Source: Symbiodinium natans
Lineage: Eukaryota; Sar; Dinophyceae; Suessiales; Symbiodiniaceae
NCBI GenBank assembly: GCA_905221605.1
Contig: CAJNDS010000429.1
Coordinates: 62,001 to 126,000 of the forward strand
Length of the DNA stretch: 64,000 nucleotides
Reading direction: 5' to 3'
This document shows positions 1 to 64,000 of this stretch, piece by piece; the stretch's first letter is position 1; each line of letters starts with the position of its first letter. Below the pieces are notes generated by a model that was not told where the DNA came from, made no database searches, and was given only the letters and a program-made list of their open reading frames with translations. The translations under genes were made by a program, and so were the position numbers.

Positions 1-218
1 GTGGAAAGGATTTCTGGAAAGTCAGAATCGCCCACAGTAGCGCAGCCGGATAACACGCATTGGCGGCGTGGCGGCAGCAAAAAGAGTTGAGACGCTTGTG
101 GGACCTCGACGCTCCAGGCTACCTCTCGCACATCCGATTCGATGCTCAAACGGAGCAGGAGCCATAGAACCGAACCATAGAACAAAGCGCCTAGAACCCT
201 CTCGAGCTACCACCAGCC

Positions 219-632
219 ATGGCAGCGCATTACGACAGCGATTTTTATCAGGCAGTGGTATCGAGTTTCATGAAAGCAGCACGCGAAATCCCATCGCGCT
301 TCGCGATTCAGCAACCGTTAAACCAAGAGCTCGCGCCTGCCGATGCCACCAAGAACATTCAGGCGCTGTCGCGCCACATGCGCCTTGGTGAGTCAGATGC
401 CCAGTGGCTGATGTACCTGGCAACTCAACTTCAGGCAAAAGTTGGGCCTTCCATGCTGTCTCACTTTTGGCTACTGAAGCAAGACATCGTTTCGGCAGAA
501 GAAAGACACAGAAGACCTCGAGAACCATCGCCTTTCAGCCTGCCGCCGGCCACGGCACAGATCCTACAAGCACAAACTCAAACGTGTCGTTCGTCAACGT
601 CAAGACACAGATCGAGATCTACCAGTCCATGA
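219..632 (+). CDS. Unrecognised 137-aa ORF, probably frameshifted
   Basis: The ATG at 219 sits in a strong CC-ATG-G context like several other genes in this block. The first ~90 residues look like ordinary helical protein (for example DFYQAVVSSF and WLMYLATQLQ). After about nt 490-530 the frame becomes Ser/Arg/Pro/Gln-rich, while another + frame, open to 955, takes over a protein-like composition (SFVNVKTQIEIYQSM, RARASIKQLMKPF). I infer a frameshift near 490-530 so that the ancestral product ended in that second frame. No family recognised; a short intron could explain the switch instead. Confidence 0.45.
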   Translation: MAAHYDSDFYQAVVSSFMKAAREIPSRFAIQQPLNQELAPADATKNIQALSRHMRLGESDAQWLMYLATQLQAKVGPSMLSHFWLLKQDIVSAEERHRRPREPSPFSLPPATAQILQAQTQTCRSSTSRHRSRSTSP

Positions 633-1044
633 TCGGTCGCGCCAGGGCCTCAATTAAACAGCTCATGAAGCCGTTCAAGAAGGATAACAATGCAGGTATG
701 CAGGCCCTTGGAGGAAGATTACAAAGCCCCGGAAAAACCCAATGCCAAATATTCCACGAACCATCGAACCAACCAAGGACATGCAGACGTCAACTCCTGC
801 AAAACTTGGAGCGTGCTGACGCACCGCACTGTCAGAGAGCCTGTACTCAAGTTCAAGTGCGAGAAAAAACAACGAGACAGCACTTACCTACATCGCTCAA
901 GCAAATCCAACCGCCGGCCCCAGCATGCACAAAGCAGGACGGCAAAGCAGACTGAAAATTTGCAGTTTCGTTCGCAGCGACGGCTCCGCAGATAGGAACA
1001 GACCTTTCCAAAACCCAGCCACAATCTAGACGAGCATCCCAGCC

Positions 1045-2064
1045 ATGGCGCTCTCGCAGACCACGATCGTGCAGAAGAGAAAGCGCTTCAGCGCAAGCAA
1101 CATCACCCCGTCCAAGGTGAGCCGCACCACGGATCCCAACAACGACACAGACGGCTCGGAAATCATCGTCGCGGTAAGGAACTGGGGCAGCGCCTTCAAC
1201 GTCTTCGAGGGCCTGACTCGAGACGATCCGCTCTGGCAGCTTCAGGTCATCCACGGCGGGCGCAACGCTTTCGGATACCAGGTACTGGCAGTGGCCAGAG
1301 AAGCGCTGCTGAAGCACCCCAACAACAACATCCGAGACCTCCAGCAACTGGAGTCCGTCCTGCACGTACGCCTCCTGAACGGAGCACCTCCTCACACCGG
1401 CGCACTGGACCCAGATGGCACCGGCATCGAAGCATGGCAAGTCGTGCTGTATGCGAGCTCCGTGACCAACGCCCTGGACTTCATCCATCTCGTGCTGAAA
1501 CACAAGGTGGCCAAAGGACAGCTGCTGCAGCTGCCCAACATGACCGTCGCGTGCCCAGACGGAAGCGTCGAGTCCGTCCCAGAACCATGGACACTGAACA
1601 CCAATCCTCCGCACTGCCCGAAAGCCTTCGCAGTCCTTCCACCCCGTGGACGCCGTCACGTACTCTGTCAAGTGGAACTCTCCGGCTCCAGGACCACAAC
1701 AGCGAGCAGCCAAGATTCAAAGGAAGAGCCCGAGCCGATCACCGAAGGGGAGGACAAGAACAACGCAAGCACACTCTACACCTTCAGCTTCTTCGGCGGC
1801 ATCTACTCCTACCGCGAACTGTTCGACGCGGCCAACGTCGAAGGCGGCTACAACGTGGGACCCGAAGGCAATCGAGACTACGTGCGTACCCTGGAGGTGA
1901 TGAACAACCAAGAAGGAAAAGACAGGCTGATGTCTCTGCACGAGCAAGTCCTGTTGAACGTGCCCATCTACCTGGTAGACGCCACCGAGAAACCCGACGA
2001 CGAGTTCGTCGCCTGGTTCACAAGCCTGCCCCACGTAGAGCTCGGAGAGAGAGCCAGCTCGTGA
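1045..2064 (+). CDS. Unrecognised 339-aa protein
   Basis: A clean intronless frame from an ATG in CC-ATG-G context (1045) to TGA at 2064. A basic patch QKRKRF near residues 10-15 could be a nuclear localisation signal. Residues ~35-180 look globular; 210-235 is an acidic/Ser linker; 240-335 is a second globular part (YTFSFFGGIYSYRELFDAAN, later DEFVAWFTS). The C-terminal part is the piece found again, decayed, at about 8295-8530, showing that it belongs to a duplicated module. No signal peptide or membrane segment. I do not recognise the family and assign no function. Confidence 0.7.
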   Translation: MALSQTTIVQKRKRFSASNITPSKVSRTTDPNNDTDGSEIIVAVRNWGSAFNVFEGLTRDDPLWQLQVIHGGRNAFGYQVLAVAREALLKHPNNNIRDLQQLESVLHVRLLNGAPPHTGALDPDGTGIEAWQVVLYASSVTNALDFIHLVLKHKVAKGQLLQLPNMTVACPDGSVESVPEPWTLNTNPPHCPKAFAVLPPRGRRHVLCQVELSGSRTTTASSQDSKEEPEPITEGEDKNNASTLYTFSFFGGIYSYRELFDAANVEGGYNVGPEGNRDYVRTLEVMNNQEGKDRLMSLHEQVLLNVPIYLVDATEKPDDEFVAWFTSLPHVELGERASS

Positions 2065-2406
2065 GCTGCAGAAAATGTTCACAAATCAAGAGAGAGGCGC
2101 GGCAAAATGCACAGGCCCGCGCCCCGCCGTGAGCTGCAGAAGACGCTCACACATCAAGAGAGGCGTGGCAACATGCACAGGCCCACGCCCCGCCTGCATT
2201 TGTAAAAGTACGTCCCGAGTATACTTTACAAACGCCCCCGACACGCGAAAGAAAGAAGCATCATGCAAGAAGCACAGGCCGCTTGTCAGAAACGCCCTCG
2301 CATGTCTCATACGTTCACAGCAACGGCGCATGCTACACCCGCAGCTCATTGGCTTACTTGCTTGTCAAGACCGCCGCCTTACACCGCGCCTGTGATCATC
2401 GAAGAC

Positions 2407-2697
2407 ATGTCGGCGACCCGCAGCACTGGCTTCGGTCCGACGCCTGCAACTAACAGCATTATCGACGCTTTCAAGAAAGCTCCGCAAAAAGAGCTCACAT
2501 CTGGAACGTTCGCAGAGAACACGGCCGCAGCCAACAACAAGAACGATGGCAACAAGGTCATCTCCGTACTGAGACCCTCTTGCGTACCTCACCTTCTACA
2601 GCACCAAGCCTGCCAGGACTGTCCCGCGCGCGCGGCAACCACTGCATCGATGACAGCGCCGGCAGCGAGCACGAGAAGCAACGAGGCAATGCCGTAG
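2407..2697 (+). CDS. Small unrecognised ORF, 96 aa
   Basis: Starts MSATRSTGFGPTPATN and continues IIDAFKKAPQ; the remainder is Ala/Thr/Ser-rich. The same N-terminal signature (MSAT, then FGPTPATN and IIDALKKAPQ) recurs at 8776, again between the 1045-type ORF and an ASCH gene. Conservation of the peptide between two otherwise drifting copies is the main argument that it was coding. Function unknown; it could also be the first exon of the following gene. Confidence 0.45.
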   Translation: MSATRSTGFGPTPATNSIIDAFKKAPQKELTSGTFAENTAAANNKNDGNKVISVLRPSCVPHLLQHQACQDCPARAATTASMTAPAASTRSNEAMP

Positions 2698-2940
2698 GCA
2701 GCAGCTTATAGGTTGAAACCGTGGTCTGTGCCCGACAAAACAAACTAAGAAAGACAGCCGATTCAGCCTGCAGGCCGGGCCAGCAGCTTTTGTTTGATCA
2801 CAAACACAGGCCGAAGAAAAGTCGACCGAAGTTCCGTCGACTCCACGCGAGGATCTTCGACGAGAACCACCAAGCAACAACGACCACGCCATGCCACAGG
2901 CAGGGTCCGAGAAACATGCAACCAACTGAACTAAGCCGCC

Positions 2941-3557
2941 GTCCCAACAGCACCTCCTCTCAGAAACGCTCGAAGGTCGAAGAAGACACATCGGAAGGCG
3001 GCTTGGCATCATCGGAACCGCCTGCGGATGCAAAGGCCAGGAAGTTTCGCTTCGCGTCTGTCGACCTATTGGACACCTGGAATTACCATGCGCAGGCTCC
3101 AGAAAAGAAAGCTTCCATCGAGAAGAATCATGAAGGAACAGGAGATCAGGCCACGCAAAAGGCCCCCATTCCTTATCTGGGAGAGCGAATAGGGTGCATG
3201 TCAACAGCACCTCGCCCCACAAACATTCGAAGGTCGAAGGAGAGACGTCAGAAGCCCACTTGACCCTTGCAGAACAGCCTGCGTATGTGAAGGCCGGGAA
3301 GTTCCGCTGCATGTCTGCCAACCTGTCGCACCCGTGCGCAGGCTCCGGAAACGAAAACCTGCATCGAGAAGGAGCGTCAAGGAACAGAAGATCAGGCCAG
3401 AGGACCACCTGCGGATGTGAAGGCAGGGAAGTTTCGCCGCATGTCGGCCAACCTGTCACAGGCTCCGGAAACGAAAGCTTCCACCGAGAAGAAGCACCAA
3501 GGAACAGAAGATCAGGCCACACAAGAGGCCCCGATGCCTTGTCTGGGGGAGCGAATC
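2941..3557 (+). repeat. Tandemly repeated leader of the ASCH gene, three copies
   Basis: Three head-to-tail copies of the sequence that encodes the N-terminal lead-in of the ASCH protein: 2941-3196, 3197-3407 (indels shift its frame) and 3408-3557. Each begins CCTGCGGATG/CCTGCGTATG in its second half and encodes a peptide of the type KAGKFR...QAPE.KAS.EK...GT.DQAT. Only the last copy runs into the ASCH domain. The first ends at LGERI, the same point at which the domain starts in the last copy. Confidence 0.75.
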
Positions 3558-4106
3558 ATGGTCATCAAAGAGCCATGGTTGCAACTCATCCTCAACAAGC
3601 TGAAAACGATGGAAATTCGACGCAGTCCCGCCGAACCGGGAAAGACATGGCTGGCATTCGATGGCCAAGTGTTCGGCGCGGCATACATCTCTCACTGCGT
3701 CCAGATCACACGTGAGGAGTTCGAAGCCACCAGGGAGCAGCACCAACACTTGGGAGACATGCCCCCCCACGCAAAGGTCTACGCACTCACGCTGCAGAAC
3801 ATCGTCCGACTGGAGTCGCCGGTCCCGCACTACCGGCCGCCAACGACAGCACCCTGGACGATCTTTCGCACCGAGCCTGCCGAGAAAGTCAGAGGGCCAA
3901 AAAGGAAGAGAGCCCTCCAGGCCTCACAAGAAGGGTCTTCAGTCCTGCCGATTCAGGGCATGACCCTCCACGAGACCCCGTCAGAACAAGAAGCAGGAAG
4001 TCCGACCTGCTCCGTCATCTCAACGCCAGACAAGGATGGCGAGAAAGACGAGCCCACGGCCAAAAAGCAAGATGCGAAGGACAAAGACAAGGAGAACGAG
4101 TCCTGA
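3441..4106 (+). CDS. ASCH-domain (PUA-like) protein, copy 1
   Basis: An intronless frame of 221 aa from the first in-frame ATG (3441; 3558 is an alternative start directly at the domain). The ASCH signature is seen as MVIKEPWLQLILNKLKTMEIR, i.e. the family pattern of a hydrophobic strand plus 'EPW', a helix 'ILN', and a K-x-x-E-x-R motif (KTMEIR). The usual Gly before the Lys is replaced (NKLK). Later strands (GAAYISHCVQIT; KVYALTLQNIVRLESPVPH) fit the PUA-like barrel. The last ~80 residues are Lys/Glu/Asp-rich and disordered with a KRKRA patch. ASCH proteins bind RNA or act on modified bases; the substrate here is unknown. A paralogue lies at 9394. Confidence 0.8.
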   Translation: MSANLSQAPETKASTEKKHQGTEDQATQEAPMPCLGERIMVIKEPWLQLILNKLKTMEIRRSPAEPGKTWLAFDGQVFGAAYISHCVQITREEFEATREQHQHLGDMPPHAKVYALTLQNIVRLESPVPHYRPPTTAPWTIFRTEPAEKVRGPKRKRALQASQEGSSVLPIQGMTLHETPSEQEAGSPTCSVISTPDKDGEKDEPTAKKQDAKDKDKENES

Positions 4107-4522
4107 AAAGGCGTGAGGGCAATGCTTTCACGCTCCTGACCACGAAAAACTGAAAGAGCCAAAAACACGGACCAGTTTCAAACCAACCAGAACATGCATG
4201 TCGCGAGAAAAACAATCCGAATCGGCACTGCTGCAAGCAGCCAGCGGTTGCACGTTTTTTTCTTCCGAAAGCCATTCTCATGGGCCGCATGGTACCAGAC
4301 GCAGAGAAGCCACTGGCTCAAGCCAAGCTCGCAAAAAGTTTCCAAGCACCATGCGCCGATCCATCAAGTCGATCCGCGATGCAGAAAGCACAGGCGCCGA
4401 AAGAATGACATTCTCGCACGCAACGCATGCTCTTCCTGTGCTCACTGAGGTCAGGAGGACAACATACGCGAGGCATACCAAGCCTTCGGCGATACTACGC
4501 ACGCCATAAAGATTCGACCAAA
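4107..4522 (+). other. Intergenic stretch, no gene seen
   Basis: A/C-rich sequence between the ASCH gene and the frameshifted ASCH-like gene. Short open frames overlap in several phases, none with a protein-like composition or a copy elsewhere. No repeat or RNA structure recognised. Confidence 0.5.
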
Positions 4523-5022
4523 ATGGCTGCGAGAAATACTCTCAGGCACCAGGAGTTTTTCCCCTGCACTCATGTTTCCATGCTAATTCCGAAACTGCTG
4601 CAAGTACCCACAGGAACCAAAACCGTGGAACTGCGACCAATGCGCTGTCCGATGAGCCTGCTCATGACGAAGATCAGCTTGATGGAAACAGGCACCAAGC
4701 TCATCCGAGGGACAGCATTGATAGGCAGCTCGCGTCATCTCACAAAAGACGAAAAGAGCCGGTTCTCCAACATCTTGCAGGCCAGGAGCTTGTTGCGGAC
4801 ATGTGCAAAATATCATGGGGTTTGGGAATCTTGGCTGTTCAGGAGCTCAACTACAACCCCAACAAGACCTACGCATGGACCTCACAGGAGGTGCAAGAAC
4901 ACTCCCATCACTTCCAGGCACGCCCTGTCAAGCAAAGGCAAAAAAAACTACCCGGTCCTGACCCAACACACCGGTGCGAGGATCAGTGGTCTGGCTACGA
5001 CGTGAGCATTGAGCAGAAATGA
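4523..5022 (+). pseudogene. ASCH-like gene, frameshifted
   Basis: Starts at an ATG in AAA-ATG-G context. Residues 20-40 hold the ASCH-type pattern MLIPKLLQ followed by GTKTVELRP (G-x-K-x-x-E-x-R). Next come a strand-like KISLMETGTKLIRGTALIG and a helix LTKDEKSR. The family-like continuation (ELVADMCKISWG, then NPNKTYAWTSQEV with the 'YAW' often seen at the domain end) lies in a different frame, open to 5022. One frameshift near 4740-4795 therefore separates the two halves. It is divergent from the ASCH genes at 3441 and 9394, so it is an older paralogue rather than a recent copy. Confidence 0.55.
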
Positions 5023-5310
5023 CAGACCGGCAACTCCAGGTGTCAAGAAGCCGGAGAAAACGCAAACATGGCGAAGCGACTCCGTTGTAGACAAGCTTGA
5101 CGGCAAAAAGCCGAAAAAGGGAAGCGCCGTACAATGCTCTTTGAAGGCTCATCTGCTGCGCCTTCGATATACTAGAATTTCATACGGCAGAGAAAGGTTT
5201 AGAAACCTCAAAACGGCACACAGATAGGTCCCCAAATTCTGCAGCATTTTCTGTCTACTCAAGCAAACACAAGCACGTGCTCCCGGGCTCCCAGGATCCG
5301 CCGCCAGAAC

Positions 5311-5733
5311 ATGGCCCAACATGTGCCGAAGAGCCCGACTGCCACACCGAGCCGCCAAAGCCCAAGAGGAGTGGAGCCACCAGTCAAAATCGGATCAGTC
5401 GTTGTGTCACTGCCCTCTGGCCGAAGCACAGACATAGAGGTGTACCATGGCACAACAGTACGAGCTTTGGCCATGACAGCTTGGCGCCGACTAACCACAG
5501 TCCCTACCTTGTGCCCTGCCGAAGCGCACTTCACGGTGGCAGATTTCGAACTCATGGGCAGAAGCCAGCCGAATCTCGCCCTCGTGAGCAGCGACGGTGA
5601 ACGCTTACATCTCGACAGCGCCTTCTGGAACTTCGTCCGACCAGAAATGACACTCACCTTGGCTCGAAACTTAGCACAATCGGAGCCGCCAAGCCCTCTC
5701 GAAAAGTCCCCAAAACAGCCCGACCGCCGTTAA
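5311..5733 (+). CDS. Ubiquitin-like (beta-grasp) small protein, 140 aa
   Basis: ATG at 5311 (AAC-ATG-G). After a ~25-residue Pro/Ser-rich leader the sequence follows a ubiquitin-like order. There is a strand KIGSVVVSLPSGRSTDIEVY, a helix TVRALAMTAWRRL, a strand with FELMGRSQ, 'LVSSDGERLHLDSAF' (like the L..GE.L loop of ubiquitin-like folds), and a final strand RPEMTLTLA resembling the 'v..g.tl.l' ending. No terminal Gly-Gly, so conjugation is unlikely. The C-terminal 20 residues are Pro/Ser-rich. The fold is inferred from pattern only. Confidence 0.5.
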   Translation: MAQHVPKSPTATPSRQSPRGVEPPVKIGSVVVSLPSGRSTDIEVYHGTTVRALAMTAWRRLTTVPTLCPAEAHFTVADFELMGRSQPNLALVSSDGERLHLDSAFWNFVRPEMTLTLARNLAQSEPPSPLEKSPKQPDRR

Positions 5734-6004
5734 GGTGCAAACATCACGCCAGACGGCGCCAGAAGTGAGCGAGAAAACAAATTCGACGACCGCATAAGGG
5801 GACTAGCCTTTTTCCTTAGCCTGAAGACTTACTTCTGCTGCAGAGCTCAAAAGCAGAAGTGCTGCATTCCAGAGCACCCGGGCATTTGAGAGCACGGCGG
5901 GTCATGTTCCTCAACAACTGGCCAGGTCAACAGAATCTCCGCAGCAAGTTGGCTCCAAATTGAACAACGTGCGCATCCATATGCTGCCCTAGCAGCGCCA
6001 GGAC

Positions 6005-6550
6005 ATGGCAAGATCTCAGTTGCCCGCCAACGTTTGGATGAACGTGCTCGATTTCGCAGGCGCACAGCACACCATGATCGTGACGGAGGACCCGGACCTA
6101 CCCCAGGACCCGGAAGACTGGCCCAGAGCCCTCGGAATATGCAAGGAACTGCAAGAGTCGAATATCGTCGAGGACTGCATTTCAAAAGTGCTGATCTGCG
6201 AAGATTGCGGAATCCAACACAGGATCGTCGTCCTGACAGCCAACAGGTGGAACTTGACCAGCTCGCGAGCTTTGATGGCAGTCAACCGCAGCACAGCTAG
6301 CAGCTTTCATCACCAAGTCGCGCCCAACAGCAGCAACGCGCACCCCAACCCCAGCTGCTGGATCAAGATACACCGCGTCGGTCAGGATTACGTGCAGCTC
6401 GAGATGCCGGTCCAGAAGTTTCACACGCTGAAGTGGTCGTGGATTCTTCCAGGAACCATTCCCTGCACCTCGCCTCCTCCAAGCATCCGATTCGTTTCGC
6501 TCTTGAAGGACTACACCATAGCCAAACAAATTCGGCATCACAAGCTCTGA
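6005..6550 (+). CDS. Unrecognised 181-aa protein with faint F-box-like start
   Basis: ATG at 6005 in GAC-ATG-G context. The opening LPANVWMNVLDFAG resembles the first helix of an F-box (LP..vW..vL.f), but the rest of the F-box is not evident. A Cys pair (ICEDCG, about residues 64-69) could be half of a zinc site. The middle is Ser/Asn/Pro-rich and the C-terminus returns to a globular composition (WIKIHRVGQDYVQLEMPVQ; SIRFVSLLKDY). Family unknown. If the F-box reading holds, it would be another ubiquitin-pathway protein in this block. Confidence 0.5.
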   Translation: MARSQLPANVWMNVLDFAGAQHTMIVTEDPDLPQDPEDWPRALGICKELQESNIVEDCISKVLICEDCGIQHRIVVLTANRWNLTSSRALMAVNRSTASSFHHQVAPNSSNAHPNPSCWIKIHRVGQDYVQLEMPVQKFHTLKWSWILPGTIPCTSPPPSIRFVSLLKDYTIAKQIRHHKL

Positions 6551-6862
6551 TTTCCGGGCACCCGTTTAAAACAGCAAGAGCGAGCTGAGCATGACTGACA
6601 AGAGTCGCGCACTTGCAACGAGATAGTGGTAGGAAGTAGCGAGAAAAGCCAGGGAACTGCAGGCAAACGCTGACTACCGCGCGAAAAAGAAGGCTGCGCT
6701 TGTGCAGAGATTGCATTATCACATCAGTTTACCCATGGGCAATGTTGTCACGGCATTTGAGCGCATCTTTACCAGTCACAACATCCCAAAGCAGAGGGCT
6801 CGAGAAGTCCCATCTGAGACAAGCCTGCGGCCGACAATACTGCGCGGCACGCCGAGACCCGA
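6551..6862 (+). other. Intergenic or 5' part of the coiled-coil gene
   Basis: A second + frame (ATG 6702, running to 7052) reads NVVTAFERIFTSHNIP and may be the true 5' part of the following coiled-coil gene if a frameshift or short intron joins them. No other signal seen. Confidence 0.35.
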
Positions 6863-7096
6863 ATGCGGGGAACCTACAGGCTACGAGATCACATCACAAG
6901 CAGCGTCAGTCCCGATCGAGTTCAACGCCGGTCTAGAAGCCCTGCGAGAGACCACGGTCCGGCAGCAGTTCCCTCCGCGACAGAAGTACGGGAACTCCAA
7001 CAGCAAGTCCGGCATCTCACAGCCTGCGTTCAAGCCTTGCAAGAAGCAGTGACCTTACTCAAGACAGCCTTGCGTCAATCAGCCGAGTCAGCCTAA
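6863..7096 (+). CDS. Short coiled-coil ORF, 77 aa
   Basis: The C-terminal half shows a regular heptad pattern with Val and Leu alternating at a/d positions (V-REL-QQQ-V-RHL-TAC-V-QAL-QEA-V-TLL), predicting a parallel coiled coil or leucine zipper of about five heptads. The N-terminal half is Arg/Ser-rich (RRSRSPARD), like a basic or SR-type segment. Basic region plus zipper suggests possible DNA binding, but no bZIP consensus is recognised. The start is uncertain; another + frame overlaps the 5' part. Confidence 0.45.
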   Translation: MRGTYRLRDHITSSVSPDRVQRRSRSPARDHGPAAVPSATEVRELQQQVRHLTACVQALQEAVTLLKTALRQSAESA

Positions 7097-7362
7097 TTCA
7101 TGCACGTACAACACCTTCACGTGAAAGGCGTGACAATCAACTTGAAAAACCCCAACGAGCAGCTCTCAGCCGGCAAAACCTGCGCCCAACTGCTGCCAAA
7201 ACGAAACGCATGTGGAGCCAAACGTTGCAGCGAGTAGAAAACTACGACCCCCGTCAGTGCCAAACTGCAAATCAAACCAGCGTGTGGCCGCAACACGGGC
7301 TCAAGCCGGAACCAACAACAAAGCACGCATCAGTGAACAAGCATAGAGTAGCGGCAGCTCCC

Positions 7363-7959
7363 ATGTCGACCATCGACTACTCCAAGTGGGAGAAACTCCA
7401 GGAAGGCAGTGACGAAGAGGTGTTTCAGAAACCGCTACCTCCGAGCTCACCACGACAGCCCATCAAAGTCGGACCGTTCGCAGTGGCCAGCCCTCGCCTT
7501 CCAGACGATCCTGCAGCACGCCGCGAAGTTCTTCGTGAACAAAAAGAGCTTCGCGATTTCGTGCGGTTGCATCCCTGTCCCGCAGAAGCAGACCTCCACG
7601 CATGGCTTCGCAGGATGCATGAGCACTCCAAGAAGCCACAAGTGAAACATGACACATTTGCCTGGGTCATGCGAAACATGGAATGGGACTCGCAACACCT
7701 TGCATGGTTCCACTACCCCTCCTTTCGCGTTCTGTGGGAGTCCGCCACTTTGGCACCGAGCACTGCCTTCGCCGGCCAACGCAGCGCTGGCATTACGTTG
7801 TACGAGCGCGGGGGCAAACCCTGCATGCAGTTCAACTTCTACGCCCTGCATCACGCCATGGCCGGTGAGGACTTTCACGCGAACGCACCCTTCCCAGTCT
7901 ACACCTTCGCAGGCGACATTGAAAAGGTCTGGGACGGCATCGGATCGTGGTGGGCATAG
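7363..7959 (+). CDS. 198-aa protein with Cdc37-like N-terminal motif
   Basis: ATG at 7363 (the frame is open further upstream, but this ATG begins the recognisable protein). It starts MSTIDYSKWEKLQEGSDEE, matching the (D)YSKW-x-x-(I/L)-E..SD(D/E)E signature at the N-terminus of the Hsp90 co-chaperone Cdc37. The remaining ~170 residues (for example ELRDFVRLHPCPAEADLHAW, VMRNMEWDSQHLAWFHYP) are not Cdc37-like and match nothing I know. I infer a kinase- or chaperone-linked docking motif on an unknown domain. No membrane segment or signal peptide. Confidence 0.55.
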   Translation: MSTIDYSKWEKLQEGSDEEVFQKPLPPSSPRQPIKVGPFAVASPRLPDDPAARREVLREQKELRDFVRLHPCPAEADLHAWLRRMHEHSKKPQVKHDTFAWVMRNMEWDSQHLAWFHYPSFRVLWESATLAPSTAFAGQRSAGITLYERGGKPCMQFNFYALHHAMAGEDFHANAPFPVYTFAGDIEKVWDGIGSWWA

Positions 7960-8294
7960 AGGACCACAAGAAACAGAACAAGAAGCGAAGAAAAGCAAGA
8001 AACAGGCACGCTGCAAGTGCGCGAGCTGTCCACCCAAGGCCTAAGAAGCACCGCAACCACCATTTGCATGCGAAGCAAGGTCAACGCATTTCCGAAGCAT
8101 ACCGGCTCGAGCAGCGTAACTACGTGAGCGGTCAGTGGCAAACAACGCGCCAGAAGCTCAGACACAGAAGAATGCGAGAGCATCATGACGCGATGTGCGG
8201 CAGTATGAGTCAGATGCATGCCTAGCGGTCTATAGCTTCAGATTACCATCTCGAATTCGGCCGTACAGATCACAGCACCTACTTGCCCAGGACT
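7960..8294 (+). other. Intergenic stretch, no gene seen
   Basis: A Lys/Arg-rich + frame continues briefly past the previous stop but has no support. No repeat recognised. The next recognisable homology is the copied 3' end of the 1045-type ORF at about 8295. Confidence 0.45.
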
Positions 8295-8530
8295 ACTTTC
8301 GCGAGCTGCTCAACGCGGCCAACGTCGAGGATGGCTGCATTGTGGAACCCCAAAGAAAAATAGAGACTACGTGCGTACCGTGGAAATGTGCAACAACTAA
8401 GGAAGGGTAAGAGAAGCTGACGTCCCTGCCCGAACACATATTGCTGAACATTCACAGCTATCTGGCGGAGGCCGCCGAGAATTCCCACGACAAGTTCGTC
8501 GCCTGGTTCACCAGCCGGTCTGACATGTAG
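8295..8530 (+). pseudogene. Decayed copy of the 3' end of the 1045-2064 ORF
   Basis: Nucleotides about 8295-8530 align with about 1810-2045: (T)ACTTTCGCGAGCTG against TACCGCGAACTG, then the shared GCGGCCAACGTCGA, GAGACTACGTGCGTACC, and GTTCGTCGCCTGGTTCAC. The copy carries an in-frame TAA after CAACAAC, small deletions and frame changes, so it cannot encode the original C-terminus. It is followed, as in the first module, by a sequence resembling the 3' flank and then the MSAT-type small ORF. Confidence 0.75.
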
Positions 8531-8775
8531 CTGTATCAAGTAAAGCACAGCAAAATGAACAGGACAGCGCCCCGCTTGCAATTTTAAGTACTTGCCGACG
8601 ACAGAAGTGCCAGCTCAACCGGAACGCGAGAGAAAAGACTCCAAGATGCAAATGCGTGTCAGAAGTGTCCAGACACGTGCAGACACTCACGGAACAGCGT
8701 GCAAAGACGAGCCTGCAGCGCGTTTGCTCATTGAAAAGCGCATCCACTCAAACCTCTCCTGCGACCATCCGAGAC

Positions 8776-8919
8776 ATGTCAGCGACAGACACCAGGCCTT
8801 TTGGACCGACTCCTGCGACCAACTGCATCATCGACGCTTTGAAGAAAGCTCCACAGCAGCATGACGGAGCCGGTAAGGTCACGGTGCCAGCGGTCAACGA
8901 CGGCCAGGCCATCAGCTGA
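8776..8919 (+). CDS. Small ORF, copy 2 of the MSAT-type peptide, 47 aa
   Basis: Begins MSATDTRPFGPTPATN and continues IIDALKKAPQQ, the counterpart of the ORF at 2407. The C-terminal part differs and stops early, so this copy may be truncated. It lies in the same relative position, between the copied 3' end of the 1045-type ORF and the second ASCH gene. Confidence 0.4.
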   Translation: MSATDTRPFGPTPATNCIIDALKKAPQQHDGAGKVTVPAVNDGQAIS

Positions 8920-9393
8920 ACCCAGAACCCGGTAGTTCACCTGCTGCACGGCCGCTGCCGCCCCTGTCAGGACAACTCCGCACAAGCGGCAACCGCTACA
9001 TCCACAAAGGCACCGACTACAAGCTCGACAAGCAAACAGGCTTTCAACAAATCCACTATTAGGTACAAAGGCGGAAAATCCAGGATAAAGATATGCAGAG
9101 CATCCAGGTTTAAGCTGTTCCCATAGTTTCTACTCAACACTCGCAGGCCGAAGAGAAAGAAGAAGCAATCAAAGTTCCATCGGGTTCGCGCGATGATTCT
9201 CGGGCGGCTAAATCAAAAAGCCATCGCGCCTTATCAGAGGATCCGGGTTACCGAAAAATAGAATTACATGCTAACATTCCGGATTTGATGCACAAGACTG
9301 TTGTATTCCTGCTCCATCACAGACAAGTCGGAAAGGATGTGTTGGATGCCGACCTAGAGCTGATGGAGAAGCTCCTGTCAGAGACATCGACGG
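8920..9393 (+). other. Decayed spacer of the second module
   Basis: Corresponds to the spacer and leader of the first module (for example GCAGGCCGAAGAGAAAG here against CAGGCCGAAGAAAAG near 2808, followed in both by a CGAAGTTCC/CAAAGTTCC stretch). A leader peptide STDAKDGRFR near 9385-9415 matches the leader of copy 1 but runs into a stop, so the tandem leader repeats are absent or degraded here. Confidence 0.5.
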
Positions 9394-10008
9394 ATGCAAA
9401 GGACGGGAGATTCCGACTTTTCTTTTGACCTGCCAGACACCGCGACCCTTGCCCAGGCTGCTGTCGACGAAGAGCATCCAGAACCGGGAGAACGGAACAC
9501 GACGCAGCCGTGCATGCCACGTCCAGGAGAACGAATCATGGTCCTCCAAGAACCATGGCTGCTGCTCATCCTCAACAAGCTGAAAACAATGGAAATTCGA
9601 CGCGCTGCCGCCGAGCCTGGAAAGACATGGCTGGCATGCGAGGGTCGAGTGCACGGCGCGGCAAAAATCTCCAGCTGCGTCCAAATCACACACGAAGAGT
9701 TCGAAGCCACCAGAGCGCAGCACCGACACCTGGGAAACATGCCGCCCTACACCAAAATCTACGCGCTCAAGCTTCAAGACATCGTCCGACTGGACGCGCC
9801 GGTGCCATACTACCGACTGCCAGCAACAGCGCCGTGGATGGTTTTTCGAGCAGGACCTGGCGAGAAGAGAATCAGAAGCTCCAAGAGAAAGAGAGCTCTC
9901 CCGGAAGAAGATGCAACCCTGCAGATCCAAGACACCCTCCTCGATGGCGCAACTTCGGGAACGCGATTACCAAGTCCGGCTCGCAAGGATGACGAGGCAA
10001 ATAGATGA
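9394..10008 (+). CDS. ASCH-domain (PUA-like) protein, copy 2
   Basis: 204 aa. The ATG at 9394 opens a new N-terminus (frame differs from the leader of copy 1); 9538 is an alternative start at the domain itself. The ASCH core reads MVLQEPWLLLILNKLKTMEIR with the same K-x-x-E-x-R motif as copy 1. It continues almost colinearly through GAAKISSCVQITHEEFEATR and KIYALKLQDIVRLDAPVPYY to a basic KRKRA patch. The Lys/Glu-rich tail of copy 1 is replaced by a shorter one. Substitutions between the copies are mostly conservative, suggesting that both were kept under selection after duplication. Confidence 0.8.
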   Translation: MQRTGDSDFSFDLPDTATLAQAAVDEEHPEPGERNTTQPCMPRPGERIMVLQEPWLLLILNKLKTMEIRRAAAEPGKTWLACEGRVHGAAKISSCVQITHEEFEATRAQHRHLGNMPPYTKIYALKLQDIVRLDAPVPYYRLPATAPWMVFRAGPGEKRIRSSKRKRALPEEDATLQIQDTLLDGATSGTRLPSPARKDDEANR

Positions 10009-11461
10009 GCCAACGACCTACAAGCAAGATGCCAAAGAGACAGGCCGGGAACAAGCACGCTGAAAGATGTGGGAGCCAACGAGGCTTCGACCAAGCTTTC
10101 TCACGCCTGACTCCGCCTGGCTGTGCCCAGGCGCAGCAGGAAAGCAGTCCCGGAGCTTTGTTTCAAGCGTGACAACAGGCGCGCGCAGCTGAAAAGAAGG
10201 TGCGGTGTCCACCGAATTCGCATCACCTGCCACGACTGCCGCGAGCCAATAGGCTCGAAGCAAAGCGCGCGAGCAATAGCAAGAAAACCCGCCGCCGCCA
10301 TGGACATTGCTTCAGGAAGACGAGCTTGGGCAGACATAGAGGCGGCCTTGCACAGTTCTGGCGCACGCGTGAAAAGATGCAATTCCGCTTGCAGGACACG
10401 GGCGACTCCGAGGAGAGACAACTTACACCAAAATCACAAGTGTAGCAGACCTACCAAGTGCTCACCAAGCGGTGCGTCGGCCACAACATGCGCAGGAAGG
10501 GCCATCCAGATCGCCAACGCGACAGAGAAGCACAGGCAGCACTGTGTCAAACTCCGTAATGCACTGCAAATCTTTTCGTTTCTCTTACTTCGAGCAACCG
10601 CTTCCTGCCTCTCTCTCTGCCTTGCCTGGTTTTACGGCGCACAAGCATACCCAGGCGCAACAGTATTATGGTGCCCAAGCACGCCCAGGCGCAACAAGCA
10701 CTACGTCAAGGAAGACCAAGAGCCGCAAGAAAAACAAGAAGAAGCCGCCTGACCTTCCCAGCACAGAAACAGAGAATCAGACCAAAGCACTGCTGGAGAA
10801 TTCCATGCTTGCAGCCTGCGCCACAAGACTGGAGCTCAGTTGATGTACCAAAAAAAGAGCATGTGGCGCAAGTTATGATCAAGAGGTACAGAGGAACCAT
10901 ACCAAAGCTGAGGCGACATTCGCCTACACCTGGAACTGCAAGATTTCGTGCAGTCTGCAATGTCTCACAGCTATCAGCCCATTTTCCTACGCAACTGGCA
11001 AGCGAGTCTGCAACGGCGCTGCCTTCTGCATCGCATGCCATGTCAGTTGTGGCACGACTTCGTCTACAATTGGCAGCCACCAGAAACAGAACAACAAGCA
11101 ACCATGCACGACAGGGCATACCAACACGCACAAAGCATGAATTGCGATTTGCAGGTCTCTGGGGGTTCGGCACCAACTGCCCGTGTGCTGGAGCTGCCTT
11201 TTCAAGCCCAGACACCCTCAACTTTGATATTGTTCGTAGCAAATGGGCCAGCGCAGTGCTCGGCACAACCGCTGAAGCAAACATACAGAGTTTAATCCCT
11301 AGGTAGCCGACCAAAGAAGTGCGCAGAGCAAGAAAAAGAGCACCCAAACAGGCCTCCACCGCAAGCGTCGTCAGCCAATTCTCTCTCACAAATGTACACA
11401 CGCAGCCCTGACCTATCGAACGAAAGCAGAATTGCTCTAGCAGATTTTAGCAGCGCCCGCC
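10009..11461 (+). other. 1.45-kb stretch without a convincing gene
   Basis: Several overlapping open frames exist on both strands, none with a recognisable domain or paralogue. A small duplication of ~33 bp occurs at about 10632-10700 (two versions of GCCCAAGCACGCCCAGGCGC, the first with CACAAGCATACCC). Possibly the remains of decayed genes. Confidence 0.4.
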
Positions 11462-12013
11462 ATGACAACATTGCTAGCCTGTCTTGGCACATACCACCTC
11501 AGCACGCTCATCCGAGACATGCTGCAAGGAGACGAAGCGCTGCTCTTGTTGCAGCTCACAAACTTTCCGGAGATGAAGCAAATCGACTGGGCGCGCCAAC
11601 TGCGAAAGGCCACGGCCGAGATTCGCGACGTCATGCACCCTCTCAAAACCATCCAGCTACGATTCCCAGGCTTATGCCTTCCAGCGACCATCAGATGCAG
11701 CAAACTGGGAGACCGATCAGACCCAATAATGAGCCATGGCTACGCCGACAAACTCATGCGTTGGTTGCAGAACAACGCTTTCTCGGGCCTCACTCCCAGC
11801 GAAGCGGTCCGGGTGATGAACGCCTGGGAAGAGAGCCGAAAAGACGCTGGAGCCAGACTGAGCGACTTCCTCCATCAAGCAAAAGCCAAATTCTACTACT
11901 CGTGCGGAAGCAACGAGAACTGGCCTTGGAAGTTAGAATACAAAATAATTGTATGTTTCGAGTACCAAAGCATCACAGGAATCATTGAACTGCAGCAAGA
12001 AGAGATACGATAA
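11462..12013 (+). CDS. Tandem-family protein A1, 183 aa
   Basis: First of four related ORFs in A-B-A-B order. It begins MTTLLACLGTYHLSTLIRDM; shared blocks are LLLLQL (residues 27-32), a W near 43 followed by a helix LRKATAEIRDVM, QLRFPG (~63-68), LMRWLQNN, TPSEAVRVMNAWEES, LSDFLHQAKAKFYYS, and a C-terminal strand IIVCFEYQSITGIIEL. No known domain recognised; composition is that of a soluble alpha/beta protein. The start is supported by its exact position in all four paralogues. Confidence 0.75.
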   Translation: MTTLLACLGTYHLSTLIRDMLQGDEALLLLQLTNFPEMKQIDWARQLRKATAEIRDVMHPLKTIQLRFPGLCLPATIRCSKLGDRSDPIMSHGYADKLMRWLQNNAFSGLTPSEAVRVMNAWEESRKDAGARLSDFLHQAKAKFYYSCGSNENWPWKLEYKIIVCFEYQSITGIIELQQEEIR

Positions 12014-12237
12014 CATGATGAACAATTGCAATTGTGCCCTCGTATGACGCCAGAAGACGGAATATCGTTTCACCAGCCAGTCGTGACAGCAAGGAACAGA
12101 CACAAAAGAAGGAGCCCTCGCGCACAGAGTAACATGCAAAAGATCGATCAGCAACACTGTCCTGTTACCACAAAACGGCACCGCGCCAGCCACGCAAGGC
12201 CAAGCGAGAGAAGTTTTGCACCATCGGCGCCTGCGCC

Positions 12238-12791
12238 ATGGCCACGCTGCTTACCTGTCTTCGCACAGACTGCTACAGCACATTCGTTGGCAACATGCTG
12301 GAGACCGAGGACGCCCTGCCGCTGCTGCAGCTGGCCAAGTCCCCGGAGCTGAAGCAAGTCCGATGGGCACGCCGCCTGCGAGAAGCCACAGCCAGAATTC
12401 GCCGCGTCATGGACCCTCTCAAGACCACCCAGCTGCGATTCCCCGGCTTCGCGTGCGCTGGGACTATTAGCTGCAGAAAGCCGCGAAGACATCCGACGCA
12501 GCGACAAGCATCCAAAACTACCTAATCCTTATGGCTTGGATGGAAGCAAACGACTTCGCTGGCTACACGCCCAGCGAAACGGTGCTGATGCTGAACGCCT
12601 AGCCCAAAAGCACCAGAGACACAGGGGCAGGACTCAGCGACTTCCTCGAAGAAACAAACACTGCGTTCTACTACATGACCAACTTCCAGGAGCGCGGAAA
12701 GTTCAGAGCAAACATGTGCACAAAGACTTGGTGTTTTTTCAAGTACGACGGTCTTGCAGGTGTCCTGGAAACGCAGGACACAACACCTTGA
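12238..12791 (+). pseudogene. Tandem-family B1, broken by frameshift and stop
   Basis: Opens MATLLTCLRTDCYSTFVGNM, matching B2, and stays colinear to about residue 80. Small deletions at about 12476-12530 then shift the frame. From the ATG at 12531 the B-type sequence resumes in the other frame (WMEANDFAGYTPSETVLMLN), meets an in-frame TAG at 12600-12602 where B2 has Trp (NAWPKS), and continues colinear to the TGA at 12789. Two independent lesions indicate a dead copy; B2 at 13823 is intact. Confidence 0.85.
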
Positions 12792-12924
12792 CCCGTCGAG
12801 CCAGAAAAAGCCGACCAAATAAGACATGATGAACAGAAGACCGGAGACCGCGAAGACAAAGGACAGGAGGACCCAAACAGATTTCCACCGCAAGCGTCAT
12901 CCGCCAAGATCTCTCACGCAGTCT

Positions 12925-12985
12925 TCCTCTCTCTCTCTCTCTCTCTTTTTGTCTCTGTCTCTCTCTCTCTCTCTCTCTATTTCTA
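12925..12985 (+). repeat. (TC)n microsatellite
   Basis: About 60 bp of almost pure TC repeat with a short TTTTTGTC interruption, 80-140 bp upstream of gene A2; absent upstream of A1. Confidence 0.9.
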
Positions 12986-13066
12986 CCTCGCGACCAATGT
13001 ACACTAGCAGCCACGACCTATCGAGCGGAAGCAGACTTGCTCTAGCAGATTCGAGCAGCGCCCGCC

Positions 13067-13612
13067 ATGACGACATTGCTAGCTTGCCTTCGGACGGACC
13101 ACTACAGCACACTCATCCGAGAAATGCTGCAAGCAGACGAAGCACTGCTCTTGCTCCAGCTCGCAAACTTGCCGGAGCTGGTTCAGATCAAATGGGCACA
13201 CCGGCTGCAAAAGGCCACTGCGAGGATTCGCGGCGTCATGGACCCTCTCGGAGACATCCAGCTGCGATTCCCGGGCTTCTTCCGTCCAATGACCATCAGA
13301 TGCAGAAAGCGCGGACACCGATCAGACCCGATAGTGAGCCAGGACAACGCCGAAGACCTTCTGCGTTGGTTGAAGAGCAACGATCTCGCGGCCTTCACTC
13401 CCGGCGAAGCGGTCCTGGTCATGAACGCCTGGGAAAAGAGCCGAAGAAGCGCTGGAGCCAAATTGAGCGACTTCCTCCAAGAAGCAAACGCCGAGTTCTA
13501 TTACTCGTACAGATTCACCGGAAACTGCCCTTGGAAGATACGAGCAAGAGTAATTGTGTGTTTCGAGCACCAAAATCTCGTCGGCTTCATTGAACTGCAT
13601 GAAAAAGAATAA
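13067..13612 (+). CDS. Tandem-family protein A2, 181 aa
   Basis: Second A-type copy, colinear with A1 over its whole length (MTTLLACLRTDHYSTLIREM; QLRFPGFF; TPGEAVLVMNAWEKS; LSDFLQEANAEFYYS; VIVCFEHQNLVGFIEL). Differences are single substitutions without indels that disturb the frame, implying selection on the protein. Unknown function. The preceding region carries a (TC)n tract not shared with A1. Confidence 0.75.
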   Translation: MTTLLACLRTDHYSTLIREMLQADEALLLLQLANLPELVQIKWAHRLQKATARIRGVMDPLGDIQLRFPGFFRPMTIRCRKRGHRSDPIVSQDNAEDLLRWLKSNDLAAFTPGEAVLVMNAWEKSRRSAGAKLSDFLQEANAEFYYSYRFTGNCPWKIRARVIVCFEHQNLVGFIELHEKE

Positions 13613-13822
13613 GAAAAAATCAATTGTCTCTGTATGGCAGCGTCGTCTCACACCAGCCGGCCGTACGAGTAGGGCAGGGGACAGACGCAGGAAAGCAGCC
13701 CTCACGCAGTTCGAGCAACAACGAAAAGCGGTGCTGGAGGGACATCAGCAAGCTTGTCCTGTGGCCACGCAACTGTGCCGCCAGCCACGTGACATCAAGC
13801 GGGTGAAGTTTTTTGCCTCGCC

Positions 13823-14389
13823 ATGGCCACGCTGCTTACCTGCCTTCGCACAGACTGCTACAGCACAAGCATTCGCAACATGCTGGAAGCCGACGATGCC
13901 CTGCCACTGCTGCAACTGGCAAAGGCGCCAGAGCTGAAACACGTCCACTGGGCACGCCACTTGCGAGAAGCCATAACCAGAATTCGGGGCGTCATGGACC
14001 CTCTGAAGACCACCCAGCTGCGATTCCCAGGCTTTGTGCGCGCCGTGACCATCAGCTGCAGGCGCAGAAAAGGATGGAAGACATCCCGCCCAGTGATAAC
14101 CATGGAAAACGTCCAAAACCTGATGGGTTGGATGGACGACAACGACTTCGCCGGCTACACGCCCAGCGAAACAGTACTGGTGATGAACGCCTGGCCCAAA
14201 AGCACCAGAAACACGGGGGCAGAACTGAGCGATTTCCTCCAAGAAGCAAACGCTGCTTTCTACTACATGATCAATTTCGAGGAACCGCCGCCCAGCAACC
14301 GTAGAGCAGGCAGGTACATAAAGACAGTTGTGTTTTTCCAGTACAAAGGTCTTGCAGGTGTCCTGGAAATGCAGGATGCAGCGCCCTGA
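13823..14389 (+). CDS. Tandem-family protein B2, 188 aa
   Basis: Intact B-type copy (MATLLTCLRTDCYSTSIRNM). It shares with A-type proteins the blocks LLQLA, IRGVMDPL, QLRFPGF, DFAGYTPSETVLVMNAWPKS, LSDFLQEANAAFYYM, and a C-terminal strand VVFFQYKGLAGVLEM. It differs by an ISCRRRKGW loop and a longer EPPPSNRRAG segment before the last strand. The conserved core across A and B types suggests a shared fold with a variable loop at residues ~78-92. No known family recognised. Confidence 0.75.
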   Translation: MATLLTCLRTDCYSTSIRNMLEADDALPLLQLAKAPELKHVHWARHLREAITRIRGVMDPLKTTQLRFPGFVRAVTISCRRRKGWKTSRPVITMENVQNLMGWMDDNDFAGYTPSETVLVMNAWPKSTRNTGAELSDFLQEANAAFYYMINFEEPPPSNRRAGRYIKTVVFFQYKGLAGVLEMQDAAP

Positions 14390-14533
14390 CCAGTCCACCG
14401 CCGGAAAGAACATCTCTGATGACGACAACATGCACGAGCACTTCGTGCTGCTCACACACTGCATCAAATATCGCTGCAAGCGTTTCGGCTCGAAGCCAAG
14501 CAAGTTTTGCGGAAGCACGAGACACAATAAGGC

Positions 14534-15562
14534 ATGCTGCACTTCCGAAAGATCAATGGCGAGCTAGTTTGCAGCTGTGCCGCCGACGCCTGCAAACCAA
14601 CTGCCGACGACGAGGGCGTCTTGGAGGCTTTCCGCAAGTACCTGCACAAACATGAAGGCGCCCCGCGCTACAGAGCCCAGTTCATCATCGGCAACAAGAA
14701 GATCACAGACAACAAGCAACCGTGGAACAACCTGAGCACGCTGATCGCAAATGAAGGAAGTATTGACGTCCAGATGGTGGTGCCAGACTTCTTGCCCGGA
14801 GGCGAGACGAGCTTCAAGCGTGCCATAAAGCAAGGCAACTTGAAAAGAGTCGAGCGCATGCTGGAAAGCTTCGCAGACCCCAACATGCGCATAGACAAGG
14901 AGCAAGAATTCCACTCGCAGCCGCTGCAGGTGGCGGTCAGCTTGTGCGAGCACGACATCACAAAGGCACTGCTACGGGCCGAAGCGAACATAAACAACCT
15001 GACCGACGACCCGCCCCTGAACATTGCCTGCCGCAACCATGACCTCAGGACGATGCAGCTGCTGCTGCGGTCCGCAGCCGATCCCAACTGCAGAAACAAG
15101 CTGGGCGACACTCCGTTGCATGCCTGCGTCTTCCACGGCTCAGCCTCCACGACAGCCCTCCTTCTTCGGTTTCGCGCAAGCATGGCAGCGGAATGCCGTC
15201 CCAAAGGGATGACGCCTCTTGGGCTGGCCGTTCAGTGGGGTCTGGCCGAGGCCACGAAGTTGCTACTGACAGGCCAGGCCATGCTGCAGGAGAACAGAGC
15301 ATCCCACAGCGCTCTGCACGTTGCCGCCGAGCACGGAAACATTCCGTTCATGCGAATGCTGGTACATGCTAGAGCAGACCCCAACGTCACCAATCGTCAC
15401 GGCGAGATGCCTTCGGACCTCCTGCCCAAGCACACAACTTTTCGAGAACGCTTTGTCTGCAGACGAATTTTGTCTGAGAGAACAGCCGTAGTGCCTCAGT
15501 CTCACCTTCCATGCGCACACACGGCGCAGGACTTGAGACAGTTCAAGAGCTTTGCAGACTGA
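14534..15562 (+). CDS. Ubiquitin-like/ankyrin-repeat protein, copy 1 (342 aa)
   Basis: Residues 1-85 (MLHFRKINGELVCSC; VLEAFRKYLHKHEGAPRYR; then a strand QMVVPDF) have the order of the ubiquitin-like N-terminal domain common in predicted dinoflagellate ankyrin proteins. Residues ~95-305 form about six ankyrin repeats. Examples are SFKRAIKQGNLKRVERML, QPLQVAVSLCEHDITKALL, TPLHACVFHGSASTTALLL, SALHVAAEHGNIPFMRMLV with ADPN loop endings. A Cys/His-containing tail of ~25 residues follows. Ankyrin repeats mediate protein binding; the partner is unknown. No membrane segment. The tandem paralogue at 15806 is colinear. Confidence 0.9.
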   Translation: MLHFRKINGELVCSCAADACKPTADDEGVLEAFRKYLHKHEGAPRYRAQFIIGNKKITDNKQPWNNLSTLIANEGSIDVQMVVPDFLPGGETSFKRAIKQGNLKRVERMLESFADPNMRIDKEQEFHSQPLQVAVSLCEHDITKALLRAEANINNLTDDPPLNIACRNHDLRTMQLLLRSAADPNCRNKLGDTPLHACVFHGSASTTALLLRFRASMAAECRPKGMTPLGLAVQWGLAEATKLLLTGQAMLQENRASHSALHVAAEHGNIPFMRMLVHARADPNVTNRHGEMPSDLLPKHTTFRERFVCRRILSERTAVVPQSHLPCAHTAQDLRQFKSFAD

Positions 15563-15805
15563 AAAGTGCTTTGCGCAACTGAGCATGCTCATTCAGCCCG
15601 TGAACGCCTGGACCAGTCGCAGCAGGCGAGAAAAAACAGAATCAAAAGACAAGAAGCGAGCTCGCAGTTTGGCAGTCGAGCAGGAAAACCTGTCGACACA
15701 TGCAAATGATGCCTCGAACCCAATTCCATCGCACCCGGCTGTGTTTCGGATCGAAGCAAGCCTGTATTGTTCAATAACCTCAAGTCCAGCCCGCGCAAAA
15801 GAAAG

Positions 15806-16813
15806 ATGCTTCACTTCCGGAACATGAACGGCGAGGTGGTCTGCAGCTGCGCCGCAGAGGCCTGCGCGCCCGCAGCCGACGACAGGAGCATGGCCGACGC
15901 CTTCCGCAAGTACCTGCGCAAACGAATCGGCGCCCCAAGGTACAGAACTCAGTTCATCGTCGACGGCAAGATCACAGACAACAATCAACCGTGGAGAACC
16001 TTGAGCGCTTGCACAACAACCCTCGCCAACCTCGACATCCAGATGGTGGTGCCAAGCTGCGTAGCGGAAGGCCACAAGGAGCTCAAACGCGCAATCAAGC
16101 AAGGCAACATGCAAATGGTCAAAAGCGCGATGGAAAGCTTCGCAGACCCCAACATGAGCATAGACATGGTCGAAAGCATGGGTCCCGACGACATGAACAT
16201 CATGAACATTGACACCCAAGAGATTGACCTCCAACCCGTGCAGCCCCTTCAGCTCGCCGTCTGCCTGAGAGAATACTCGATCACAAAGGTGCTGCTGAAA
16301 GCTGCAGCGAACGTCAACAACACAAACAGCAGTCCGCCGGCCTTGAACATCGCCTGCTACAACCACGACGTCAGGATGATGCAACTGCTACTCAGGTGCG
16401 CAGCCGATCCCAACCACAGGAACAAGCTCGGCTACACTGCCTTGCACGCTTGCGTCTTGCGCGGCGCAGCCTCTTCAACCGCCCTCCTTCTTCGGTTTCG
16501 CGCAGACATGGCCGCCGAATGTTGCTGCGACGGACTGACCCCTCTGGGGGTGGCCATTCAATGGAACATCTCCAGCGCGGCAAGGTTGCTGCTGGCACAT
16601 CGAGCCATCGTGCACGAAGCCAGAGCATCCCACAGCGCTCTGCACGTTGCCGCCGAGCAAAGAAACACAACGTTCATACGACTGCTGGTAGAAGCTAAAG
16701 CAGACCCGAACGCCACCAATCGTCAAGGGGAGACACCGGCGGACGTCCTGCCAAAGCGCCCCTGCTTTCGTGAACGCCATGTCTGCAGGCGACTACTGAG
16801 CGAACACCTGTAG
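15806..16813 (+). CDS. Ubiquitin-like/ankyrin-repeat protein, copy 2 (335 aa)
   Basis: Start chosen at the ATG of MLHFRNMNGEVVCSC by colinearity with the preceding paralogue; the frame is open ~13 codons upstream. Same architecture: ubiquitin-like N-terminus (1-85), then ankyrin repeats to about 315. It differs by an insertion of ~15 residues rich in Met/Asp (SMGPDDMNIMNIDTQE) between the first and second repeats, and it lacks the C-terminal tail of copy 1. Both copies end the repeats with a conserved FRER.VCRR.LSE block. Confidence 0.9.
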   Translation: MLHFRNMNGEVVCSCAAEACAPAADDRSMADAFRKYLRKRIGAPRYRTQFIVDGKITDNNQPWRTLSACTTTLANLDIQMVVPSCVAEGHKELKRAIKQGNMQMVKSAMESFADPNMSIDMVESMGPDDMNIMNIDTQEIDLQPVQPLQLAVCLREYSITKVLLKAAANVNNTNSSPPALNIACYNHDVRMMQLLLRCAADPNHRNKLGYTALHACVLRGAASSTALLLRFRADMAAECCCDGLTPLGVAIQWNISSAARLLLAHRAIVHEARASHSALHVAAEQRNTTFIRLLVEAKADPNATNRQGETPADVLPKRPCFRERHVCRRLLSEHL

Positions 16814-17161
16814 TGCTCAGCGCTCAAGCAGCCGTGATAAGAACAGAAAATCATGTGAACTCCTACCACAATGAACAGAACCTTTGCGGAATGACATGCG
16901 CTTGCAAAAACATGCACCTCCTGAGCTGCCCGTGTGCATTTGTCAATATCATGTAGTCACACGCAGCAAGCCTGCCGCGGCCTTGACCCCAAACTGTTTG
17001 TCAATCACTCATGGCTGCTATCCCCCTGCTCGCATCCCTCAATGCTCGAGGAATCCTTGCAACCAGATTCACGCGCATGAATCTCACACACGTCGACTGT
17101 CAACCTGGTGCCGCAGCCAATACTCCAGACAGTAAATCCTTCATCAGTTTCCAGCAAGTAG
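16814..17161 (+). other. Spacer before the Helitron gene
   Basis: No convincing gene. A + frame from 17011 passes an ATG in GCC-ATG-G context at 17182 that encodes MAPCCSRCGSIRVGRGRG; this might be the true N-terminus of the Helitron protein if a short intron or frameshift joins it to the frame open from 17162 onward. Confidence 0.4.
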
Positions 17162-19324
17162 CTCGCGCCGCCATCCACGCCATGGCGCCCTGCTGCAGTC
17201 GATGTGGCAGCATACGCGTCGGCCGCGGCAGAGGCGAGCAATCTCTGTCACTATACCATTTTTGCACGATTCTTCTGTCGCCCAGGCTTCTGCACCAGCA
17301 TAGAGTGCCGACAAGAAGAGCAACAAGAAAAAGAGAGGGAGAAGCAAGCTGCTACAGCCAGAAGAGCAGCAGCAAAAGTCGGCGCCCGCGGACCCTTGCC
17401 AGCCAACTATAGTCGGAACGTGCAGAAACAGGAGCTTCAAGCAGCAAGGAAGAAAGAAGGCGGCGGCACCCGCGGGCCCATGCCAGGCGCAGGAGGTCGC
17501 CCAGAGGATGAGGACAGCCGCAGACTGCAGCGAAAGGAGCTGCAAGAAGCGAGGAAGGAAGAAGGCGGCGGCGCCCGCGGGCCCATGCCAGGCGCAGGAG
17601 GTCGCCCAGAGGATGAGGACAGCCGCAGACTGCAGCGAAAGGAGCTGCAAGAAGCGAGGAAGGAAGAAGGCGGCGGCGCCCGCGGGCCCATGCCAGGCGC
17701 AGGAGGTCGCCCAGAGGATGAGGACAGCCGCAGACTGCAACGAAAGGAGCTGCAAGAAGCGAGGAAGGAAGAAGGCGGCGGCGCCCGCGGGCCCATGCCA
17801 GGCGCAGGAGGTCGCCCAGAGGATGAGGACAACCGCAGACTGCAGCGAAAGGAGCTTCAAGAAGCGAGGAAGGAAGAAGGCGGCGGCACCCGCGGGCCCA
17901 TGCCAGGCACAGGAGGTCGCCCAGAGGATGAGGACAGCCGCAGACTGCAGCGAATGGAGCTGCAAGAAGCGAGGAAAGAAGCAGGCGGTGGCACCCGCGG
18001 GCCCATGCCAGGCGAAGGCGCAGGCGGTCGGCCATACATTCCAGAAGATCACAAGCATGGCCCACCATACCGCGACGAAGAACTACTCAGCGATGAAGAA
18101 ACGCAACGAAAATACAAAGACTTCGTGCGAAGCTGGACCCGGTTCGGTCTCTCTAGAATTTGCAAAACCTGCGGATCCCTGACTCCGTCAAGACACTGCC
18201 GACCGACTGGTCCGGCGCAGACCCCGAGTTGTCGAAACTGCCGAGAGAACAAGACAAGGTTCAGACTGCCAGCCTTGCTGCCTGTGCCACCGCCGCTGCA
18301 GCAGCTAAAGCCCATCGAGCAGCACCTTCTGGCCATGGCTCGCATATCACAAGTGGTGCTGGACAAGTTGCCTTCAGGAGGACCAAGCGCCCAGTGGGGC
18401 AGAATGTACGCCGTACTCATGGAGGATCCGTGCATTTGCGACGTCCTGACTGGCGCAGTCCTGCAAGAAGACGGCACGGTTCAGGTACAAGGCGTTGATG
18501 GCCTGACAGAATCTCCTGCCAGGCTAGAGAACCTGCACAGTGCTCTCAACGAACTCCGGACGCTGCACAAGCTGTACACAAACAGTCCCGCCGTGCACGA
18601 GGCCATCGAAAAGATGAGCCACATCATGAAGCACAAAAAGACACCCTCCACGACAACCGAAGCCAACCAAGACAGGAAGGAAACCAAGCAGGCAGAAGCA
18701 GACGAGGAGGAGGACCAGCAGTTCACCTACCTGGTTCCGAAAGATTTGAAGGTCCCCAGAGCAGACACGACCGAACTGCGTCAAACCAGAAGCAGCGCGG
18801 CCTTGATAGACGACATCGACGTGAAGTTCTTCCCGCACCTATTTCCCGAAGGAACTGACGGTTGGAAGCAAGAGTACCAAAGCTTTTCCCAATATGCCAG
18901 GAAACGCCTGCTGTCGCAGGACCAACGCTTCGAGACTTCTGCCTCCTACATCATGTGGCTCCTCGAGACACAAATGAAGAAGCGACTTTCCGGCAACGTG
19001 AACGTGCGGGTCGGCACGCAGCAAAAGCCAAGAGGATGTCACGGCTATCAAGATGGAAGCCGACGCGTCTACACTGCACTGCGGGACATTCCCGGCACAC
19101 AGCCATACCTATACGCAAAGAAGGGCATCGCGCTGAACATGTATGAGCAGCTCGGGCAGCCACAGTTCTTTCTGACACTGACCTGCCACGCCCAGCAACC
19201 GAGCATCCTGCTAGCAGCCATTTCGGCGCGCTTGTTGCGCCTGAATCCAAACCTGACACCTGCAGAGCTGCTTGGAAAAATTTGCATACAAGATGTTATA
19301 TGGTTGGTTCACAGTGCAACTTAA
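17162..19324 (+). CDS. Helitron Rep/helicase gene, N-terminal part
   Basis: Open frame from 17162, no ATG near its start, so the true start is unresolved. Residues ~75-285 are six 35-aa repeats (feature below). Next is a Cys-rich segment (ICKTCG ... CRNCRENKTRF) followed by LLPVPPPLQQLKPIEQHLLA, matching the DUF6570-type region found in Helitron proteins. Near the end, KFFPHLFPEGTDGW, YARKRLLSQDQRFETSASYI and LGQPQFFLTLTCHAQQP match the Helitron_like_N domain (P-x-LFP-x-G; lG.PtfF.TlTc). The frame ends at TAA 19322, with TAG at 19337 in the same phase, and the domain resumes in that phase from 19349. Confidence 0.85.
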   Translation, partial: LAPPSTPWRPAAVDVAAYASAAAEASNLCHYTIFARFFCRPGFCTSIECRQEEQQEKEREKQAATARRAAAKVGARGPLPANYSRNVQKQELQAARKKEGGGTRGPMPGAGGRPEDEDSRRLQRKELQEARKEEGGGARGPMPGAGGRPEDEDSRRLQRKELQEARKEEGGGARGPMPGAGGRPEDEDSRRLQRKELQEARKEEGGGARGPMPGAGGRPEDEDNRRLQRKELQEARKEEGGGTRGPMPGTGGRPEDEDSRRLQRMELQEARKEAGGGTRGPMPGEGAGGRPYIPEDHKHGPPYRDEELLSDEETQRKYKDFVRSWTRFGLSRICKTCGSLTPSRHCRPTGPAQTPSCRNCRENKTRFRLPALLPVPPPLQQLKPIEQHLLAMARISQVVLDKLPSGGPSAQWGRMYAVLMEDPCICDVLTGAVLQEDGTVQVQGVDGLTESPARLENLHSALNELRTLHKLYTNSPAVHEAIEKMSHIMKHKKTPSTTTEANQDRKETKQAEADEEEDQQFTYLVPKDLKVPRADTTELRQTRSSAALIDDIDVKFFPHLFPEGTDGWKQEYQSFSQYARKRLLSQDQRFETSASYIMWLLETQMKKRLSGNVNVRVGTQQKPRGCHGYQDGSRRVYTALRDIPGTQPYLYAKKGIALNMYEQLGQPQFFLTLTCHAQQPSILLAAISARLLRLNPNLTPAELLGKICIQDVIWLVHSAT
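17427..18020 (+). repeat. 105-bp in-frame tandem repeat, six copies
   Basis: Six head-to-tail copies of a 105-bp unit encoding 35 residues of the form KELQEARKEEGGGARGPMPG followed by AGGRPEDEDSRRLQR. Copies 2-4 are nearly identical; the first and last are diverged (ARKKEGGGT; ARKEAGGGT, MPGEGAGGRPYI). The length multiple of three and conserved frame show expansion under coding constraint. The product is a charged, Gly/Pro-containing linker. Confidence 0.95.
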
Positions 19325-19348
19325 AGAAACGTAGCGAAATAGCAACAC

Positions 19349-22300
19349 TTGCTACCCAATCCTTCGCACAACAACGTGAGGCTCGAACATGAGGCAGCTC
19401 AACTTCTTCGCAGCTATCAAAAGCCCGACTTCAGATGGGACGGCTTGTCTGCCAATCAGCTATGCAACCAACAACCAGCCGTCGTGGCTCGACAATTCAT
19501 GCATCAGCTACGGCAATTCCTGCGGTGGATGGCTCCACACATCAACGTGGACAAGAAGATCGATGCCAATGCCGACCCGGAAGACCAACACCACCAAGAA
19601 GACGAGGAAGACACGATCAGCGTAGCAGCACCAGCACCAGACACGTCAGGCCAACACCACACCATGCGCAAAGAAACACCACCGTTCCACGTTACCGAGT
19701 ACATCGTGCGCATAGAATGGCAGAAGCGAGGCTATCCACACGCCCACATCCTGCTGTGGATGAATCCAGCGCCGCCCACGGAGACACCAAACCCCCTACA
19801 AGCCGAGGACGTGGACTGGTCAGACGAGGAAGACTGCCGTCGATTCGTGCCAAAGACCGCTGAAGAGATCAGCGACAAATTCATATGCACGAAGTCGCCG
19901 GCAAGCTGGCGAGAATCCACCAAAACAGATGCAACAATCAGAGAGGTGAACGCCAAGCTAGCAGAGATGATGATACATCACTGCAGCGCCTACTGCGGCA
20001 AATTCGCGCTGGGGGCCTGTCGCTTCGGATTTCCTCGCGGCGAAGCCGACCGTTCACGCAGAAGAGATGCCCAGGAGATGTTCTTCAGTCGGTGGAAAAG
20101 CAGTTTAACAGCAAGGAGACAAAAGCGAGACTGCATGATGGGACAGTACAACGCCGCCATGCTACGAATGTGGAGAGCAAGCATGGACTTGCAGGTCATA
20201 TGTGAGCTCACGAGCGCCAGCCGCTACATACTGGGCTACACGTTCAAGTCCGAGGAAGACTTCATCGCAGCCCGTCGCATGCAAGCAGTCATAGAAAAGC
20301 TGGCCACGGAAAACAGCAACCAAGCTCTCAACGCGCAAGAGGTGTACCGAGCCGCACATGCAGCGCTGCAAGGCAGGACAACCTCCACCTTCGAAGCATG
20401 CCACTTGCTGCTGGGATTTCCGGTGGTCGAATTCTCCAGAGACAACACGTGGATCCAAGCAGGCCCGCCAGAAACCTGGACACTGTGGGTACCGCAACGA
20501 GAAGAAGCCCAAGCGATAAAGCAGCCGGACGCGTACTTCGCAAGCAAGCAAGGACAAGAATGCAGCATGCCCGTCGCCCAACGATGCTACCAGCACTTAC
20601 AAAAGGCCTTTGCAGAGCAAGAGACCGACGTACCGGTCGAAGGGTCCTCGCCAGTGAAGCGACGATGGAAAGACATCACTTTCTTCGACTTCTGCGCAGG
20701 CTTCAGGTTCATCGGCAAAGAATTCCCAGTTCCTCGAAAACGCCCAGCCATCGTGGGATATCGAAACTTCAGTCCGGACCTGGAGCCAGAAGCCTTCTAC
20801 TACTCCAAGCTGCTGCTGCACTTGACCTGGACGACGCCCGGAGAATGGTTGCGACCAGAAGACAAAAACAGCCACGCCGCAGCCTTCCAGCGAATCGCCC
20901 GCGACGACAAGCAGCATCCCACCTTCTTGGAATCCATCTGCTTACCTGCTCTGGATGGCACGGTCGAGGCAGCCCGCAAACTACAAGCAGTTCAAGCCGT
21001 CATGTACATGAAAGCCAAAATGGCACCCGCGGACCTCCGAGACGGTTGGTCGCACAGCCGCGCTGACGAGCAAAACTATCAAGATGCCCTCAAGATCATG
21101 GAGGCTCTGAGAGAGAGGCACGGAGGGACCATCGACTTTACGGCTCCAGACTTCGTGCCAACCGGCCCCGCAAGCAGCGCTTTCACACCAGTGGAAGGCG
21201 GAGAAGAAGCTTTCGGTCTGCTCACGACCAAGAACCCGGACCCAGAAACAGAACGACAACGACAGGCCATGGAGTACATCATTCGCACCGTCACGGACAA
21301 CCCGAACACCAAAGCCGGCCCCAGCACTCGACGCCTACGTCTCCTTCTGCACGGACCTGGAGGTTGCGGCAAATCAGTAGTGGTGCGCGCTGCTGCCCAC
21401 ATGCTTCGCCAAAGCGGCAAGGGCATAATCATAGCGGCGCCCACTGGCGTAGCAGCCTGCAATGTCAATGGCGTGACCCTACACCAATGCCTCTTCCTTC
21501 CGGTCGTGAACCGTAGCCACGGGAAAGCCTGCGACGCTCCGTTGCCGAGGGGCTCGCACCTCGCAGCCCTGCATGAACTCTGGGCACAAGTATCCGTGCT
21601 CATCGTGGACGAGATCAGCTTCATCTCCGCCTTCATGTTCGACCGCATAGACCAGCACCTGCGCATGGCCCGCAACATTCCCGACATCCCCTTCGGGGGG
21701 CTGCACGTGATCTTCTCGGGCGACCTCTACCAGCTGCCACCTCCAGGAGGCCACCCTTGCTTCTGCAGTTCCCTATGGTGCTTCTTCGAGCTATGCGAAC
21801 TGCAGGGCAATCAGCGTGCAGCGCAGGATCCAGAATGGGCCGCGCTACTAGCGCGAGTGCGCATCGGCACTTGGACAGAGGGGGACATTCGCATGCTGAG
21901 AAGCCTCGTCATCAAGAAGAACGGCAAGCAGCAGCCTGCAACAGAAGCCGTGCACCTCTACGCCACCCGCAAGGCCGTCGCAGAAGACAACCAGCAATAC
22001 CTAGACAAACACCTAGCCAGCACAGGCAGCCAACTCTACGAGTGCCCAGCCGTGGACATCAGCGTGAGAACGGGCGCGCCATTGCCGCCGGAACTCGCCT
22101 GGGCCGAACCAGAGAACACAGGAGGGCTCGAAGCCTTGCTGCGAATAGCAGTAGGAGTCCGAGTCATGCTCCGATTCAACATAGACGTTCGCGACAAGCT
22201 CGTCAACGGCGCGTGCGGAACAGTCACCCACATCGACGCCGAGGACACTGGAGAAGTGACAAAGATCTGGGTCAACTTCGAAGGACAAGCAGGAGCTCTC

Positions 22301-23596
22301 TGGTGCGAAGCAAAAGAAATGCAATCGGTGGCAATAACAAGACGAACAGCCACATTCCAGGACCAAACCGACAGCCGAGCGGAGCGCAAGCAGTTTCCAC
22401 TCGTGCTTGCCAAAGCCACCACCATACACAAAAGTCAGGCAGCCACATGCCATCAAGGAGCGCACTCTGCACTGGACAGCACAGTCACCCAAGAAGGACA
22501 GGCGTACGTCGCGCTTTCCCGCTGTCCCACCCGACAACATTGCACACTCAGGAATTTCAACCCTGCGTGCCTACGATTCAACTCGCATGCAGAATGGGCA
22601 CTCACGAAACTCAGAGAACAGCAAGCAGAGAAGTCAGGCAGCGAGCTCTGGTGCAAGCTCATGAAACCTCCGCACAACAAAGAATTCTACACCCAACGGC
22701 TGGCCAAGCTGCCCCACCCAGACCTCCACAACAACAACAGCCCAGACGACGAACGACCATGGCACTGCCCACGATGCGGCGAAGCCACAGCCCACACCAA
22801 ACCAGCGATGAATGCACACAAGCGCATCTGCCCGGCAGCGCCACCCAAAGCCAAAGCCAAAGCCAAAGCCAAAGCCAAAGCCAAAGCCAAAGGCAAAGGC
22901 AAAGGCAAAGGCAAAGGCAAACCGAAACAAAAAGCCACGAGCAACAAAAGAACCAGAAGCACAACTACGCCACCCGAAAGAACATCCTGCAAACACAACG
23001 CGGTGCATTGGCAAACCAGCACGTTACAGGACAAGAAGCGCAAACGAGGCACACCAGACAGCCCAACAAATAGCCCTCCCAGCAAGAAGACGTCAAGCAA
23101 CCAGACAGACGGCAGGCCATCAGAACAAAGCAACATCTTCTTCGAAGAACAAGAAGGAGCCCGATGCGGCAAGCATGCGCTCAACAATGCACTCGGACAC
23201 CATTTCTTCGACACCGCAGACATGCAGGACGCGGCCGAAACATTCATATGGGAGAACCCCGAACTCGGTGACGATATCGAAAGACACATCTCACCTGACG
23301 GAGACTATTCCATCGAAACCATGATGATGGCATTGCGAACCACGGCAATGAAGAAGTTCGGGCGCCTTTGCTGGCAAATGAGAGACACGCGTGCCACCAG
23401 CATCAGAGACCTGGACGATTGCGTCGGAGCAGTGCAGAACCACTACAACCAGCACTGGGTCGCCTTGAGGCGCACCGGCGAAAACTTCCTGTACGTGGAC
23501 TCTTTGAACCGAGCAAAGCAGGCAACCATCCTCACAACGGAAGAACTAGAAGCCAGACTGCGCGCCCATCCAACATATGCGATTCGCGAGATTTGA
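19349..23596 (+). CDS. Helitron HUH-Y2 Rep + PIF1 helicase + Josephin domain
   Basis: Residues are numbered from 19349, a continuation of the preceding frame. Rep: EWQKRGYPHAHILLW gives the HUH-type His-x-His (H131, H133), and RYILGY supplies two tyrosines four apart (Y293, Y297) as in Helitron Y2 nucleases. PIF1-type SF1B helicase: Walker A GPGGCGKS (669-676), Walker B IVDEIS (D754, E755), FSGDLYQLPPPGG, GVRVMLRFNID, TTIHKSQ, YVALSRC. C2HC finger: WHCPRCG to HKRIC, ~1138-1160. A Lys-Ala/Lys-Gly linker follows. The C-terminal ~155 residues resemble a Josephin deubiquitinase: EQEGARCGKHALNNALG (C1273), YSIETMMMALR, HWVAL (H1369), YVDSL (D1384). The Rep initiates rolling-circle transposition and the helicase unwinds DNA. 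Confidence 0.92.
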   Translation: MLPNPSHNNVRLEHEAAQLLRSYQKPDFRWDGLSANQLCNQQPAVVARQFMHQLRQFLRWMAPHINVDKKIDANADPEDQHHQEDEEDTISVAAPAPDTSGQHHTMRKETPPFHVTEYIVRIEWQKRGYPHAHILLWMNPAPPTETPNPLQAEDVDWSDEEDCRRFVPKTAEEISDKFICTKSPASWRESTKTDATIREVNAKLAEMMIHHCSAYCGKFALGACRFGFPRGEADRSRRRDAQEMFFSRWKSSLTARRQKRDCMMGQYNAAMLRMWRASMDLQVICELTSASRYILGYTFKSEEDFIAARRMQAVIEKLATENSNQALNAQEVYRAAHAALQGRTTSTFEACHLLLGFPVVEFSRDNTWIQAGPPETWTLWVPQREEAQAIKQPDAYFASKQGQECSMPVAQRCYQHLQKAFAEQETDVPVEGSSPVKRRWKDITFFDFCAGFRFIGKEFPVPRKRPAIVGYRNFSPDLEPEAFYYSKLLLHLTWTTPGEWLRPEDKNSHAAAFQRIARDDKQHPTFLESICLPALDGTVEAARKLQAVQAVMYMKAKMAPADLRDGWSHSRADEQNYQDALKIMEALRERHGGTIDFTAPDFVPTGPASSAFTPVEGGEEAFGLLTTKNPDPETERQRQAMEYIIRTVTDNPNTKAGPSTRRLRLLLHGPGGCGKSVVVRAAAHMLRQSGKGIIIAAPTGVAACNVNGVTLHQCLFLPVVNRSHGKACDAPLPRGSHLAALHELWAQVSVLIVDEISFISAFMFDRIDQHLRMARNIPDIPFGGLHVIFSGDLYQLPPPGGHPCFCSSLWCFFELCELQGNQRAAQDPEWAALLARVRIGTWTEGDIRMLRSLVIKKNGKQQPATEAVHLYATRKAVAEDNQQYLDKHLASTGSQLYECPAVDISVRTGAPLPPELAWAEPENTGGLEALLRIAVGVRVMLRFNIDVRDKLVNGACGTVTHIDAEDTGEVTKIWVNFEGQAGALWCEAKEMQSVAITRRTATFQDQTDSRAERKQFPLVLAKATTIHKSQAATCHQGAHSALDSTVTQEGQAYVALSRCPTRQHCTLRNFNPACLRFNSHAEWALTKLREQQAEKSGSELWCKLMKPPHNKEFYTQRLAKLPHPDLHNNNSPDDERPWHCPRCGEATAHTKPAMNAHKRICPAAPPKAKAKAKAKAKAKAKGKGKGKGKGKPKQKATSNKRTRSTTTPPERTSCKHNAVHWQTSTLQDKKRKRGTPDSPTNSPPSKKTSSNQTDGRPSEQSNIFFEEQEGARCGKHALNNALGHHFFDTADMQDAAETFIWENPELGDDIERHISPDGDYSIETMMMALRTTAMKKFGRLCWQMRDTRATSIRDLDDCVGAVQNHYNQHWVALRRTGENFLYVDSLNRAKQATILTTEELEARLRAHPTYAIREI
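22849..22922 (+). repeat. Hexanucleotide repeat encoding Lys-Ala/Lys-Gly
   Basis: About nine copies of GCCAAA followed by about five of GGCAAA, translated as alternating Lys-Ala then Lys-Gly. It forms a positively charged linker between the zinc finger and the Josephin-like domain, likely for non-specific DNA contact. Confidence 0.95.
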
Positions 23597-23931
23597 CAAT
23601 CTGCTCATCAACCACCTCTATGCAGCTCGGCCTGAGAGAATCAAGCAGCCTTTCAATTTCTTAAACTTTCGAAGAGTGTGATTTGCCGAGGCCTTCGGAA
23701 ACGTCACGACGGCCCAGAACTGAGCGTTCAGGTGCCAGTTTCACCTTGCACAACGACAAAGACTCCAAAAGCACGGTCCAAAACAAGCTCGTGCCGTAGT
23801 TTCTCAAAGCCATAAAACAGAATGTCAGAAGGGAATCTGCACAGGCTTATGTCTGCGTCACTTCATGCTGAGAGCATTCCTGGATCAAGACAAGTTTGAA
23901 ACCCATTGCATTGTCGTCGAGAAGAACAGCC
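23597..23931 (+). other. Spacer between helicase and nuclease genes
   Basis: No gene or repeat recognised. The nuclease frame is open ~12 codons upstream of its ATG, but no other start or splice signal is convincing. Confidence 0.5.
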
Positions 23932-25068
23932 ATGCCTCTCATCGAAGATTGCGCGCCATCCCCAGCAAGAAAGGTACGGAAACTGGACACCCAGCAGCAA
24001 AATCTCGTAAATCTGAAGATGCTGGGAGTGGACTTCGTGCTGCCCAAGCAAATTGCATACCAGGAACACTTATCCTCCTTTCCAGAACGTCCTCTCGAAC
24101 TACCAGCCACAATTCCTGACGACTTCGTGAAGGACACCCTGGCAGAATTGAACGCGCACCCGCGAGACAGAAATATCAGCTTCCAAGCAGACGACCACAT
24201 CTACTTTTGGAAAGGACAGCGTGTGTCCAAATCAGTCACCCAATTTATTCACAAATTCGCCGCACCGTTCTGCGAAGAGCAGGTCATCAGTTCAATGCGA
24301 GAAAGCTGCAACTGGCCTCGTCCCGGATACCTGAAGACCACGCTTTCAGAAAGCCAGAAGAATAAGCTGCGGAAGATCCCCGGCAGCGAAGAACTTCTCG
24401 CAGAGCTCCAACGACTAGAACGAGACGAACTCAAAGTATGCCGTCTGGCCTTCAAGCTGCGTGCAAACCATGCGAACAATCCAGAAAAGGATATAGATAT
24501 AGCAAATGCTCTGACAGAACTCGGTCTTTCCCAGGAAGAAATCATGCGCAAGTGGGAGAAAGCACGACAGGATGGAGCAAAAGAAGGCACGTGGATGCAC
24601 GCACAATTCCAGTGCCTGCTCAATGGTGGCACCGTTCCCGCAAAAACCACCGAAGTGTTTCTCCTGTCGCAATTTCTACGGTCACAAGCCAACACGAAGG
24701 CGTTCCGAACAGAGTGGCAAGTCTACGCAGACAGTGAAGACCTGGCGGGCAGCATCGACTATGTGGCGAAGCGGCCAGACAACAGCGTAGCCATCGTGGA
24801 TTGGAAACGCACAAGTCCATATCGGCTCCAACGCCAGACGTCCAACAAGTTCATGCGAACGCCACTGAGCCATGTCCCCGACTGCACTCTGTGGCACTAC
24901 CGCCTCCAGCTCAACGTTTACAAGTTCATTTTAGAAAAGTACTACGGAGAAACCGTTTCTGCCATGTACATAGTGGGAACCAATCCCGAATACGGAGATC
25001 AACCGTTCATAGACAACGTTCCCTTAATGGACCTTGAGACAAAGACTCTCCTAACGAACACGCAGTGA
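23932..25068 (+). CDS. PD-(D/E)XK superfamily nuclease, 378 aa
   Basis: Start at the first ATG (AGCC-ATG-C) of the open frame. Residues ~80-110 (HIYFWKGQRVSKSVTQFIH) resemble the lead-in of RecB/Cas4-like nucleases. A helix with GAKEGTWMHAQFQ (~220) fits the family's G-x-x-x-H helix (motif I). The core is seen as TEWQVY, LAGSIDYVAK (D276), VAIVDWKR (D290-x-K292, the catalytic D-x-K), then WHYRLQLNVYKFILEKYYG giving the Q-x-x-x-Y helix. These residues coordinate Mg2+ for DNA cleavage. The position right behind the HUH-Y2 helicase gene suggests an accessory role in transposition. A truncated copy of its 3' end is at 30668. Confidence 0.85.
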   Translation: MPLIEDCAPSPARKVRKLDTQQQNLVNLKMLGVDFVLPKQIAYQEHLSSFPERPLELPATIPDDFVKDTLAELNAHPRDRNISFQADDHIYFWKGQRVSKSVTQFIHKFAAPFCEEQVISSMRESCNWPRPGYLKTTLSESQKNKLRKIPGSEELLAELQRLERDELKVCRLAFKLRANHANNPEKDIDIANALTELGLSQEEIMRKWEKARQDGAKEGTWMHAQFQCLLNGGTVPAKTTEVFLLSQFLRSQANTKAFRTEWQVYADSEDLAGSIDYVAKRPDNSVAIVDWKRTSPYRLQRQTSNKFMRTPLSHVPDCTLWHYRLQLNVYKFILEKYYGETVSAMYIVGTNPEYGDQPFIDNVPLMDLETKTLLTNTQ

Positions 25069-26500
25069 GGAACAGCAAAAAATGAAGACCAGCGTGTGCT
25101 CTGCTTAAATCAGATGGTAACGACGGGCCTTGAGAACCCCCCCACCCTATCAGTTCCTTATGATATGATACTGATCCAACACCCGAAGGGGAATATCAGA
25201 GAATCATCCATGCAATAAATACAACGCGCTGGAAGACCCCTCGAAAGCCATCCCCCCCCCCCCACCAAAAAAAAGAGCCGCCCCAGGAAGCTCCCGAAAA
25301 GCATCAGGCGACTCCCCAAAAGACCATGGAACACAGAAACAACAAAAAGAACAAGAGCCCAGATTCCGATGCCCTGCCAGATAAACGGGCAACATTTTCC
25401 TCTTAGATAAGAAACTCGAAATAGCAAAAAAGAGAGGGACAAGCCCGGATGCCGGCGCCCTGCCAGAAAAACAGGTAGCATTGAGGGGCAGGCGCTCAGA
25501 AATAGCTAAAAAGAGGCAAAGGCCGCCCTAAAAAAGCCAAAATAGCAAAAACATAGGCAAAGGCCCGGGTTCCAGCGCCCTGCTGGAAAAAAGGCAACCT
25601 TTCCCCCTTAGACAGGCGCCCAGAAATAGCCAAAAAAGCAAAGACCCGGGTTCTAGCGCCTTGCCCAAAAACGGGCAGCATTTCAGCAAAAAAGAGGGGG
25701 GGAGAAGGAGCAAGATGAGCATCACCCTGAGCCAAAGGAGCAAAAGAAGAGGGGGACGGTTTGTCCCATGGTGAGCATCATAAAAACAAAAAGCAGAAGG
25801 GGCATCGGGCACTTGCAGGCAAAGCCGCTTCTCCTAGCCCCTTGAGCAAAAAGTCTGCTTCTTCTTCTTCTTCTGTCTTCTTCTGGCGCCTCCACTCCCA
25901 CCCCCTTCCCAGCAGGGCAGTGAAAGGCAGCCTAGGGAAACCGCAAGGGGTTGGAGCTTAGGGGCCTAAACCACGCAGGGTTTAGCGAAGGGCAGCCTAG
26001 GGTAACCGATTGGGGTTCGGGACTTCGGGGCCTACCCTAGAACCCTACCTAAACCGGGGGGAGGCTCCCGGCAGGGAACCCGCCCTCCACGTCGTCGTCG
26101 ATGTAGCCAATGCCTGCAGCAGGGCGGGGTTTTCAGGAGGAGGAAGAGAGGGGTTCAAAGCTTCTCTCTCTCACTCTCTCTCACCAGCCGGGCCTTGTCA
26201 CACGCAGGGCCGCAGCCCTCCCCACACCCCGCCCGGGCCCCCACCCACCCCTATTGGCTTGTGGAGCGGTTCAAGACATGTTGACAAGCAAGTTCAAGAT
26301 TCAAGACAACATGCCAAAAATCATGCAACTCCAAAACTCGCGAAAAAAAAACAAGAAAGAGCTGCAACTTTTGGTATATTAAACTCTAGATAGTTTGACA
26401 CGCCTTCAGAACAACGAAAACACTTAAAAACTCTTCCATCCTGAAAAATGATGAGTTCTGCTTCGCTTGCCGTGGGCTGGTCTGTCTGCGGGTCTCCCGC
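24822..26500 (+). repeat. Segmental duplication, copy 1 (without insert)
   Basis: From TCGGCTCCAACGCC inside the nuclease gene to GGGTCTCCCGC, this 1.68-kb segment is nearly identical to 30668-33856 after removing a 1,532-bp insert from the latter. Differences are scattered substitutions and 1-12 bp indels, so the duplication is recent relative to the surrounding repeats. Confidence 0.92.
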
Positions 26501-26740
26501 TCGCGCTGGAAGGAGCTGCTGCCCTTGTGTGCTTTGCTTGATGCCGGGCGCATGTTCATACGGCGCATCAGTATGAAGGTCGCCACCCTTGGAGGGGGGC
26601 ACAATCAGGTCAGCCCGTCAGACTCCAACCCTTTCCGCGCTTCCCCCCCCCCCGCCCCCCCCTCCCTGCCTCCCTGCCTCCTCCCTCCCTGCCTCCTGCC
26701 CCCCCCCTCCCCCCTCCCAAAAAGGAAAACAGAGTTCCAA
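25069..26740 (+). other. 3' flank of the nuclease gene: low-complexity and degenerate repeats
   Basis: No gene. It includes a C-homopolymer (25251-25262), about four degenerate ~100-bp units built on 'GCGCCCTGCC-AGAAAAAC-GGGCAGCA' type sequence (25380-25690), a (TTC)n tract near 25857-25875, (TC)n at 26164-26182, and C-rich low-complexity sequence at 26641-26720. Long minus-strand open frames here are by-products of the repeats. Confidence 0.6.
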
Positions 26741-26755
26741 AAAAAAAACTCGGTC

Positions 26756-26825
26756 AAAACTTTCGGTCAAAACTTTCGGTCAAAACTTTCGGTCAAAACT
26801 TTCGGTCAAAACTTTCGGTCAAAAC
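26756..26825 (+). repeat. 13-bp tandem repeat beside telomeric array 1
   Basis: Five to six copies of TTTCGGTCAAAAC immediately left of the GGGACCCAAACCCT junction that precedes the first CCCTAAA array. The same motif followed by GGGACCCAAACC recurs without telomeric repeats at about 34719-34747. Confidence 0.95.
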
Positions 26826-26853
26826 GTTATTGGGACCCAAACCCTACACAATT

Positions 26854-27022
26854 TAAACCCTAAACCCTAAACCCTAAACCCTAAACCCTAAACCCTAAAC
26901 CCTAAACCCTAAACCCTAAACCCTAAACCCTAAACCCTAAACCCTAAACCCTAAACCCTAAACCCTAAACCCTAAACCCTAAACCCTAAACCCTAAACCC
27001 TAAACCCTAAACCCTAAACCCT
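26854..27022 (+). repeat. Interstitial telomeric array 1, (CCCTAAA)n
   Basis: About 24 uninterrupted heptamers of the plant/dinoflagellate-type telomere repeat. Flanks form an imperfect inverted repeat: CTACACAATTT on the left, ATAGAAATTGTATAG on the right (27036-27050). It lies inside the window and so does not mark a chromosome end. Confidence 0.97.
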
Positions 27023-27299
27023 CAAGACCTGATAAATAGAAATTGTATAGTCTCATCAAGCACAATTGTGCTGCCAAACAAAAGCCAAATTAAGGCCAAG
27101 ACATACAATTTCCCTAGTTTGGCGGCCTTGGAAACCCCCAAATGGCAATTTTTTGTGATTTTGTCCTAGTCTTGTCGAGGGCTTAGAAAATGCTGAAAAA
27201 GCAAGCGTTTTCAGGTCAACAATTCCGAATAGTGTCCTTTCAGGGGTTTCGAAAACCCCAAAAGGCCGCCAACTCTTTTCGAGGGCTTTGAAAAAGCCT

Positions 27300-27665
27300 G
27301 AAAACGCTGTCTTTTTTCTCAGAATTTTCTTTTCAGAAAATATGTTTTTCAGAAAAGTTTTTTTCAGAAATCATTTTTTTCAGAAATTGTGTTTTTTCAG
27401 AATTTTTTTTTCAGAAACTATTTTTTTCAGAATTTTTTTTCAGAAATTATTTTTTCAGATTTTTTTTTTCAGAAATTATTTTTTCAGTTTTTTTTTCAGA
27501 AATTATTTTTTTCAGAAATTATTTTTTTCAGAAATTGTGTTTTTTCAGGTTTTTTCAGAATTTTTTTTCAGAAATTATTTTTTTCAGAAAATGATTTGGT
27601 GTTTTTTCAGAGCAAGGTTTTTTCAGAAAATGATTTTTTCAGAAAATGTTTTTTTTTCAGAAAAA
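27300..27665 (+). repeat. T-rich degenerate repeat (TTTTTTCAGAAA type)
   Basis: About 20 irregular copies of a 12-19 bp motif made of a T run followed by CAGAAA or CAGAATT. Strong strand asymmetry, T-rich on +. The motif resembles a polypyrimidine-CAG splice acceptor repeated many times. No coding potential is supported. Confidence 0.9.
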
Positions 27666-29975
27666 TGAAAGCCAAAACCTAGGGATTTTGCGGGATTTTG
27701 CTTAGGTTGGCATCCTTGGAAAACCACCAAAATGGCAAATTTTCGCGATTTTTGACAATTTTTAGTCTTCAAAAACCTTGAAGTAAGGCGAAAACATAGG
27801 GATTTTCCTTAGGTTGGCGGCCTTGGAAACTACCAAAAATAACAAATTTTGGTGATTTTTGACCGTTTTGGGCGTTCACAATCCCTGAATTAAGGCCAAA
27901 ATGTAGGGATTTCTGTAGTTTCGCGGCCCTGGAAAACCCCAAAATGACCAATTTTTGCGATTTTTGACCATTTTGTGCCTTCGAAAACCCTGAATTCCAG
28001 CAAAAACATAGGGATTTTCCTTAGTTTGGCGGCCTTGCAAACTAGGCGATTTTTGACCATTTTGGGCCTGCACAGGCCCTGACTTAAGGCCAAAATGTAG
28101 GGATTTTCCCTAGTTTCGCGGCCCTGGAAACCGCCAAAATGTCAAATTTTAGCGATTTTTGACCAGTTTTTCCTTAGGTTGGCGGCCTTGGAAACCACAA
28201 AAATTGCAAATTTTGGTGATTTTTCACCATTTTGGGCGTTCACAAGCCCTGAATTAAGGCCAAAACGTAGGGATTTCCCGTTTCGTGGCCCTGGAAAACC
28301 ACCAAAATGGCAAATTTTTCAAATTTTTTTTACCCGTTTTGGGCCTTCAAAAACCTATAGCGGTTTTCCTTAGTTTGGCGGTTTTGGAAACCACCAAAAT
28401 TGCAAATTTCTGGCGATTTTTGCCCACTTTGGGCTTGCACAGGCCCTGAATTAAGGCCAAAATGTAGGGATTTTCCCTAGTTTCGCGGCGCTGGAAACCG
28501 CCAAAAGGGCTAATTTTAGCGGTTTTTGACCGTTTTTGCAAAAAAACATAGGGGTTTTCCTTAGGTTGGCGGCCTTGGAAACCAAAAAAAATTGCAAATT
28601 TTGGTGATTGTTTAACCATTTTGGGCGTTCACAAGCCCTGAATTAAGGCCAAAACGTAGGGATTTTCCCTAGTTTCGTGGCCCTGGAAACCACCAAAATG
28701 GCCAATTTTGGAATTTTTTGAACATTGTGGGCTTCAATAACCTTGAATTCGAGCAAAAACGTAGGGATTTTCCTTAGTTCGGCGGCCTTGGAAACCACCA
28801 AAATTGCCAATTTTGGCGATTTTTGAGCATTTTTGGGCCTGCACAGGCCCTGAATTAAGGCCAAAACGTAGGGATTTTCCCTAGTTTCGCGGCACTGGAA
28901 ACCGCCAAAATGGCCAATTTTAGCGATTTTTGACCATTTTTGCAAAAACATAGGGTTTTTCCTTAGGTTGGCGGCCTTGGAAACCACAAAAATTGCAAAT
29001 TTTGGTGATTTTTTAAACATTTTGGGCGTTCACAAGCCCTGAATTAAGGCCAAAACGTAGGGATTTTCTCTAGTTTCGTGGCCCTGGAAACCCCCAAATT
29101 TCAATTTTTTTCAATTTTTGACCATTTTGGGCCTTCAATAACCCTTGAATTCGAGCAAAAACGTAGGGATTTTGCTTAGTTTGGCGGCCTTGGAAACCAC
29201 CAAAATTGCCAATTTTGGCGATTTTTGACCATTTTTAGGCCTGCACAGGCCCTGAATTACGGCCAAAACGTAGGGATTTTCCCTAGTTTCGCGGCCCTGG
29301 AAACCGCGAAAATGGCCAATTTTAGCGGTTTTTGACCATTTTTGCAGAAAACATAGGGTTTTTCCTTAGGTTGGCGGCCTTGGAAACCAAAAAAAACTGC
29401 AAATTTTTGTGATTTTTGACCATTTTTGGGCGTTCACAAGCCCTGAATTAAGGCCAAAACGTAGGGATTTTCCCTAGTTTCGTGGCCCTGGAAACCCTCA
29501 AAATTGCCAATTTTTTGTATTTTTGACCATTTTGGGCTTTCAAAAACCTTGAATTCGAGCAAAAACATAAGGCCTTGAAAAAATTGCAAATTTTGTGTTT
29601 TTACAGGCCCTGAATTAAGGCCAAAACGTAGGGATTTTCCCTAGTTTGGCAGCCTTGGAACCCCCTCCAAAATGGCAAATTTTATCAATTGTTGACCATT
29701 TTTGGCTTTCACAAGCCCTGAATTCAGGCCAAAACGTAGGGATTTTCCCTAGTTTGGTGGCCCTAAAAACCCCAAACATCGCACATTTTTGCGATTTTTT
29801 GGACCATTTTGGGCCTTCAAAAACCTTGAATTAAAGCAAAAAACATAGGGTTTTCCTTAGGTTGGCGGCCTTGGAAAACACCAAAATGGCCAATTTTGGT
29901 GATTTTTGACCATTTTTGGGCGTTCACAAGCCCTGAATTAAGGCCAAAACGTAGGGATTTTCCCTAGTTTCGTTT
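27666..29975 (+). repeat. ~110-bp AT-rich tandem repeat family
   Basis: Roughly 20 degenerate units, in at least two alternating subtypes. Shared blocks are CCTGAATTAAGGCCAAAACG, TAGGGATTTTCCCTAGTTT, GGCGGCCTTGGAAACC and TTTTTGACCATTTTGGGC. The central TAGGG-ATTTT-CCCTA is a small perfect hairpin, present in most units. No genes. Confidence 0.92.
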
Positions 29976-30224
29976 GTGACCGTTTTGGGCACTCTGGGCA
30001 AAAAAAACAGCTGAAAAAGCCTGCTTTTCAGACGAAAAAAATACTAAAATGGGCCATCTGAAGAGTCTCCCAAAAGGACCCCAAAAGCCGCTGCCTTTTT
30101 TTCGATGGCTTGAAAAAAGGCTGAAAAAGCCGGCTTTTTCAAGAAAAAGCAAAACGAAAAACTCGCTCAAAACCCGCCCAAAACCCGCACAATACTCGGG
30201 ACCCAAACCCTATACAATTTCTAT
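29976..30224 (+). other. Junction before telomeric array 2
   Basis: Contains AAAAAGCC-type inverted motifs (AAAAAGCCTGCTTTT; AAAAAGCCGGCTTTTTC), then ACTCGGGACCCAAACCCTATACAATTTCTAT, equivalent to the left junction of array 1 though lacking the 13-bp repeats. No gene. Confidence 0.6.
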
Positions 30225-30468
30225 AAACCCTAAACCCTAAACCCTAAACCCTAAACCCTAAACCCTAAACCCTAAACCCTAAACCCTAAACCCTAAACCC
30301 TAAACCCTAAACCCTAAACCCTAAACCCTAAACCCTAAACCCTAAACCCTAAACCCTAAACCCTAACCATAAACCCTAAACCCTAAACCCTAAACCCTAA
30401 ACCCTAAACCCTAAACCCTAAACCCTAAACCCTAAACCCTAAACCCTAAACCCTAAACCCTAAACCCT
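30225..30468 (+). repeat. Interstitial telomeric array 2, (CCCTAAA)n
   Basis: About 35 heptamers with one variant (CCCTAACCATAAACCC near 30361). It is bracketed by a 13-bp inverted repeat: left ATACAATTTCTAT (30212-30224), right ATAGAAATTGTAT (30482-30494). Same orientation as array 1, 3.2 kb apart. Confidence 0.97.
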
Positions 30469-30545
30469 CAAGACAAAATAAATAGAAATTGTATGTGTTA
30501 TCATTATGAATTTCCCAAGTTATTTGTCTGAGCCCTAAATTCCTT

Positions 30546-30657
30546 TTGCCTAGTCACGGCTACGCAGTTTACTTAAACCTCCTTTGTCTGCTCGGATGCT
30601 CAATTTACTTAAACTCCTTTTTGCCTGGGCACAGATATTCAAATTTCCTTAAACCTG
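30546..30657 (+). repeat. ~50-bp tandem repeat after array 2
   Basis: Three degenerate copies of a unit containing TTGCCTAGTCACGGCTACG followed by TTTACTTAAACCTCCTTT, ending just before the start of duplication copy 2. Confidence 0.75.
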
Positions 30658-30667
30658 GGAGCTCTTT

Positions 30668-30914
30668 TCGGCTCCAACGCCAGACGTCCAACAAGTTCAT
30701 GCGAACGCCACTGAGCCATGTCCCCGACTGCACTCTGTGGCACTACCGCCTCCAGCTCAACGTTTACAAGTTCATTTTAGAAAAGTACTACGGAGAAACC
30801 GTTCTGCCATGTACATAGTGGGAACCAATCCCGAATACGGAGATCAACCGTTCATAGACAACGTTCCCTTAATGGACCTTGAGACGAAGACTCTCCTAAC
30901 GAACACGCAGTGAG
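30668..30914 (+). pseudogene. 3' fragment of the PD-(D/E)XK nuclease gene
   Basis: Matches 24822-25068 almost base for base but lacks the 5' two thirds, including the catalytic D-x-K. It has a 1-bp deletion in the T run of ACCGTTTCTGCC (here ACCGTTCTGCC), which shifts the frame. It is therefore a non-functional remnant carried by the segmental duplication. Confidence 0.93.
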
Positions 30915-31626
30915 GAGCAAAAAATGAAGACCAGCGTGTGCTCTGCTTAAATCAGATGGTAACGACGGGCCTTGAGAACCCCCCCACCCTATCAGTTCCT
31001 TATGATATGATACTGATCCAACACCCGAAGGGGAATATCAGAGAATCATCCATGCAATAAATACAACGCGCTGGAAGACCCCTCGAAAGCCATCCCCCCC
31101 CCCCCACCAAAAAAAAGAGCCGCCCCAGGAAGCTCCCGAAAAGCATCAGGCGACTCCCCAAAAGACCATGGAACACAGAAACAACAAAAAGAACAAGAGC
31201 CCAGATTCCGATGCCCTGCCAGATAAACGGGCAACATTTTCCTCTTAGATAAGAAACTCGAAATAGCAAAAAAGAGAGGGACAAGCCCGGATGCCGGCGC
31301 CCTGCCAGAAAAACAGGCAGCATTGAGGGGCAGGCGCTCAGAAATAGCTAAACAGAGGCAAAGGCCGTCCTAAAAAAGCCAAAATAGCAAAAACATAGGC
31401 AAAGGCCCGGGTTCCAGCGCCCTGCTGGAAAAAAGGCAACCTTTCCCCCTTAGACAGGCGCCCAGAAATAGCCAAAAAAGCAAAGACCCGGGTTCTAGCG
31501 CCTTGCCCAAAAACGGGCAGCATTTCAGCAAAAAAGAGGGGGGGAGAAGGAGCAAGATGAGCATCACCCTGAGCCAAAGGAGCAAAAGAAGAGGGGGACG
31601 GTTTGTCCCATGGTGAGCATCATAAA

Positions 31627-33158
31627 CTCAGCGCACTGCTCCAGGAAGCCAACACGGTGTGACAACGCTCCTGAAGCGAGTGGCTTTGCTCGACCGGCTC
31701 GACCCCTTCCAAGATCTTCAAGTTGCTTCATCTCAGTCTGAGGGCATGGCCAGATCTCGATGAAATCCGGCAAAACAAACCTGGACGGAGCAGACTAGGG
31801 AATCTAAGGCAAGCGCAATCCACGGCGATGGCCAACATGCAATCCTGCAAACCAAGCGTATGCTTCATGACTCCTGGAATGTAACAGCGCTTCACGCTAG
31901 CTGATGTGCAACCACTGCTTACATTATACGCATCAAAGAAGCAAGCAGATGCTGAGCCACAGGCTGTTACACATTGACGAGGCGCCTGCAAACAGCACAC
32001 GCAGCTGGATTGAAGCAGGCTCCATTAGCTTCAACGGCAAGCAAGCGGCTAGCTGGGCTAGCTGCTCTATGCTGCACTGACCCGAACACACGCTGCATCT
32101 TCAGCCATGGCTTTTTTCTGACGGCGAAGGAGGACGTAGTCCAAAGTTCACCTGGGTTGGAGGGTCTCGCTGATGATGAGCGTGCCCTTGCAAAGATTGC
32201 GACCAGCACCAGCAGCCCGAAATTGAAAAGCAAAGGGACTGTTGGTCTCCGGGCAGGCTTGTCCCTCAGAGGCTCTTGTCGCGCAGCTGCGCAGCTCCCC
32301 GCTGCAGCACAGTTGCTGGCTGCTGCCCGGCGCCTGTCAGAAGCACTGCTGACATTTCACGCTACAGGTCTAAACTCTTACTGTCTGCGTGATTTCAAGA
32401 AAGGTTGCGCAAGTTCCCAGAGTGATGTCCACCTTGGACTGACCAGCAGCTTTCTTGTCCGGAACCTCTTGCGCTGCGCGATGGGCGGCCATGTTCAGCC
32501 TGAGCGTTCAGCGCAAAAAAGGTAGCCAAATTAACGCGCGTGCTGTTTTTGGACCAGATCAGAGCAACTATATAGCTGCAACTCCGACTGAGAAGCTATT
32601 GCGGACGCTGTAGCGATGATTGGACGCGAGAAGCGGTTGCTTGAAGCTGAAAACTTGCGAGACACGGTTGCAACAATGCTGATATTGTTGGATTAGCGCA
32701 TTGATACACCATGACTTGCACAGAACCAGTCTGCTGGGGGGCCTCGGTGAACTGCTCCAGGAAGCCAAGACGGCGTGACAACGCTCCTGATGCGAGTGAC
32801 GTTGACTGCGCCTAAATTCCCTTTGTCCAACCCCTTCCAAGATTTTTCAAGCTGTTTCCGCAGTCTCTGTGACATCAAGACATCTAGGACGCTAAAGTCT
32901 GTTCTTCAGCATCTGCTTTTCCTGCTGCAGGCGCAAATGCATCTCAGTCCGACTGAGGGCATGGCCATGAAGTCGGGCGAAACGAACCTGGATGGACGAA
33001 CATTTCACAGCGGTGCCGTGGACAAACCCAATCCAAGTAAGTATATAAGGCAAGCGCAATCGACGGCGATAGCCAACGCGCAACCCTGCAAGGCTCGTTG
33101 CCGCTCGCCCCGCTAATTTAGTTGGTCTAAAGTACTGTAGAACAGTTCGAAATGCACA
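31627..33158 (+). mobile_element. 1,532-bp insertion with degenerate terminal direct repeats
   Basis: Present only in duplication copy 2, between CATCATAAA and AACAAAAAGC, which are contiguous in copy 1 at 25780-25793. Its two ends resemble each other in direct orientation: 31633-31855 against 32749-33105 share CTGCTCCAGGAAGCCAA, GTGACAACGCTCCTGA, ACCCCTTCCAAGAT and AAGGCAAGCGCAATC. The right copy is longer by about 96 bp and other pieces. No target-site duplication. An internal + frame (31974-32525) has no recognisable domain. Alternatively, copy 1 lost this piece. Confidence 0.6.
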
Positions 33159-33856
33159 ACAAAAAGCAGAAGGGGCATCGGGCACTTGCAGGCAAAGCCG
33201 CTTCTCCTAGCCCCTTGAGCAAAAAGTCTTCTTCTTCTTCTTCTGTCTTCTTCTGGCGCCTCCACTCCCACCCCCTTCCCAGCAGGGCAGTGAAAGGCAG
33301 CCTAGGGAAACCGCAAGGAGTTGGAGCTTAGGGGCCTAAACCACGCAGGGCAGCCTAGGGTAACCGATTGGGGTTCGGGACTTCGGGGCCTACCCTAGAA
33401 CCCTACCTAAACCGGGGGGAGGCTCCCGGCAGGGAACCCGCCCTCCACGTCGTCGTCGATGTAGCCAACGCCTGCAGCAGGGCGGGGTTTTCAGGAGGAG
33501 GAAGAGAGGGGTTCAAAGCTTCTCTCTCTCACTCTCTCTCACCAGCCGGGCCTTGTCACACGCAGGGCCGCAGCCCTCCCCACACCCCGCCCGGGCCCCC
33601 ACCCACCCCTACTGGCTTGTGGAGCGGTTCAAGACATGTTGACAAGCAAGTTCAAGATTCAAGACAACATGCCAAAAATCATGCAACTCCAAAACTCGCG
33701 AAAAAAAACAAGAAAGAGCTGCAACTTTTGGTATATTAAACTCTAGATAGTTTGACACGCCTTCAGAACAACGAAAACGCTTAAAACTCTTCCATCCTGA
33801 AAAATGATGAGTTCTGCTTCGCTTGCCGTGGGCTGGTCTATCTGCGGGTCTCCCGC

Positions 33857-34228
33857 ACCAAAACCCAAATCGTCTCCCAAATCCCAAAATTGGCTCCCAA
33901 AGCCTAAAATTGGCTTCCCCAAAATTTGGCTTCAAAAGCTATTTATTGGCTCCCAAAGCCCAAATCGCCTCGCCAAGCCTAACATTGGCTCCCAACACCC
34001 AAAATTGGCTTCCAAAGCCCAAATTGGTTCCCAAAGCCCACTTTCAAACCCCAAACTTAGCTCCCAAAGCCCAAAATGTGCTCGCAAGCCGGAGTTTGGC
34101 CGCCAAAGCCAAAAATTTGCTCCCCAAGCCTACAAACTTGGCTTCCTTCAAAGCCCAAAAACTTACCCGCTTCCAAAGCCCAAATTGGCTCCCAAAGCCC
34201 AAAATTAGCTTCCCAAAGCCTAAACTGG
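33857..34228 (+). repeat. ~20-bp degenerate repeat (GGCTCCCAAAGCCCAAA type)
   Basis: About 18 imperfect copies of TTGGCTCCCAAAGCCCAAAA-like sequence in tandem. No coding support. Confidence 0.88.
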
Positions 34229-34490
34229 GTTCTTTCTTGTTTCTATGTGGTCAGACTCAAGCGGCCGCACTCCCGTGTCCTGGGTTCCTTTGTGTTTGGT
34301 CTTGTGTTGTCAGATCCAAGCGGTCGCACTCCTGTGTCCTGGGTTCCTTTCTTGCTTCTTTCGCTTTGCGGTCGCACTCCTGTGTCCTGGGTGTTTTTCT
34401 TGTTTTCTTGGCTTTATGTGGTCATACTCAAGCGGTCGCACTCCTGTAACCTGGGTTCTTTCTTGCTTCTTTCGCCTTATGTGGTCAGAC
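34229..34490 (+). repeat. ~65-bp tandem repeat, four copies
   Basis: Units contain GTGGTCAGACTCAAGCGG, then CGCACTCCTGTGTCCTGGG, then TTCTTTCTTG. Copies differ by indels of 10-20 bp. Confidence 0.85.
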
Positions 34491-34744
34491 TGCGTAGCCC
34501 CCTCCTTCACCTTTTCCTGGCTCGTTCTAGGCCCCCCCTCCCAAATTAGACCAGCAACTAGACTCCCCCAATTAGGCCCGGAAAATTTAGATCAATTTTT
34601 TTCCCAGGGGGTTACAGTAAAGGCCACGCAAAAGAACCCGACCCGCTCCCTCCCCCTCCCATCCCAACCCAAAAGGGTGAACCTAGGTTCGAAAGAAAAA
34701 AGTTTCGGCAGTCTAAAACTTTCGGTCAAAACCTTTTGGGACCC

Positions 34745-35195
34745 AAACCATATCAGAGGGGTGCTGGGTCCCGAAGCTTGCAAGTGTTTATCATTCTGAA
34801 GGGCACTGGGTCCCGAACCTTGCCAGTTTATCATTCGGAGGGGCGCTGGGTCCCGAACCTTGCAAGTTTATGATTCGGAGGGGCGCTGGGTCCCGAACCT
34901 TGCCATTTTATCATTCGCAAGTTTATCATTCGGCGCTGGGTCCCGAACCTTGCCATTTTATCATTCGCAAGTTTATCATGCGGCGCTGGGTCCCGAACCT
35001 TGCCAGTTTATCATTCGGAGGGGCGCTGGGTCCCGAACCTTGCCATTTTATCATTCGCAAGTTTATCATTCGGCGCTGGGTCCCGAACCTTGCCATTTTA
35101 TCATTCGCAAGTTTATCATTCGGCGCTGGGTCCCGAACCTTGCCAGTTTATCATTCGGAGGGGCGCTGGGTCCCGAACCTTGCAAGTTTATCATG
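34745..35195 (+). repeat. ~46-50 bp satellite (GGTCCCGAACCTTGC)
   Basis: About ten tandem units of CGCTGGGTCCCGAACCTTGC followed by a variable number of (C/A)A(T/G)TTTATCATTCG. Related copies reappear at 42350-42460, so this is a dispersed satellite family. Confidence 0.93.
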
Positions 35196-35204
35196 ACGCT
35201 TCTC

Positions 35205-35370
35205 ATTTGCTTGTAGCTCCGCCTAAGACCTCCGTCGCTTGCTTCTAGGATCGCCCATGACCCCCAGTTCCTTTTCCATTTCTTACATAACACCGCCCAA
35301 GACCCCTTCCATTTGCTTATAGCACCGCTCATGACCCTTTTCATTTGCTTATAGTACCGCCCCCAACATC
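35205..35370 (+). repeat. Diverged copies of the 31-bp satellite
   Basis: Four to five degenerate units (CATTTGCTTATAGCACCGC with CCATGACCC or CCAAGACCCC spacers), clearly related to the homogeneous array at 52400-54836. Confidence 0.85.
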
Positions 35371-35930
35371 ACCAGTTAGAATATTGAGTACACCTGTCAT
35401 GTGTGGTCTTTTGGTTAGCTGGGACGGCCCCATGTTTACGTTCGTCAATCCTGTTCGCTCTTTCTTAACTATAAAATATTGTGCTGAAAATTAGTGAGCG
35501 AAGCGAATGTACAAAAGGAAAAAACATTGCAATCTTATTAACACCGCGCTCAAAAAAAACAAAATATAAGATGATAGTGTGTGAGCGAAATGCGAACACA
35601 AGCGCGCGAACTCATGCGTTCTTCACGCTACTTTCTTCTATATTTTCATATTTCTTATTCTTGTTTCCTACATAAAATGTGAGTTGCAACCCAAAGGGGG
35701 TACGTGCTTTTTTCTCGTCGCTCTCCTTCTTCATTCTCGGCATCACATGGAAGAAAGGGCTTGGCATGTAAAGTTTGGGGTCTTTGCTTGAAGGGCATTT
35801 GCATGTTAAGTTGGAGCCTTTGCTTGAAGGGAACTTGCATTTCAAGTTTGGAATTATGTGTTGGCCGTGGTCCGGGAACTTCAACTAGTACTGTACACAC
35901 TCACGCTAAGCCATAGCTTCGCAGCAAGCT
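35371..35930 (+). other. AT-rich stretch with a short tandem repeat
   Basis: No gene. About 35758-35850 holds three ~40-bp copies of a unit with TTTGCTTGAAGGG(C/A)A and TTGCATGTTAAGTT-like sequence. Confidence 0.6.
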
Positions 35931-37299
35931 CGGCCAGGACATGCCCTTGCCACTGCTGCGCTTGTTCACCGCCGACTTGAAGACACGGCGATCGACCTGG
36001 CGGCAGCATACTTGTGCAAGGACCTCTTAGCTGGACTTTTTGGCCCAACCTGCGACCACTGCTTCGGCTTCTTCTTCAAGCGGCGCTGCAGTTTATGCCG
36101 GAGGCAGCCCGCGATCTCCTTCAAAGGCGTCCTCGGGCTTTTCCTGCAAACAGACATATGAGTGCGGCGCGAAGCGACATGCACGCGACATCAGTGTCCT
36201 CATGTCGTACGGTTTTGCCGCCGGCAGACGCAGCAAGGCGTGAAGGGCTCTTCCTTACAAACTGTATGTCATCGCGATCAACGCCGTCCCAAAACCAGAC
36301 TCAACAACTCGCGGGCACGTGCAACAACAAACGTTGGTCCGCCTGCTTCACGCCCAAGAACAGTCCGGCCACGTGGGATCCATATTTGGCCCTTGGCGAC
36401 GTGCTCTGCGTTTTGGTCCAGGATTCCTGCCTTTGTCGCAATATGAAGCAAAAATATGGCCACCCACGACCGTTTCGAGATATTTTATAAACGCCGAGGT
36501 GCGAAGTGCTTCAGGACTTTGTCTCGATCAAGCTTAGGAAGCTTCTCAACTGCTTGAGGCTGGCGACGCGATCGTTTCCTACGAAGGCGAAGTACGCAAA
36601 GAACCAGCAGAACCCTACAAGGATGGCCGACAGGCCACTATTTCTTGATACTCCGACCCCACCTGCAGCTCTCGAGTGCTGGCACTTCCAAGCGAAGCTC
36701 ATCCTCGATGATGTGCGAAATCCTGATCATTTGTAAGACTGTAAGTCAACTTTACCAAACAGACAGCATGCCGAGCATGCCCAAGACACCGCCTTTGCTC
36801 GACACAGCAGATTTTTACTCGGATCTAACGGACCTGGCCTGGCGACATCCTTGGTGATGCCCTTCTCCTTTGCGTACTCCCGGCATCGCCGCAGGACATC
36901 GAGAGTCCTCAACTTCTTGGGTGCGTTCATCGCCTTAGTGGCGTGCGGCCATGCTTCCGTCCAGGATCTCTCGCGCGGCTCTAACATTGGAGCGCATGGT
37001 CAGCAGCAAAACGACTGGTTACAGTAAACTGAACTGAAAACAGGCAGGGTAGCAGGCACTTGGTCCTGGAAGGTTCAACTGTATCGGGGGAACCGAAGGA
37101 AAACCTGCAAGAACCTGACGTCTTACAGACGAAGACAAGTCAGCCACAGCACGTTGTGCGCCAAGTAGTTGGCCCGAACAGCGTCCTCGAGGCATCCTTC
37201 CTGTTCACCTGTCCACATAGCATAGAACAATCGCTATAGCCACCAAGCCAAAAGACTGACTGTCTTGAGTTAAAAAACATGCAACATATCCACTGTTGC
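35931..37299. other. Region with possible exon fragments, unassigned
   Basis: Protein-like stretches occur on both strands: + frame 35935-36157 with a Cys-rich piece CDHCFGFFFKRRCSLC, and - frames 36278-36463 (ATKAGILDQNAEHVAKG) and 36727-36987 (LRTLDVLRRCREYAKEKG). The minus ones could be 3' exons of the RNA polymerase gene upstream of them on that strand. None has a recognised domain. Confidence 0.3.
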
Positions 37300-40200
37300 C
37301 TACTCACGATGAGGTGTCGAATTGCACTTGGCCCTAGTCAGAAAGCACAGGCACGCGCCTTCGCCAACTGCCCTGGACACGCACCTCTCTGAAAGAATCG
37401 CTGCGATGCCCCGAATAGGCATGGTGGACAAGCAGCATGTGTAGTCCTTCAATTCGATGCCTCCGATGCCCAAAGCACTCACCACACAAATTTCATGCAC
37501 ACATTCCTTGAACACACACTCGAACTCAGCTCCGCTGCTTCGCGCAGCGCTGTCATCCGCTCGGAAGGGCGTTTTGGGCTGCTCAAGGCCACCCAAGACC
37601 TCTTCCTCCAGCTCCTTGACGGGGACTGCGGCCGCCGCGTCCTGTACTCTGTCCACTGCTCCAGCAGCCCTGAAATGAACAGCCGGGTGATGAAAGTCTG
37701 AGTCTGTGCTCCTTCGTAGCCCTGAGCAACTGGATGAGCTTCAGCCAGAAACTGAAAAACACGTCGTCGCCATCCAGGTCCCCTCCAGCCATGTCCTGAA
37801 CCACGCTTCTCTAGAAAAATTGTTCAAAAACTAAAAACTCCAAAAAGAGGAACTGACTATCCACGAGAACTTCACACACACGATGGCACGCAGAAATTAC
37901 ATGTCTCCAGGAGATGTGCTCCGCACGATACAGGAGAAGTCAGCGATGAACAGTGTGCCAAAGTCAGCTCATGTCCTCGTTGACATGGCCACGGCATGAC
38001 AGGACGATAGTGTTGTCGTGGAGGAGCATGCCTGCTGGGGCCAATGATACGCGGTTTGGAGTTTGGAGCCCGAAACTTCTAAAAAGGTTTGACCTGCCTG
38101 GCGGGGGCTGGTCTGCTACCATGAGCTGCGCTTCGGTGACCGAGTGCGCAGGATATCGCCAAACCTGGACCACGATTGAAGTGCACAACTGAAGGAGGTC
38201 ACACGACCACGTGATGACATCACGAATAATTTGTTGCAGGGGACTGCCACTTCGCCCGTGTAGATCTGGCCATTGAATTTGATATAGCAATGGTTCTTGG
38301 GGAGCTGATCGTATGGATCACTGATCGCCTTGATGCCGCCAGAACTGGCTGGCCTGAGTATGCATGCAGCACTTGTAGTACTTTCGGGCCAGGCCAGAAG
38401 TCAAGAGCGATGGGTTTGCTCATAAATTCATAAATCGGGCCAGTGACATGTCCAAAAATGCCTTGCGCCTGCGCTTCTCGTAGTTGTTACACACATAGGT
38501 GAGGCCCAATGCTGTGGCGCAACGGGTACCACGCAGGATGCACTCTGGGTCTGCCTACACGGGAAACTGTAGCAAACCGTTTTTTCAGCAACGCCAAGCA
38601 AGTGCTTTCTGCACACGGCCTCTACACGCTCCTGCTGCAGTTCTGCAAGAGGCGTTGGCTCCTCATCCTTGCTGAAATCTCACATTCCCAGCAAAAGTAT
38701 TGATTCCGATGAAACTGTGCTTGCCTATCAAAGATACTCAACATAACAAGGGCCATGCAGAATGGTCACCTCGTCGTCGCCAGTTGAGATTGTAATGCTC
38801 GAGATGGGAGTTCTTGCAGTGCTCCAAAAGTCGGGCTCTTGGTTTAAGGCAATGGGCGGGTCGCTCCTCCAGGCGCATAAGACAAGATAAGCAGGTTAAC
38901 TCTAGTTTCTTTCGCAGCGCGAGCATCCTACCTCTAGGAGTCAACCCCAGCCTAGCTGGTAACTTCCACGCTGTCCGCGCAAGTGCGTCAGCAGTGTGCT
39001 CCTTCCTAAGCTGCATGTTCTGCAGATCCACGCCTGGCTAACAAAATGAAAACCCATGAATACACGCACACACACACACACACACACGCAGGAACATGGA
39101 TGCACAAGTCCTTCTGCCAACAAGCGGCGCTTCTTGGATTGCAGCCTCAAGCGCCGCCTTCTGCGCTATACGGGCATCAGCGTCAGGGAGGAAACCGATG
39201 CGAAGTCGCAAGACGCCGACCACCGTCGGTGTAAATTCTGACAGCACGTTTACGTCTGGTGGTCAACCAAAAAGAAAAGGAGCCAGCAAGCAAGAGTTAT
39301 TCGAAGTCGAATAAGATTAAGCAGCTGGCTCGCTGCTTTCCTCCTCCTAGCAGTGGTGCACACCTCGTGGAGACCGTAGTCAACATAGAAGCGTCCTGAG
39401 CAAGGGAGCTCAGTTTACACAACACGCGCATGCCGACATGTCCAAACTGGCCTGGAGCTCGTGCTTTCACGCACGATTGAGAGATGACCAGGTTATTGCC
39501 GAGCAGGGTATTGATGACGAGCATCCCCTTGACCTTACCACGTGCGAACTGCATCCGGAAAATCCCAGCCGTCCTGATATCTAAGAACATCCAATCAGGC
39601 GGCCAAGGCCCCTGCCAGCATGGATTCACCGGTCTCATGGCAATACAGAAAGGCGCGGAACTGCATGGCGGCACCCAAGGTGTACGTTGCTTCCCCCCTG
39701 CCAGCACGGCTGAAATTGAACCCACTCATTCTGAACAACAGCCTTGCAGCACTCCTGTTGGGCTTCAAGAGACCGTAATACTCAGCAGCGATTGGTCCGA
39801 TTTCGGATTGGCCGTTCTTGTAGTCGACGTTTTCCTGCAGTGGAGCACAGAAAGAGGTTTGCCTTGTACCTTTTTATGCCGCTGTCCTCGTTAGTCGTCT
39901 GCTCTTCAGGAAGATAGCGAATCTTGAACTCATCATTCCACTCCTCTCAAAGCAAGGCAAACGCATCATCACAGGACCTAAGACAAGGACTGCAGCATAC
40001 TACTGCATTCCTGGCCCGCAACGCTAAGTACAGCACCAACAACCAATAACCGCTTGCGCAGAAATGCATACAATAGTTTTTGTATGCTACCTTTGGACCA
40101 GTGGAACATAGAATCAAACCTTCACTCAACCAAAACCACATGACAACAAACTTCAACACAGCGCTGAAACTCACGCAATCCCATGCTGCCTTGAATTTGG

Positions 40201-40750
40201 ACGGCGTTAGCAGAAGATGCAGCCGTGAATACGCTTCTTCAAGGAAAGAAACGGACCGCAAAAGCCACGCTGCCATTGGCGAGCGCGTGATGGACACTGC
40301 ACAGTAGTACATGTGTCCATCTTCTCGCCCCACAACGACTGTCAGTCGCGCAGGAAAACCTGTGCTGAAAAAATGCAAGACAAACAGTTGTGTTCATGCA
40401 CTCGTATCCGACCACAACACAGCTGAACCGATGCAGGACCAGCCAAACATGTATTTCTCGTGAACTTCGACGGACATCAGCATCTAACCTCTCTAAGCCC
40501 GCCGAGGGTCGGGTCGGCGTGAAGGCGTCGAGTGTGGCAGGCTTTCGGCGTCGCAAGCCGAAATCGTAGGAGAAGATCGGCTCGCCCAACTCACGGGCCA
40601 ATTGACAGCCCCTGTCTGCGAGCACATTCAACGGCACCGCCACCTGCAGAAATTTGTGATAAGGACCTATTTGCTGTAATTTGCTGAACGAATGCCGCGC
40701 CTCGGCGTCCGAAAGTAGCGCATCGAGCCGCACACTGCCGTCAGCCACTC
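37300..40750 (-). CDS. Eukaryotic RNA-dependent RNA polymerase (RDR/QDE-1 family), multi-exon, incomplete
   Basis: The minus strand holds the family's catalytic motif GGDLDGD (37766-37786; three Asp for metal binding) in an exon starting at 37795. The preceding exon (38164-37976) reads VWRYPAHSVTEAQLMVADQP, then TIVLSCRGHVNED, matching the conserved 'R-x-Pa...D' and 'IVFS-x-KG' blocks just before the motif. The exon before that ends at 38251 with YIKFNGQIYTGE. Upstream, KVKGMLVINTLLGNNLVISQ (39470-39620) fits the 'aKGml.vdp.l....i..R.S' block. Candidate N-terminal exons lie at about 39980-40750. Introns 38250-38165 (GT-AG) and 37975-37796 interrupt it. The enzyme would make dsRNA for RNA silencing. 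Whether the gene is intact is not settled. Confidence 0.8.
37796..37975 (-). other. 180-bp intron with 8-bp direct repeats at its ends
   Basis: On the minus strand, AGGACATG occurs at both junctions (upstream AACG-AGGACATG-AGCT, downstream GTTC-AGGACATG-GCTG). Splicing within the repeat restores NEDMAGGDLDGD. Read with a 3' AG, the 5' end is GA, a splice dinucleotide known in dinoflagellates. The duplicated 8 bp resemble a target-site duplication of an introner element. Confidence 0.65.
39063..39090 (+). repeat. (CA)n microsatellite
   Basis: About 13 CA repeats followed by GCAGGAACATGGATG. Similar tracts lie at 41178-41198, 42107-42141 and 48643-48682. Confidence 0.9.
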
Positions 40751-40899
40751 CGTGTGGTAGTTGGACCTGACGTTGGATGAAGCCGCTTACATGAGATCAC
40801 CAAGTGTTGACGCAAGCGCAATCAATCTGCACCTCGCCAACCGCAGCGGCGTATCCAAGGATCACCACCTGTAGACAACTTATCAAGCCAAGACGCAGA

Positions 40900-42090
40900 C
40901 ATCTTCGAGTCACATCCTAGCAGCATATAGTTGCAAAACTTGCCTCTTCCGCGACCGGCTCATCAGCTCGCATTGCAGCCGGTTGTTCCTCTGTCGAATG
41001 ACGCCCAGGGCTAAAAAGACACAGATACCGATGCCCTGCCATGCCTCTGAATTGCTGGATGAATTGCTGGAGGAACTGCTGGAGGAACTGCTGGATGAAC
41101 TGCTGCATAAAGGGCTGGGTGGTTCGGTGTCCTCAACAAGTTGCGCTCCCCAGGACACACAGTTTCAATCATCCATACGGCACACACACACACACACCAA
41201 CAGTTTCCGTTTCCAGATCAAGACTGCAGCCGCCCATCATTTATTCCCTCGCTTGTCTTGGGACCTCATCCGCCCCAATACACAGTCCCCGCCGTTTGTT
41301 TCCCGGCGATCAGGCCTCTGTGGAAAAGCCAGCCTCGCCGCCACAGTCCAGCCGAGGTGGTGTGGGACTCACTGGTATGGCAGCTGGTCACCCTTTTTTT
41401 TTTTTGCTCGAAACTGTTCCTCCTCCTCCTCCTCCTCTGCTCCTCTGGCTCAAGGCGTGACGGCTCTGAAGGCTATACAACTGGTTTGGAAGCCGAGAGT
41501 TATCCGGCAGACGGCAAGATGGAAGTGTCGAAATGTGAAAATTCCACAAGTCGCGAAATGAAGAAAAACCACACATTCAAACATAAAGTTATTGAACATG
41601 ACTTCCACTGTCATACACAAGTTCAGAACAAAAAAGTAAGGATCGCACTGAGCCGGATGCTTCAGTATCAGACCCTTGTTGGAAGGGCTCATCAGTTGGC
41701 CATTCGTCATGCATTTGAAGATTTCGGCCTTGAACCTGCAGGACACAGGTTAAAATGTGACAACATGAAATTATTCCCCCCCATGTCTGAACCCCTCCTT
41801 CGGCGGCGGCGCGTACTTGTATAGCGGTGTGCGAAACAAGGAGATCGCGGCTGTCTGCTGTTCGCGAGAAAGCTGGCGAAAGCGCTCGACGGCCTTCTCG
41901 AGCGCCTGTGCGCCAACAACTGATGCGTTAAAATGGCATGATTCGTTTGGTCAAGGCATGCATACACTCAGCATTTCTGGACCAAAAGTGTACGCTGCGC
42001 TGGGGCTCCGACTCCCGGATACAGCCGTGGTTTCCATCCGTGCAAGAGCAAGTTGAGCGCATGTGGCTTCAGTTTCACCAATTGCCTGCA
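40900..42090 (-). other. Possible further upstream exons on the minus strand
   Basis: Protein-like minus-strand pieces flanked by plausible splice sites: about 42067-41973 (GETEATCAQLALARMETT, acceptor CTGCTGCAG, donor GTATGC), 41926-41775 (QALEKAVERFRQLSREQQ) and 41740-41640 (KAEIFKCMTNGQLMSPSNKG, acceptor TGTCCTGCAG). They may be the N-terminal exons of the RNA polymerase gene or a separate gene. Domain not recognised. Confidence 0.35.
41041..41108 (+). repeat. 15-bp tandem repeat (GAACTGCTGGAGGAA)
   Basis: Four to five copies of GA(A/T)TTGCTGGATGAA or GAACTGCTGGAGGAA. In one minus frame this reads as poly-Ser, in another as Gln/Phe-rich; either could be an expanded exon segment. Confidence 0.88.
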
Positions 42091-42105
42091 GCAGGCGCAC
42101 AAACG

Positions 42106-42106
<1 letters not shown>

Positions 42107-42141
<35 letters not shown>
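42107..42141 (+). repeat. (CA)n microsatellite
   Basis: About 17 CA repeats between two putative minus-strand exon positions. Confidence 0.93.
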
Positions 42142-42145
<4 letters not shown>

Positions 42146-42339
42146 GACGAAATGCAGCTTTTGAGTTGCTGAGCATCCTCTACGCCAATGAACGGATGAT
42201 GACGCGAGAAACGAAGTGAGACTGACGACTTCGCAAGTGACAAACAAATGCATATACACATATACATGCACCGGTCCTCAGGGTCCCGAAAGAAGTCGGC
42301 GCGAGCTGTTTGATTGGAGTCTCTTCATATTTTTTGGGA

Positions 42340-42465
42340 GGGGCTCGGGGCTCTGGGTCCTGAACCTTGACGGTTTATCGTTCGAAGGAGGTCTGTCCCC
42401 GAGCCTTGGCGGTTCATCATTCGGGCCCCGAACCTTGTCGGTTTACCGTTCGGAGTGGAGAAGCA
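42340..42465 (+). repeat. Diverged copies of the GGTCCCGAACCTTGC satellite
   Basis: Three units of the form GGGTCCTGAACCTTGACGG, CCCGAGCCTTGGCGGTTCAT and CCCGAACCTTGTCGGTTTAC with TCATTCG/CGTTCG endings, related to 34745-35195. Confidence 0.8.
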
Positions 42466-42731
42466 CAAATGACACGCACTCTCAGGCACGCGAAGAAAAG
42501 GCAGAAACATCAAAATTCCTCTTTTCGCTCTTTTCTACGCATATATATATATATACAGGACCAAGTCTGGACCAGGGGGGGGGAAGATGCCTCTGCATCC
42601 TCTCACCGCGCCCTTTTCAACGATCCGGTGCTTAAGACTCGCCACCAGTACCTTGTCCAAAAAGCATGTGAGATTCCTATGACCTTCTTTGCATATTTAT
42701 TCCGTTTTGAAGTGTAAAATAGCTTTAATTC

Positions 42732-42768
42732 ACAGACCCGGGTTTTGCGCCCCAAAATGAGGGTCTGT
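42732..42768. repeat. Compact imperfect palindrome (hairpin)
   Basis: ACAGACCC (42732-42739) pairs with GGGTCTGT (42761-42768), and the enclosed GTTTTG/CCAAAA arms extend the stem around a short CGCC loop. A second small inverted repeat (GTCAAA/TTTGAC) follows to 42787. Confidence 0.75.
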
Positions 42769-42889
42769 CAAACCCTCAGTTTTTGACCTCGAAGGTCGGG
42801 AGCCTTGTCTCTTGTAATTGGTGCTTATATTCGACGCACTCGATGTGATTTGGATTTTGTTGAGTTTGCTTTACATTCCACGAGTACAG

Positions 42890-43090
42890 GGTCGAAGGGT
42901 CCCCAAAGGAAGTTGGCGCGAGTGTCCTCAAATGAAGTTGGCGGAAGCTATTTGGTCGGAGGGTCCCCGAAGGAAGTTGGCATGGGCTATTTGGCCGGAG
43001 GGCCCCAAAGATTTTGACGCGAGACATTCGGTCGGAGAGTGCCCAAAGGAAGTAGGCGCGAGCTATTGGTCGGAGGCTCGCCACAACACG
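42890..43090 (+). repeat. ~46-bp tandem repeat, about four copies
   Basis: Units share GGTCCCCGAAGGAAGTTGGC, then a GCGAGCTATTTGGTCGGAG-like end. A single related piece lies at 42279-42325. Confidence 0.85.
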
Positions 43091-43099
43091 TTGGTGCAA

Positions 43100-43869
43100 A
43101 CTATCTATAAACAAACAAGCCTGCGATCGACTAGTCCAGACTTCATGAAATACCGTGACGATCCAACTGCACTACTGCACCAGCCTTGCCAAGAAGGTCG
43201 ATTCGTCGACCCTTGGGGCCACGGGCGCATCCATCGGCCGAAGCAGTTCTTCCACACATGACGGCAAAAGGTGCAGCGACGTCCTGAATTCAGGCTCAGT
43301 CCGCATGTTCTCTGGGATACTCCCCGGTGCTAGACAACTTCGTGTCTTTCAAGTCATGAACAGGTTTAACAAACTGCAGTCGCGCTACATTGGACATGGT
43401 GCGCCAATATTGTGTTGCCTCGCAGCTCGTGCCTGTGGCCTGACACAGAACGCCCATCACGAAATGCAGAGCAAGAGGTACGGGTCCCACAACTTGCAGG
43501 GGTACACATGCAACTTACAAGAAACACACTGCTCGGGACACATAGCTACGAAGTCGGATGACCCACCTACATGGTCCACTTCTTGGGCTATCGGACGTCG
43601 CAGTGTCTTTCTTCTTTACTGTCGCAGCGTGGCCTTTTTCTTTGTTTTACAGGTTTTGATGCGATCCGCTTCATTTCTATTCTAGGGATTAAGTTACGAA
43701 GGGACGTGTACGAAGCGCCCCCACCAACACCAGCACAAGGACCGTGAAGAAAAAACGAGCACACACCAACAATGCTGGACAGCAAGCCTCTATACACCTG
43801 AAGACACACTCGACACTCCATGAGCTCTGTTCATACCGACAAGCGCCTGGCCATCTGATATTTGCATCG
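43100..43869. other. No confident gene
   Basis: A + frame (43155-43685) and an overlapping - frame (43296-43490, QFVKPVHDLKDTKLSS) both look partly protein-like. Neither has a recognised domain or clear splice sites. Confidence 0.35.
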
Positions 43870-44310
43870 CTGACTATAGAAGTGCAACCAAGATGCGCCC
43901 CGTTGCCATTGCGACGCTGTCGTGCTGCCCCCCTAAAAAAACACCATCAGTGAAGTCAGTGGAGGAGGCATTTTCGCAGAACAATGCCGGAATGCCGATG
44001 ACAGATCGTCATAGGCTGACTATAGAAATGCAACCAAGATGCGCCCCGTTGCCATTGCGACGCTGTCGTGCTGCTCCCCTGAGAAAAACACCATCAGTGA
44101 AGTCAGTGGAGGAGGCATTTTCGCAGAACAATGCCGGAATGCCGATGACAGATCGTCATAGGCTGACTATAGAAATGCAACCAAGATGCGCCCCGTTGCC
44201 ATTGCGACGCTGTCGTGCTGCTCCCCTGAGAAAAACACCATCAGTGAAGTCAGTGGAGGAGGCATTTTCGCAGAACAATGCCGGAATGCCGATGACAGAT
44301 CGTCATAGAT
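43870..44310 (+). repeat. 146-147 bp tandem triplication
   Basis: Three copies starting CTGACTATAGAA at 43870, 44016 and 44163, ending with ATGACAGATCGTCATAG. Copies 2 and 3 are identical by eye; copy 1 differs at the C/A run (CCCCCTAAAAAAAC). The unit is a multiple of three only in copy 2 to copy 3 spacing (147), giving a repeated open frame that I do not regard as a gene. Confidence 0.95.
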
Positions 44311-47300
44311 TGTCATCCCTATCGAGTAATTGTCTATATCCATGTGAAAATCGTAAAGACCTGAGCACCCGCAAATTTCTATGCTGCCTTCATACAATCC
44401 ACGTCAAATAAGAGCCTGGCGGAATGTTTCCATTTTTGGAATGCTGGCGTCGGTTGCGCTCCTAAGCAAGTTCAGCACTGGATAGGATAACAAAGGTGAG
44501 TGCGTTCAACAGTTTCAGGCTCATCAAACCGTGGCTTCAACAACCGAGTGCAACGCACGGCGGCTCAGGTAGAAGCCTGGCCCATGCACCTCGTGCAAAA
44601 GTTCAACTACATTTTATGTTCCCCTTACAAAGGCAACTTCTGCCACAGAGCAATCTCCCGGCGCTATGAGTAACAACAGAGTCGAACCTGACGGTTGGTG
44701 CCTCGCCCGTAGACCTTTCATGGCCAACCAGCTTAATATCACGCCCTCGATGGCCAGTACACCGTAGAGCTGTCACTCAGGCACTCAGGCCAAAACTGCT
44801 GGACGCACCCCATAATTGGGGTGCGGTGGCTCCCGTCTTCCCTGAGTTTTCATAGATGCCAGCCAACAGAGCTCCCTCACCAACAAGGAGCAGATGTGCC
44901 TCCGGATCAGGAACCACGAGTCCTACAGGAGACGCAATAGTTAAGGCGACGCAGAAATCTCATCAGCAGCCGCAATCCCACAAGGCTTGCAATACAGCGT
45001 TCGCAATAACAGCAATCAGTAACATCCGCAATAACCCAAGCAGCTACTGTCGATGGTGGTGCTGGTGGTGTGTGTGTGTGTGCTTGCGGTATTATTTGCC
45101 AGTCCTAAACACAACACTGCAGTCCAGCAGACAAAAGAACAATTCACTCCAACTGATAAAGCAACCAAACCAGCCTCTGCGCGCCACGCGACGCATGAAG
45201 CGAACCTAGCCCGCACCAGAGCAGAAGGGTAGACAGAATTCACCACCAACGGAAAGTCAACACAACAACTAAGCGCGAAGCATCTTGTCGCGTCTGCAGA
45301 ACGTCGCCCTCAGAACACACCACAATCACTGCCACGTCTGCCCACACAAGTATACGAGAGAGAAAAACTGAGACAAAAAGAGAGCGAAACACTAAAGAAG
45401 CAAAAACAACAAGAGAGATGGAGTGTGACTGCAATGTCAGCACCGGCGCTAGCAGCTTTAACGACAAACCAAGCAAGAGCTAGAAGTACGAAGGCCAGCA
45501 ACTTGCACCGCACCACATGTGTTACAAGCAAAACGAGGCCAGCACATGAGCACGACCAAACCATTCCTCGGTATTGGCTCCACTTTCACGCACCCCACCA
45601 AACATGTTTCCAAGCCGATCGCCGGAACAGAAGCAATCACCTCAGAAAAAATATGAAGTTGTACTAACATGTCTCAAAGTTTTACAAGAAGAAATGCATC
45701 CATCATATCTAACCATATAAACCTTGCACATGCAAAAGAATAAGTGGCAAACAGGGACAGATCGACGAGCGACCTCAGGCAGCAATGTACATGCAAAAGT
45801 AACCATAAAAGAAGCTTAAGCCACGAAGTCAAACCAAATACGTTTGTCCGCTTTCAGCAAAAAGCACAAACCCAGTACGAACCATACCCTAGCAAGCCAC
45901 GCAATAGAAAAGCTAGCTCACTCCGTACCAAACAAACTCGAGTCCACCACTGCAGCGGGCTGCGCTGTCAAAACCTCAACACCATGGCAGGGTCATCCGA
46001 TAGTGACAAAAACAGCTGCATTTGACTCCAAACAGCACGCAAAACACAGCAAATGTGAAACTTCTCAACAGCACGCTTAGGCGGGAGCATCGCGGCGACG
46101 AGCCTCAACAAAAGAAACAGCAAGATTTTTCACATTTTCTATCCACACAGAAACAAAGTTCAGGACCATCTCAACATATTTAACCTGAAATATTCCTCAT
46201 CTTCTTTGATTGGGATACACAACACACTCCAAGAAAACACAAAAGAAAAGATTGCCGCGCAGAGCAAACTGAACATGTTTCACCCGAGGCAGAGACTTGC
46301 ACATTCATGCGACGGGTCCCTGGCCGCCTCCACCTAGCAAAAAGCTGGTGCACGCATCCAGCGAAACCACAAAACGAGCCAGCTGAGAAACTACGAAACT
46401 GTCCAGGCAACAGACCGTGCATAGCGGCGATGGTCGTGCCGGTAGTAGTCGTCAACCACCTTATCAACAACTCCCACTCACAGGTACATGAACAGATGCA
46501 CGACACAATCACAGCATACGCAAAGGTGCACCGGAGAAAAAAAAACAAAAACTACACACACGTCACAATCTAAGAGCAGCACGCGATCACGCCACTGCCG
46601 TGAAGCCTATGAGATTTTGACTACAAGTGAACCAACTCAAAACTCTTCCGAGCCCACGACTCGGAAGCCCAGCACCGGGTCGACTTTCGGGACGCGAGCC
46701 TGGACACCGCATGTAGACACCGGCCGAACTCAATGTCAAGAAAACAGCGACACGCTCAAAAGAAAACCAGTCAACGCTAGCACAACCAAAAAAAAACACA
46801 TCCACTCAAGCGCAACGTCAAAACGACAGCAACGCAATGTTCACTGCCACATAAAAGTTCAGGCAGGCACTGTCTTGAAGTGAGCACGAAGCACCTGATG
46901 CAGGAGTTCACGAACAACAATGTGCATACGTTTACGTTGCAAAGAAGCTGAACACAATGTGATTACAGTTGTCACACCGCTAAGTCCGTAACCTTCACCA
47001 CTCCCACTCCGCCCTGCCAAAAGCAGTCCATCATCGCATCGCGTAACACCGCCGTGCAAACCAGCATCAAACAGAAGAAATCCAAAGAGCATGAATCATG
47101 TCAAAATAAGACCTGCCTGGAACCACTCCAAATAGGCTGTCACCTTCAGATGTCGGATATACGCGCAACCAAGCGTTCGCGAGTGCCCAAAAACGATGAC
47201 ACAATCTGAGTGCCGAAACAGATGGCGACTCCGGCCCACCCTGTCCAGTGAAGCACGACCCTGGTCCACTGTTATAAGATCACAGAAAGCAGTCATACAA

Positions 47301-47811
47301 ACACCCGAGCTGCAGGCAAAATTGACGTAGTTCAACCATTCGTTATGTTTCGAAGAGAACGCGCCGCAAAACAAAGGTCCCACCTCGTGAAAGCGCTCGA
47401 AATCACGCTGCGCTATCTGCAGATGGAAAGTGCAACAACACAACATTCACAGCGACGCTACACTGGAACTAACTGCCCAGGAACGGCCAAAAACAAATCA
47501 GTAGGCATCAGGAAAAATCCACATCACATGTTACGAGGACAACATCTGAGGACGAAACAACTGCCACAAAAAAGACGAACAAGATGAGCGACTCCATCGC
47601 GAAAACAAACCAACAAGAAGCCGAAGGACAAGCAGATATTACTACAATAAAAACTAGTGCGCACGAGATTGCAGCTCAAAAGATCACTGGTCAGCCTTAC
47701 ACCTCTAAAAACCAAAAATGCTCGTGCTGCTTGATGACGTCTTCTCGCCAAACCATAAGTAGGATCCACGGCTTTTGCACGCAACGCCACAGAGTCGAGC
47801 AACATGAATAG
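44311..47811. other. 3.5-kb A/C-rich stretch without a convincing gene
   Basis: From about 44.85 kb the + strand is markedly rich in A and C and poor in T. Many short + frames are open because of this bias, but none has a domain, a paralogue or convincing splice structure. A (TG)n tract occurs at 45066-45082. The bias resembles that of the coding strand in the first 25 kb, so decayed genes are possible. Confidence 0.45.
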
Positions 47812-48430
47812 AAAGCTAAGTGCCAAACCCACAAGTCAAAAAATGTCGACATTGCCTGAGAATGATCCCGTGCAACTACAATTACAATGTCACATTTGCC
47901 GTCAAGAACAACATGTAAGGAGCTCACCAGCTTCAAACGGCTTGGCACAGCCTGGTCCAACACGACACGCGAAGAAGAAACCGTCAAGTAACCCGCATGA
48001 CAAGCTGAGTACCTAACCCACAAGTAACGCAATGTGGACACGGCCTTAGAATTGCCCCGTGCGATTACAATTATCATGCCACATTCACCGTCAAAAAACA
48101 ACATATAAGGAGCTGACCAGCTTCAAACGGCCTGGCTCAGCCTGCCGCGACACGACATGCAATGAAGAAACCGTCAAGCAACACGCATGTAGCGCTGGGT
48201 GCCAAACCCACGACTTCCACACGCTGCACGTGGCCTAAGAACATTGCCATGCAATTGCAACTACAACGTCACATGCCACGTAACCAAAGAAAAACTCCAA
48301 CACAACACGCGAAGAAGCAAGCTAGTTCACCACCGACAGCAGCGTGTAAGGAGGTAACCAACTTCAAACGGCCTCCAGCAACCTGGCCCACATGACATGT
48401 CAAGAACCAACCTAGTTCAAGACCAATAGC
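47812..48430 (+). repeat. ~188-bp tandem repeat, three degenerate copies
   Basis: Units begin near 47812, 48004 and 48192. Each carries GTGCCAAACCCAC(A/G)A-like sequence, a CAATTACAATGTCACAT-like block, AAGGAGCTGACCAGCTTCAA, ACGGCCTGG, and GAAGAAACCGTCAAG. The third copy is rearranged and longer. Confidence 0.85.
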
Positions 48431-48637
48431 AACGCATTAGGAGTCAGGAGCCCGCCAGCTTCACACGGGCACGAACGGCCTGAAACACATCTTCATTCAA
48501 ATTGACTCAAATTGACATACCACGATCTAGCACTGCAGACGTAAATCGCAAAGTAAGGCGACAACAGCCTTCACATTGCGACGTACCTGCTCCAGCACAA
48601 GTAAAGAAGGCGTCACCACACACCACACACCACACGC

Positions 48638-48685
<48 letters not shown>

Positions 48686-49910
48686 GGCTTCAGCACAAGA
48701 AGAACTATCAGTATCATGAACTGTCACGAACAAAGCACCAAAGACAGTTCGAAACTGAGGAGAAGACGCGCGGACGCTTCAAACGGCTCCGTACCTTCCA
48801 TGACAAAAATGTATAAGATGGCGCCCCTTGCCACGATACATGGTTCTTGCACTAGAGCTCTTGCAACAACATTCTCAGGCGCTGACGACCAACGCAAAGA
48901 AAACAGTCAGAAGCAGCAGCGACATGGCAAAGGGTATTGCACAAACGAATACTACCTACAGGACCATCGTTTCAAACAATGATCAGTCCAAACGTGTATG
49001 CAAGTGCATGTAGTGATGCTGTGAATGCAAAATGTATAACGTTATCACTAGAGAAGCCCGTAAACTGGAAGCGCAGTAAACATTGTGCAGTATTACGTGT
49101 GTGAATTATGTGAAGTGTGAAATGTGAATTGCGGTACGACCCCGCTTGCTGAGACACTTAGCTCAAAACCTGGTTAAGGCTATTGCATTGAGCCACAAAA
49201 TATAAATTCAACAACATGTGGAGCAGCGAAAGCTTGAAGCCTGAGGCTTGGGAGTCGGACGTGAGGGCTTTCATGAATTGAACTTCTTTGGGGGGTGTCG
49301 TCGCGATTCCCACGGAACTCCATACTTCGGATAGATTTGATGCAGCAACGGCATGTGTGAAGCTGGTACAGGGGTGGTCCTTAGACTCCTTTTCATGTAC
49401 TCCGCGTGCGATTTCCTGTCTCCATTGAAAAATAGCAGCATCATGAGGACATGCTCCCGTCTGTGTTTTTTGGTGGCCGTCGTTCCCAAAGGTCGAACTC
49501 CACGTGTTCTCGCACGGAAGCAACAATTGTTTATCCTGTTGAACGACTTCCACAGGAATTTTGGCTCGAAATCCTCTTCTGTTTGTTCAAGATACTTCGA
49601 AAGCATACATGTAGTTCAAGCATTGAACACATTATGTTGCGCTTTTCAAGCACCATGTCGATCAAGAACACTTCTTGTAGAACGTCCAACTATCAGAGAG
49701 GCCGAGAAAGAAAGAGCAACATCAGCAGCAAAGATTTCTAGATTTGCACGTTCACAATTTTTGTCGACACTTTGCCTGTTCTGTAGAAATCCAACAGCAA
49801 CACTATATTCAAACACATCCGCACTCCTAACGAAACGCCTGCAAAATTGACGTAACACAGCCGCAGAACCAGAATGCGCGCTCTCAAACCCTGGGCCGGA
49901 GTGTTTCACT
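48431..49910. other. No confident gene
   Basis: Holds a (CA)n tract at 48643-48682. A + frame at 49451-49741 includes VERLPQEFWLEILFCLF, F-box-like at its start but unsupported otherwise; a second + frame overlaps it. Confidence 0.4.
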
Positions 49911-50430
49911 GTACAACAACGATTGATTTGGACCTCCACAGTTCTACAGGAAAAGGTTGAAAAGCCACTACAGCTCCTTCAGTGCTAGCACATGCAACAG
50001 TTGTCCACAAGTGCACGCGCGCTGAATTTATGGGCCGCCACCCTCCCCCCCTTTGCAGCAAGATTTTCACCCAAGGTTATTGCAAAACATAAAGCGCTGT
50101 TTTATTGTTTTGTTTAACAATAATGAATCAAAGGAATGCGGCTGTGTGTGCAGCCCCTGCAGTCCCAACCAGCCGCAGCACTCCCCTGCAGTCACTACAG
50201 CCCCTGCATCCCTGCAGTGCCTGCAGCCCCTGCAGGCCCAACAGCCGCTCCAGTCCCTGCAGCCACTACAGCCCCTACGTCCCTGAAGCAATTGAAGAAA
50301 ACCCGCAAGACTTACTGTACCATCTGGGGCCCGGCCTGAAACAGTTGAAGGAAACCCGAAAGACTTACCGCCTGGGGCCCGGCCTGAAGCTTGTTCTTGT
50401 TCCGAGCAATCAGAGTGCGTCGCTGCTTAA

Positions 50431-51777
50431 TTAAAATGCACTGTGGAAACCCCGAAAAGGGGCTGAGATAGTCGAGTGCCAGAAGCTGCTGGGCGCCCGA
50501 AGCCAGCCCTGTACTCGCCATAAATGCTGGTACAGGCACAGCAAACCTTTGGCCAAATCTCCTCGACCTGAATCGGCCAAGGGAGATGGGGAAACACTAA
50601 GCGCTAGGGGCCACTCATCTCCGTGCCAGGGGTCGCCCAGCTGCACGCGCAGTGCTGCTGCCAAGTGTTCCTGGCGTTCTTGCCCAAGATGGCTGACACA
50701 ACTGAAGACGACATAAGCTCCATGTTGAGCGGGTCGCACCCCATCCGGACTGCGCCAACGCAGCGGGGCGCTGCGGTTGACCTTCTCCTCTCTGTCCAGC
50801 CTCGCGTCCTCCACATAGAAGAAGTCCCGGACCGACGTCTCCAGGTTCTGTGGAAGCCTCACGCCGAAGAAGTCCGAGGCCTCGTAGAGCTTCCGCGCGA
50901 TGTCTTGCTGCTCCTGCGGGTAGAGCGGGAATTTAGCCAGACCGACAAGAACAATGTCGATCAGCGTCTCACTCTCTCCTTGGTGCCCCATCAGCGCATT
51001 GCCGATGTCCAGGTACGCAGTGTTGACCACGGGGTTCACACGCCACGCCTCAGCCTCGGCCGCCACATTCGCCACCACCACGCTCTCCCTCCGAGGTAGC
51101 GCAAGTCCCAGGTCTTTGGACGCTTGTTGCCGCCATTGGCGACTGCCGATGTCGTGGGAAACCTCATTGCGCCACACACCTTGGTCCTCAAGCACGTCGC
51201 AGCACCTCTGAGACGCTCTGAGGTGCAACTTGAGCTTGTCGTGCGTGTGGTACTCCTTGTGGCATGCCATGCATAGAGACCCTTGCGCAAGATGACGAAA
51301 GCGGGCGACACGACCATGCCAGAGGAAGAAGTGCACCCCCAGAGCGGCCTTGTTGCGGAAGACCTTCTCACAGGGCGGACACCACCAACCAGAGCTCGGA
51401 CTCGGCAATGCCACATCAACCTGCGTCCTCCCCCAGGCATGGAGCGGACGGAGCGCTGCCTGAAGCGCTTGTTCGGCATGGGCCGCCTTCGCAGCCCTTT
51501 GTCCAGCGCGCTGTATCATCCCACGGAAGGTGCCGATGTGGTCCACAATCACACAACGCCACTCATACCAGGTGTCCCTGCGAGGTCTGGGAAGGTCAGC
51601 AGCCGCGAATTGCCACAGCCATTCCAGGTCCAAGCACACCTGAGCAAGCCAGTCCCTTTCCCAGTATATCACTGCCCAGATTGCTGCGCAGTCAACGCGC
51701 CAAAGTGGCCAGCAAGCCCAGGCGGCGTCGCTTGCAGAGTATGTCAAGTGACTGTGTTTGCAGCTTGGCCGGGACAT
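50431..51777 (-). pseudogene. LINE ORF C-terminal region with zinc fingers
   Basis: Third phase of the same decayed ORF, entered by a second frameshift near 51685. Early residues (AAIWAVIYWERDWL) continue the connection region. Two zinc-finger-like motifs follow: WCPPCEKVFRNKAALGVH and CMACHKEYHTHDKLKLHLR with a closing Cys. Such C-terminal fingers in LINEs bind nucleic acid. Ends at a stop at 50431, about 40 bp before the 3' tail. Confidence 0.8.
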
Positions 51778-51858
51778 CGTCCAACGGAACGCGGAGGAGC
51801 TCGTCCCAATCGTAGTGCACCCCCAGCAGTTTACGCAACAGGGTAAGGTATCCAGCCT

Positions 51859-52272
51859 CTAGCCTGCGCCACCCCTTGCAGGCCGGTGTCCAAAGCTCAC
51901 AAGGTTGAAGTAGCTGGACTGCACTAAGGAGATGAACATGCCGCGCCGGATGTCCAGGTCAACATCAGGGTTTTGCAGAACCAACTTGCCGTAGCGACGG
52001 TAGGCAGTGGCTGCTATCGCCCCCCTGCGCCTGGCTTCTGGCTCCATGGACGCCTCTCTGTGCAGGACCGTGCCAAGGTGGGTGTACTGGGCCTCCATAT
52101 AGACTTCAAGCGTTTCCCCGTCAGGCATCGGCACCTCCAAGGTCTGAGGGTTGTCCTCGAAGGCCTCCTGCCGCGCTTTCCTGCTCCCAGCTCCCCGGAC
52201 GGCAAGCACAACTGCTGACTTGCCTCGCTTGAGGTTGGGCTCCATGCCGTGCTTCTTGCAAGCTTGAATCAC
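51859..52272 (-). pseudogene. LINE reverse transcriptase, C-terminal remnant
   Basis: Open frame with ACKKHGMEPNLKRGKSAVV (the stretch that directly follows the FADD-type active site in LINE reverse transcriptases) and YTHLGTVLHR, then a helix rich in Ala/Arg (ARRRGAIAATAYRRYGKL) typical of the post-catalytic thumb region. The active-site Asp pair itself is missing through 5' truncation. At about 51898 the frame shifts; the next part (to about 51690) continues in a different phase. Confidence 0.85.
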
Positions 52273-52399
52273 ATTGCCTGAAGCAGTTCAATGAAACCCG
52301 AAAGACTTACCGTCTGGGGCCCGGCCCGGCCTGAAGCAGTTCAAGGAAACCCGAAAGACTTACCGTCTGAGGCCCGGCCGGAATCAGTTGAAGGAAACC

Positions 52400-54836
52400 C
52401 GAAGGCCCCTTCCATTTGCTTATAGCACCGCCCCGGCCCCTTCCACCGCCCAGGCCCCTTCCATTTGCTGAAAGCACCGCCCAGGCCCCTTCCATTTGCT
52501 TATAGCACCGCCCAGGCCCCTTCCATTTGCTGAAAGCACCACCCAGGCCCCCTCCATTTGCTTATAGCACCACCCAGGCCCCTTGCATTTGCTTATAGCA
52601 CCGCCCAGGCCCCTTCCATTTGCTTCTAGCACCGCCCAGGCCCCTTCCATTTGCTGAAAGCACCACCCAGGCCCCTTCCATTTGCTTATAGCACCGCCCA
52701 AGCCCCTTCCATTTGCTGAAAGCACCACCCAGGCCCCCTCCATTTGCTTATAGCACCACCCAGGCCCCTTGCATTTGCTTATAGCACCGCCCAGGCCCCT
52801 TCCATTTGCTTATAGCACCGCCCAGGCCCCTTCCATTTGCTGAAAGCACCGCCCAGGCCCCTTCCATTTGCTTATAGCACCGCCCAGGCCCCTTCCATTT
52901 GCTTATAGCACCGCCCAGGCCCCTTCTGTTTGCTTATAGCACCGCCCCGGCCCCTTCCATTTGCTTATAGCACCGCCCAGGCCCCTTCCATTTGCTTTTA
53001 GCACCGCCCAGGCCCCTTCCATTTGCTTTTAGCACCGCCCAGGCCCCTTCCATTTGCTGAAAGCACCACCCAGGCCCCTTCCATTTGCTTATAGCACCGC
53101 CCAGGCCCCTTCCATTTGCTTATAGCACCGCCCCGGCCCCTTCCATTTGCTTATAGCACCGCCCCGGCCCCTTCCATTTGCTTATAGCACCGCCCAGGCC
53201 CCTTCCATTTGCTTATAGCACCGCCCAGGCCCCTTCCATTTGCTTATAGCACCGCGCAGGCCCCTTCCATTTGCTGAAAGCACCACCCAGGCCCCTTCCA
53301 TTTGCTTATGCCCCTTCCATTTGCTGAAAGCACCACCCAGGCCCCCTCCATTTGCTTATAGCACCGCCCAGGCCCCTTGCATTTGCTTATAGCACCGCCC
53401 AGGCCCCTTCCATTTGCTTATAGCACCGCCCAGGCCCCTTCCATTTGCTGAAAGCACCGCCCAGGCCCCTTCCATTTGCTGAAAGCACCGCCCAGGCCCC
53501 TTCCATTTGCTTATAGCACCTTCCATTTGCTTATAGCACCGCCCAGGCCCCTTCCATTTGCTTATAGCACCGCCCAGGAACCTTCCATGTGCTCATAGCA
53601 CCGCCCAGGCCCCTTCCATGTGCTTATAGCACCGCCCAGGCCCCTTCCATTTGCTTATAGCACCGCCCAGGCCCCTTCCATTTGCTTATGGCGCCGCCCA
53701 GGCCCCTTCCATTTGCTATAGCACCCAGGCCCCTTCCATTTGCTTATAGCACCGCCCAGGCCCCTTCCATTTGCTGATAGCACCGCCCCGGCCCCTTCCA
53801 TTTGCTTATAGCACCGCCCAGGCCCCTTCCATTTGCTTATAGCACCGCCCAGGCCCCTTCCATTTGCTGAAAGCACCGCCCAAACCCCTTCCATTTGCTT
53901 ATAGCACCGCCCAGGCCCCTTCCATTTGCTGAAAGCACCACCCAGGCCCCTTCCATTTGCTTAGCACCGCCCAGGCCCCTTCCATTTGCTTATAGCACCG
54001 CCCCGGCCCCTTCCATTTGCTTATAGCACCTCCCCGGCCCCTTCTATTTGCTTATAGCGCCGCCCAGGCCCCTTCCATTTGCTTATAGCACCACCCAGGC
54101 CCCTTCCATTTGCTTATAGCACCGCCCAGGCCCCTTCCATTTGCTTTTAGCACCGCCCAGGCCCCTTCCATTTGCTTTTAGCACCGCCCAGGCCTCTTCC
54201 ATTTGCTACAGCACCCCCAGGCCCCTTCCATTTGCTTATAGCACCGCCCAGGCCCCTTCCATTTGCTTATAGCACCGCCCCGGCCCCTTCCATTTGCTTA
54301 TAGCACCGCCCCGGCCCCTTCCATTTGCTTATAGCACCGCCCAGGCCCCTTCCATTTGCTTATAGCACCGCCCAGGCCCCTTCCATTTGCTTATAGCACC
54401 GCCCAGGCCCCTTCCATTTATTTGCTTATAGCACCGCTTCCATTTGCTTATAGCACCGCCCCTGCCCCTTCCATTTGCTTATAGCACCGCCCAAGCCCCT
54501 TCCATTTGCTTATGGCACCGCCCAGGCCCCTTCCATTTGCTTATAGCACCGCCCAGGCCCTTCCATTTGCTATAGCACCCAGGCCCCTTCCATTTGCTTA
54601 TAGCACCGCCCAGGCCCCTTCCATTTGCTTATAGCACCGCCCAGGCCCCTACCATATGCTTATAGCACCGCCCAGGCCCCTTCCATTTGCTTATGCCCAG
54701 GCCCCTTCCATTTGCTCATAGCACCGCCCAGGCCCTTCCATTTGCTTATAGCAGCCCAGGCCCCTTCCATTTGCTTGTAGCACCGCCCAGGTTCCTTCCA
54801 TTTGCTTATAGCACCGCCCAAGCCCCTTCCATTTGC
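52400..54836 (+). repeat. 31-bp satellite array (satellite A), ~78 copies
   Basis: Unit CCATTTGCTTATAGCACCGC followed by CCAGGCCCCTT. Variants TTATAG, GAAAG, TTTTAG and CCCCGG recur and suggest expansion by blocks of several units; occasional units are shortened. It ends at 54836, where a short CTGTTGTTTTGCTTCTG spacer leads into satellite B. Confidence 0.97.
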
Positions 54837-54861
54837 CCTGTTGTTTTGCTTCTGAAAACAC

Positions 54862-57800
54862 GGCGGCGTCGAGACCGTGACAGCCCAAAACCCCTAGAAG
54901 CGGACGAGACCGTGACAGCCCAAAACACCTAGAAGCAGACAAGACCATGACGGCCCAAAACCCCTAGAAGCGGACGAGACTGTGACAGCCCAAAACCCCG
55001 AGAAGCGGACGAGACCATGACGGCCCAAAACCCCTAGAAGCGGACGAGACCGTGACAGCACACAACCCCGAGAAGCGGACGAGCCCGTGACAGCCCAAAA
55101 CCCGGAGAAGCGGACGAGACCATGACAGCTCAAAACCCCGAGAAGCGGACGAGACCGTGACAGCCCAAAACCCCGAGAAGCGGACGAGACCGTGACAGCC
55201 CAAAACCCCTAGAAGCGGACGAGACCGTGACAGCCCAAAACCCCTAGAAGCGGACGAGACCGTGACGGCCCAAAACCCCTAGAAGCGGACGAGACCGTGA
55301 CAGCCCAAAACCCCGAGAAGCGGACGAGCCCGTGACAGCCCAAAACCCGGAGAAGCGGACGAGACCGTGACAGCCCACAACCCCGAGAAGCGGACGAGCC
55401 CGTGACAGCCCAGAACCCCTAGAAGCGGACGAGACCGTGACAGCTCAAAACCCGAGAAGCGGACGAGACCGTGACAGCCCAAAACCCCGAGAAGCGGACG
55501 AGACCGTAACAGCCCAAAACCCCGAGAAGCGGACGAGACCGTGACAGGCCCACGACCCCGTGAAGCGGACGAGACCGTGACAGCCCAAAACCCGGAGAAG
55601 CGGACGAGACCGTGACAGCCCAAAACCCGGAGAAGCGGACGAGACCGTGACAGCCCAAAACCGTGACAGCCCAAAACCCCGAGAAGCGGACGAGACCGTG
55701 ACAGCCCAAAACCCGAGAAGCGGACGAGACCATGACAGCCCAAAACCCCGAGAAGCGGACGAGACCGTGACAGCCCGAGAAGCGGACGAGACCGTGACAG
55801 CCCAAAACCCCGAGATGCGGACGAGACCGTGACAGCCCAAAACCCCGAGAAGCGGACGAGACCGTGACAGCCCAAAACCCCGAGAAGCGGAGGAGACCGT
55901 GACCGCCCAAAACCCCGAGAAGCGGACGAGACCGTGACAGCCCAAAACCCCGAGAAGCGGACGAGACCGTGACAGCCCAAAAACCCGAGAAGCGGACGAG
56001 ACCGTGACAGCCCAAAACCCCGAGAAGCGGACGAGACCGTGACAGCCCAATTCCCGAGAAGCGGACGAGACCGTGACAGCCCAAAACCCCTAGAAGCAGA
56101 CAAGACCGTGACGGCCCAAAACCCCTAGAAGCGGACGAGACCGTGACAGCCCAAAACCCCGAGAAGCGGACGAGACCATGACGGCCCAAAACCCCTAGAA
56201 GCGGACGAGACCGTGACAGCCCACAACCCCGAGAAGCGGACGAGCCCGTGACAGCCCAAAACCCGGAGAAGCGGACGAGACCGTGACAGCTCAAAACCCC
56301 GAGAAGCGGACGAGACCGTGAGCCCAAAACCCCTAGAAGCGGACGAAACCGTGACAGCCCAAAACCCCGAGAAGCGGACGAGACCGTGACAGGCCAAAAC
56401 CCGGAGAAGCGGACGAGACCGTGACAGCCCACAACCCCGAGAAGCGGACGAGACCGTGATAGCCCAAAACCCCTAGAAGCGGACGAGACCGTGACAGCCC
56501 AAAACCCCTAGAAGCGGACGAGACCGTGACGGCCCAAAACCCCTAGAAGCGGACGAGACCGTAACAGCCCAAAACCCCGAGAAGCGGACGAGCCCGTGAC
56601 AGCCCAAAACCCGGAGAAGCGGACGAGACCGTGACAGCCCACAACCCCGAGAAGCGGACGAGCCCGTCACAGCCCAGAACACCTAGAAGCGGACGAGACC
56701 GTGACAGCTCAAAACCCGAGAAGCGGACGAGACCGTGACAGCCCAAAACCCCGAGAAGCGGACGAGACCGTAACAGCCCAAAACCCAGAGAAGCGGACGA
56801 GACCGTGACAGCCCACGACCCGGAGAAGCAGACGAGACCGTGACAGCCCACGACCCCGAGAAGCGGAAGCGGACGAGACCGTGACAGCCCAAAACCGTGA
56901 CAGCCCAAAACCCCGAGAAGCGGACGAGACCGTGACAGCCCAAAATCCGACAAGCGGACGAGACCGTGACAGCCCAAAACCCCGAGAAGCGGACGAGACC
57001 GTGACAGCCCGAGAAGCGGACGAGACCGTGACAGCCCAAAACCCCGAGAAGCGGACGAGACCGTGACAGCCCAAAACCCCGAGATGCGGACGAGACCGTG
57101 ACAGCCCAAACCTCGAGAAGCGGACGAGATCGTGACAGCCCAAAACCCCGACAAGCGGACGAGACCGTGACAGCCCAAAACCCCGAGAAGCGGACGAGAC
57201 CATGACAGCCCAAAACACCGAGAAGCGGACGAGACCGTCACAGCCCAAAACCCCGAGAAGCGGACGAGACCGTTACCGCCCAAAACCCCGAGAAGCGGAC
57301 GAGACCGTGACAGCCCAAAACCCCGAGAAGCGGACGAGACCGTGACAGCCCAAAACCCCGAGAAGCGGACGAGACCGTGACAGCCCAAAACCCCGAGAAG
57401 CGGACGAGACCGTGACAGCCCAAAACCCCGAGAAGCGGACGAGACCGTGACAGCCCAAAACCCCGAGAAGCGGACGAGACCGTGACAGCCCAAAACCCCG
57501 AGAAGCGGACGAGACCGTGACAGCCCAAAACCCCGAGAAGCGGACGAGACCGTGACAGCCCAAAACCCCGAGAAGCGGACGAGACCGTGACAGCCCAAAA
57601 CCCCGAGAAGCGGACGAGACCGTGACAGCCCAAAACCCCGAGAAGCGGACGAGACCGTGACAGCCCAAAACCCCGAGAAGCGGACGAGACCGTGACAGCC
57701 CAAAACCCCGAGAAGCGGACGAGACCGTGACAGCCCAAAACCCCGAGAAGCGGACGAGACCGTGACAGCCCAAAACCCCGAGAAGCGGACGAGACCGTGA

Positions 57801-58130
57801 CAGCCCAAAACCCCGAGAAGCGGACGAGACCGTGACAGCCCAAAACCCCGAGAAGCGGACGAGACCGTGACAGCCCAAAACCCCGAGAAGCGGACGAGAC
57901 CGTGACAGCCCAAAACCCCGAGAAGCGGACGAGACCGTGACAGCCCAAAACCCCGAGAAGCGGACGAGACCGTGACAGCCCAAAACCCCGAGAAGCGGAC
58001 GAGACCGTGACAGCCCAAAACCCCGAGAAGCGGACGAGACCGTGACAGCCCAAAACCCCAAGAAGCGGACGAGACCGTGACAGCCCAAAACCCCGAGAAG
58101 CAGACGAGACTGTGACGGCCAAAACCCCTA
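54862..58130 (+). repeat. 35-bp satellite array (satellite B), ~93 copies
   Basis: Unit GACCGTGACAGCCCAAAACC followed by CCGAGAAGCGGACGA. About 57284-58050 consists of ~22 identical copies, while the left part and the last units carry the CCTAGAAG variant. Landmark variants recur at a spacing of about 1.23-1.27 kb (55661 and 56895; 55771 and 57005), showing an internal higher-order duplication. Confidence 0.97.
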
Positions 58131-60400
58131 GAGCTCCAGGCTTCACCTCCTTTAGGCCCCCCCAAACCAAAAGCTGCAGGCTTCACCTCCTTTAGGCCAC
58201 CCGAGAGCTCCAGACTTCACCTCCTTTACGCCGCCCGAGAGAGCTCCAGGCTTCACCTCCTTTAGGCCCTCCCAGAGCTCCAGGCTTCACCTACTTTAGG
58301 CTCCCCCAAAGATCCAGGCTTCACCTCCTTTAGGCCCCCCCGAGAGCTCAAGCCCCACCAGACCTGCAGGCTTCACCTCCTTTAGCCCCCGAGAGCTCCA
58401 GGCTTCATCTCTTTTAGGTCCTTCGAGAGCTCCAGTTTTCACCTTCTTTAGGCTTTGGAGAACTCCAAGTTTCACTTCCTTTAGGCCTTTGAGAGCTACA
58501 GGCTCCACCTCCTTTAGGCCCCCCGAGAGCTACAGGCTTCACTTCCATTAGACTTCCCGAGACCTCCAGGTAGCCCCCCCCCAGAGTCCAGGTTTCACCT
58601 CCTTTAGGCCCCTCAAGAGCTCCAGGTTTCACTTCCTTTAGGCCCCCCAACAAAAGCTCCAGGTTTCACCTCCTTTAGGCCCCCCCAAGAGCTCCAGGTT
58701 TCACCTCCTTTAGGCCCCCCGAGAGCTCCAGGTTTCACCTCCTTCAGGCCCCCCGAGAGCTACAGGTTTCACCTCCCCCCGAGAGCCCCAGGCTTCACCT
58801 CCTTTAGGCCCCCCGAGAGCTCCAGGTTTCACCTCCTTTGGCCCCCCCGAGAGCTCCAGGTTTCACCTGTTTTAGGCCCACCGAAGAGTTCCAGGTTTCA
58901 CCTCCTTTAGGCCCCTGCAAGAGCTCCAGGTTTCACCTCCTTTAGGCCCCCCCAAGAGCCCCCCCAAGAGCTCCAGGTTTCACCTCCTTTAGGCCCCCAA
59001 GAGCTCCAGGTTTCACCTCCTTTAGGCCCCCCCAAAGAGGTCCAGGTTTCACCTCCTTTAGGCCCCCCCAAGCTCCAGGTTTCACCTCCTTTAGGGCCCC
59101 CCCAAGAGCTCCAGGTTTCACCTCCTTTAGCCCCAGGTTTCACCTCCCCGAGAGCTCCAGGTTTCACCTCCTTTAGGCCCCCCCGAGCTCCAGGTTTCAC
59201 CTCCTTTAGGCCCCCCCAAGAGCTCCAGGTTTCACCTCCTTTAGGCCCCCCACAGAGCTCCAGGTTTCACCTCCTTTGGGCCCCCCCAGAGCTCCAGGTT
59301 TCACCTCCTTTAGGCCTACCCACCTCCTTTAGGCCCTGCCAAGAGCTCCAGGTTTCACCTCCTTTAGGGACGCCCAAAAGCTCCAGGTTTCACCTCCTTG
59401 AGGCCCCCCGAGAGCTCCAGGTTTCACTTCCTTTAGGCCCCCCAAAGAGGTCCAGGTTTCACCTCCTTTAGGCCCCCCCGAGAGCTCCAGGTTTCACCTC
59501 CTTTAGGCCCCCCCGAGAGCTCCAGGTTTCACCTCCTTTAGGCCCCTTCGAGAGCTCCAGGTTTCACCTCCTTTAGGCCCCCCGAGAGCTCCAGGTTTCA
59601 CCTCCTTTAGGCTCCCCCAAGACCTCCAGGTTTCACCTCCTTTAGGCCCCCCCAAGAGCTCCAGGCTTCACCTCCTTTAGCCCCCCAAGAGCTCCAGGTT
59701 TCACCTCCTTTAGGGACCCCCAAAAGCTCCAGGTTTCACTTCCTTTAGGCCCCCGAGAGCTCCAGGTTTCACCTCCTTTAGCCCCCCCCAAAGAGCTCCA
59801 GGTTTCACCTCCTTTAGGCCCCCCCAAAGAGCTCCAGGTTTCACCTCCTTTAGGCCTCCCCGAGAGCTCCAGGTTTCACCTCCTTTAGGCCCCCCCGAGA
59901 GCTCCAGGTTTCACCTCCTTTAGGCCCCCCCGAGAGCTCCAGGTTTCACCTCCTTTAGGCCCCCGAGAGCTCCAGGTTTCACTTCCTTTAGGCCCCCCCA
60001 AGAGCTCCAGGTTTCACCTCCTTTAGGCCCCCCCAAGAGCTCCAGGTTTCACCTCCTTTAGGCCCCCCCAAGAGCTCCAGGTTTCACCTCCTTTAAGCCC
60101 CCCCAAGAGCTCCAGGTTTCACCTCCTTTAAGCCCCCCAAGTTCAGCTTCTTTAGGCACCCCCGAGAGCTCCAAGTTTCACTTCCTTTAGCCCTCCCGAG
60201 ATCACCCCCTTTAGGCCCCCCCAAACAGCTCCAGGTTTCACCCCCTTAGCCCCCAAAACCTCATTTAGGCCCCTTCGCGAGCTCCAAGTTTCACCCGAGA
60301 GAGCTCCCACCTCCTTTACTCCTGGTTTAGGCCCCCCCGAGAGCTCCACACCTCCTTTAGGCCCCCCGAGAGCTGCAGGTTTCACCTCCTTTAGGCTCCC
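58131..60400 (+). repeat. ~34-36 bp satellite array (satellite C), ~63 copies
   Basis: Unit GAGAGCTCCAGGTTTCACCT followed by CCTTTAGGCCCCCC, with the C run varying from 3 to 8. It directly abuts satellite B at CCCCTAGAGCTCC and decays towards 60400. Confidence 0.95.
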
Positions 60401-60540
60401 CGAAGGCAACACTCTGTGTTCCAGCAGCATTTTCCGTTGCAGTATCAGTCATGTAGCCATGACACTACAACATGGCCTGAATCGAACACTACATCATAGA
60501 AGTACAGAGTTAAATATGCCGCAGCCTTGCACCAACCACT

Positions 60541-60793
60541 TTATAGAGCACCGGAAAATGTCACGTGCACTGGACGCCCTTGCGCTGCAGTCAACCGCAA
60601 GGGAACCACTGATGTTGGAGCGCTTTGGCAGAGTGGTTCCCATGCTATTTGCAAAGGATGACTGGGAAAGCGACGATCCATTTCATTTGGATAACGGTGA
60701 ACGTGACCAAGTGCATGATCAGCTTCGGCAGCTGCATACTGAACGTGCTGCCCTTCTTTGCTCATGCAGATGGCTGTCTACAAAGGTTGAGTT
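60541..60793 (+). CDS. Probable exon between satellite blocks
   Basis: Open frame with protein-like composition (SRALDALALQSTAREPLMLE; RFGRVVPMLFAKDDWESDDP; QVHDQLRQLHTERAALL) ending WLSTK just before GTTGAG, a plausible 5' splice site. The surroundings are satellite, so this is a small unique island. No domain recognised. Confidence 0.4.
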
Positions 60794-60937
60794 GTTCAAA
60801 ACAATGGTTTTTTAGCAAACCATGACAGTTTCTGTAAATCAATCCACTCGTAAGCACATAAGTTAGTGTTTCCCAAAACCAAGGGCTCTTCAAAGCTCTG
60901 TGGTTTTTAGAGAATATAAGGGGATGATAGGCTGTGA

Positions 60938-61279
60938 AGATTCCTGGACTATTACTTTGAAAACGGCCAGGTCAATAAGATGGAGCAGCAATGGCTCTGC
61001 GACAGCGGAACATGCATGCTGGCACTGAATGTTGACGCCGTGTTTGAGCTCTTGTACGAAGTCCATGTTGAGCAAGACGTTTCCATCGAAGACATCCTAA
61101 ACGTCATCTTTGACAGCACCGAGCAAATCCAGCGAATGCTCAGCAAGCTGGAGAAAGAGGATGACCCTCAGATGGACACGATCCTGGACATGTGCCTAGC
61201 TACTATGGATCAACGTCAACAACGAAGGGTATTGCAGAGGTTGGTGAATGCCTTTAGTATGTATGAATATGTCGACTAG
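60938..61279 (+). CDS. Probable terminal exon, ~113 aa
   Basis: Begins after a plausible AG (GCTGTGAAG or upstream) with FLDYYFENGQVNKMEQQWLC and runs to TAG at 61277. It is acidic and helix-rich (DAVFELLYEVHVEQDVSIED; ILNVIFDSTEQIQRMLSKLE; RVLQRLVNAF). It may be joined to the exon at 60541-60793. Function unknown; an ATG at 60980 would allow independent translation. Confidence 0.45.
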   Translation, partial: RFLDYYFENGQVNKMEQQWLCDSGTCMLALNVDAVFELLYEVHVEQDVSIEDILNVIFDSTEQIQRMLSKLEKEDDPQMDTILDMCLATMDQRQQRRVLQRLVNAFSMYEYVD

Positions 61280-61349
61280 GCAACATCCGAGGAAAAAAGG
61301 CAAGCTGGCACAGATCTTCCCTACACAAAAACAGGGTCGAAAGGTATCA

Positions 61350-62330
61350 CATAAGAAGCCTTCACCTCCTTCAGAGGCCCTTGAGAGCTCCTGCTTTCAC
61401 GTTTTCAGGGTTCCCGAAAGAGAGCTCCAGGCTTCGCCTCCTTTAGGGCCCCTCCAGAGCTCTGGTTTCACCTTTTATTCAGGGTTCCCGAAGGAGAGTT
61501 CCAGGTTTCACTTCCTTTAGGGTCCCGAGAGATCAAGCTTCGCCTCCATTAGCATCACCAAGACAGAGGTTTCACCTCCTTCAGGGCCCCGACCCTCCAG
61601 AGCTCCCAGGTTTTACCTCTTCAGGTTTTACCTCCTTTAGCACCCCCCCCCCCCCAAAGCTCCTGGTTTCACCTTTTTTTGGAATTCGTCTAGGGTTCTC
61701 GAGACCTCCAGGCTTCACGTCCTTTAGCTTCCCTGAGAGTTCCAGGTTTCATCCGAGAGCTCCAGGCTTTACTTATCTTAGGCCCCTGGCTTCACCTCCT
61801 TCGAGAGCTCCAGGTTTCACCTCCTTTAGGTTTCCCCAAGAGCTCAAAGCTTCACCTCCACAGAAGAGCTCCAGGTTTTACCTCCTTTAGGAGCCCCCGG
61901 AGAGCTCCTTTAGCACCTCCTTCAGGGTCCTCGAGAGCTCCAGGCTTCACCTCCTTGAGAACCCGAAAGCCTCCCCAGGCTTCACTTTTTCAAGAGCGTC
62001 CGAGAGTTCGAGGCTTCACCCCGTTTAGGGCTGCGAGCATTACATCCAGCAGTTGTGCTTCTTCCTAGTTGTTTGCAGCAATGTGGCATATCTCTTATTC
62101 AAAGGGTTTGGAATCAATGTATGTTCGTGAGCCGTGGCCGTTGGAGCCGTTGACAGCTCTCAAAGCGAAACTTTTGATGCCGCAATTGCCTCCATGCCCC
62201 CCCAGAGAGCTCCAGGCTTCACTTCCTTTAGGGTTTTGAGAGCTGCAGGATTCACCTCCTTAGGGCACCCCGACAGCTCCACCTCCGAGAGCTCCAGGCT
62301 TTCTCACTGCTTAATCTTCGTCTCTCTCGG
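61350..62330 (+). repeat. Decayed satellite C copies
   Basis: Scattered GAGAGCTCCAGG(C/T)TTCACCTCC-like units separated by unrelated sequence and a C homopolymer near 61645, less ordered than the main array. Confidence 0.85.
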
Positions 62331-63179
62331 GTCCTCAGAGATCCTTACAGCCATGGACAGGCCGTGCTCTCAGCAGGACACCAGCGTGACATGTTCATAC
62401 ATACTGTTCACTTGATCTAAGAATGAACTTCAACTGGATCCTGGTCTACTCCGACTTCGCTCCAGCGGAGTGGATGTACCTGACACCTCAGGCTACCTTT
62501 GAAGACCTGAAAGTCACTTGGATGAAACTCTTGTTCTTTCATAAAATGCCATATAGTTAGACAGTTCAACGCATTGCCACCCAAGAACAATGGACTCGCC
62601 GGTGTGGACAGGAACGGGCGCACCGCTGCTTTGTGGAAGTTCGCCAGTTTCGAGTCACAAAGGCTTGGCTCGGCCCAAGCAATCGATCCAACAAAATCGC
62701 TTGAATGAACATTACGCAATGCCACCTGTGTGCAGGAGATGAATGTGTTGCAGACACTCATGAAGCACCAGACCGGCGAAGTCAAAATTCGCCATCACAT
62801 GTGGCAAGGGCCACGCTTCTCACCCGGAGCACGGCTATGAACCTAGCCTCTCAACACAGCACTGGACCAAGCTGCTCAAAAGAGTTCGAGGTATTTGGGG
62901 TTTGAAAACCGTCGAGAGTTCCAGGCTTCTCTTGTGCTGACATCTTTCGACATAGCAGACTTCATTTTGTGTTAAATCTTGCAAGTATGTCAAGAATGCG
63001 GTTACAGCTCTGCCCTCAAAAAAAGTTCGTTCGAGCTGTGTGACGAACCAAAGACCTTCAGGAGTCCCTGGCAATCCTTTACACAAGAAGCTGTTTTACC
63101 TGTATGCAGCCGTTCGAAGCCAAAAAGATAAATGAATTCCAATTTACAAGCCTTTAAGCGTGGCACCCCTTCGCCAAAA
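62331..63179. other. Unique island, no confident gene
   Basis: A minus frame (62417-62785) looks partly protein-like (LANFHKAAVRPFLSTPASPL), without a recognised domain. Nothing else seen. Confidence 0.4.
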
Positions 63180-63840
63180 AATGTACAACAACGATTGATT
63201 TGGACCTCCACAGTTCTACAGGAAAAGGTTGAAAAGCCACTACAGCTCCTTCAGTGCTAGCACATGCAACAGTTGTCCACAAGTGCACGCGCGCTGAATT
63301 TATGGGCCGCCGCCACCCCCCCCCCCCCCTTGCAGCAAGATTTTCACCCAAGGTTATTGCAAAACATAAAGCGCTGTTTTATTGTTTTGCTTAACAATAA
63401 TGAATCAAAGGAATGCGGCTGTGTGTGCAGCCCCTGCAGTTCCAACCAGCCGCAGCACTCCCCTGCAGTCACTTCCGCCCCTGCATCCCTACAGTGCCTG
63501 CAGCCCCTGCAGGCCCAACAGCCGCTCCAGTCCCTGCAGCCACTACAGCCCCTACGTCCCTGAAGCAGTTGAAGAAAACCCGCAAGACTTACTGTACCGT
63601 CTGGAGCCCGGCCTGAAACAGTTGAAGGAAACCCGAAAGACTTACCGCCTGGGGCCCGGCCTGAAGCAGTTCAATGAAACCCGAAAGACTTACCGTCTGG
63701 GCCCGGCCCGGCCTGAAGCAGTTCAAGGAAACCCGAAAGACTTACCGTCTGGGGCCCGGCCTGAAGCAGTTCAAGGAAACCCGAAAGACTTACCGTCTGA
63801 GGCCCGGCCGGAAGCAGTTGAAGGAAACCCGAAGGCCCCT
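63180..63840 (+). repeat. Large duplicated unit, copy 2 (empty LINE site)
   Basis: Same order as 49911-52400: leader, CCTGCAG-rich stretch, and five to six 48-bp repeats, with the LINE target CCTGAAGC intact at 63660-63667. Differences from copy 1 are a longer C run at 63315-63328 and a few substitutions. Confidence 0.95.
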
Positions 63841-64000
63841 TCCATTTGCTTATAGCACCGCCCCGGCCCCTTCCACCGCCCAGGCCCCTTCCATTTGCTG
63901 AAAGCACCGCCCCGGCCCCTTCCATTTGCTTATAGCACCGCCCAGGCCCCTTCCATTTGCTTATAGCACTGCCCAGGCCCCTTCCATTTGCTTATAGCCC
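63835..64000 (+). repeat. 31-bp satellite A, continuing past the window end
   Basis: About five units identical in type to 52400-54836; the array is cut by the window end. Confidence 0.96.

Follow-up and report, generated by a model that had tools for sequence, protein, structure and literature searches.

Rolling-circle transposons that carry a deubiquitinase have been described in animals and certain fungi, whose Helentrons encode an AP-type endonuclease as well as deubiquitinase domains of the OTU and/or VTD class (PMC9741609; PMC4067079; PMC6431247). The Helentron VTD has demonstrated activity on ubiquitin chains and has been proposed to prevent the proteasomal loss of transposition proteins (PMC9741609). 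An earlier note on the DNA analyzed here, made from its letters alone, had stated that some Helitron-class proteins of animals carry OTU proteases. In the literature searched, no fusion of a Josephin domain to a Helitron Rep/helicase (RepHel) protein was found: in PMC9741609 "Josephin" is the name of a deubiquitinase class, and PMC7643365, a candidate co-mention of helitron and josephin, was discarded, the word being an author's first name. The main texts of the other candidate co-mentions did not contain the word. The locus reported here resembles the Helentrons in that a rolling-circle Rep/Pif1 transposon bears a papain-like deubiquitinase domain, for which the same need is proposed. It differs in that the domain is a predicted Josephin located at the C-terminus, in that the host is a dinoflagellate, and in that no AP-type endonuclease match was listed by Pfam for the 1415-aa frame at E-values up to 10 (most matches weaker than 0.1 are removed by the HMMER filters); nor was a Pfam match to OTU listed for the protein.

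The window, a stretch of 64,000 nucleotides from Symbiodinium natans (contig CAJNDS010000429.1, positions 62,001 to 126,000), contains on its forward strand an open reading frame of 1415 aa (19349-23596) with no internal stops. This frame had been described as the whole single-frame fusion; the fusion is indeed there, but the gene extends further 5', where an ORF in the same frame (17204-19321) bears Rep motif I (FFLTLTC). The stretch between the two ORFs is GC-poor and contains stops at 19322 and 19340. Because these two stops coincide with low GC (0.30-0.46 in 50-base windows) and with a region that is absent in the alignment to the intron-less relatives L025 and L028, the interruption is a probable intron. 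A first exon is supported by alignment with the MAPCxRCG starts of the same two loci and with loci L011-L013, and exon 2 plus the start of exon 3 is 49% identical to the uninterrupted 2073-aa protein of L028 (tblastn). By this gene model with two predicted introns (Table 1), the full RepHel protein is probably about 2,080 aa long, and the element is probably an intron-bearing copy of a predicted autonomous Helitron.

Table 1. Features of the RepHel-Josephin element and its neighbor (window coordinates).
Feature	Position	Strand	Basis or remark
Exon 1 (probable)	17182..17235	+	MAPCCSRCG..., N-terminal Cys motif; ATG 17182; 3' boundary approximate
Exon 2 (probable)	17286..19269	+	holds 105-bp tandem repeats, the N-terminal region and Rep motif I; approximate at its 5' end
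105-bp tandem repeats of exon 2	17430..18018
Rep motif I FFLTLTC	19166..19186	+	sequence and alignment
Intron (probable), within Rep domain	19270..19380	+	GC-AG; boundaries approximate, by eye
Exon 3	19381..23596	+	Rep (HUH, Y2), Pif1 helicase, finger, linker, Josephin
HUH motif HAH (H131/H133), within GYPHAHIL	19739..19747	+	sequence motif
Y2 pair YILGY (Y293/Y297), in YILGYTFK	20225..20239	+	sequence motif
Pif1-family helicase core, Walker A to motif VI	21338..22522	+	PF05970, 1.6e-23; motifs
C2HC finger CPRC...H...C (residues 1140-1161)	22766..22831	+	loose C2HC pattern
CCAAAG hexamer array, codes (KA)n(KG)n linker	22845..22921	+	repeat analysis
Josephin domain	23150..23563	+	PF02099; Gln1268 (23150), Cys1273 (23165), His1369 (23453), Asp1384 (23498)
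Companion ORF, ~378 aa	23932..25068	+	PD-(D/E)XK-like by eye (GSID...IVDWK...QLNVYKF)

What makes this protein a Helitron protein is an HUH Rep with motif I and two tyrosines followed by a Pif1-type SF1B helicase, in which Walker A, QLPP, IHKSQ and YVALSR are read in frame. Helitron_like_N (PF14214) is matched in exon 3 (E 1.1e-7) and, below the cut-off, in exon 2 (76-131; 7.7e-5). Re-reading of the frame recovered the HUH and Y2 pairs under their original residue numbers, as well as the PIF1 motifs, the C2HC finger and the Lys-rich linker, and a loose C2HC pattern is matched in all 17 RepHel frames compared. While Rep motif I, HUH, Y2 and the Pif1 motifs are shared with canonical RepHel proteins, the N-terminal Cys motif, the charged repeats, the C-terminal finger, the basic linker and the Josephin domain are additions.

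The Josephin assignment made in the earlier note is well supported by profile searches. On the 1415-aa frame the Pfam Josephin profile matches residues 1268-1405 with 45.2 bits (E 1.1e-11), against a curated cut-off of 26, and the E-value is 1.9e-13 when the tail is searched alone. Profile matches of the domain include Josephin-2 (3.6e-9) and ataxin-3 (2.7e-7), which are also its leading PDB sequence matches, and the Pfam profile is matched in 9 of 9 aligned members. C1273, H1369 and D1384 occupy the residue numbers given for them; together with the Gln, they follow the residues of ataxin-3 and Josephin-2 in identity (Asp or Asn at the last) and in order, and their roles (Gln at the oxyanion, Cys, His and Asn/Asp) are presumably those of the ataxin-3 residues. 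Asp as third triad residue is present as claimed but is not unusual, since the aligned residue of Josephin-2 is Asp. The low-confidence single-sequence AlphaFold model of the domain (pLDDT 49.7) gave no Foldseek match at E<=0.001, its leading entries being ribosomal proteins, and Josephin structures are absent among the best 50 of the 808 entries obtained with it. The tail is predicted, from its profile matches and residues, to have the fold and activity of a Josephin-type cysteine protease and is expected to remove ubiquitin. Cellular Josephins occur standalone or with ubiquitin-binding motifs, whereas the present one forms part of a transposon Rep/helicase protein.

The fusion was surveyed in one genome, that of the window (759 Mb), which has the dinoflagellate spliced leader, in agreement with the host assumed before. 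The element is multi-copy and dispersed (33 RepHel places scored, 100 Rep places listed), and a Josephin is carried by 33 of 33 scored places, in one of them with a stop inside the domain. The genome yielded at least 68 Josephin domains that are complete or almost complete; at least 64 of them follow a Helitron Rep on the same strand at a distance of 3.3-4.8 kb, and at least 42 of these pairs share one open frame. Contigs are perhaps partly redundant, so that these copies are not to be taken as independent insertions. At 36 of the 100 listed Rep places there is no Josephin downstream, many being fragments or near contig ends, and L036, read from Rep to stop, is one clear Helitron without it. 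The genome also has 49 OTU places, and visual comparison of the tables put none of them next to a listed Rep place. The fusion recurs in five sequence families, with the Josephin C-terminal behind a variable basic linker in those read. Chance read-through, one outcome that would have overturned the earlier proposal, does not account for it, because the five families keep the catalytic residues and purifying selection acts on the domain in all three families tested (A, B and C).

Gln, Cys, His and Asp are invariant in 12 of 12 distinct Josephin sequences aligned, and are kept in L032, L033 and L035 too, although between-family identity in the domain is only about 37-57%; dN/dS is 0.06-0.29 in 10 of 12 pairs, the ten that yielded a ratio. 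These values bear on the idea of a functionless gene fragment carried along by Helitrons, which are known to capture genes. This habit, and 29 places where just the latter half of the domain remains (for the most part in 143-aa frames), would fit such an origin, but the invariance of the catalytic residues across divergent families, a dN/dS well below 1 and a frame open through linker and domain make it very improbable. Equally improbable is that the host has adopted the RepHel-Josephin genes and that their conservation reflects host need, as long open frames, low dN/dS and the four of 68 Josephin places with no Rep match upstream might suggest: many near-identical copies on different contigs, truncated or stop-bearing copies and the existence of several families have the look of a proliferating element.

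HUH enzymes form a covalent Rep-DNA intermediate. In the reading that we favor, with a probability of roughly 60%, the tail is a predicted cis-acting deubiquitinase that guards the element's transposition protein, or the intermediate in which this is bound to DNA. The Josephin would strip ubiquitin from RepHel or from proteins at the excision and replication site, and RepHel, including its covalent intermediate, would escape ubiquitin-proteasome degradation until transposition is complete. The VTD precedent counts in support of such protection (PMC9741609); the Josephin-less Helitrons of the same genome weigh against it. Cellular Josephins act on several substrates, and the tail might instead act in trans on host chromatin or replication-fork proteins, keeping the locus open or the fork usable, with the basic linker and finger ahead of the domain bringing it to DNA; this is rather unlikely, as the domain is covalently joined to RepHel in all families read, which favors a role in cis or a strictly local one. 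Substrate choice cannot be fixed by sequence, and the domain might also process the fusion protein itself or cleave SUMO or NEDD8, the latter being a substrate of both VTD domains in a zebrafish Helitron (PMC9741609). Faint matches among the nine members to Ulp1 (in two, best E 0.21) and UCH (in one, 0.0041) point the same way, but the Josephin matches are far stronger, and we consider this clearly less probable still.

Crosslink repair ubiquitinates protein-DNA adducts, which are then destroyed by SPRTN-type proteases and the proteasome. A specific form of protection in cis, advanced here as a doubtful proposal, is that the Josephin shields the covalent Rep-tyrosine-DNA intermediate of the predicted deubiquitinase-bearing RepHel, and that this intermediate would survive through the deubiquitinase attached to Rep. 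The proposal would account for the occurrence of three deubiquitinase classes (OTU, VTD and Josephin) in different rolling-circle lineages, and also for module exchange between families, like an arms race against the ubiquitin ligases of the host. The helicase and Josephin trees conflict, which is best read as an exchange of the Josephin module between Helitron families.

Recurrent recruitment of deubiquitinases, as the earlier note supposed, is supported but in part already published, and Josephin is the third class rather than the second, since Helentrons have both OTU and VTD (PMC9741609). With a third class on Rep/helicase proteins, what was an OTU/VTD curiosity becomes a pattern. It suggests that movement of these elements depends on reversing the host's ubiquitin marks, and it is at their own protein that rolling-circle transposons seem to require this removal. 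Protection of the covalent Rep-DNA intermediate is an assayable hypothesis that, if true, would account for how an HUH transposon survives host DNA-protein crosslink repair.

Canonical Helitrons have a 5'-TC and a 3' hairpin with CTRR and are inserted between A and T. Within-family flank alignments of the present element revealed no such ends, and no TC or CTRR was noticed at block edges. In 17 of 20 loci fetched, the Josephin stop is followed at 1-3.3 kb by arrays of (TAAACCC)n, and the orientation of the nearest array never varies; L014, L017 and L018 have none in the stretch fetched, and L019 and L025 have an extra reversed array further on. Telomere targeting was ruled out, as such arrays abound genome-wide: the four-unit repeat has 836,584 + 837,979 overlapping matches (control, 10 + 22), and in contig C1 (235-340 kb, part listed) arrays recur every few kb in a single orientation. 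Helitron-like Pif1 proteins near telomere-type repeats are also found in Oscheius tipulae (PMC8022731), but here nearness means little because the arrays are spread through the genome. Searches of public viral contigs with the domain, the whole frame and the alignment yielded no Josephin/RepHel relative, and neither did those of public genome contigs. Separately, a Rep-motif pattern run on public collections matched one contig, L001.

Downstream of the Josephin lies a companion ORF, found in family A only; tblastn at 1e-5 was empty in L013, eight family-B loci and six family-C loci. Its Pfam match to DUF3799 is weak (E 0.096). All five family-A sequences aligned conserve the ORF, with a dN/dS of 0.21-0.29 in nine of ten pairs and 0.73 in the closest pair.

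The earlier note read the open frame at 19349-23596 (forward strand; 1415 codons without a stop) as a Helitron Rep/helicase fused to a Josephin-type deubiquitinase domain, and the fusion is borne out by a Pfam match to Josephin above the curated cut-off of 26 bits (see table). The Josephin tail gives E 1.9e-13 in Pfam when searched alone, and a PDB sequence search with it finds ataxin-3 (1.8e-5) and Josephin-2 (0.0025). Every residue that had been named, the proposed catalytic triad included, lies where it had been placed. The third triad residue, Asp, aligns to Asp of Josephin-2 and to Asn of ataxin-3, and is thus ordinary for the Josephin class. A single-sequence AlphaFold model of the domain had a mean pLDDT of 49.7. 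Of the 808 Foldseek matches that this model drew at E<=10, not one reached E<=0.001, and Josephin proteins are absent from the best 50; the Josephin fold of the tail is therefore predicted from sequence homology alone.

Features in and around the Helitron-Josephin element (nucleotide positions in the window; residues of the 19349-23596 frame)
Feature	Position	Remarks
Ankyrin-repeat ORF 1	14534-15562	
Ankyrin-repeat ORF 2	15767-16813	
Rep motif I (FFLTLTC)	19166-19186	in ORF 17204-19321, frame shared with 19349-23596
Helitron_like_N	residues 35-136	Pfam, E 1.1e-7
PIF1	residues 664-823	Pfam, E 1.6e-23
Josephin (PF02099)	residues 1268-1405	Pfam, E 1.1e-11, 45.2 bits
Companion ORF	23932-25068	about 378 aa
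Telomere-type arrays	26854-27021; 30224-30467	(TAAACCC)n, interstitial
Second piece of the element's 3' part	30668-31626	end of companion (nuclease) ORF plus flank
Satellite blocks	52444-60300	large; units of 31 bp and 34/35 bp

The first base of the open frame, 19349, falls within the Rep domain and is not the start of the gene. Between the ORF at 17204-19321 and this frame the GC content drops to 0.30-0.46 and stops occur at 19322 and 19340; in L028 and L025, two copies from the same genome with proteins of 2073 and 1972 aa, the corresponding place is uninterrupted. Alignment with these proteins suggests two introns, one of about 111 bases at 19270-19380 (GC-AG boundaries, judged by eye) and a second, short one near 17236-17285, after a start MAPCCSRCG at 17182. 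With these predicted splice sites the whole protein would have about 2,080 aa, as summed from the inferred exon boundaries. Both introns are apparently present in family A, to which the window copy belongs, and absent from L025 and L028, which appears to reflect gain or loss of introns within a transposon gene.

The window (C429:62001-126000) comes from an assembly of 759,417,921 bases in 2543 contigs, in which the dinoflagellate spliced-leader 21-mer occurs 104 + 101 times, against none in the control. The Josephin region is present at all 33 scored Rep/helicase (RepHel) places matching the window frame, these being the best 33 of 1833 first-look candidates, so that lower-ranking relatives may differ; one (C1477) has a stop within it. 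Of these places, 20 were taken for sequence comparison. The families distinguished in the genome are A (window, L010-L012, L014, L015 and the more distant L013), B (L016-L022, almost identical among themselves, and L025), C (L023, L024, L026-L029), D (L032) and E (L035). Members of different families share 53-82% of helicase residues and 31-68% of those in the Josephin domain. The outlier L013 shares 88-89% of its helicase and 53-57% of its Josephin domain with the other A members compared (88% but only 56% with the window).

All 12 distinct Josephin sequences compared agree in the catalytic residues Gln, Cys, His and Asp (the listing of invariant columns covers nine), which L032, L033 and L035 also retain. 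For sequence pairs, all of them drawn from families A, B and C, Nei-Gojobori dN/dS is 0.07-0.24 for RepHel (12 of 12 pairs), 0.05-0.58 for the linker and 0.06-0.29 for Josephin in 10 of 12 pairs, with no ratio computable in the other two and one of the ten (L013-L014) built on a saturated dS of 3.2. Selection thus acts on the domain in these three families. In family A the Josephin ratio exceeds that of RepHel in all seven pairs with a ratio; the domain is under constraint there, weaker than that on RepHel.

The trees of the two modules conflict. Helicase sequences group B with D, a family represented in the trees by a single sequence, and the AU test rejects AB|CD (p 0.016) and AD|BC (p 0.032); the stretch from Rep to helicase tends towards the same grouping, with AB|CD not rejected (p 0.095). 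Josephin sequences group A with B and C with D, both alternatives being rejected (p below 1e-8). B and D are 82% identical in the helicase but only 35-38% in Josephin. Old hidden duplicates are a possible source of the conflict; the simplest reading is that the Josephin end would have been replaced through recombination in or near the linker.

A PF02099 profile search of the genome found at least 97 Josephin places, all above cut-off (100 candidates were scored, and all Josephin counts are lower bounds): at least 68 with a domain that is complete or almost so (matched from profile position 1 or 5), and at least 29 with the second half only, mostly in 143-aa frames that are perhaps a multi-copy truncated derivative. 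One of the latter, L034, is a fragment that resembles family C and lacks the catalytic Cys. With PF14214, 100 Rep places were listed, 99 of them above cut-off (129 scored). At 64 of these a full or nearly full Josephin domain follows downstream, same-strand, at a distance of 3.3-4.8 kb, in one frame with Rep in 42 pairs (equal open-frame length); contigs may be partly redundant, so the 64 pairs should not be counted as independent insertions. Since 64 of the 68 such domains pair with a listed Rep place, nearly all of those found here are Helitron-borne, although intron-split or lower-ranked host Josephin genes could escape the survey. The other four are on C978, C934, C1939 and C1634; the C934 copy is L014, whose frame has Y2 and helicase motifs. 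Many of the 36 listed Rep places without Josephin are short frames or lie near contig ends. L036 (C2281), read by eye from Rep to the stop, carries Rep, helicase and then zinc-ribbon-like repeats without Josephin, and the genome therefore has Helitrons both with and without the domain. Further long Helitron frames without a Josephin match are found on C657, C2315, C2540 and C1880, spanning with L036 2,100-3,853 aa. OTU domains occur at 49 places, none adjoining a listed Rep place when the tables were matched by eye; many sit in frames of 1,000-2,300 aa, possibly another multi-copy family.

Deubiquitinase domains are not new to this class of transposon. Earlier work describes OTU (PMC4067079, PMC6431247) and OTU/VTD domains (PMC9741609) in Helentrons; the window Helitron carries Josephin instead and extends an already known kind. 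Searches of the open-licence PMC library found no Helitron described as bearing a Josephin domain, and among the matches listed for Josephin and dinoflagellates none concerns a Helitron fusion, judged by title. We infer that the Josephin tail would cleave ubiquitin, acting in cis. Helitron Reps form covalent DNA adducts, as is established for HUH enzymes. DNA-protein crosslinks are reported to receive polyubiquitin for processing by SPRTN and the proteasome, with SPRTN activated by their ubiquitylation (PMC12277127, PMC12279946), and for this reason we propose, more specifically, that the tail would protect the covalent Rep-DNA adduct.

In family A the RepHel gene is followed by the companion ORF (five sequences aligned), whose GSID...IVDWK...QLNVYKF pattern we take to be PD-(D/E)XK-like; the sole Pfam hint is DUF3799 (E 0.096). 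Its dN/dS is 0.21-0.29 in nine of ten family-A pairs and 0.73 in the closest pair. By tblastn it has no match in L013 or in the B and C loci, and in L010, otherwise near-identical to the window, the match falls in two frames, which indicates a frame break. Family-A homology spans about 17040 to 25112, gaps included. The second piece of the 3' part is 99% identical to L010:5813-6774 and begins about 200 bp past a telomere-type array.

Upstream of the element, window 12300-16813 holds related ORFs in tandem, three short and two with ankyrin repeats. A portion of the second ankyrin gene is found again, with 96% DNA identity, upstream of L012; this gene may therefore be carried along by the element or by the region. 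Overlapping four-unit (TAAACCC)n matches number about 1.67 million genome-wide, against 32 in the control. In family B the adjoining telomere-type array begins where L016 and L017 have the loop of a short inverted repeat (TACAATTTCTAT...ATAGAAATTGTA).
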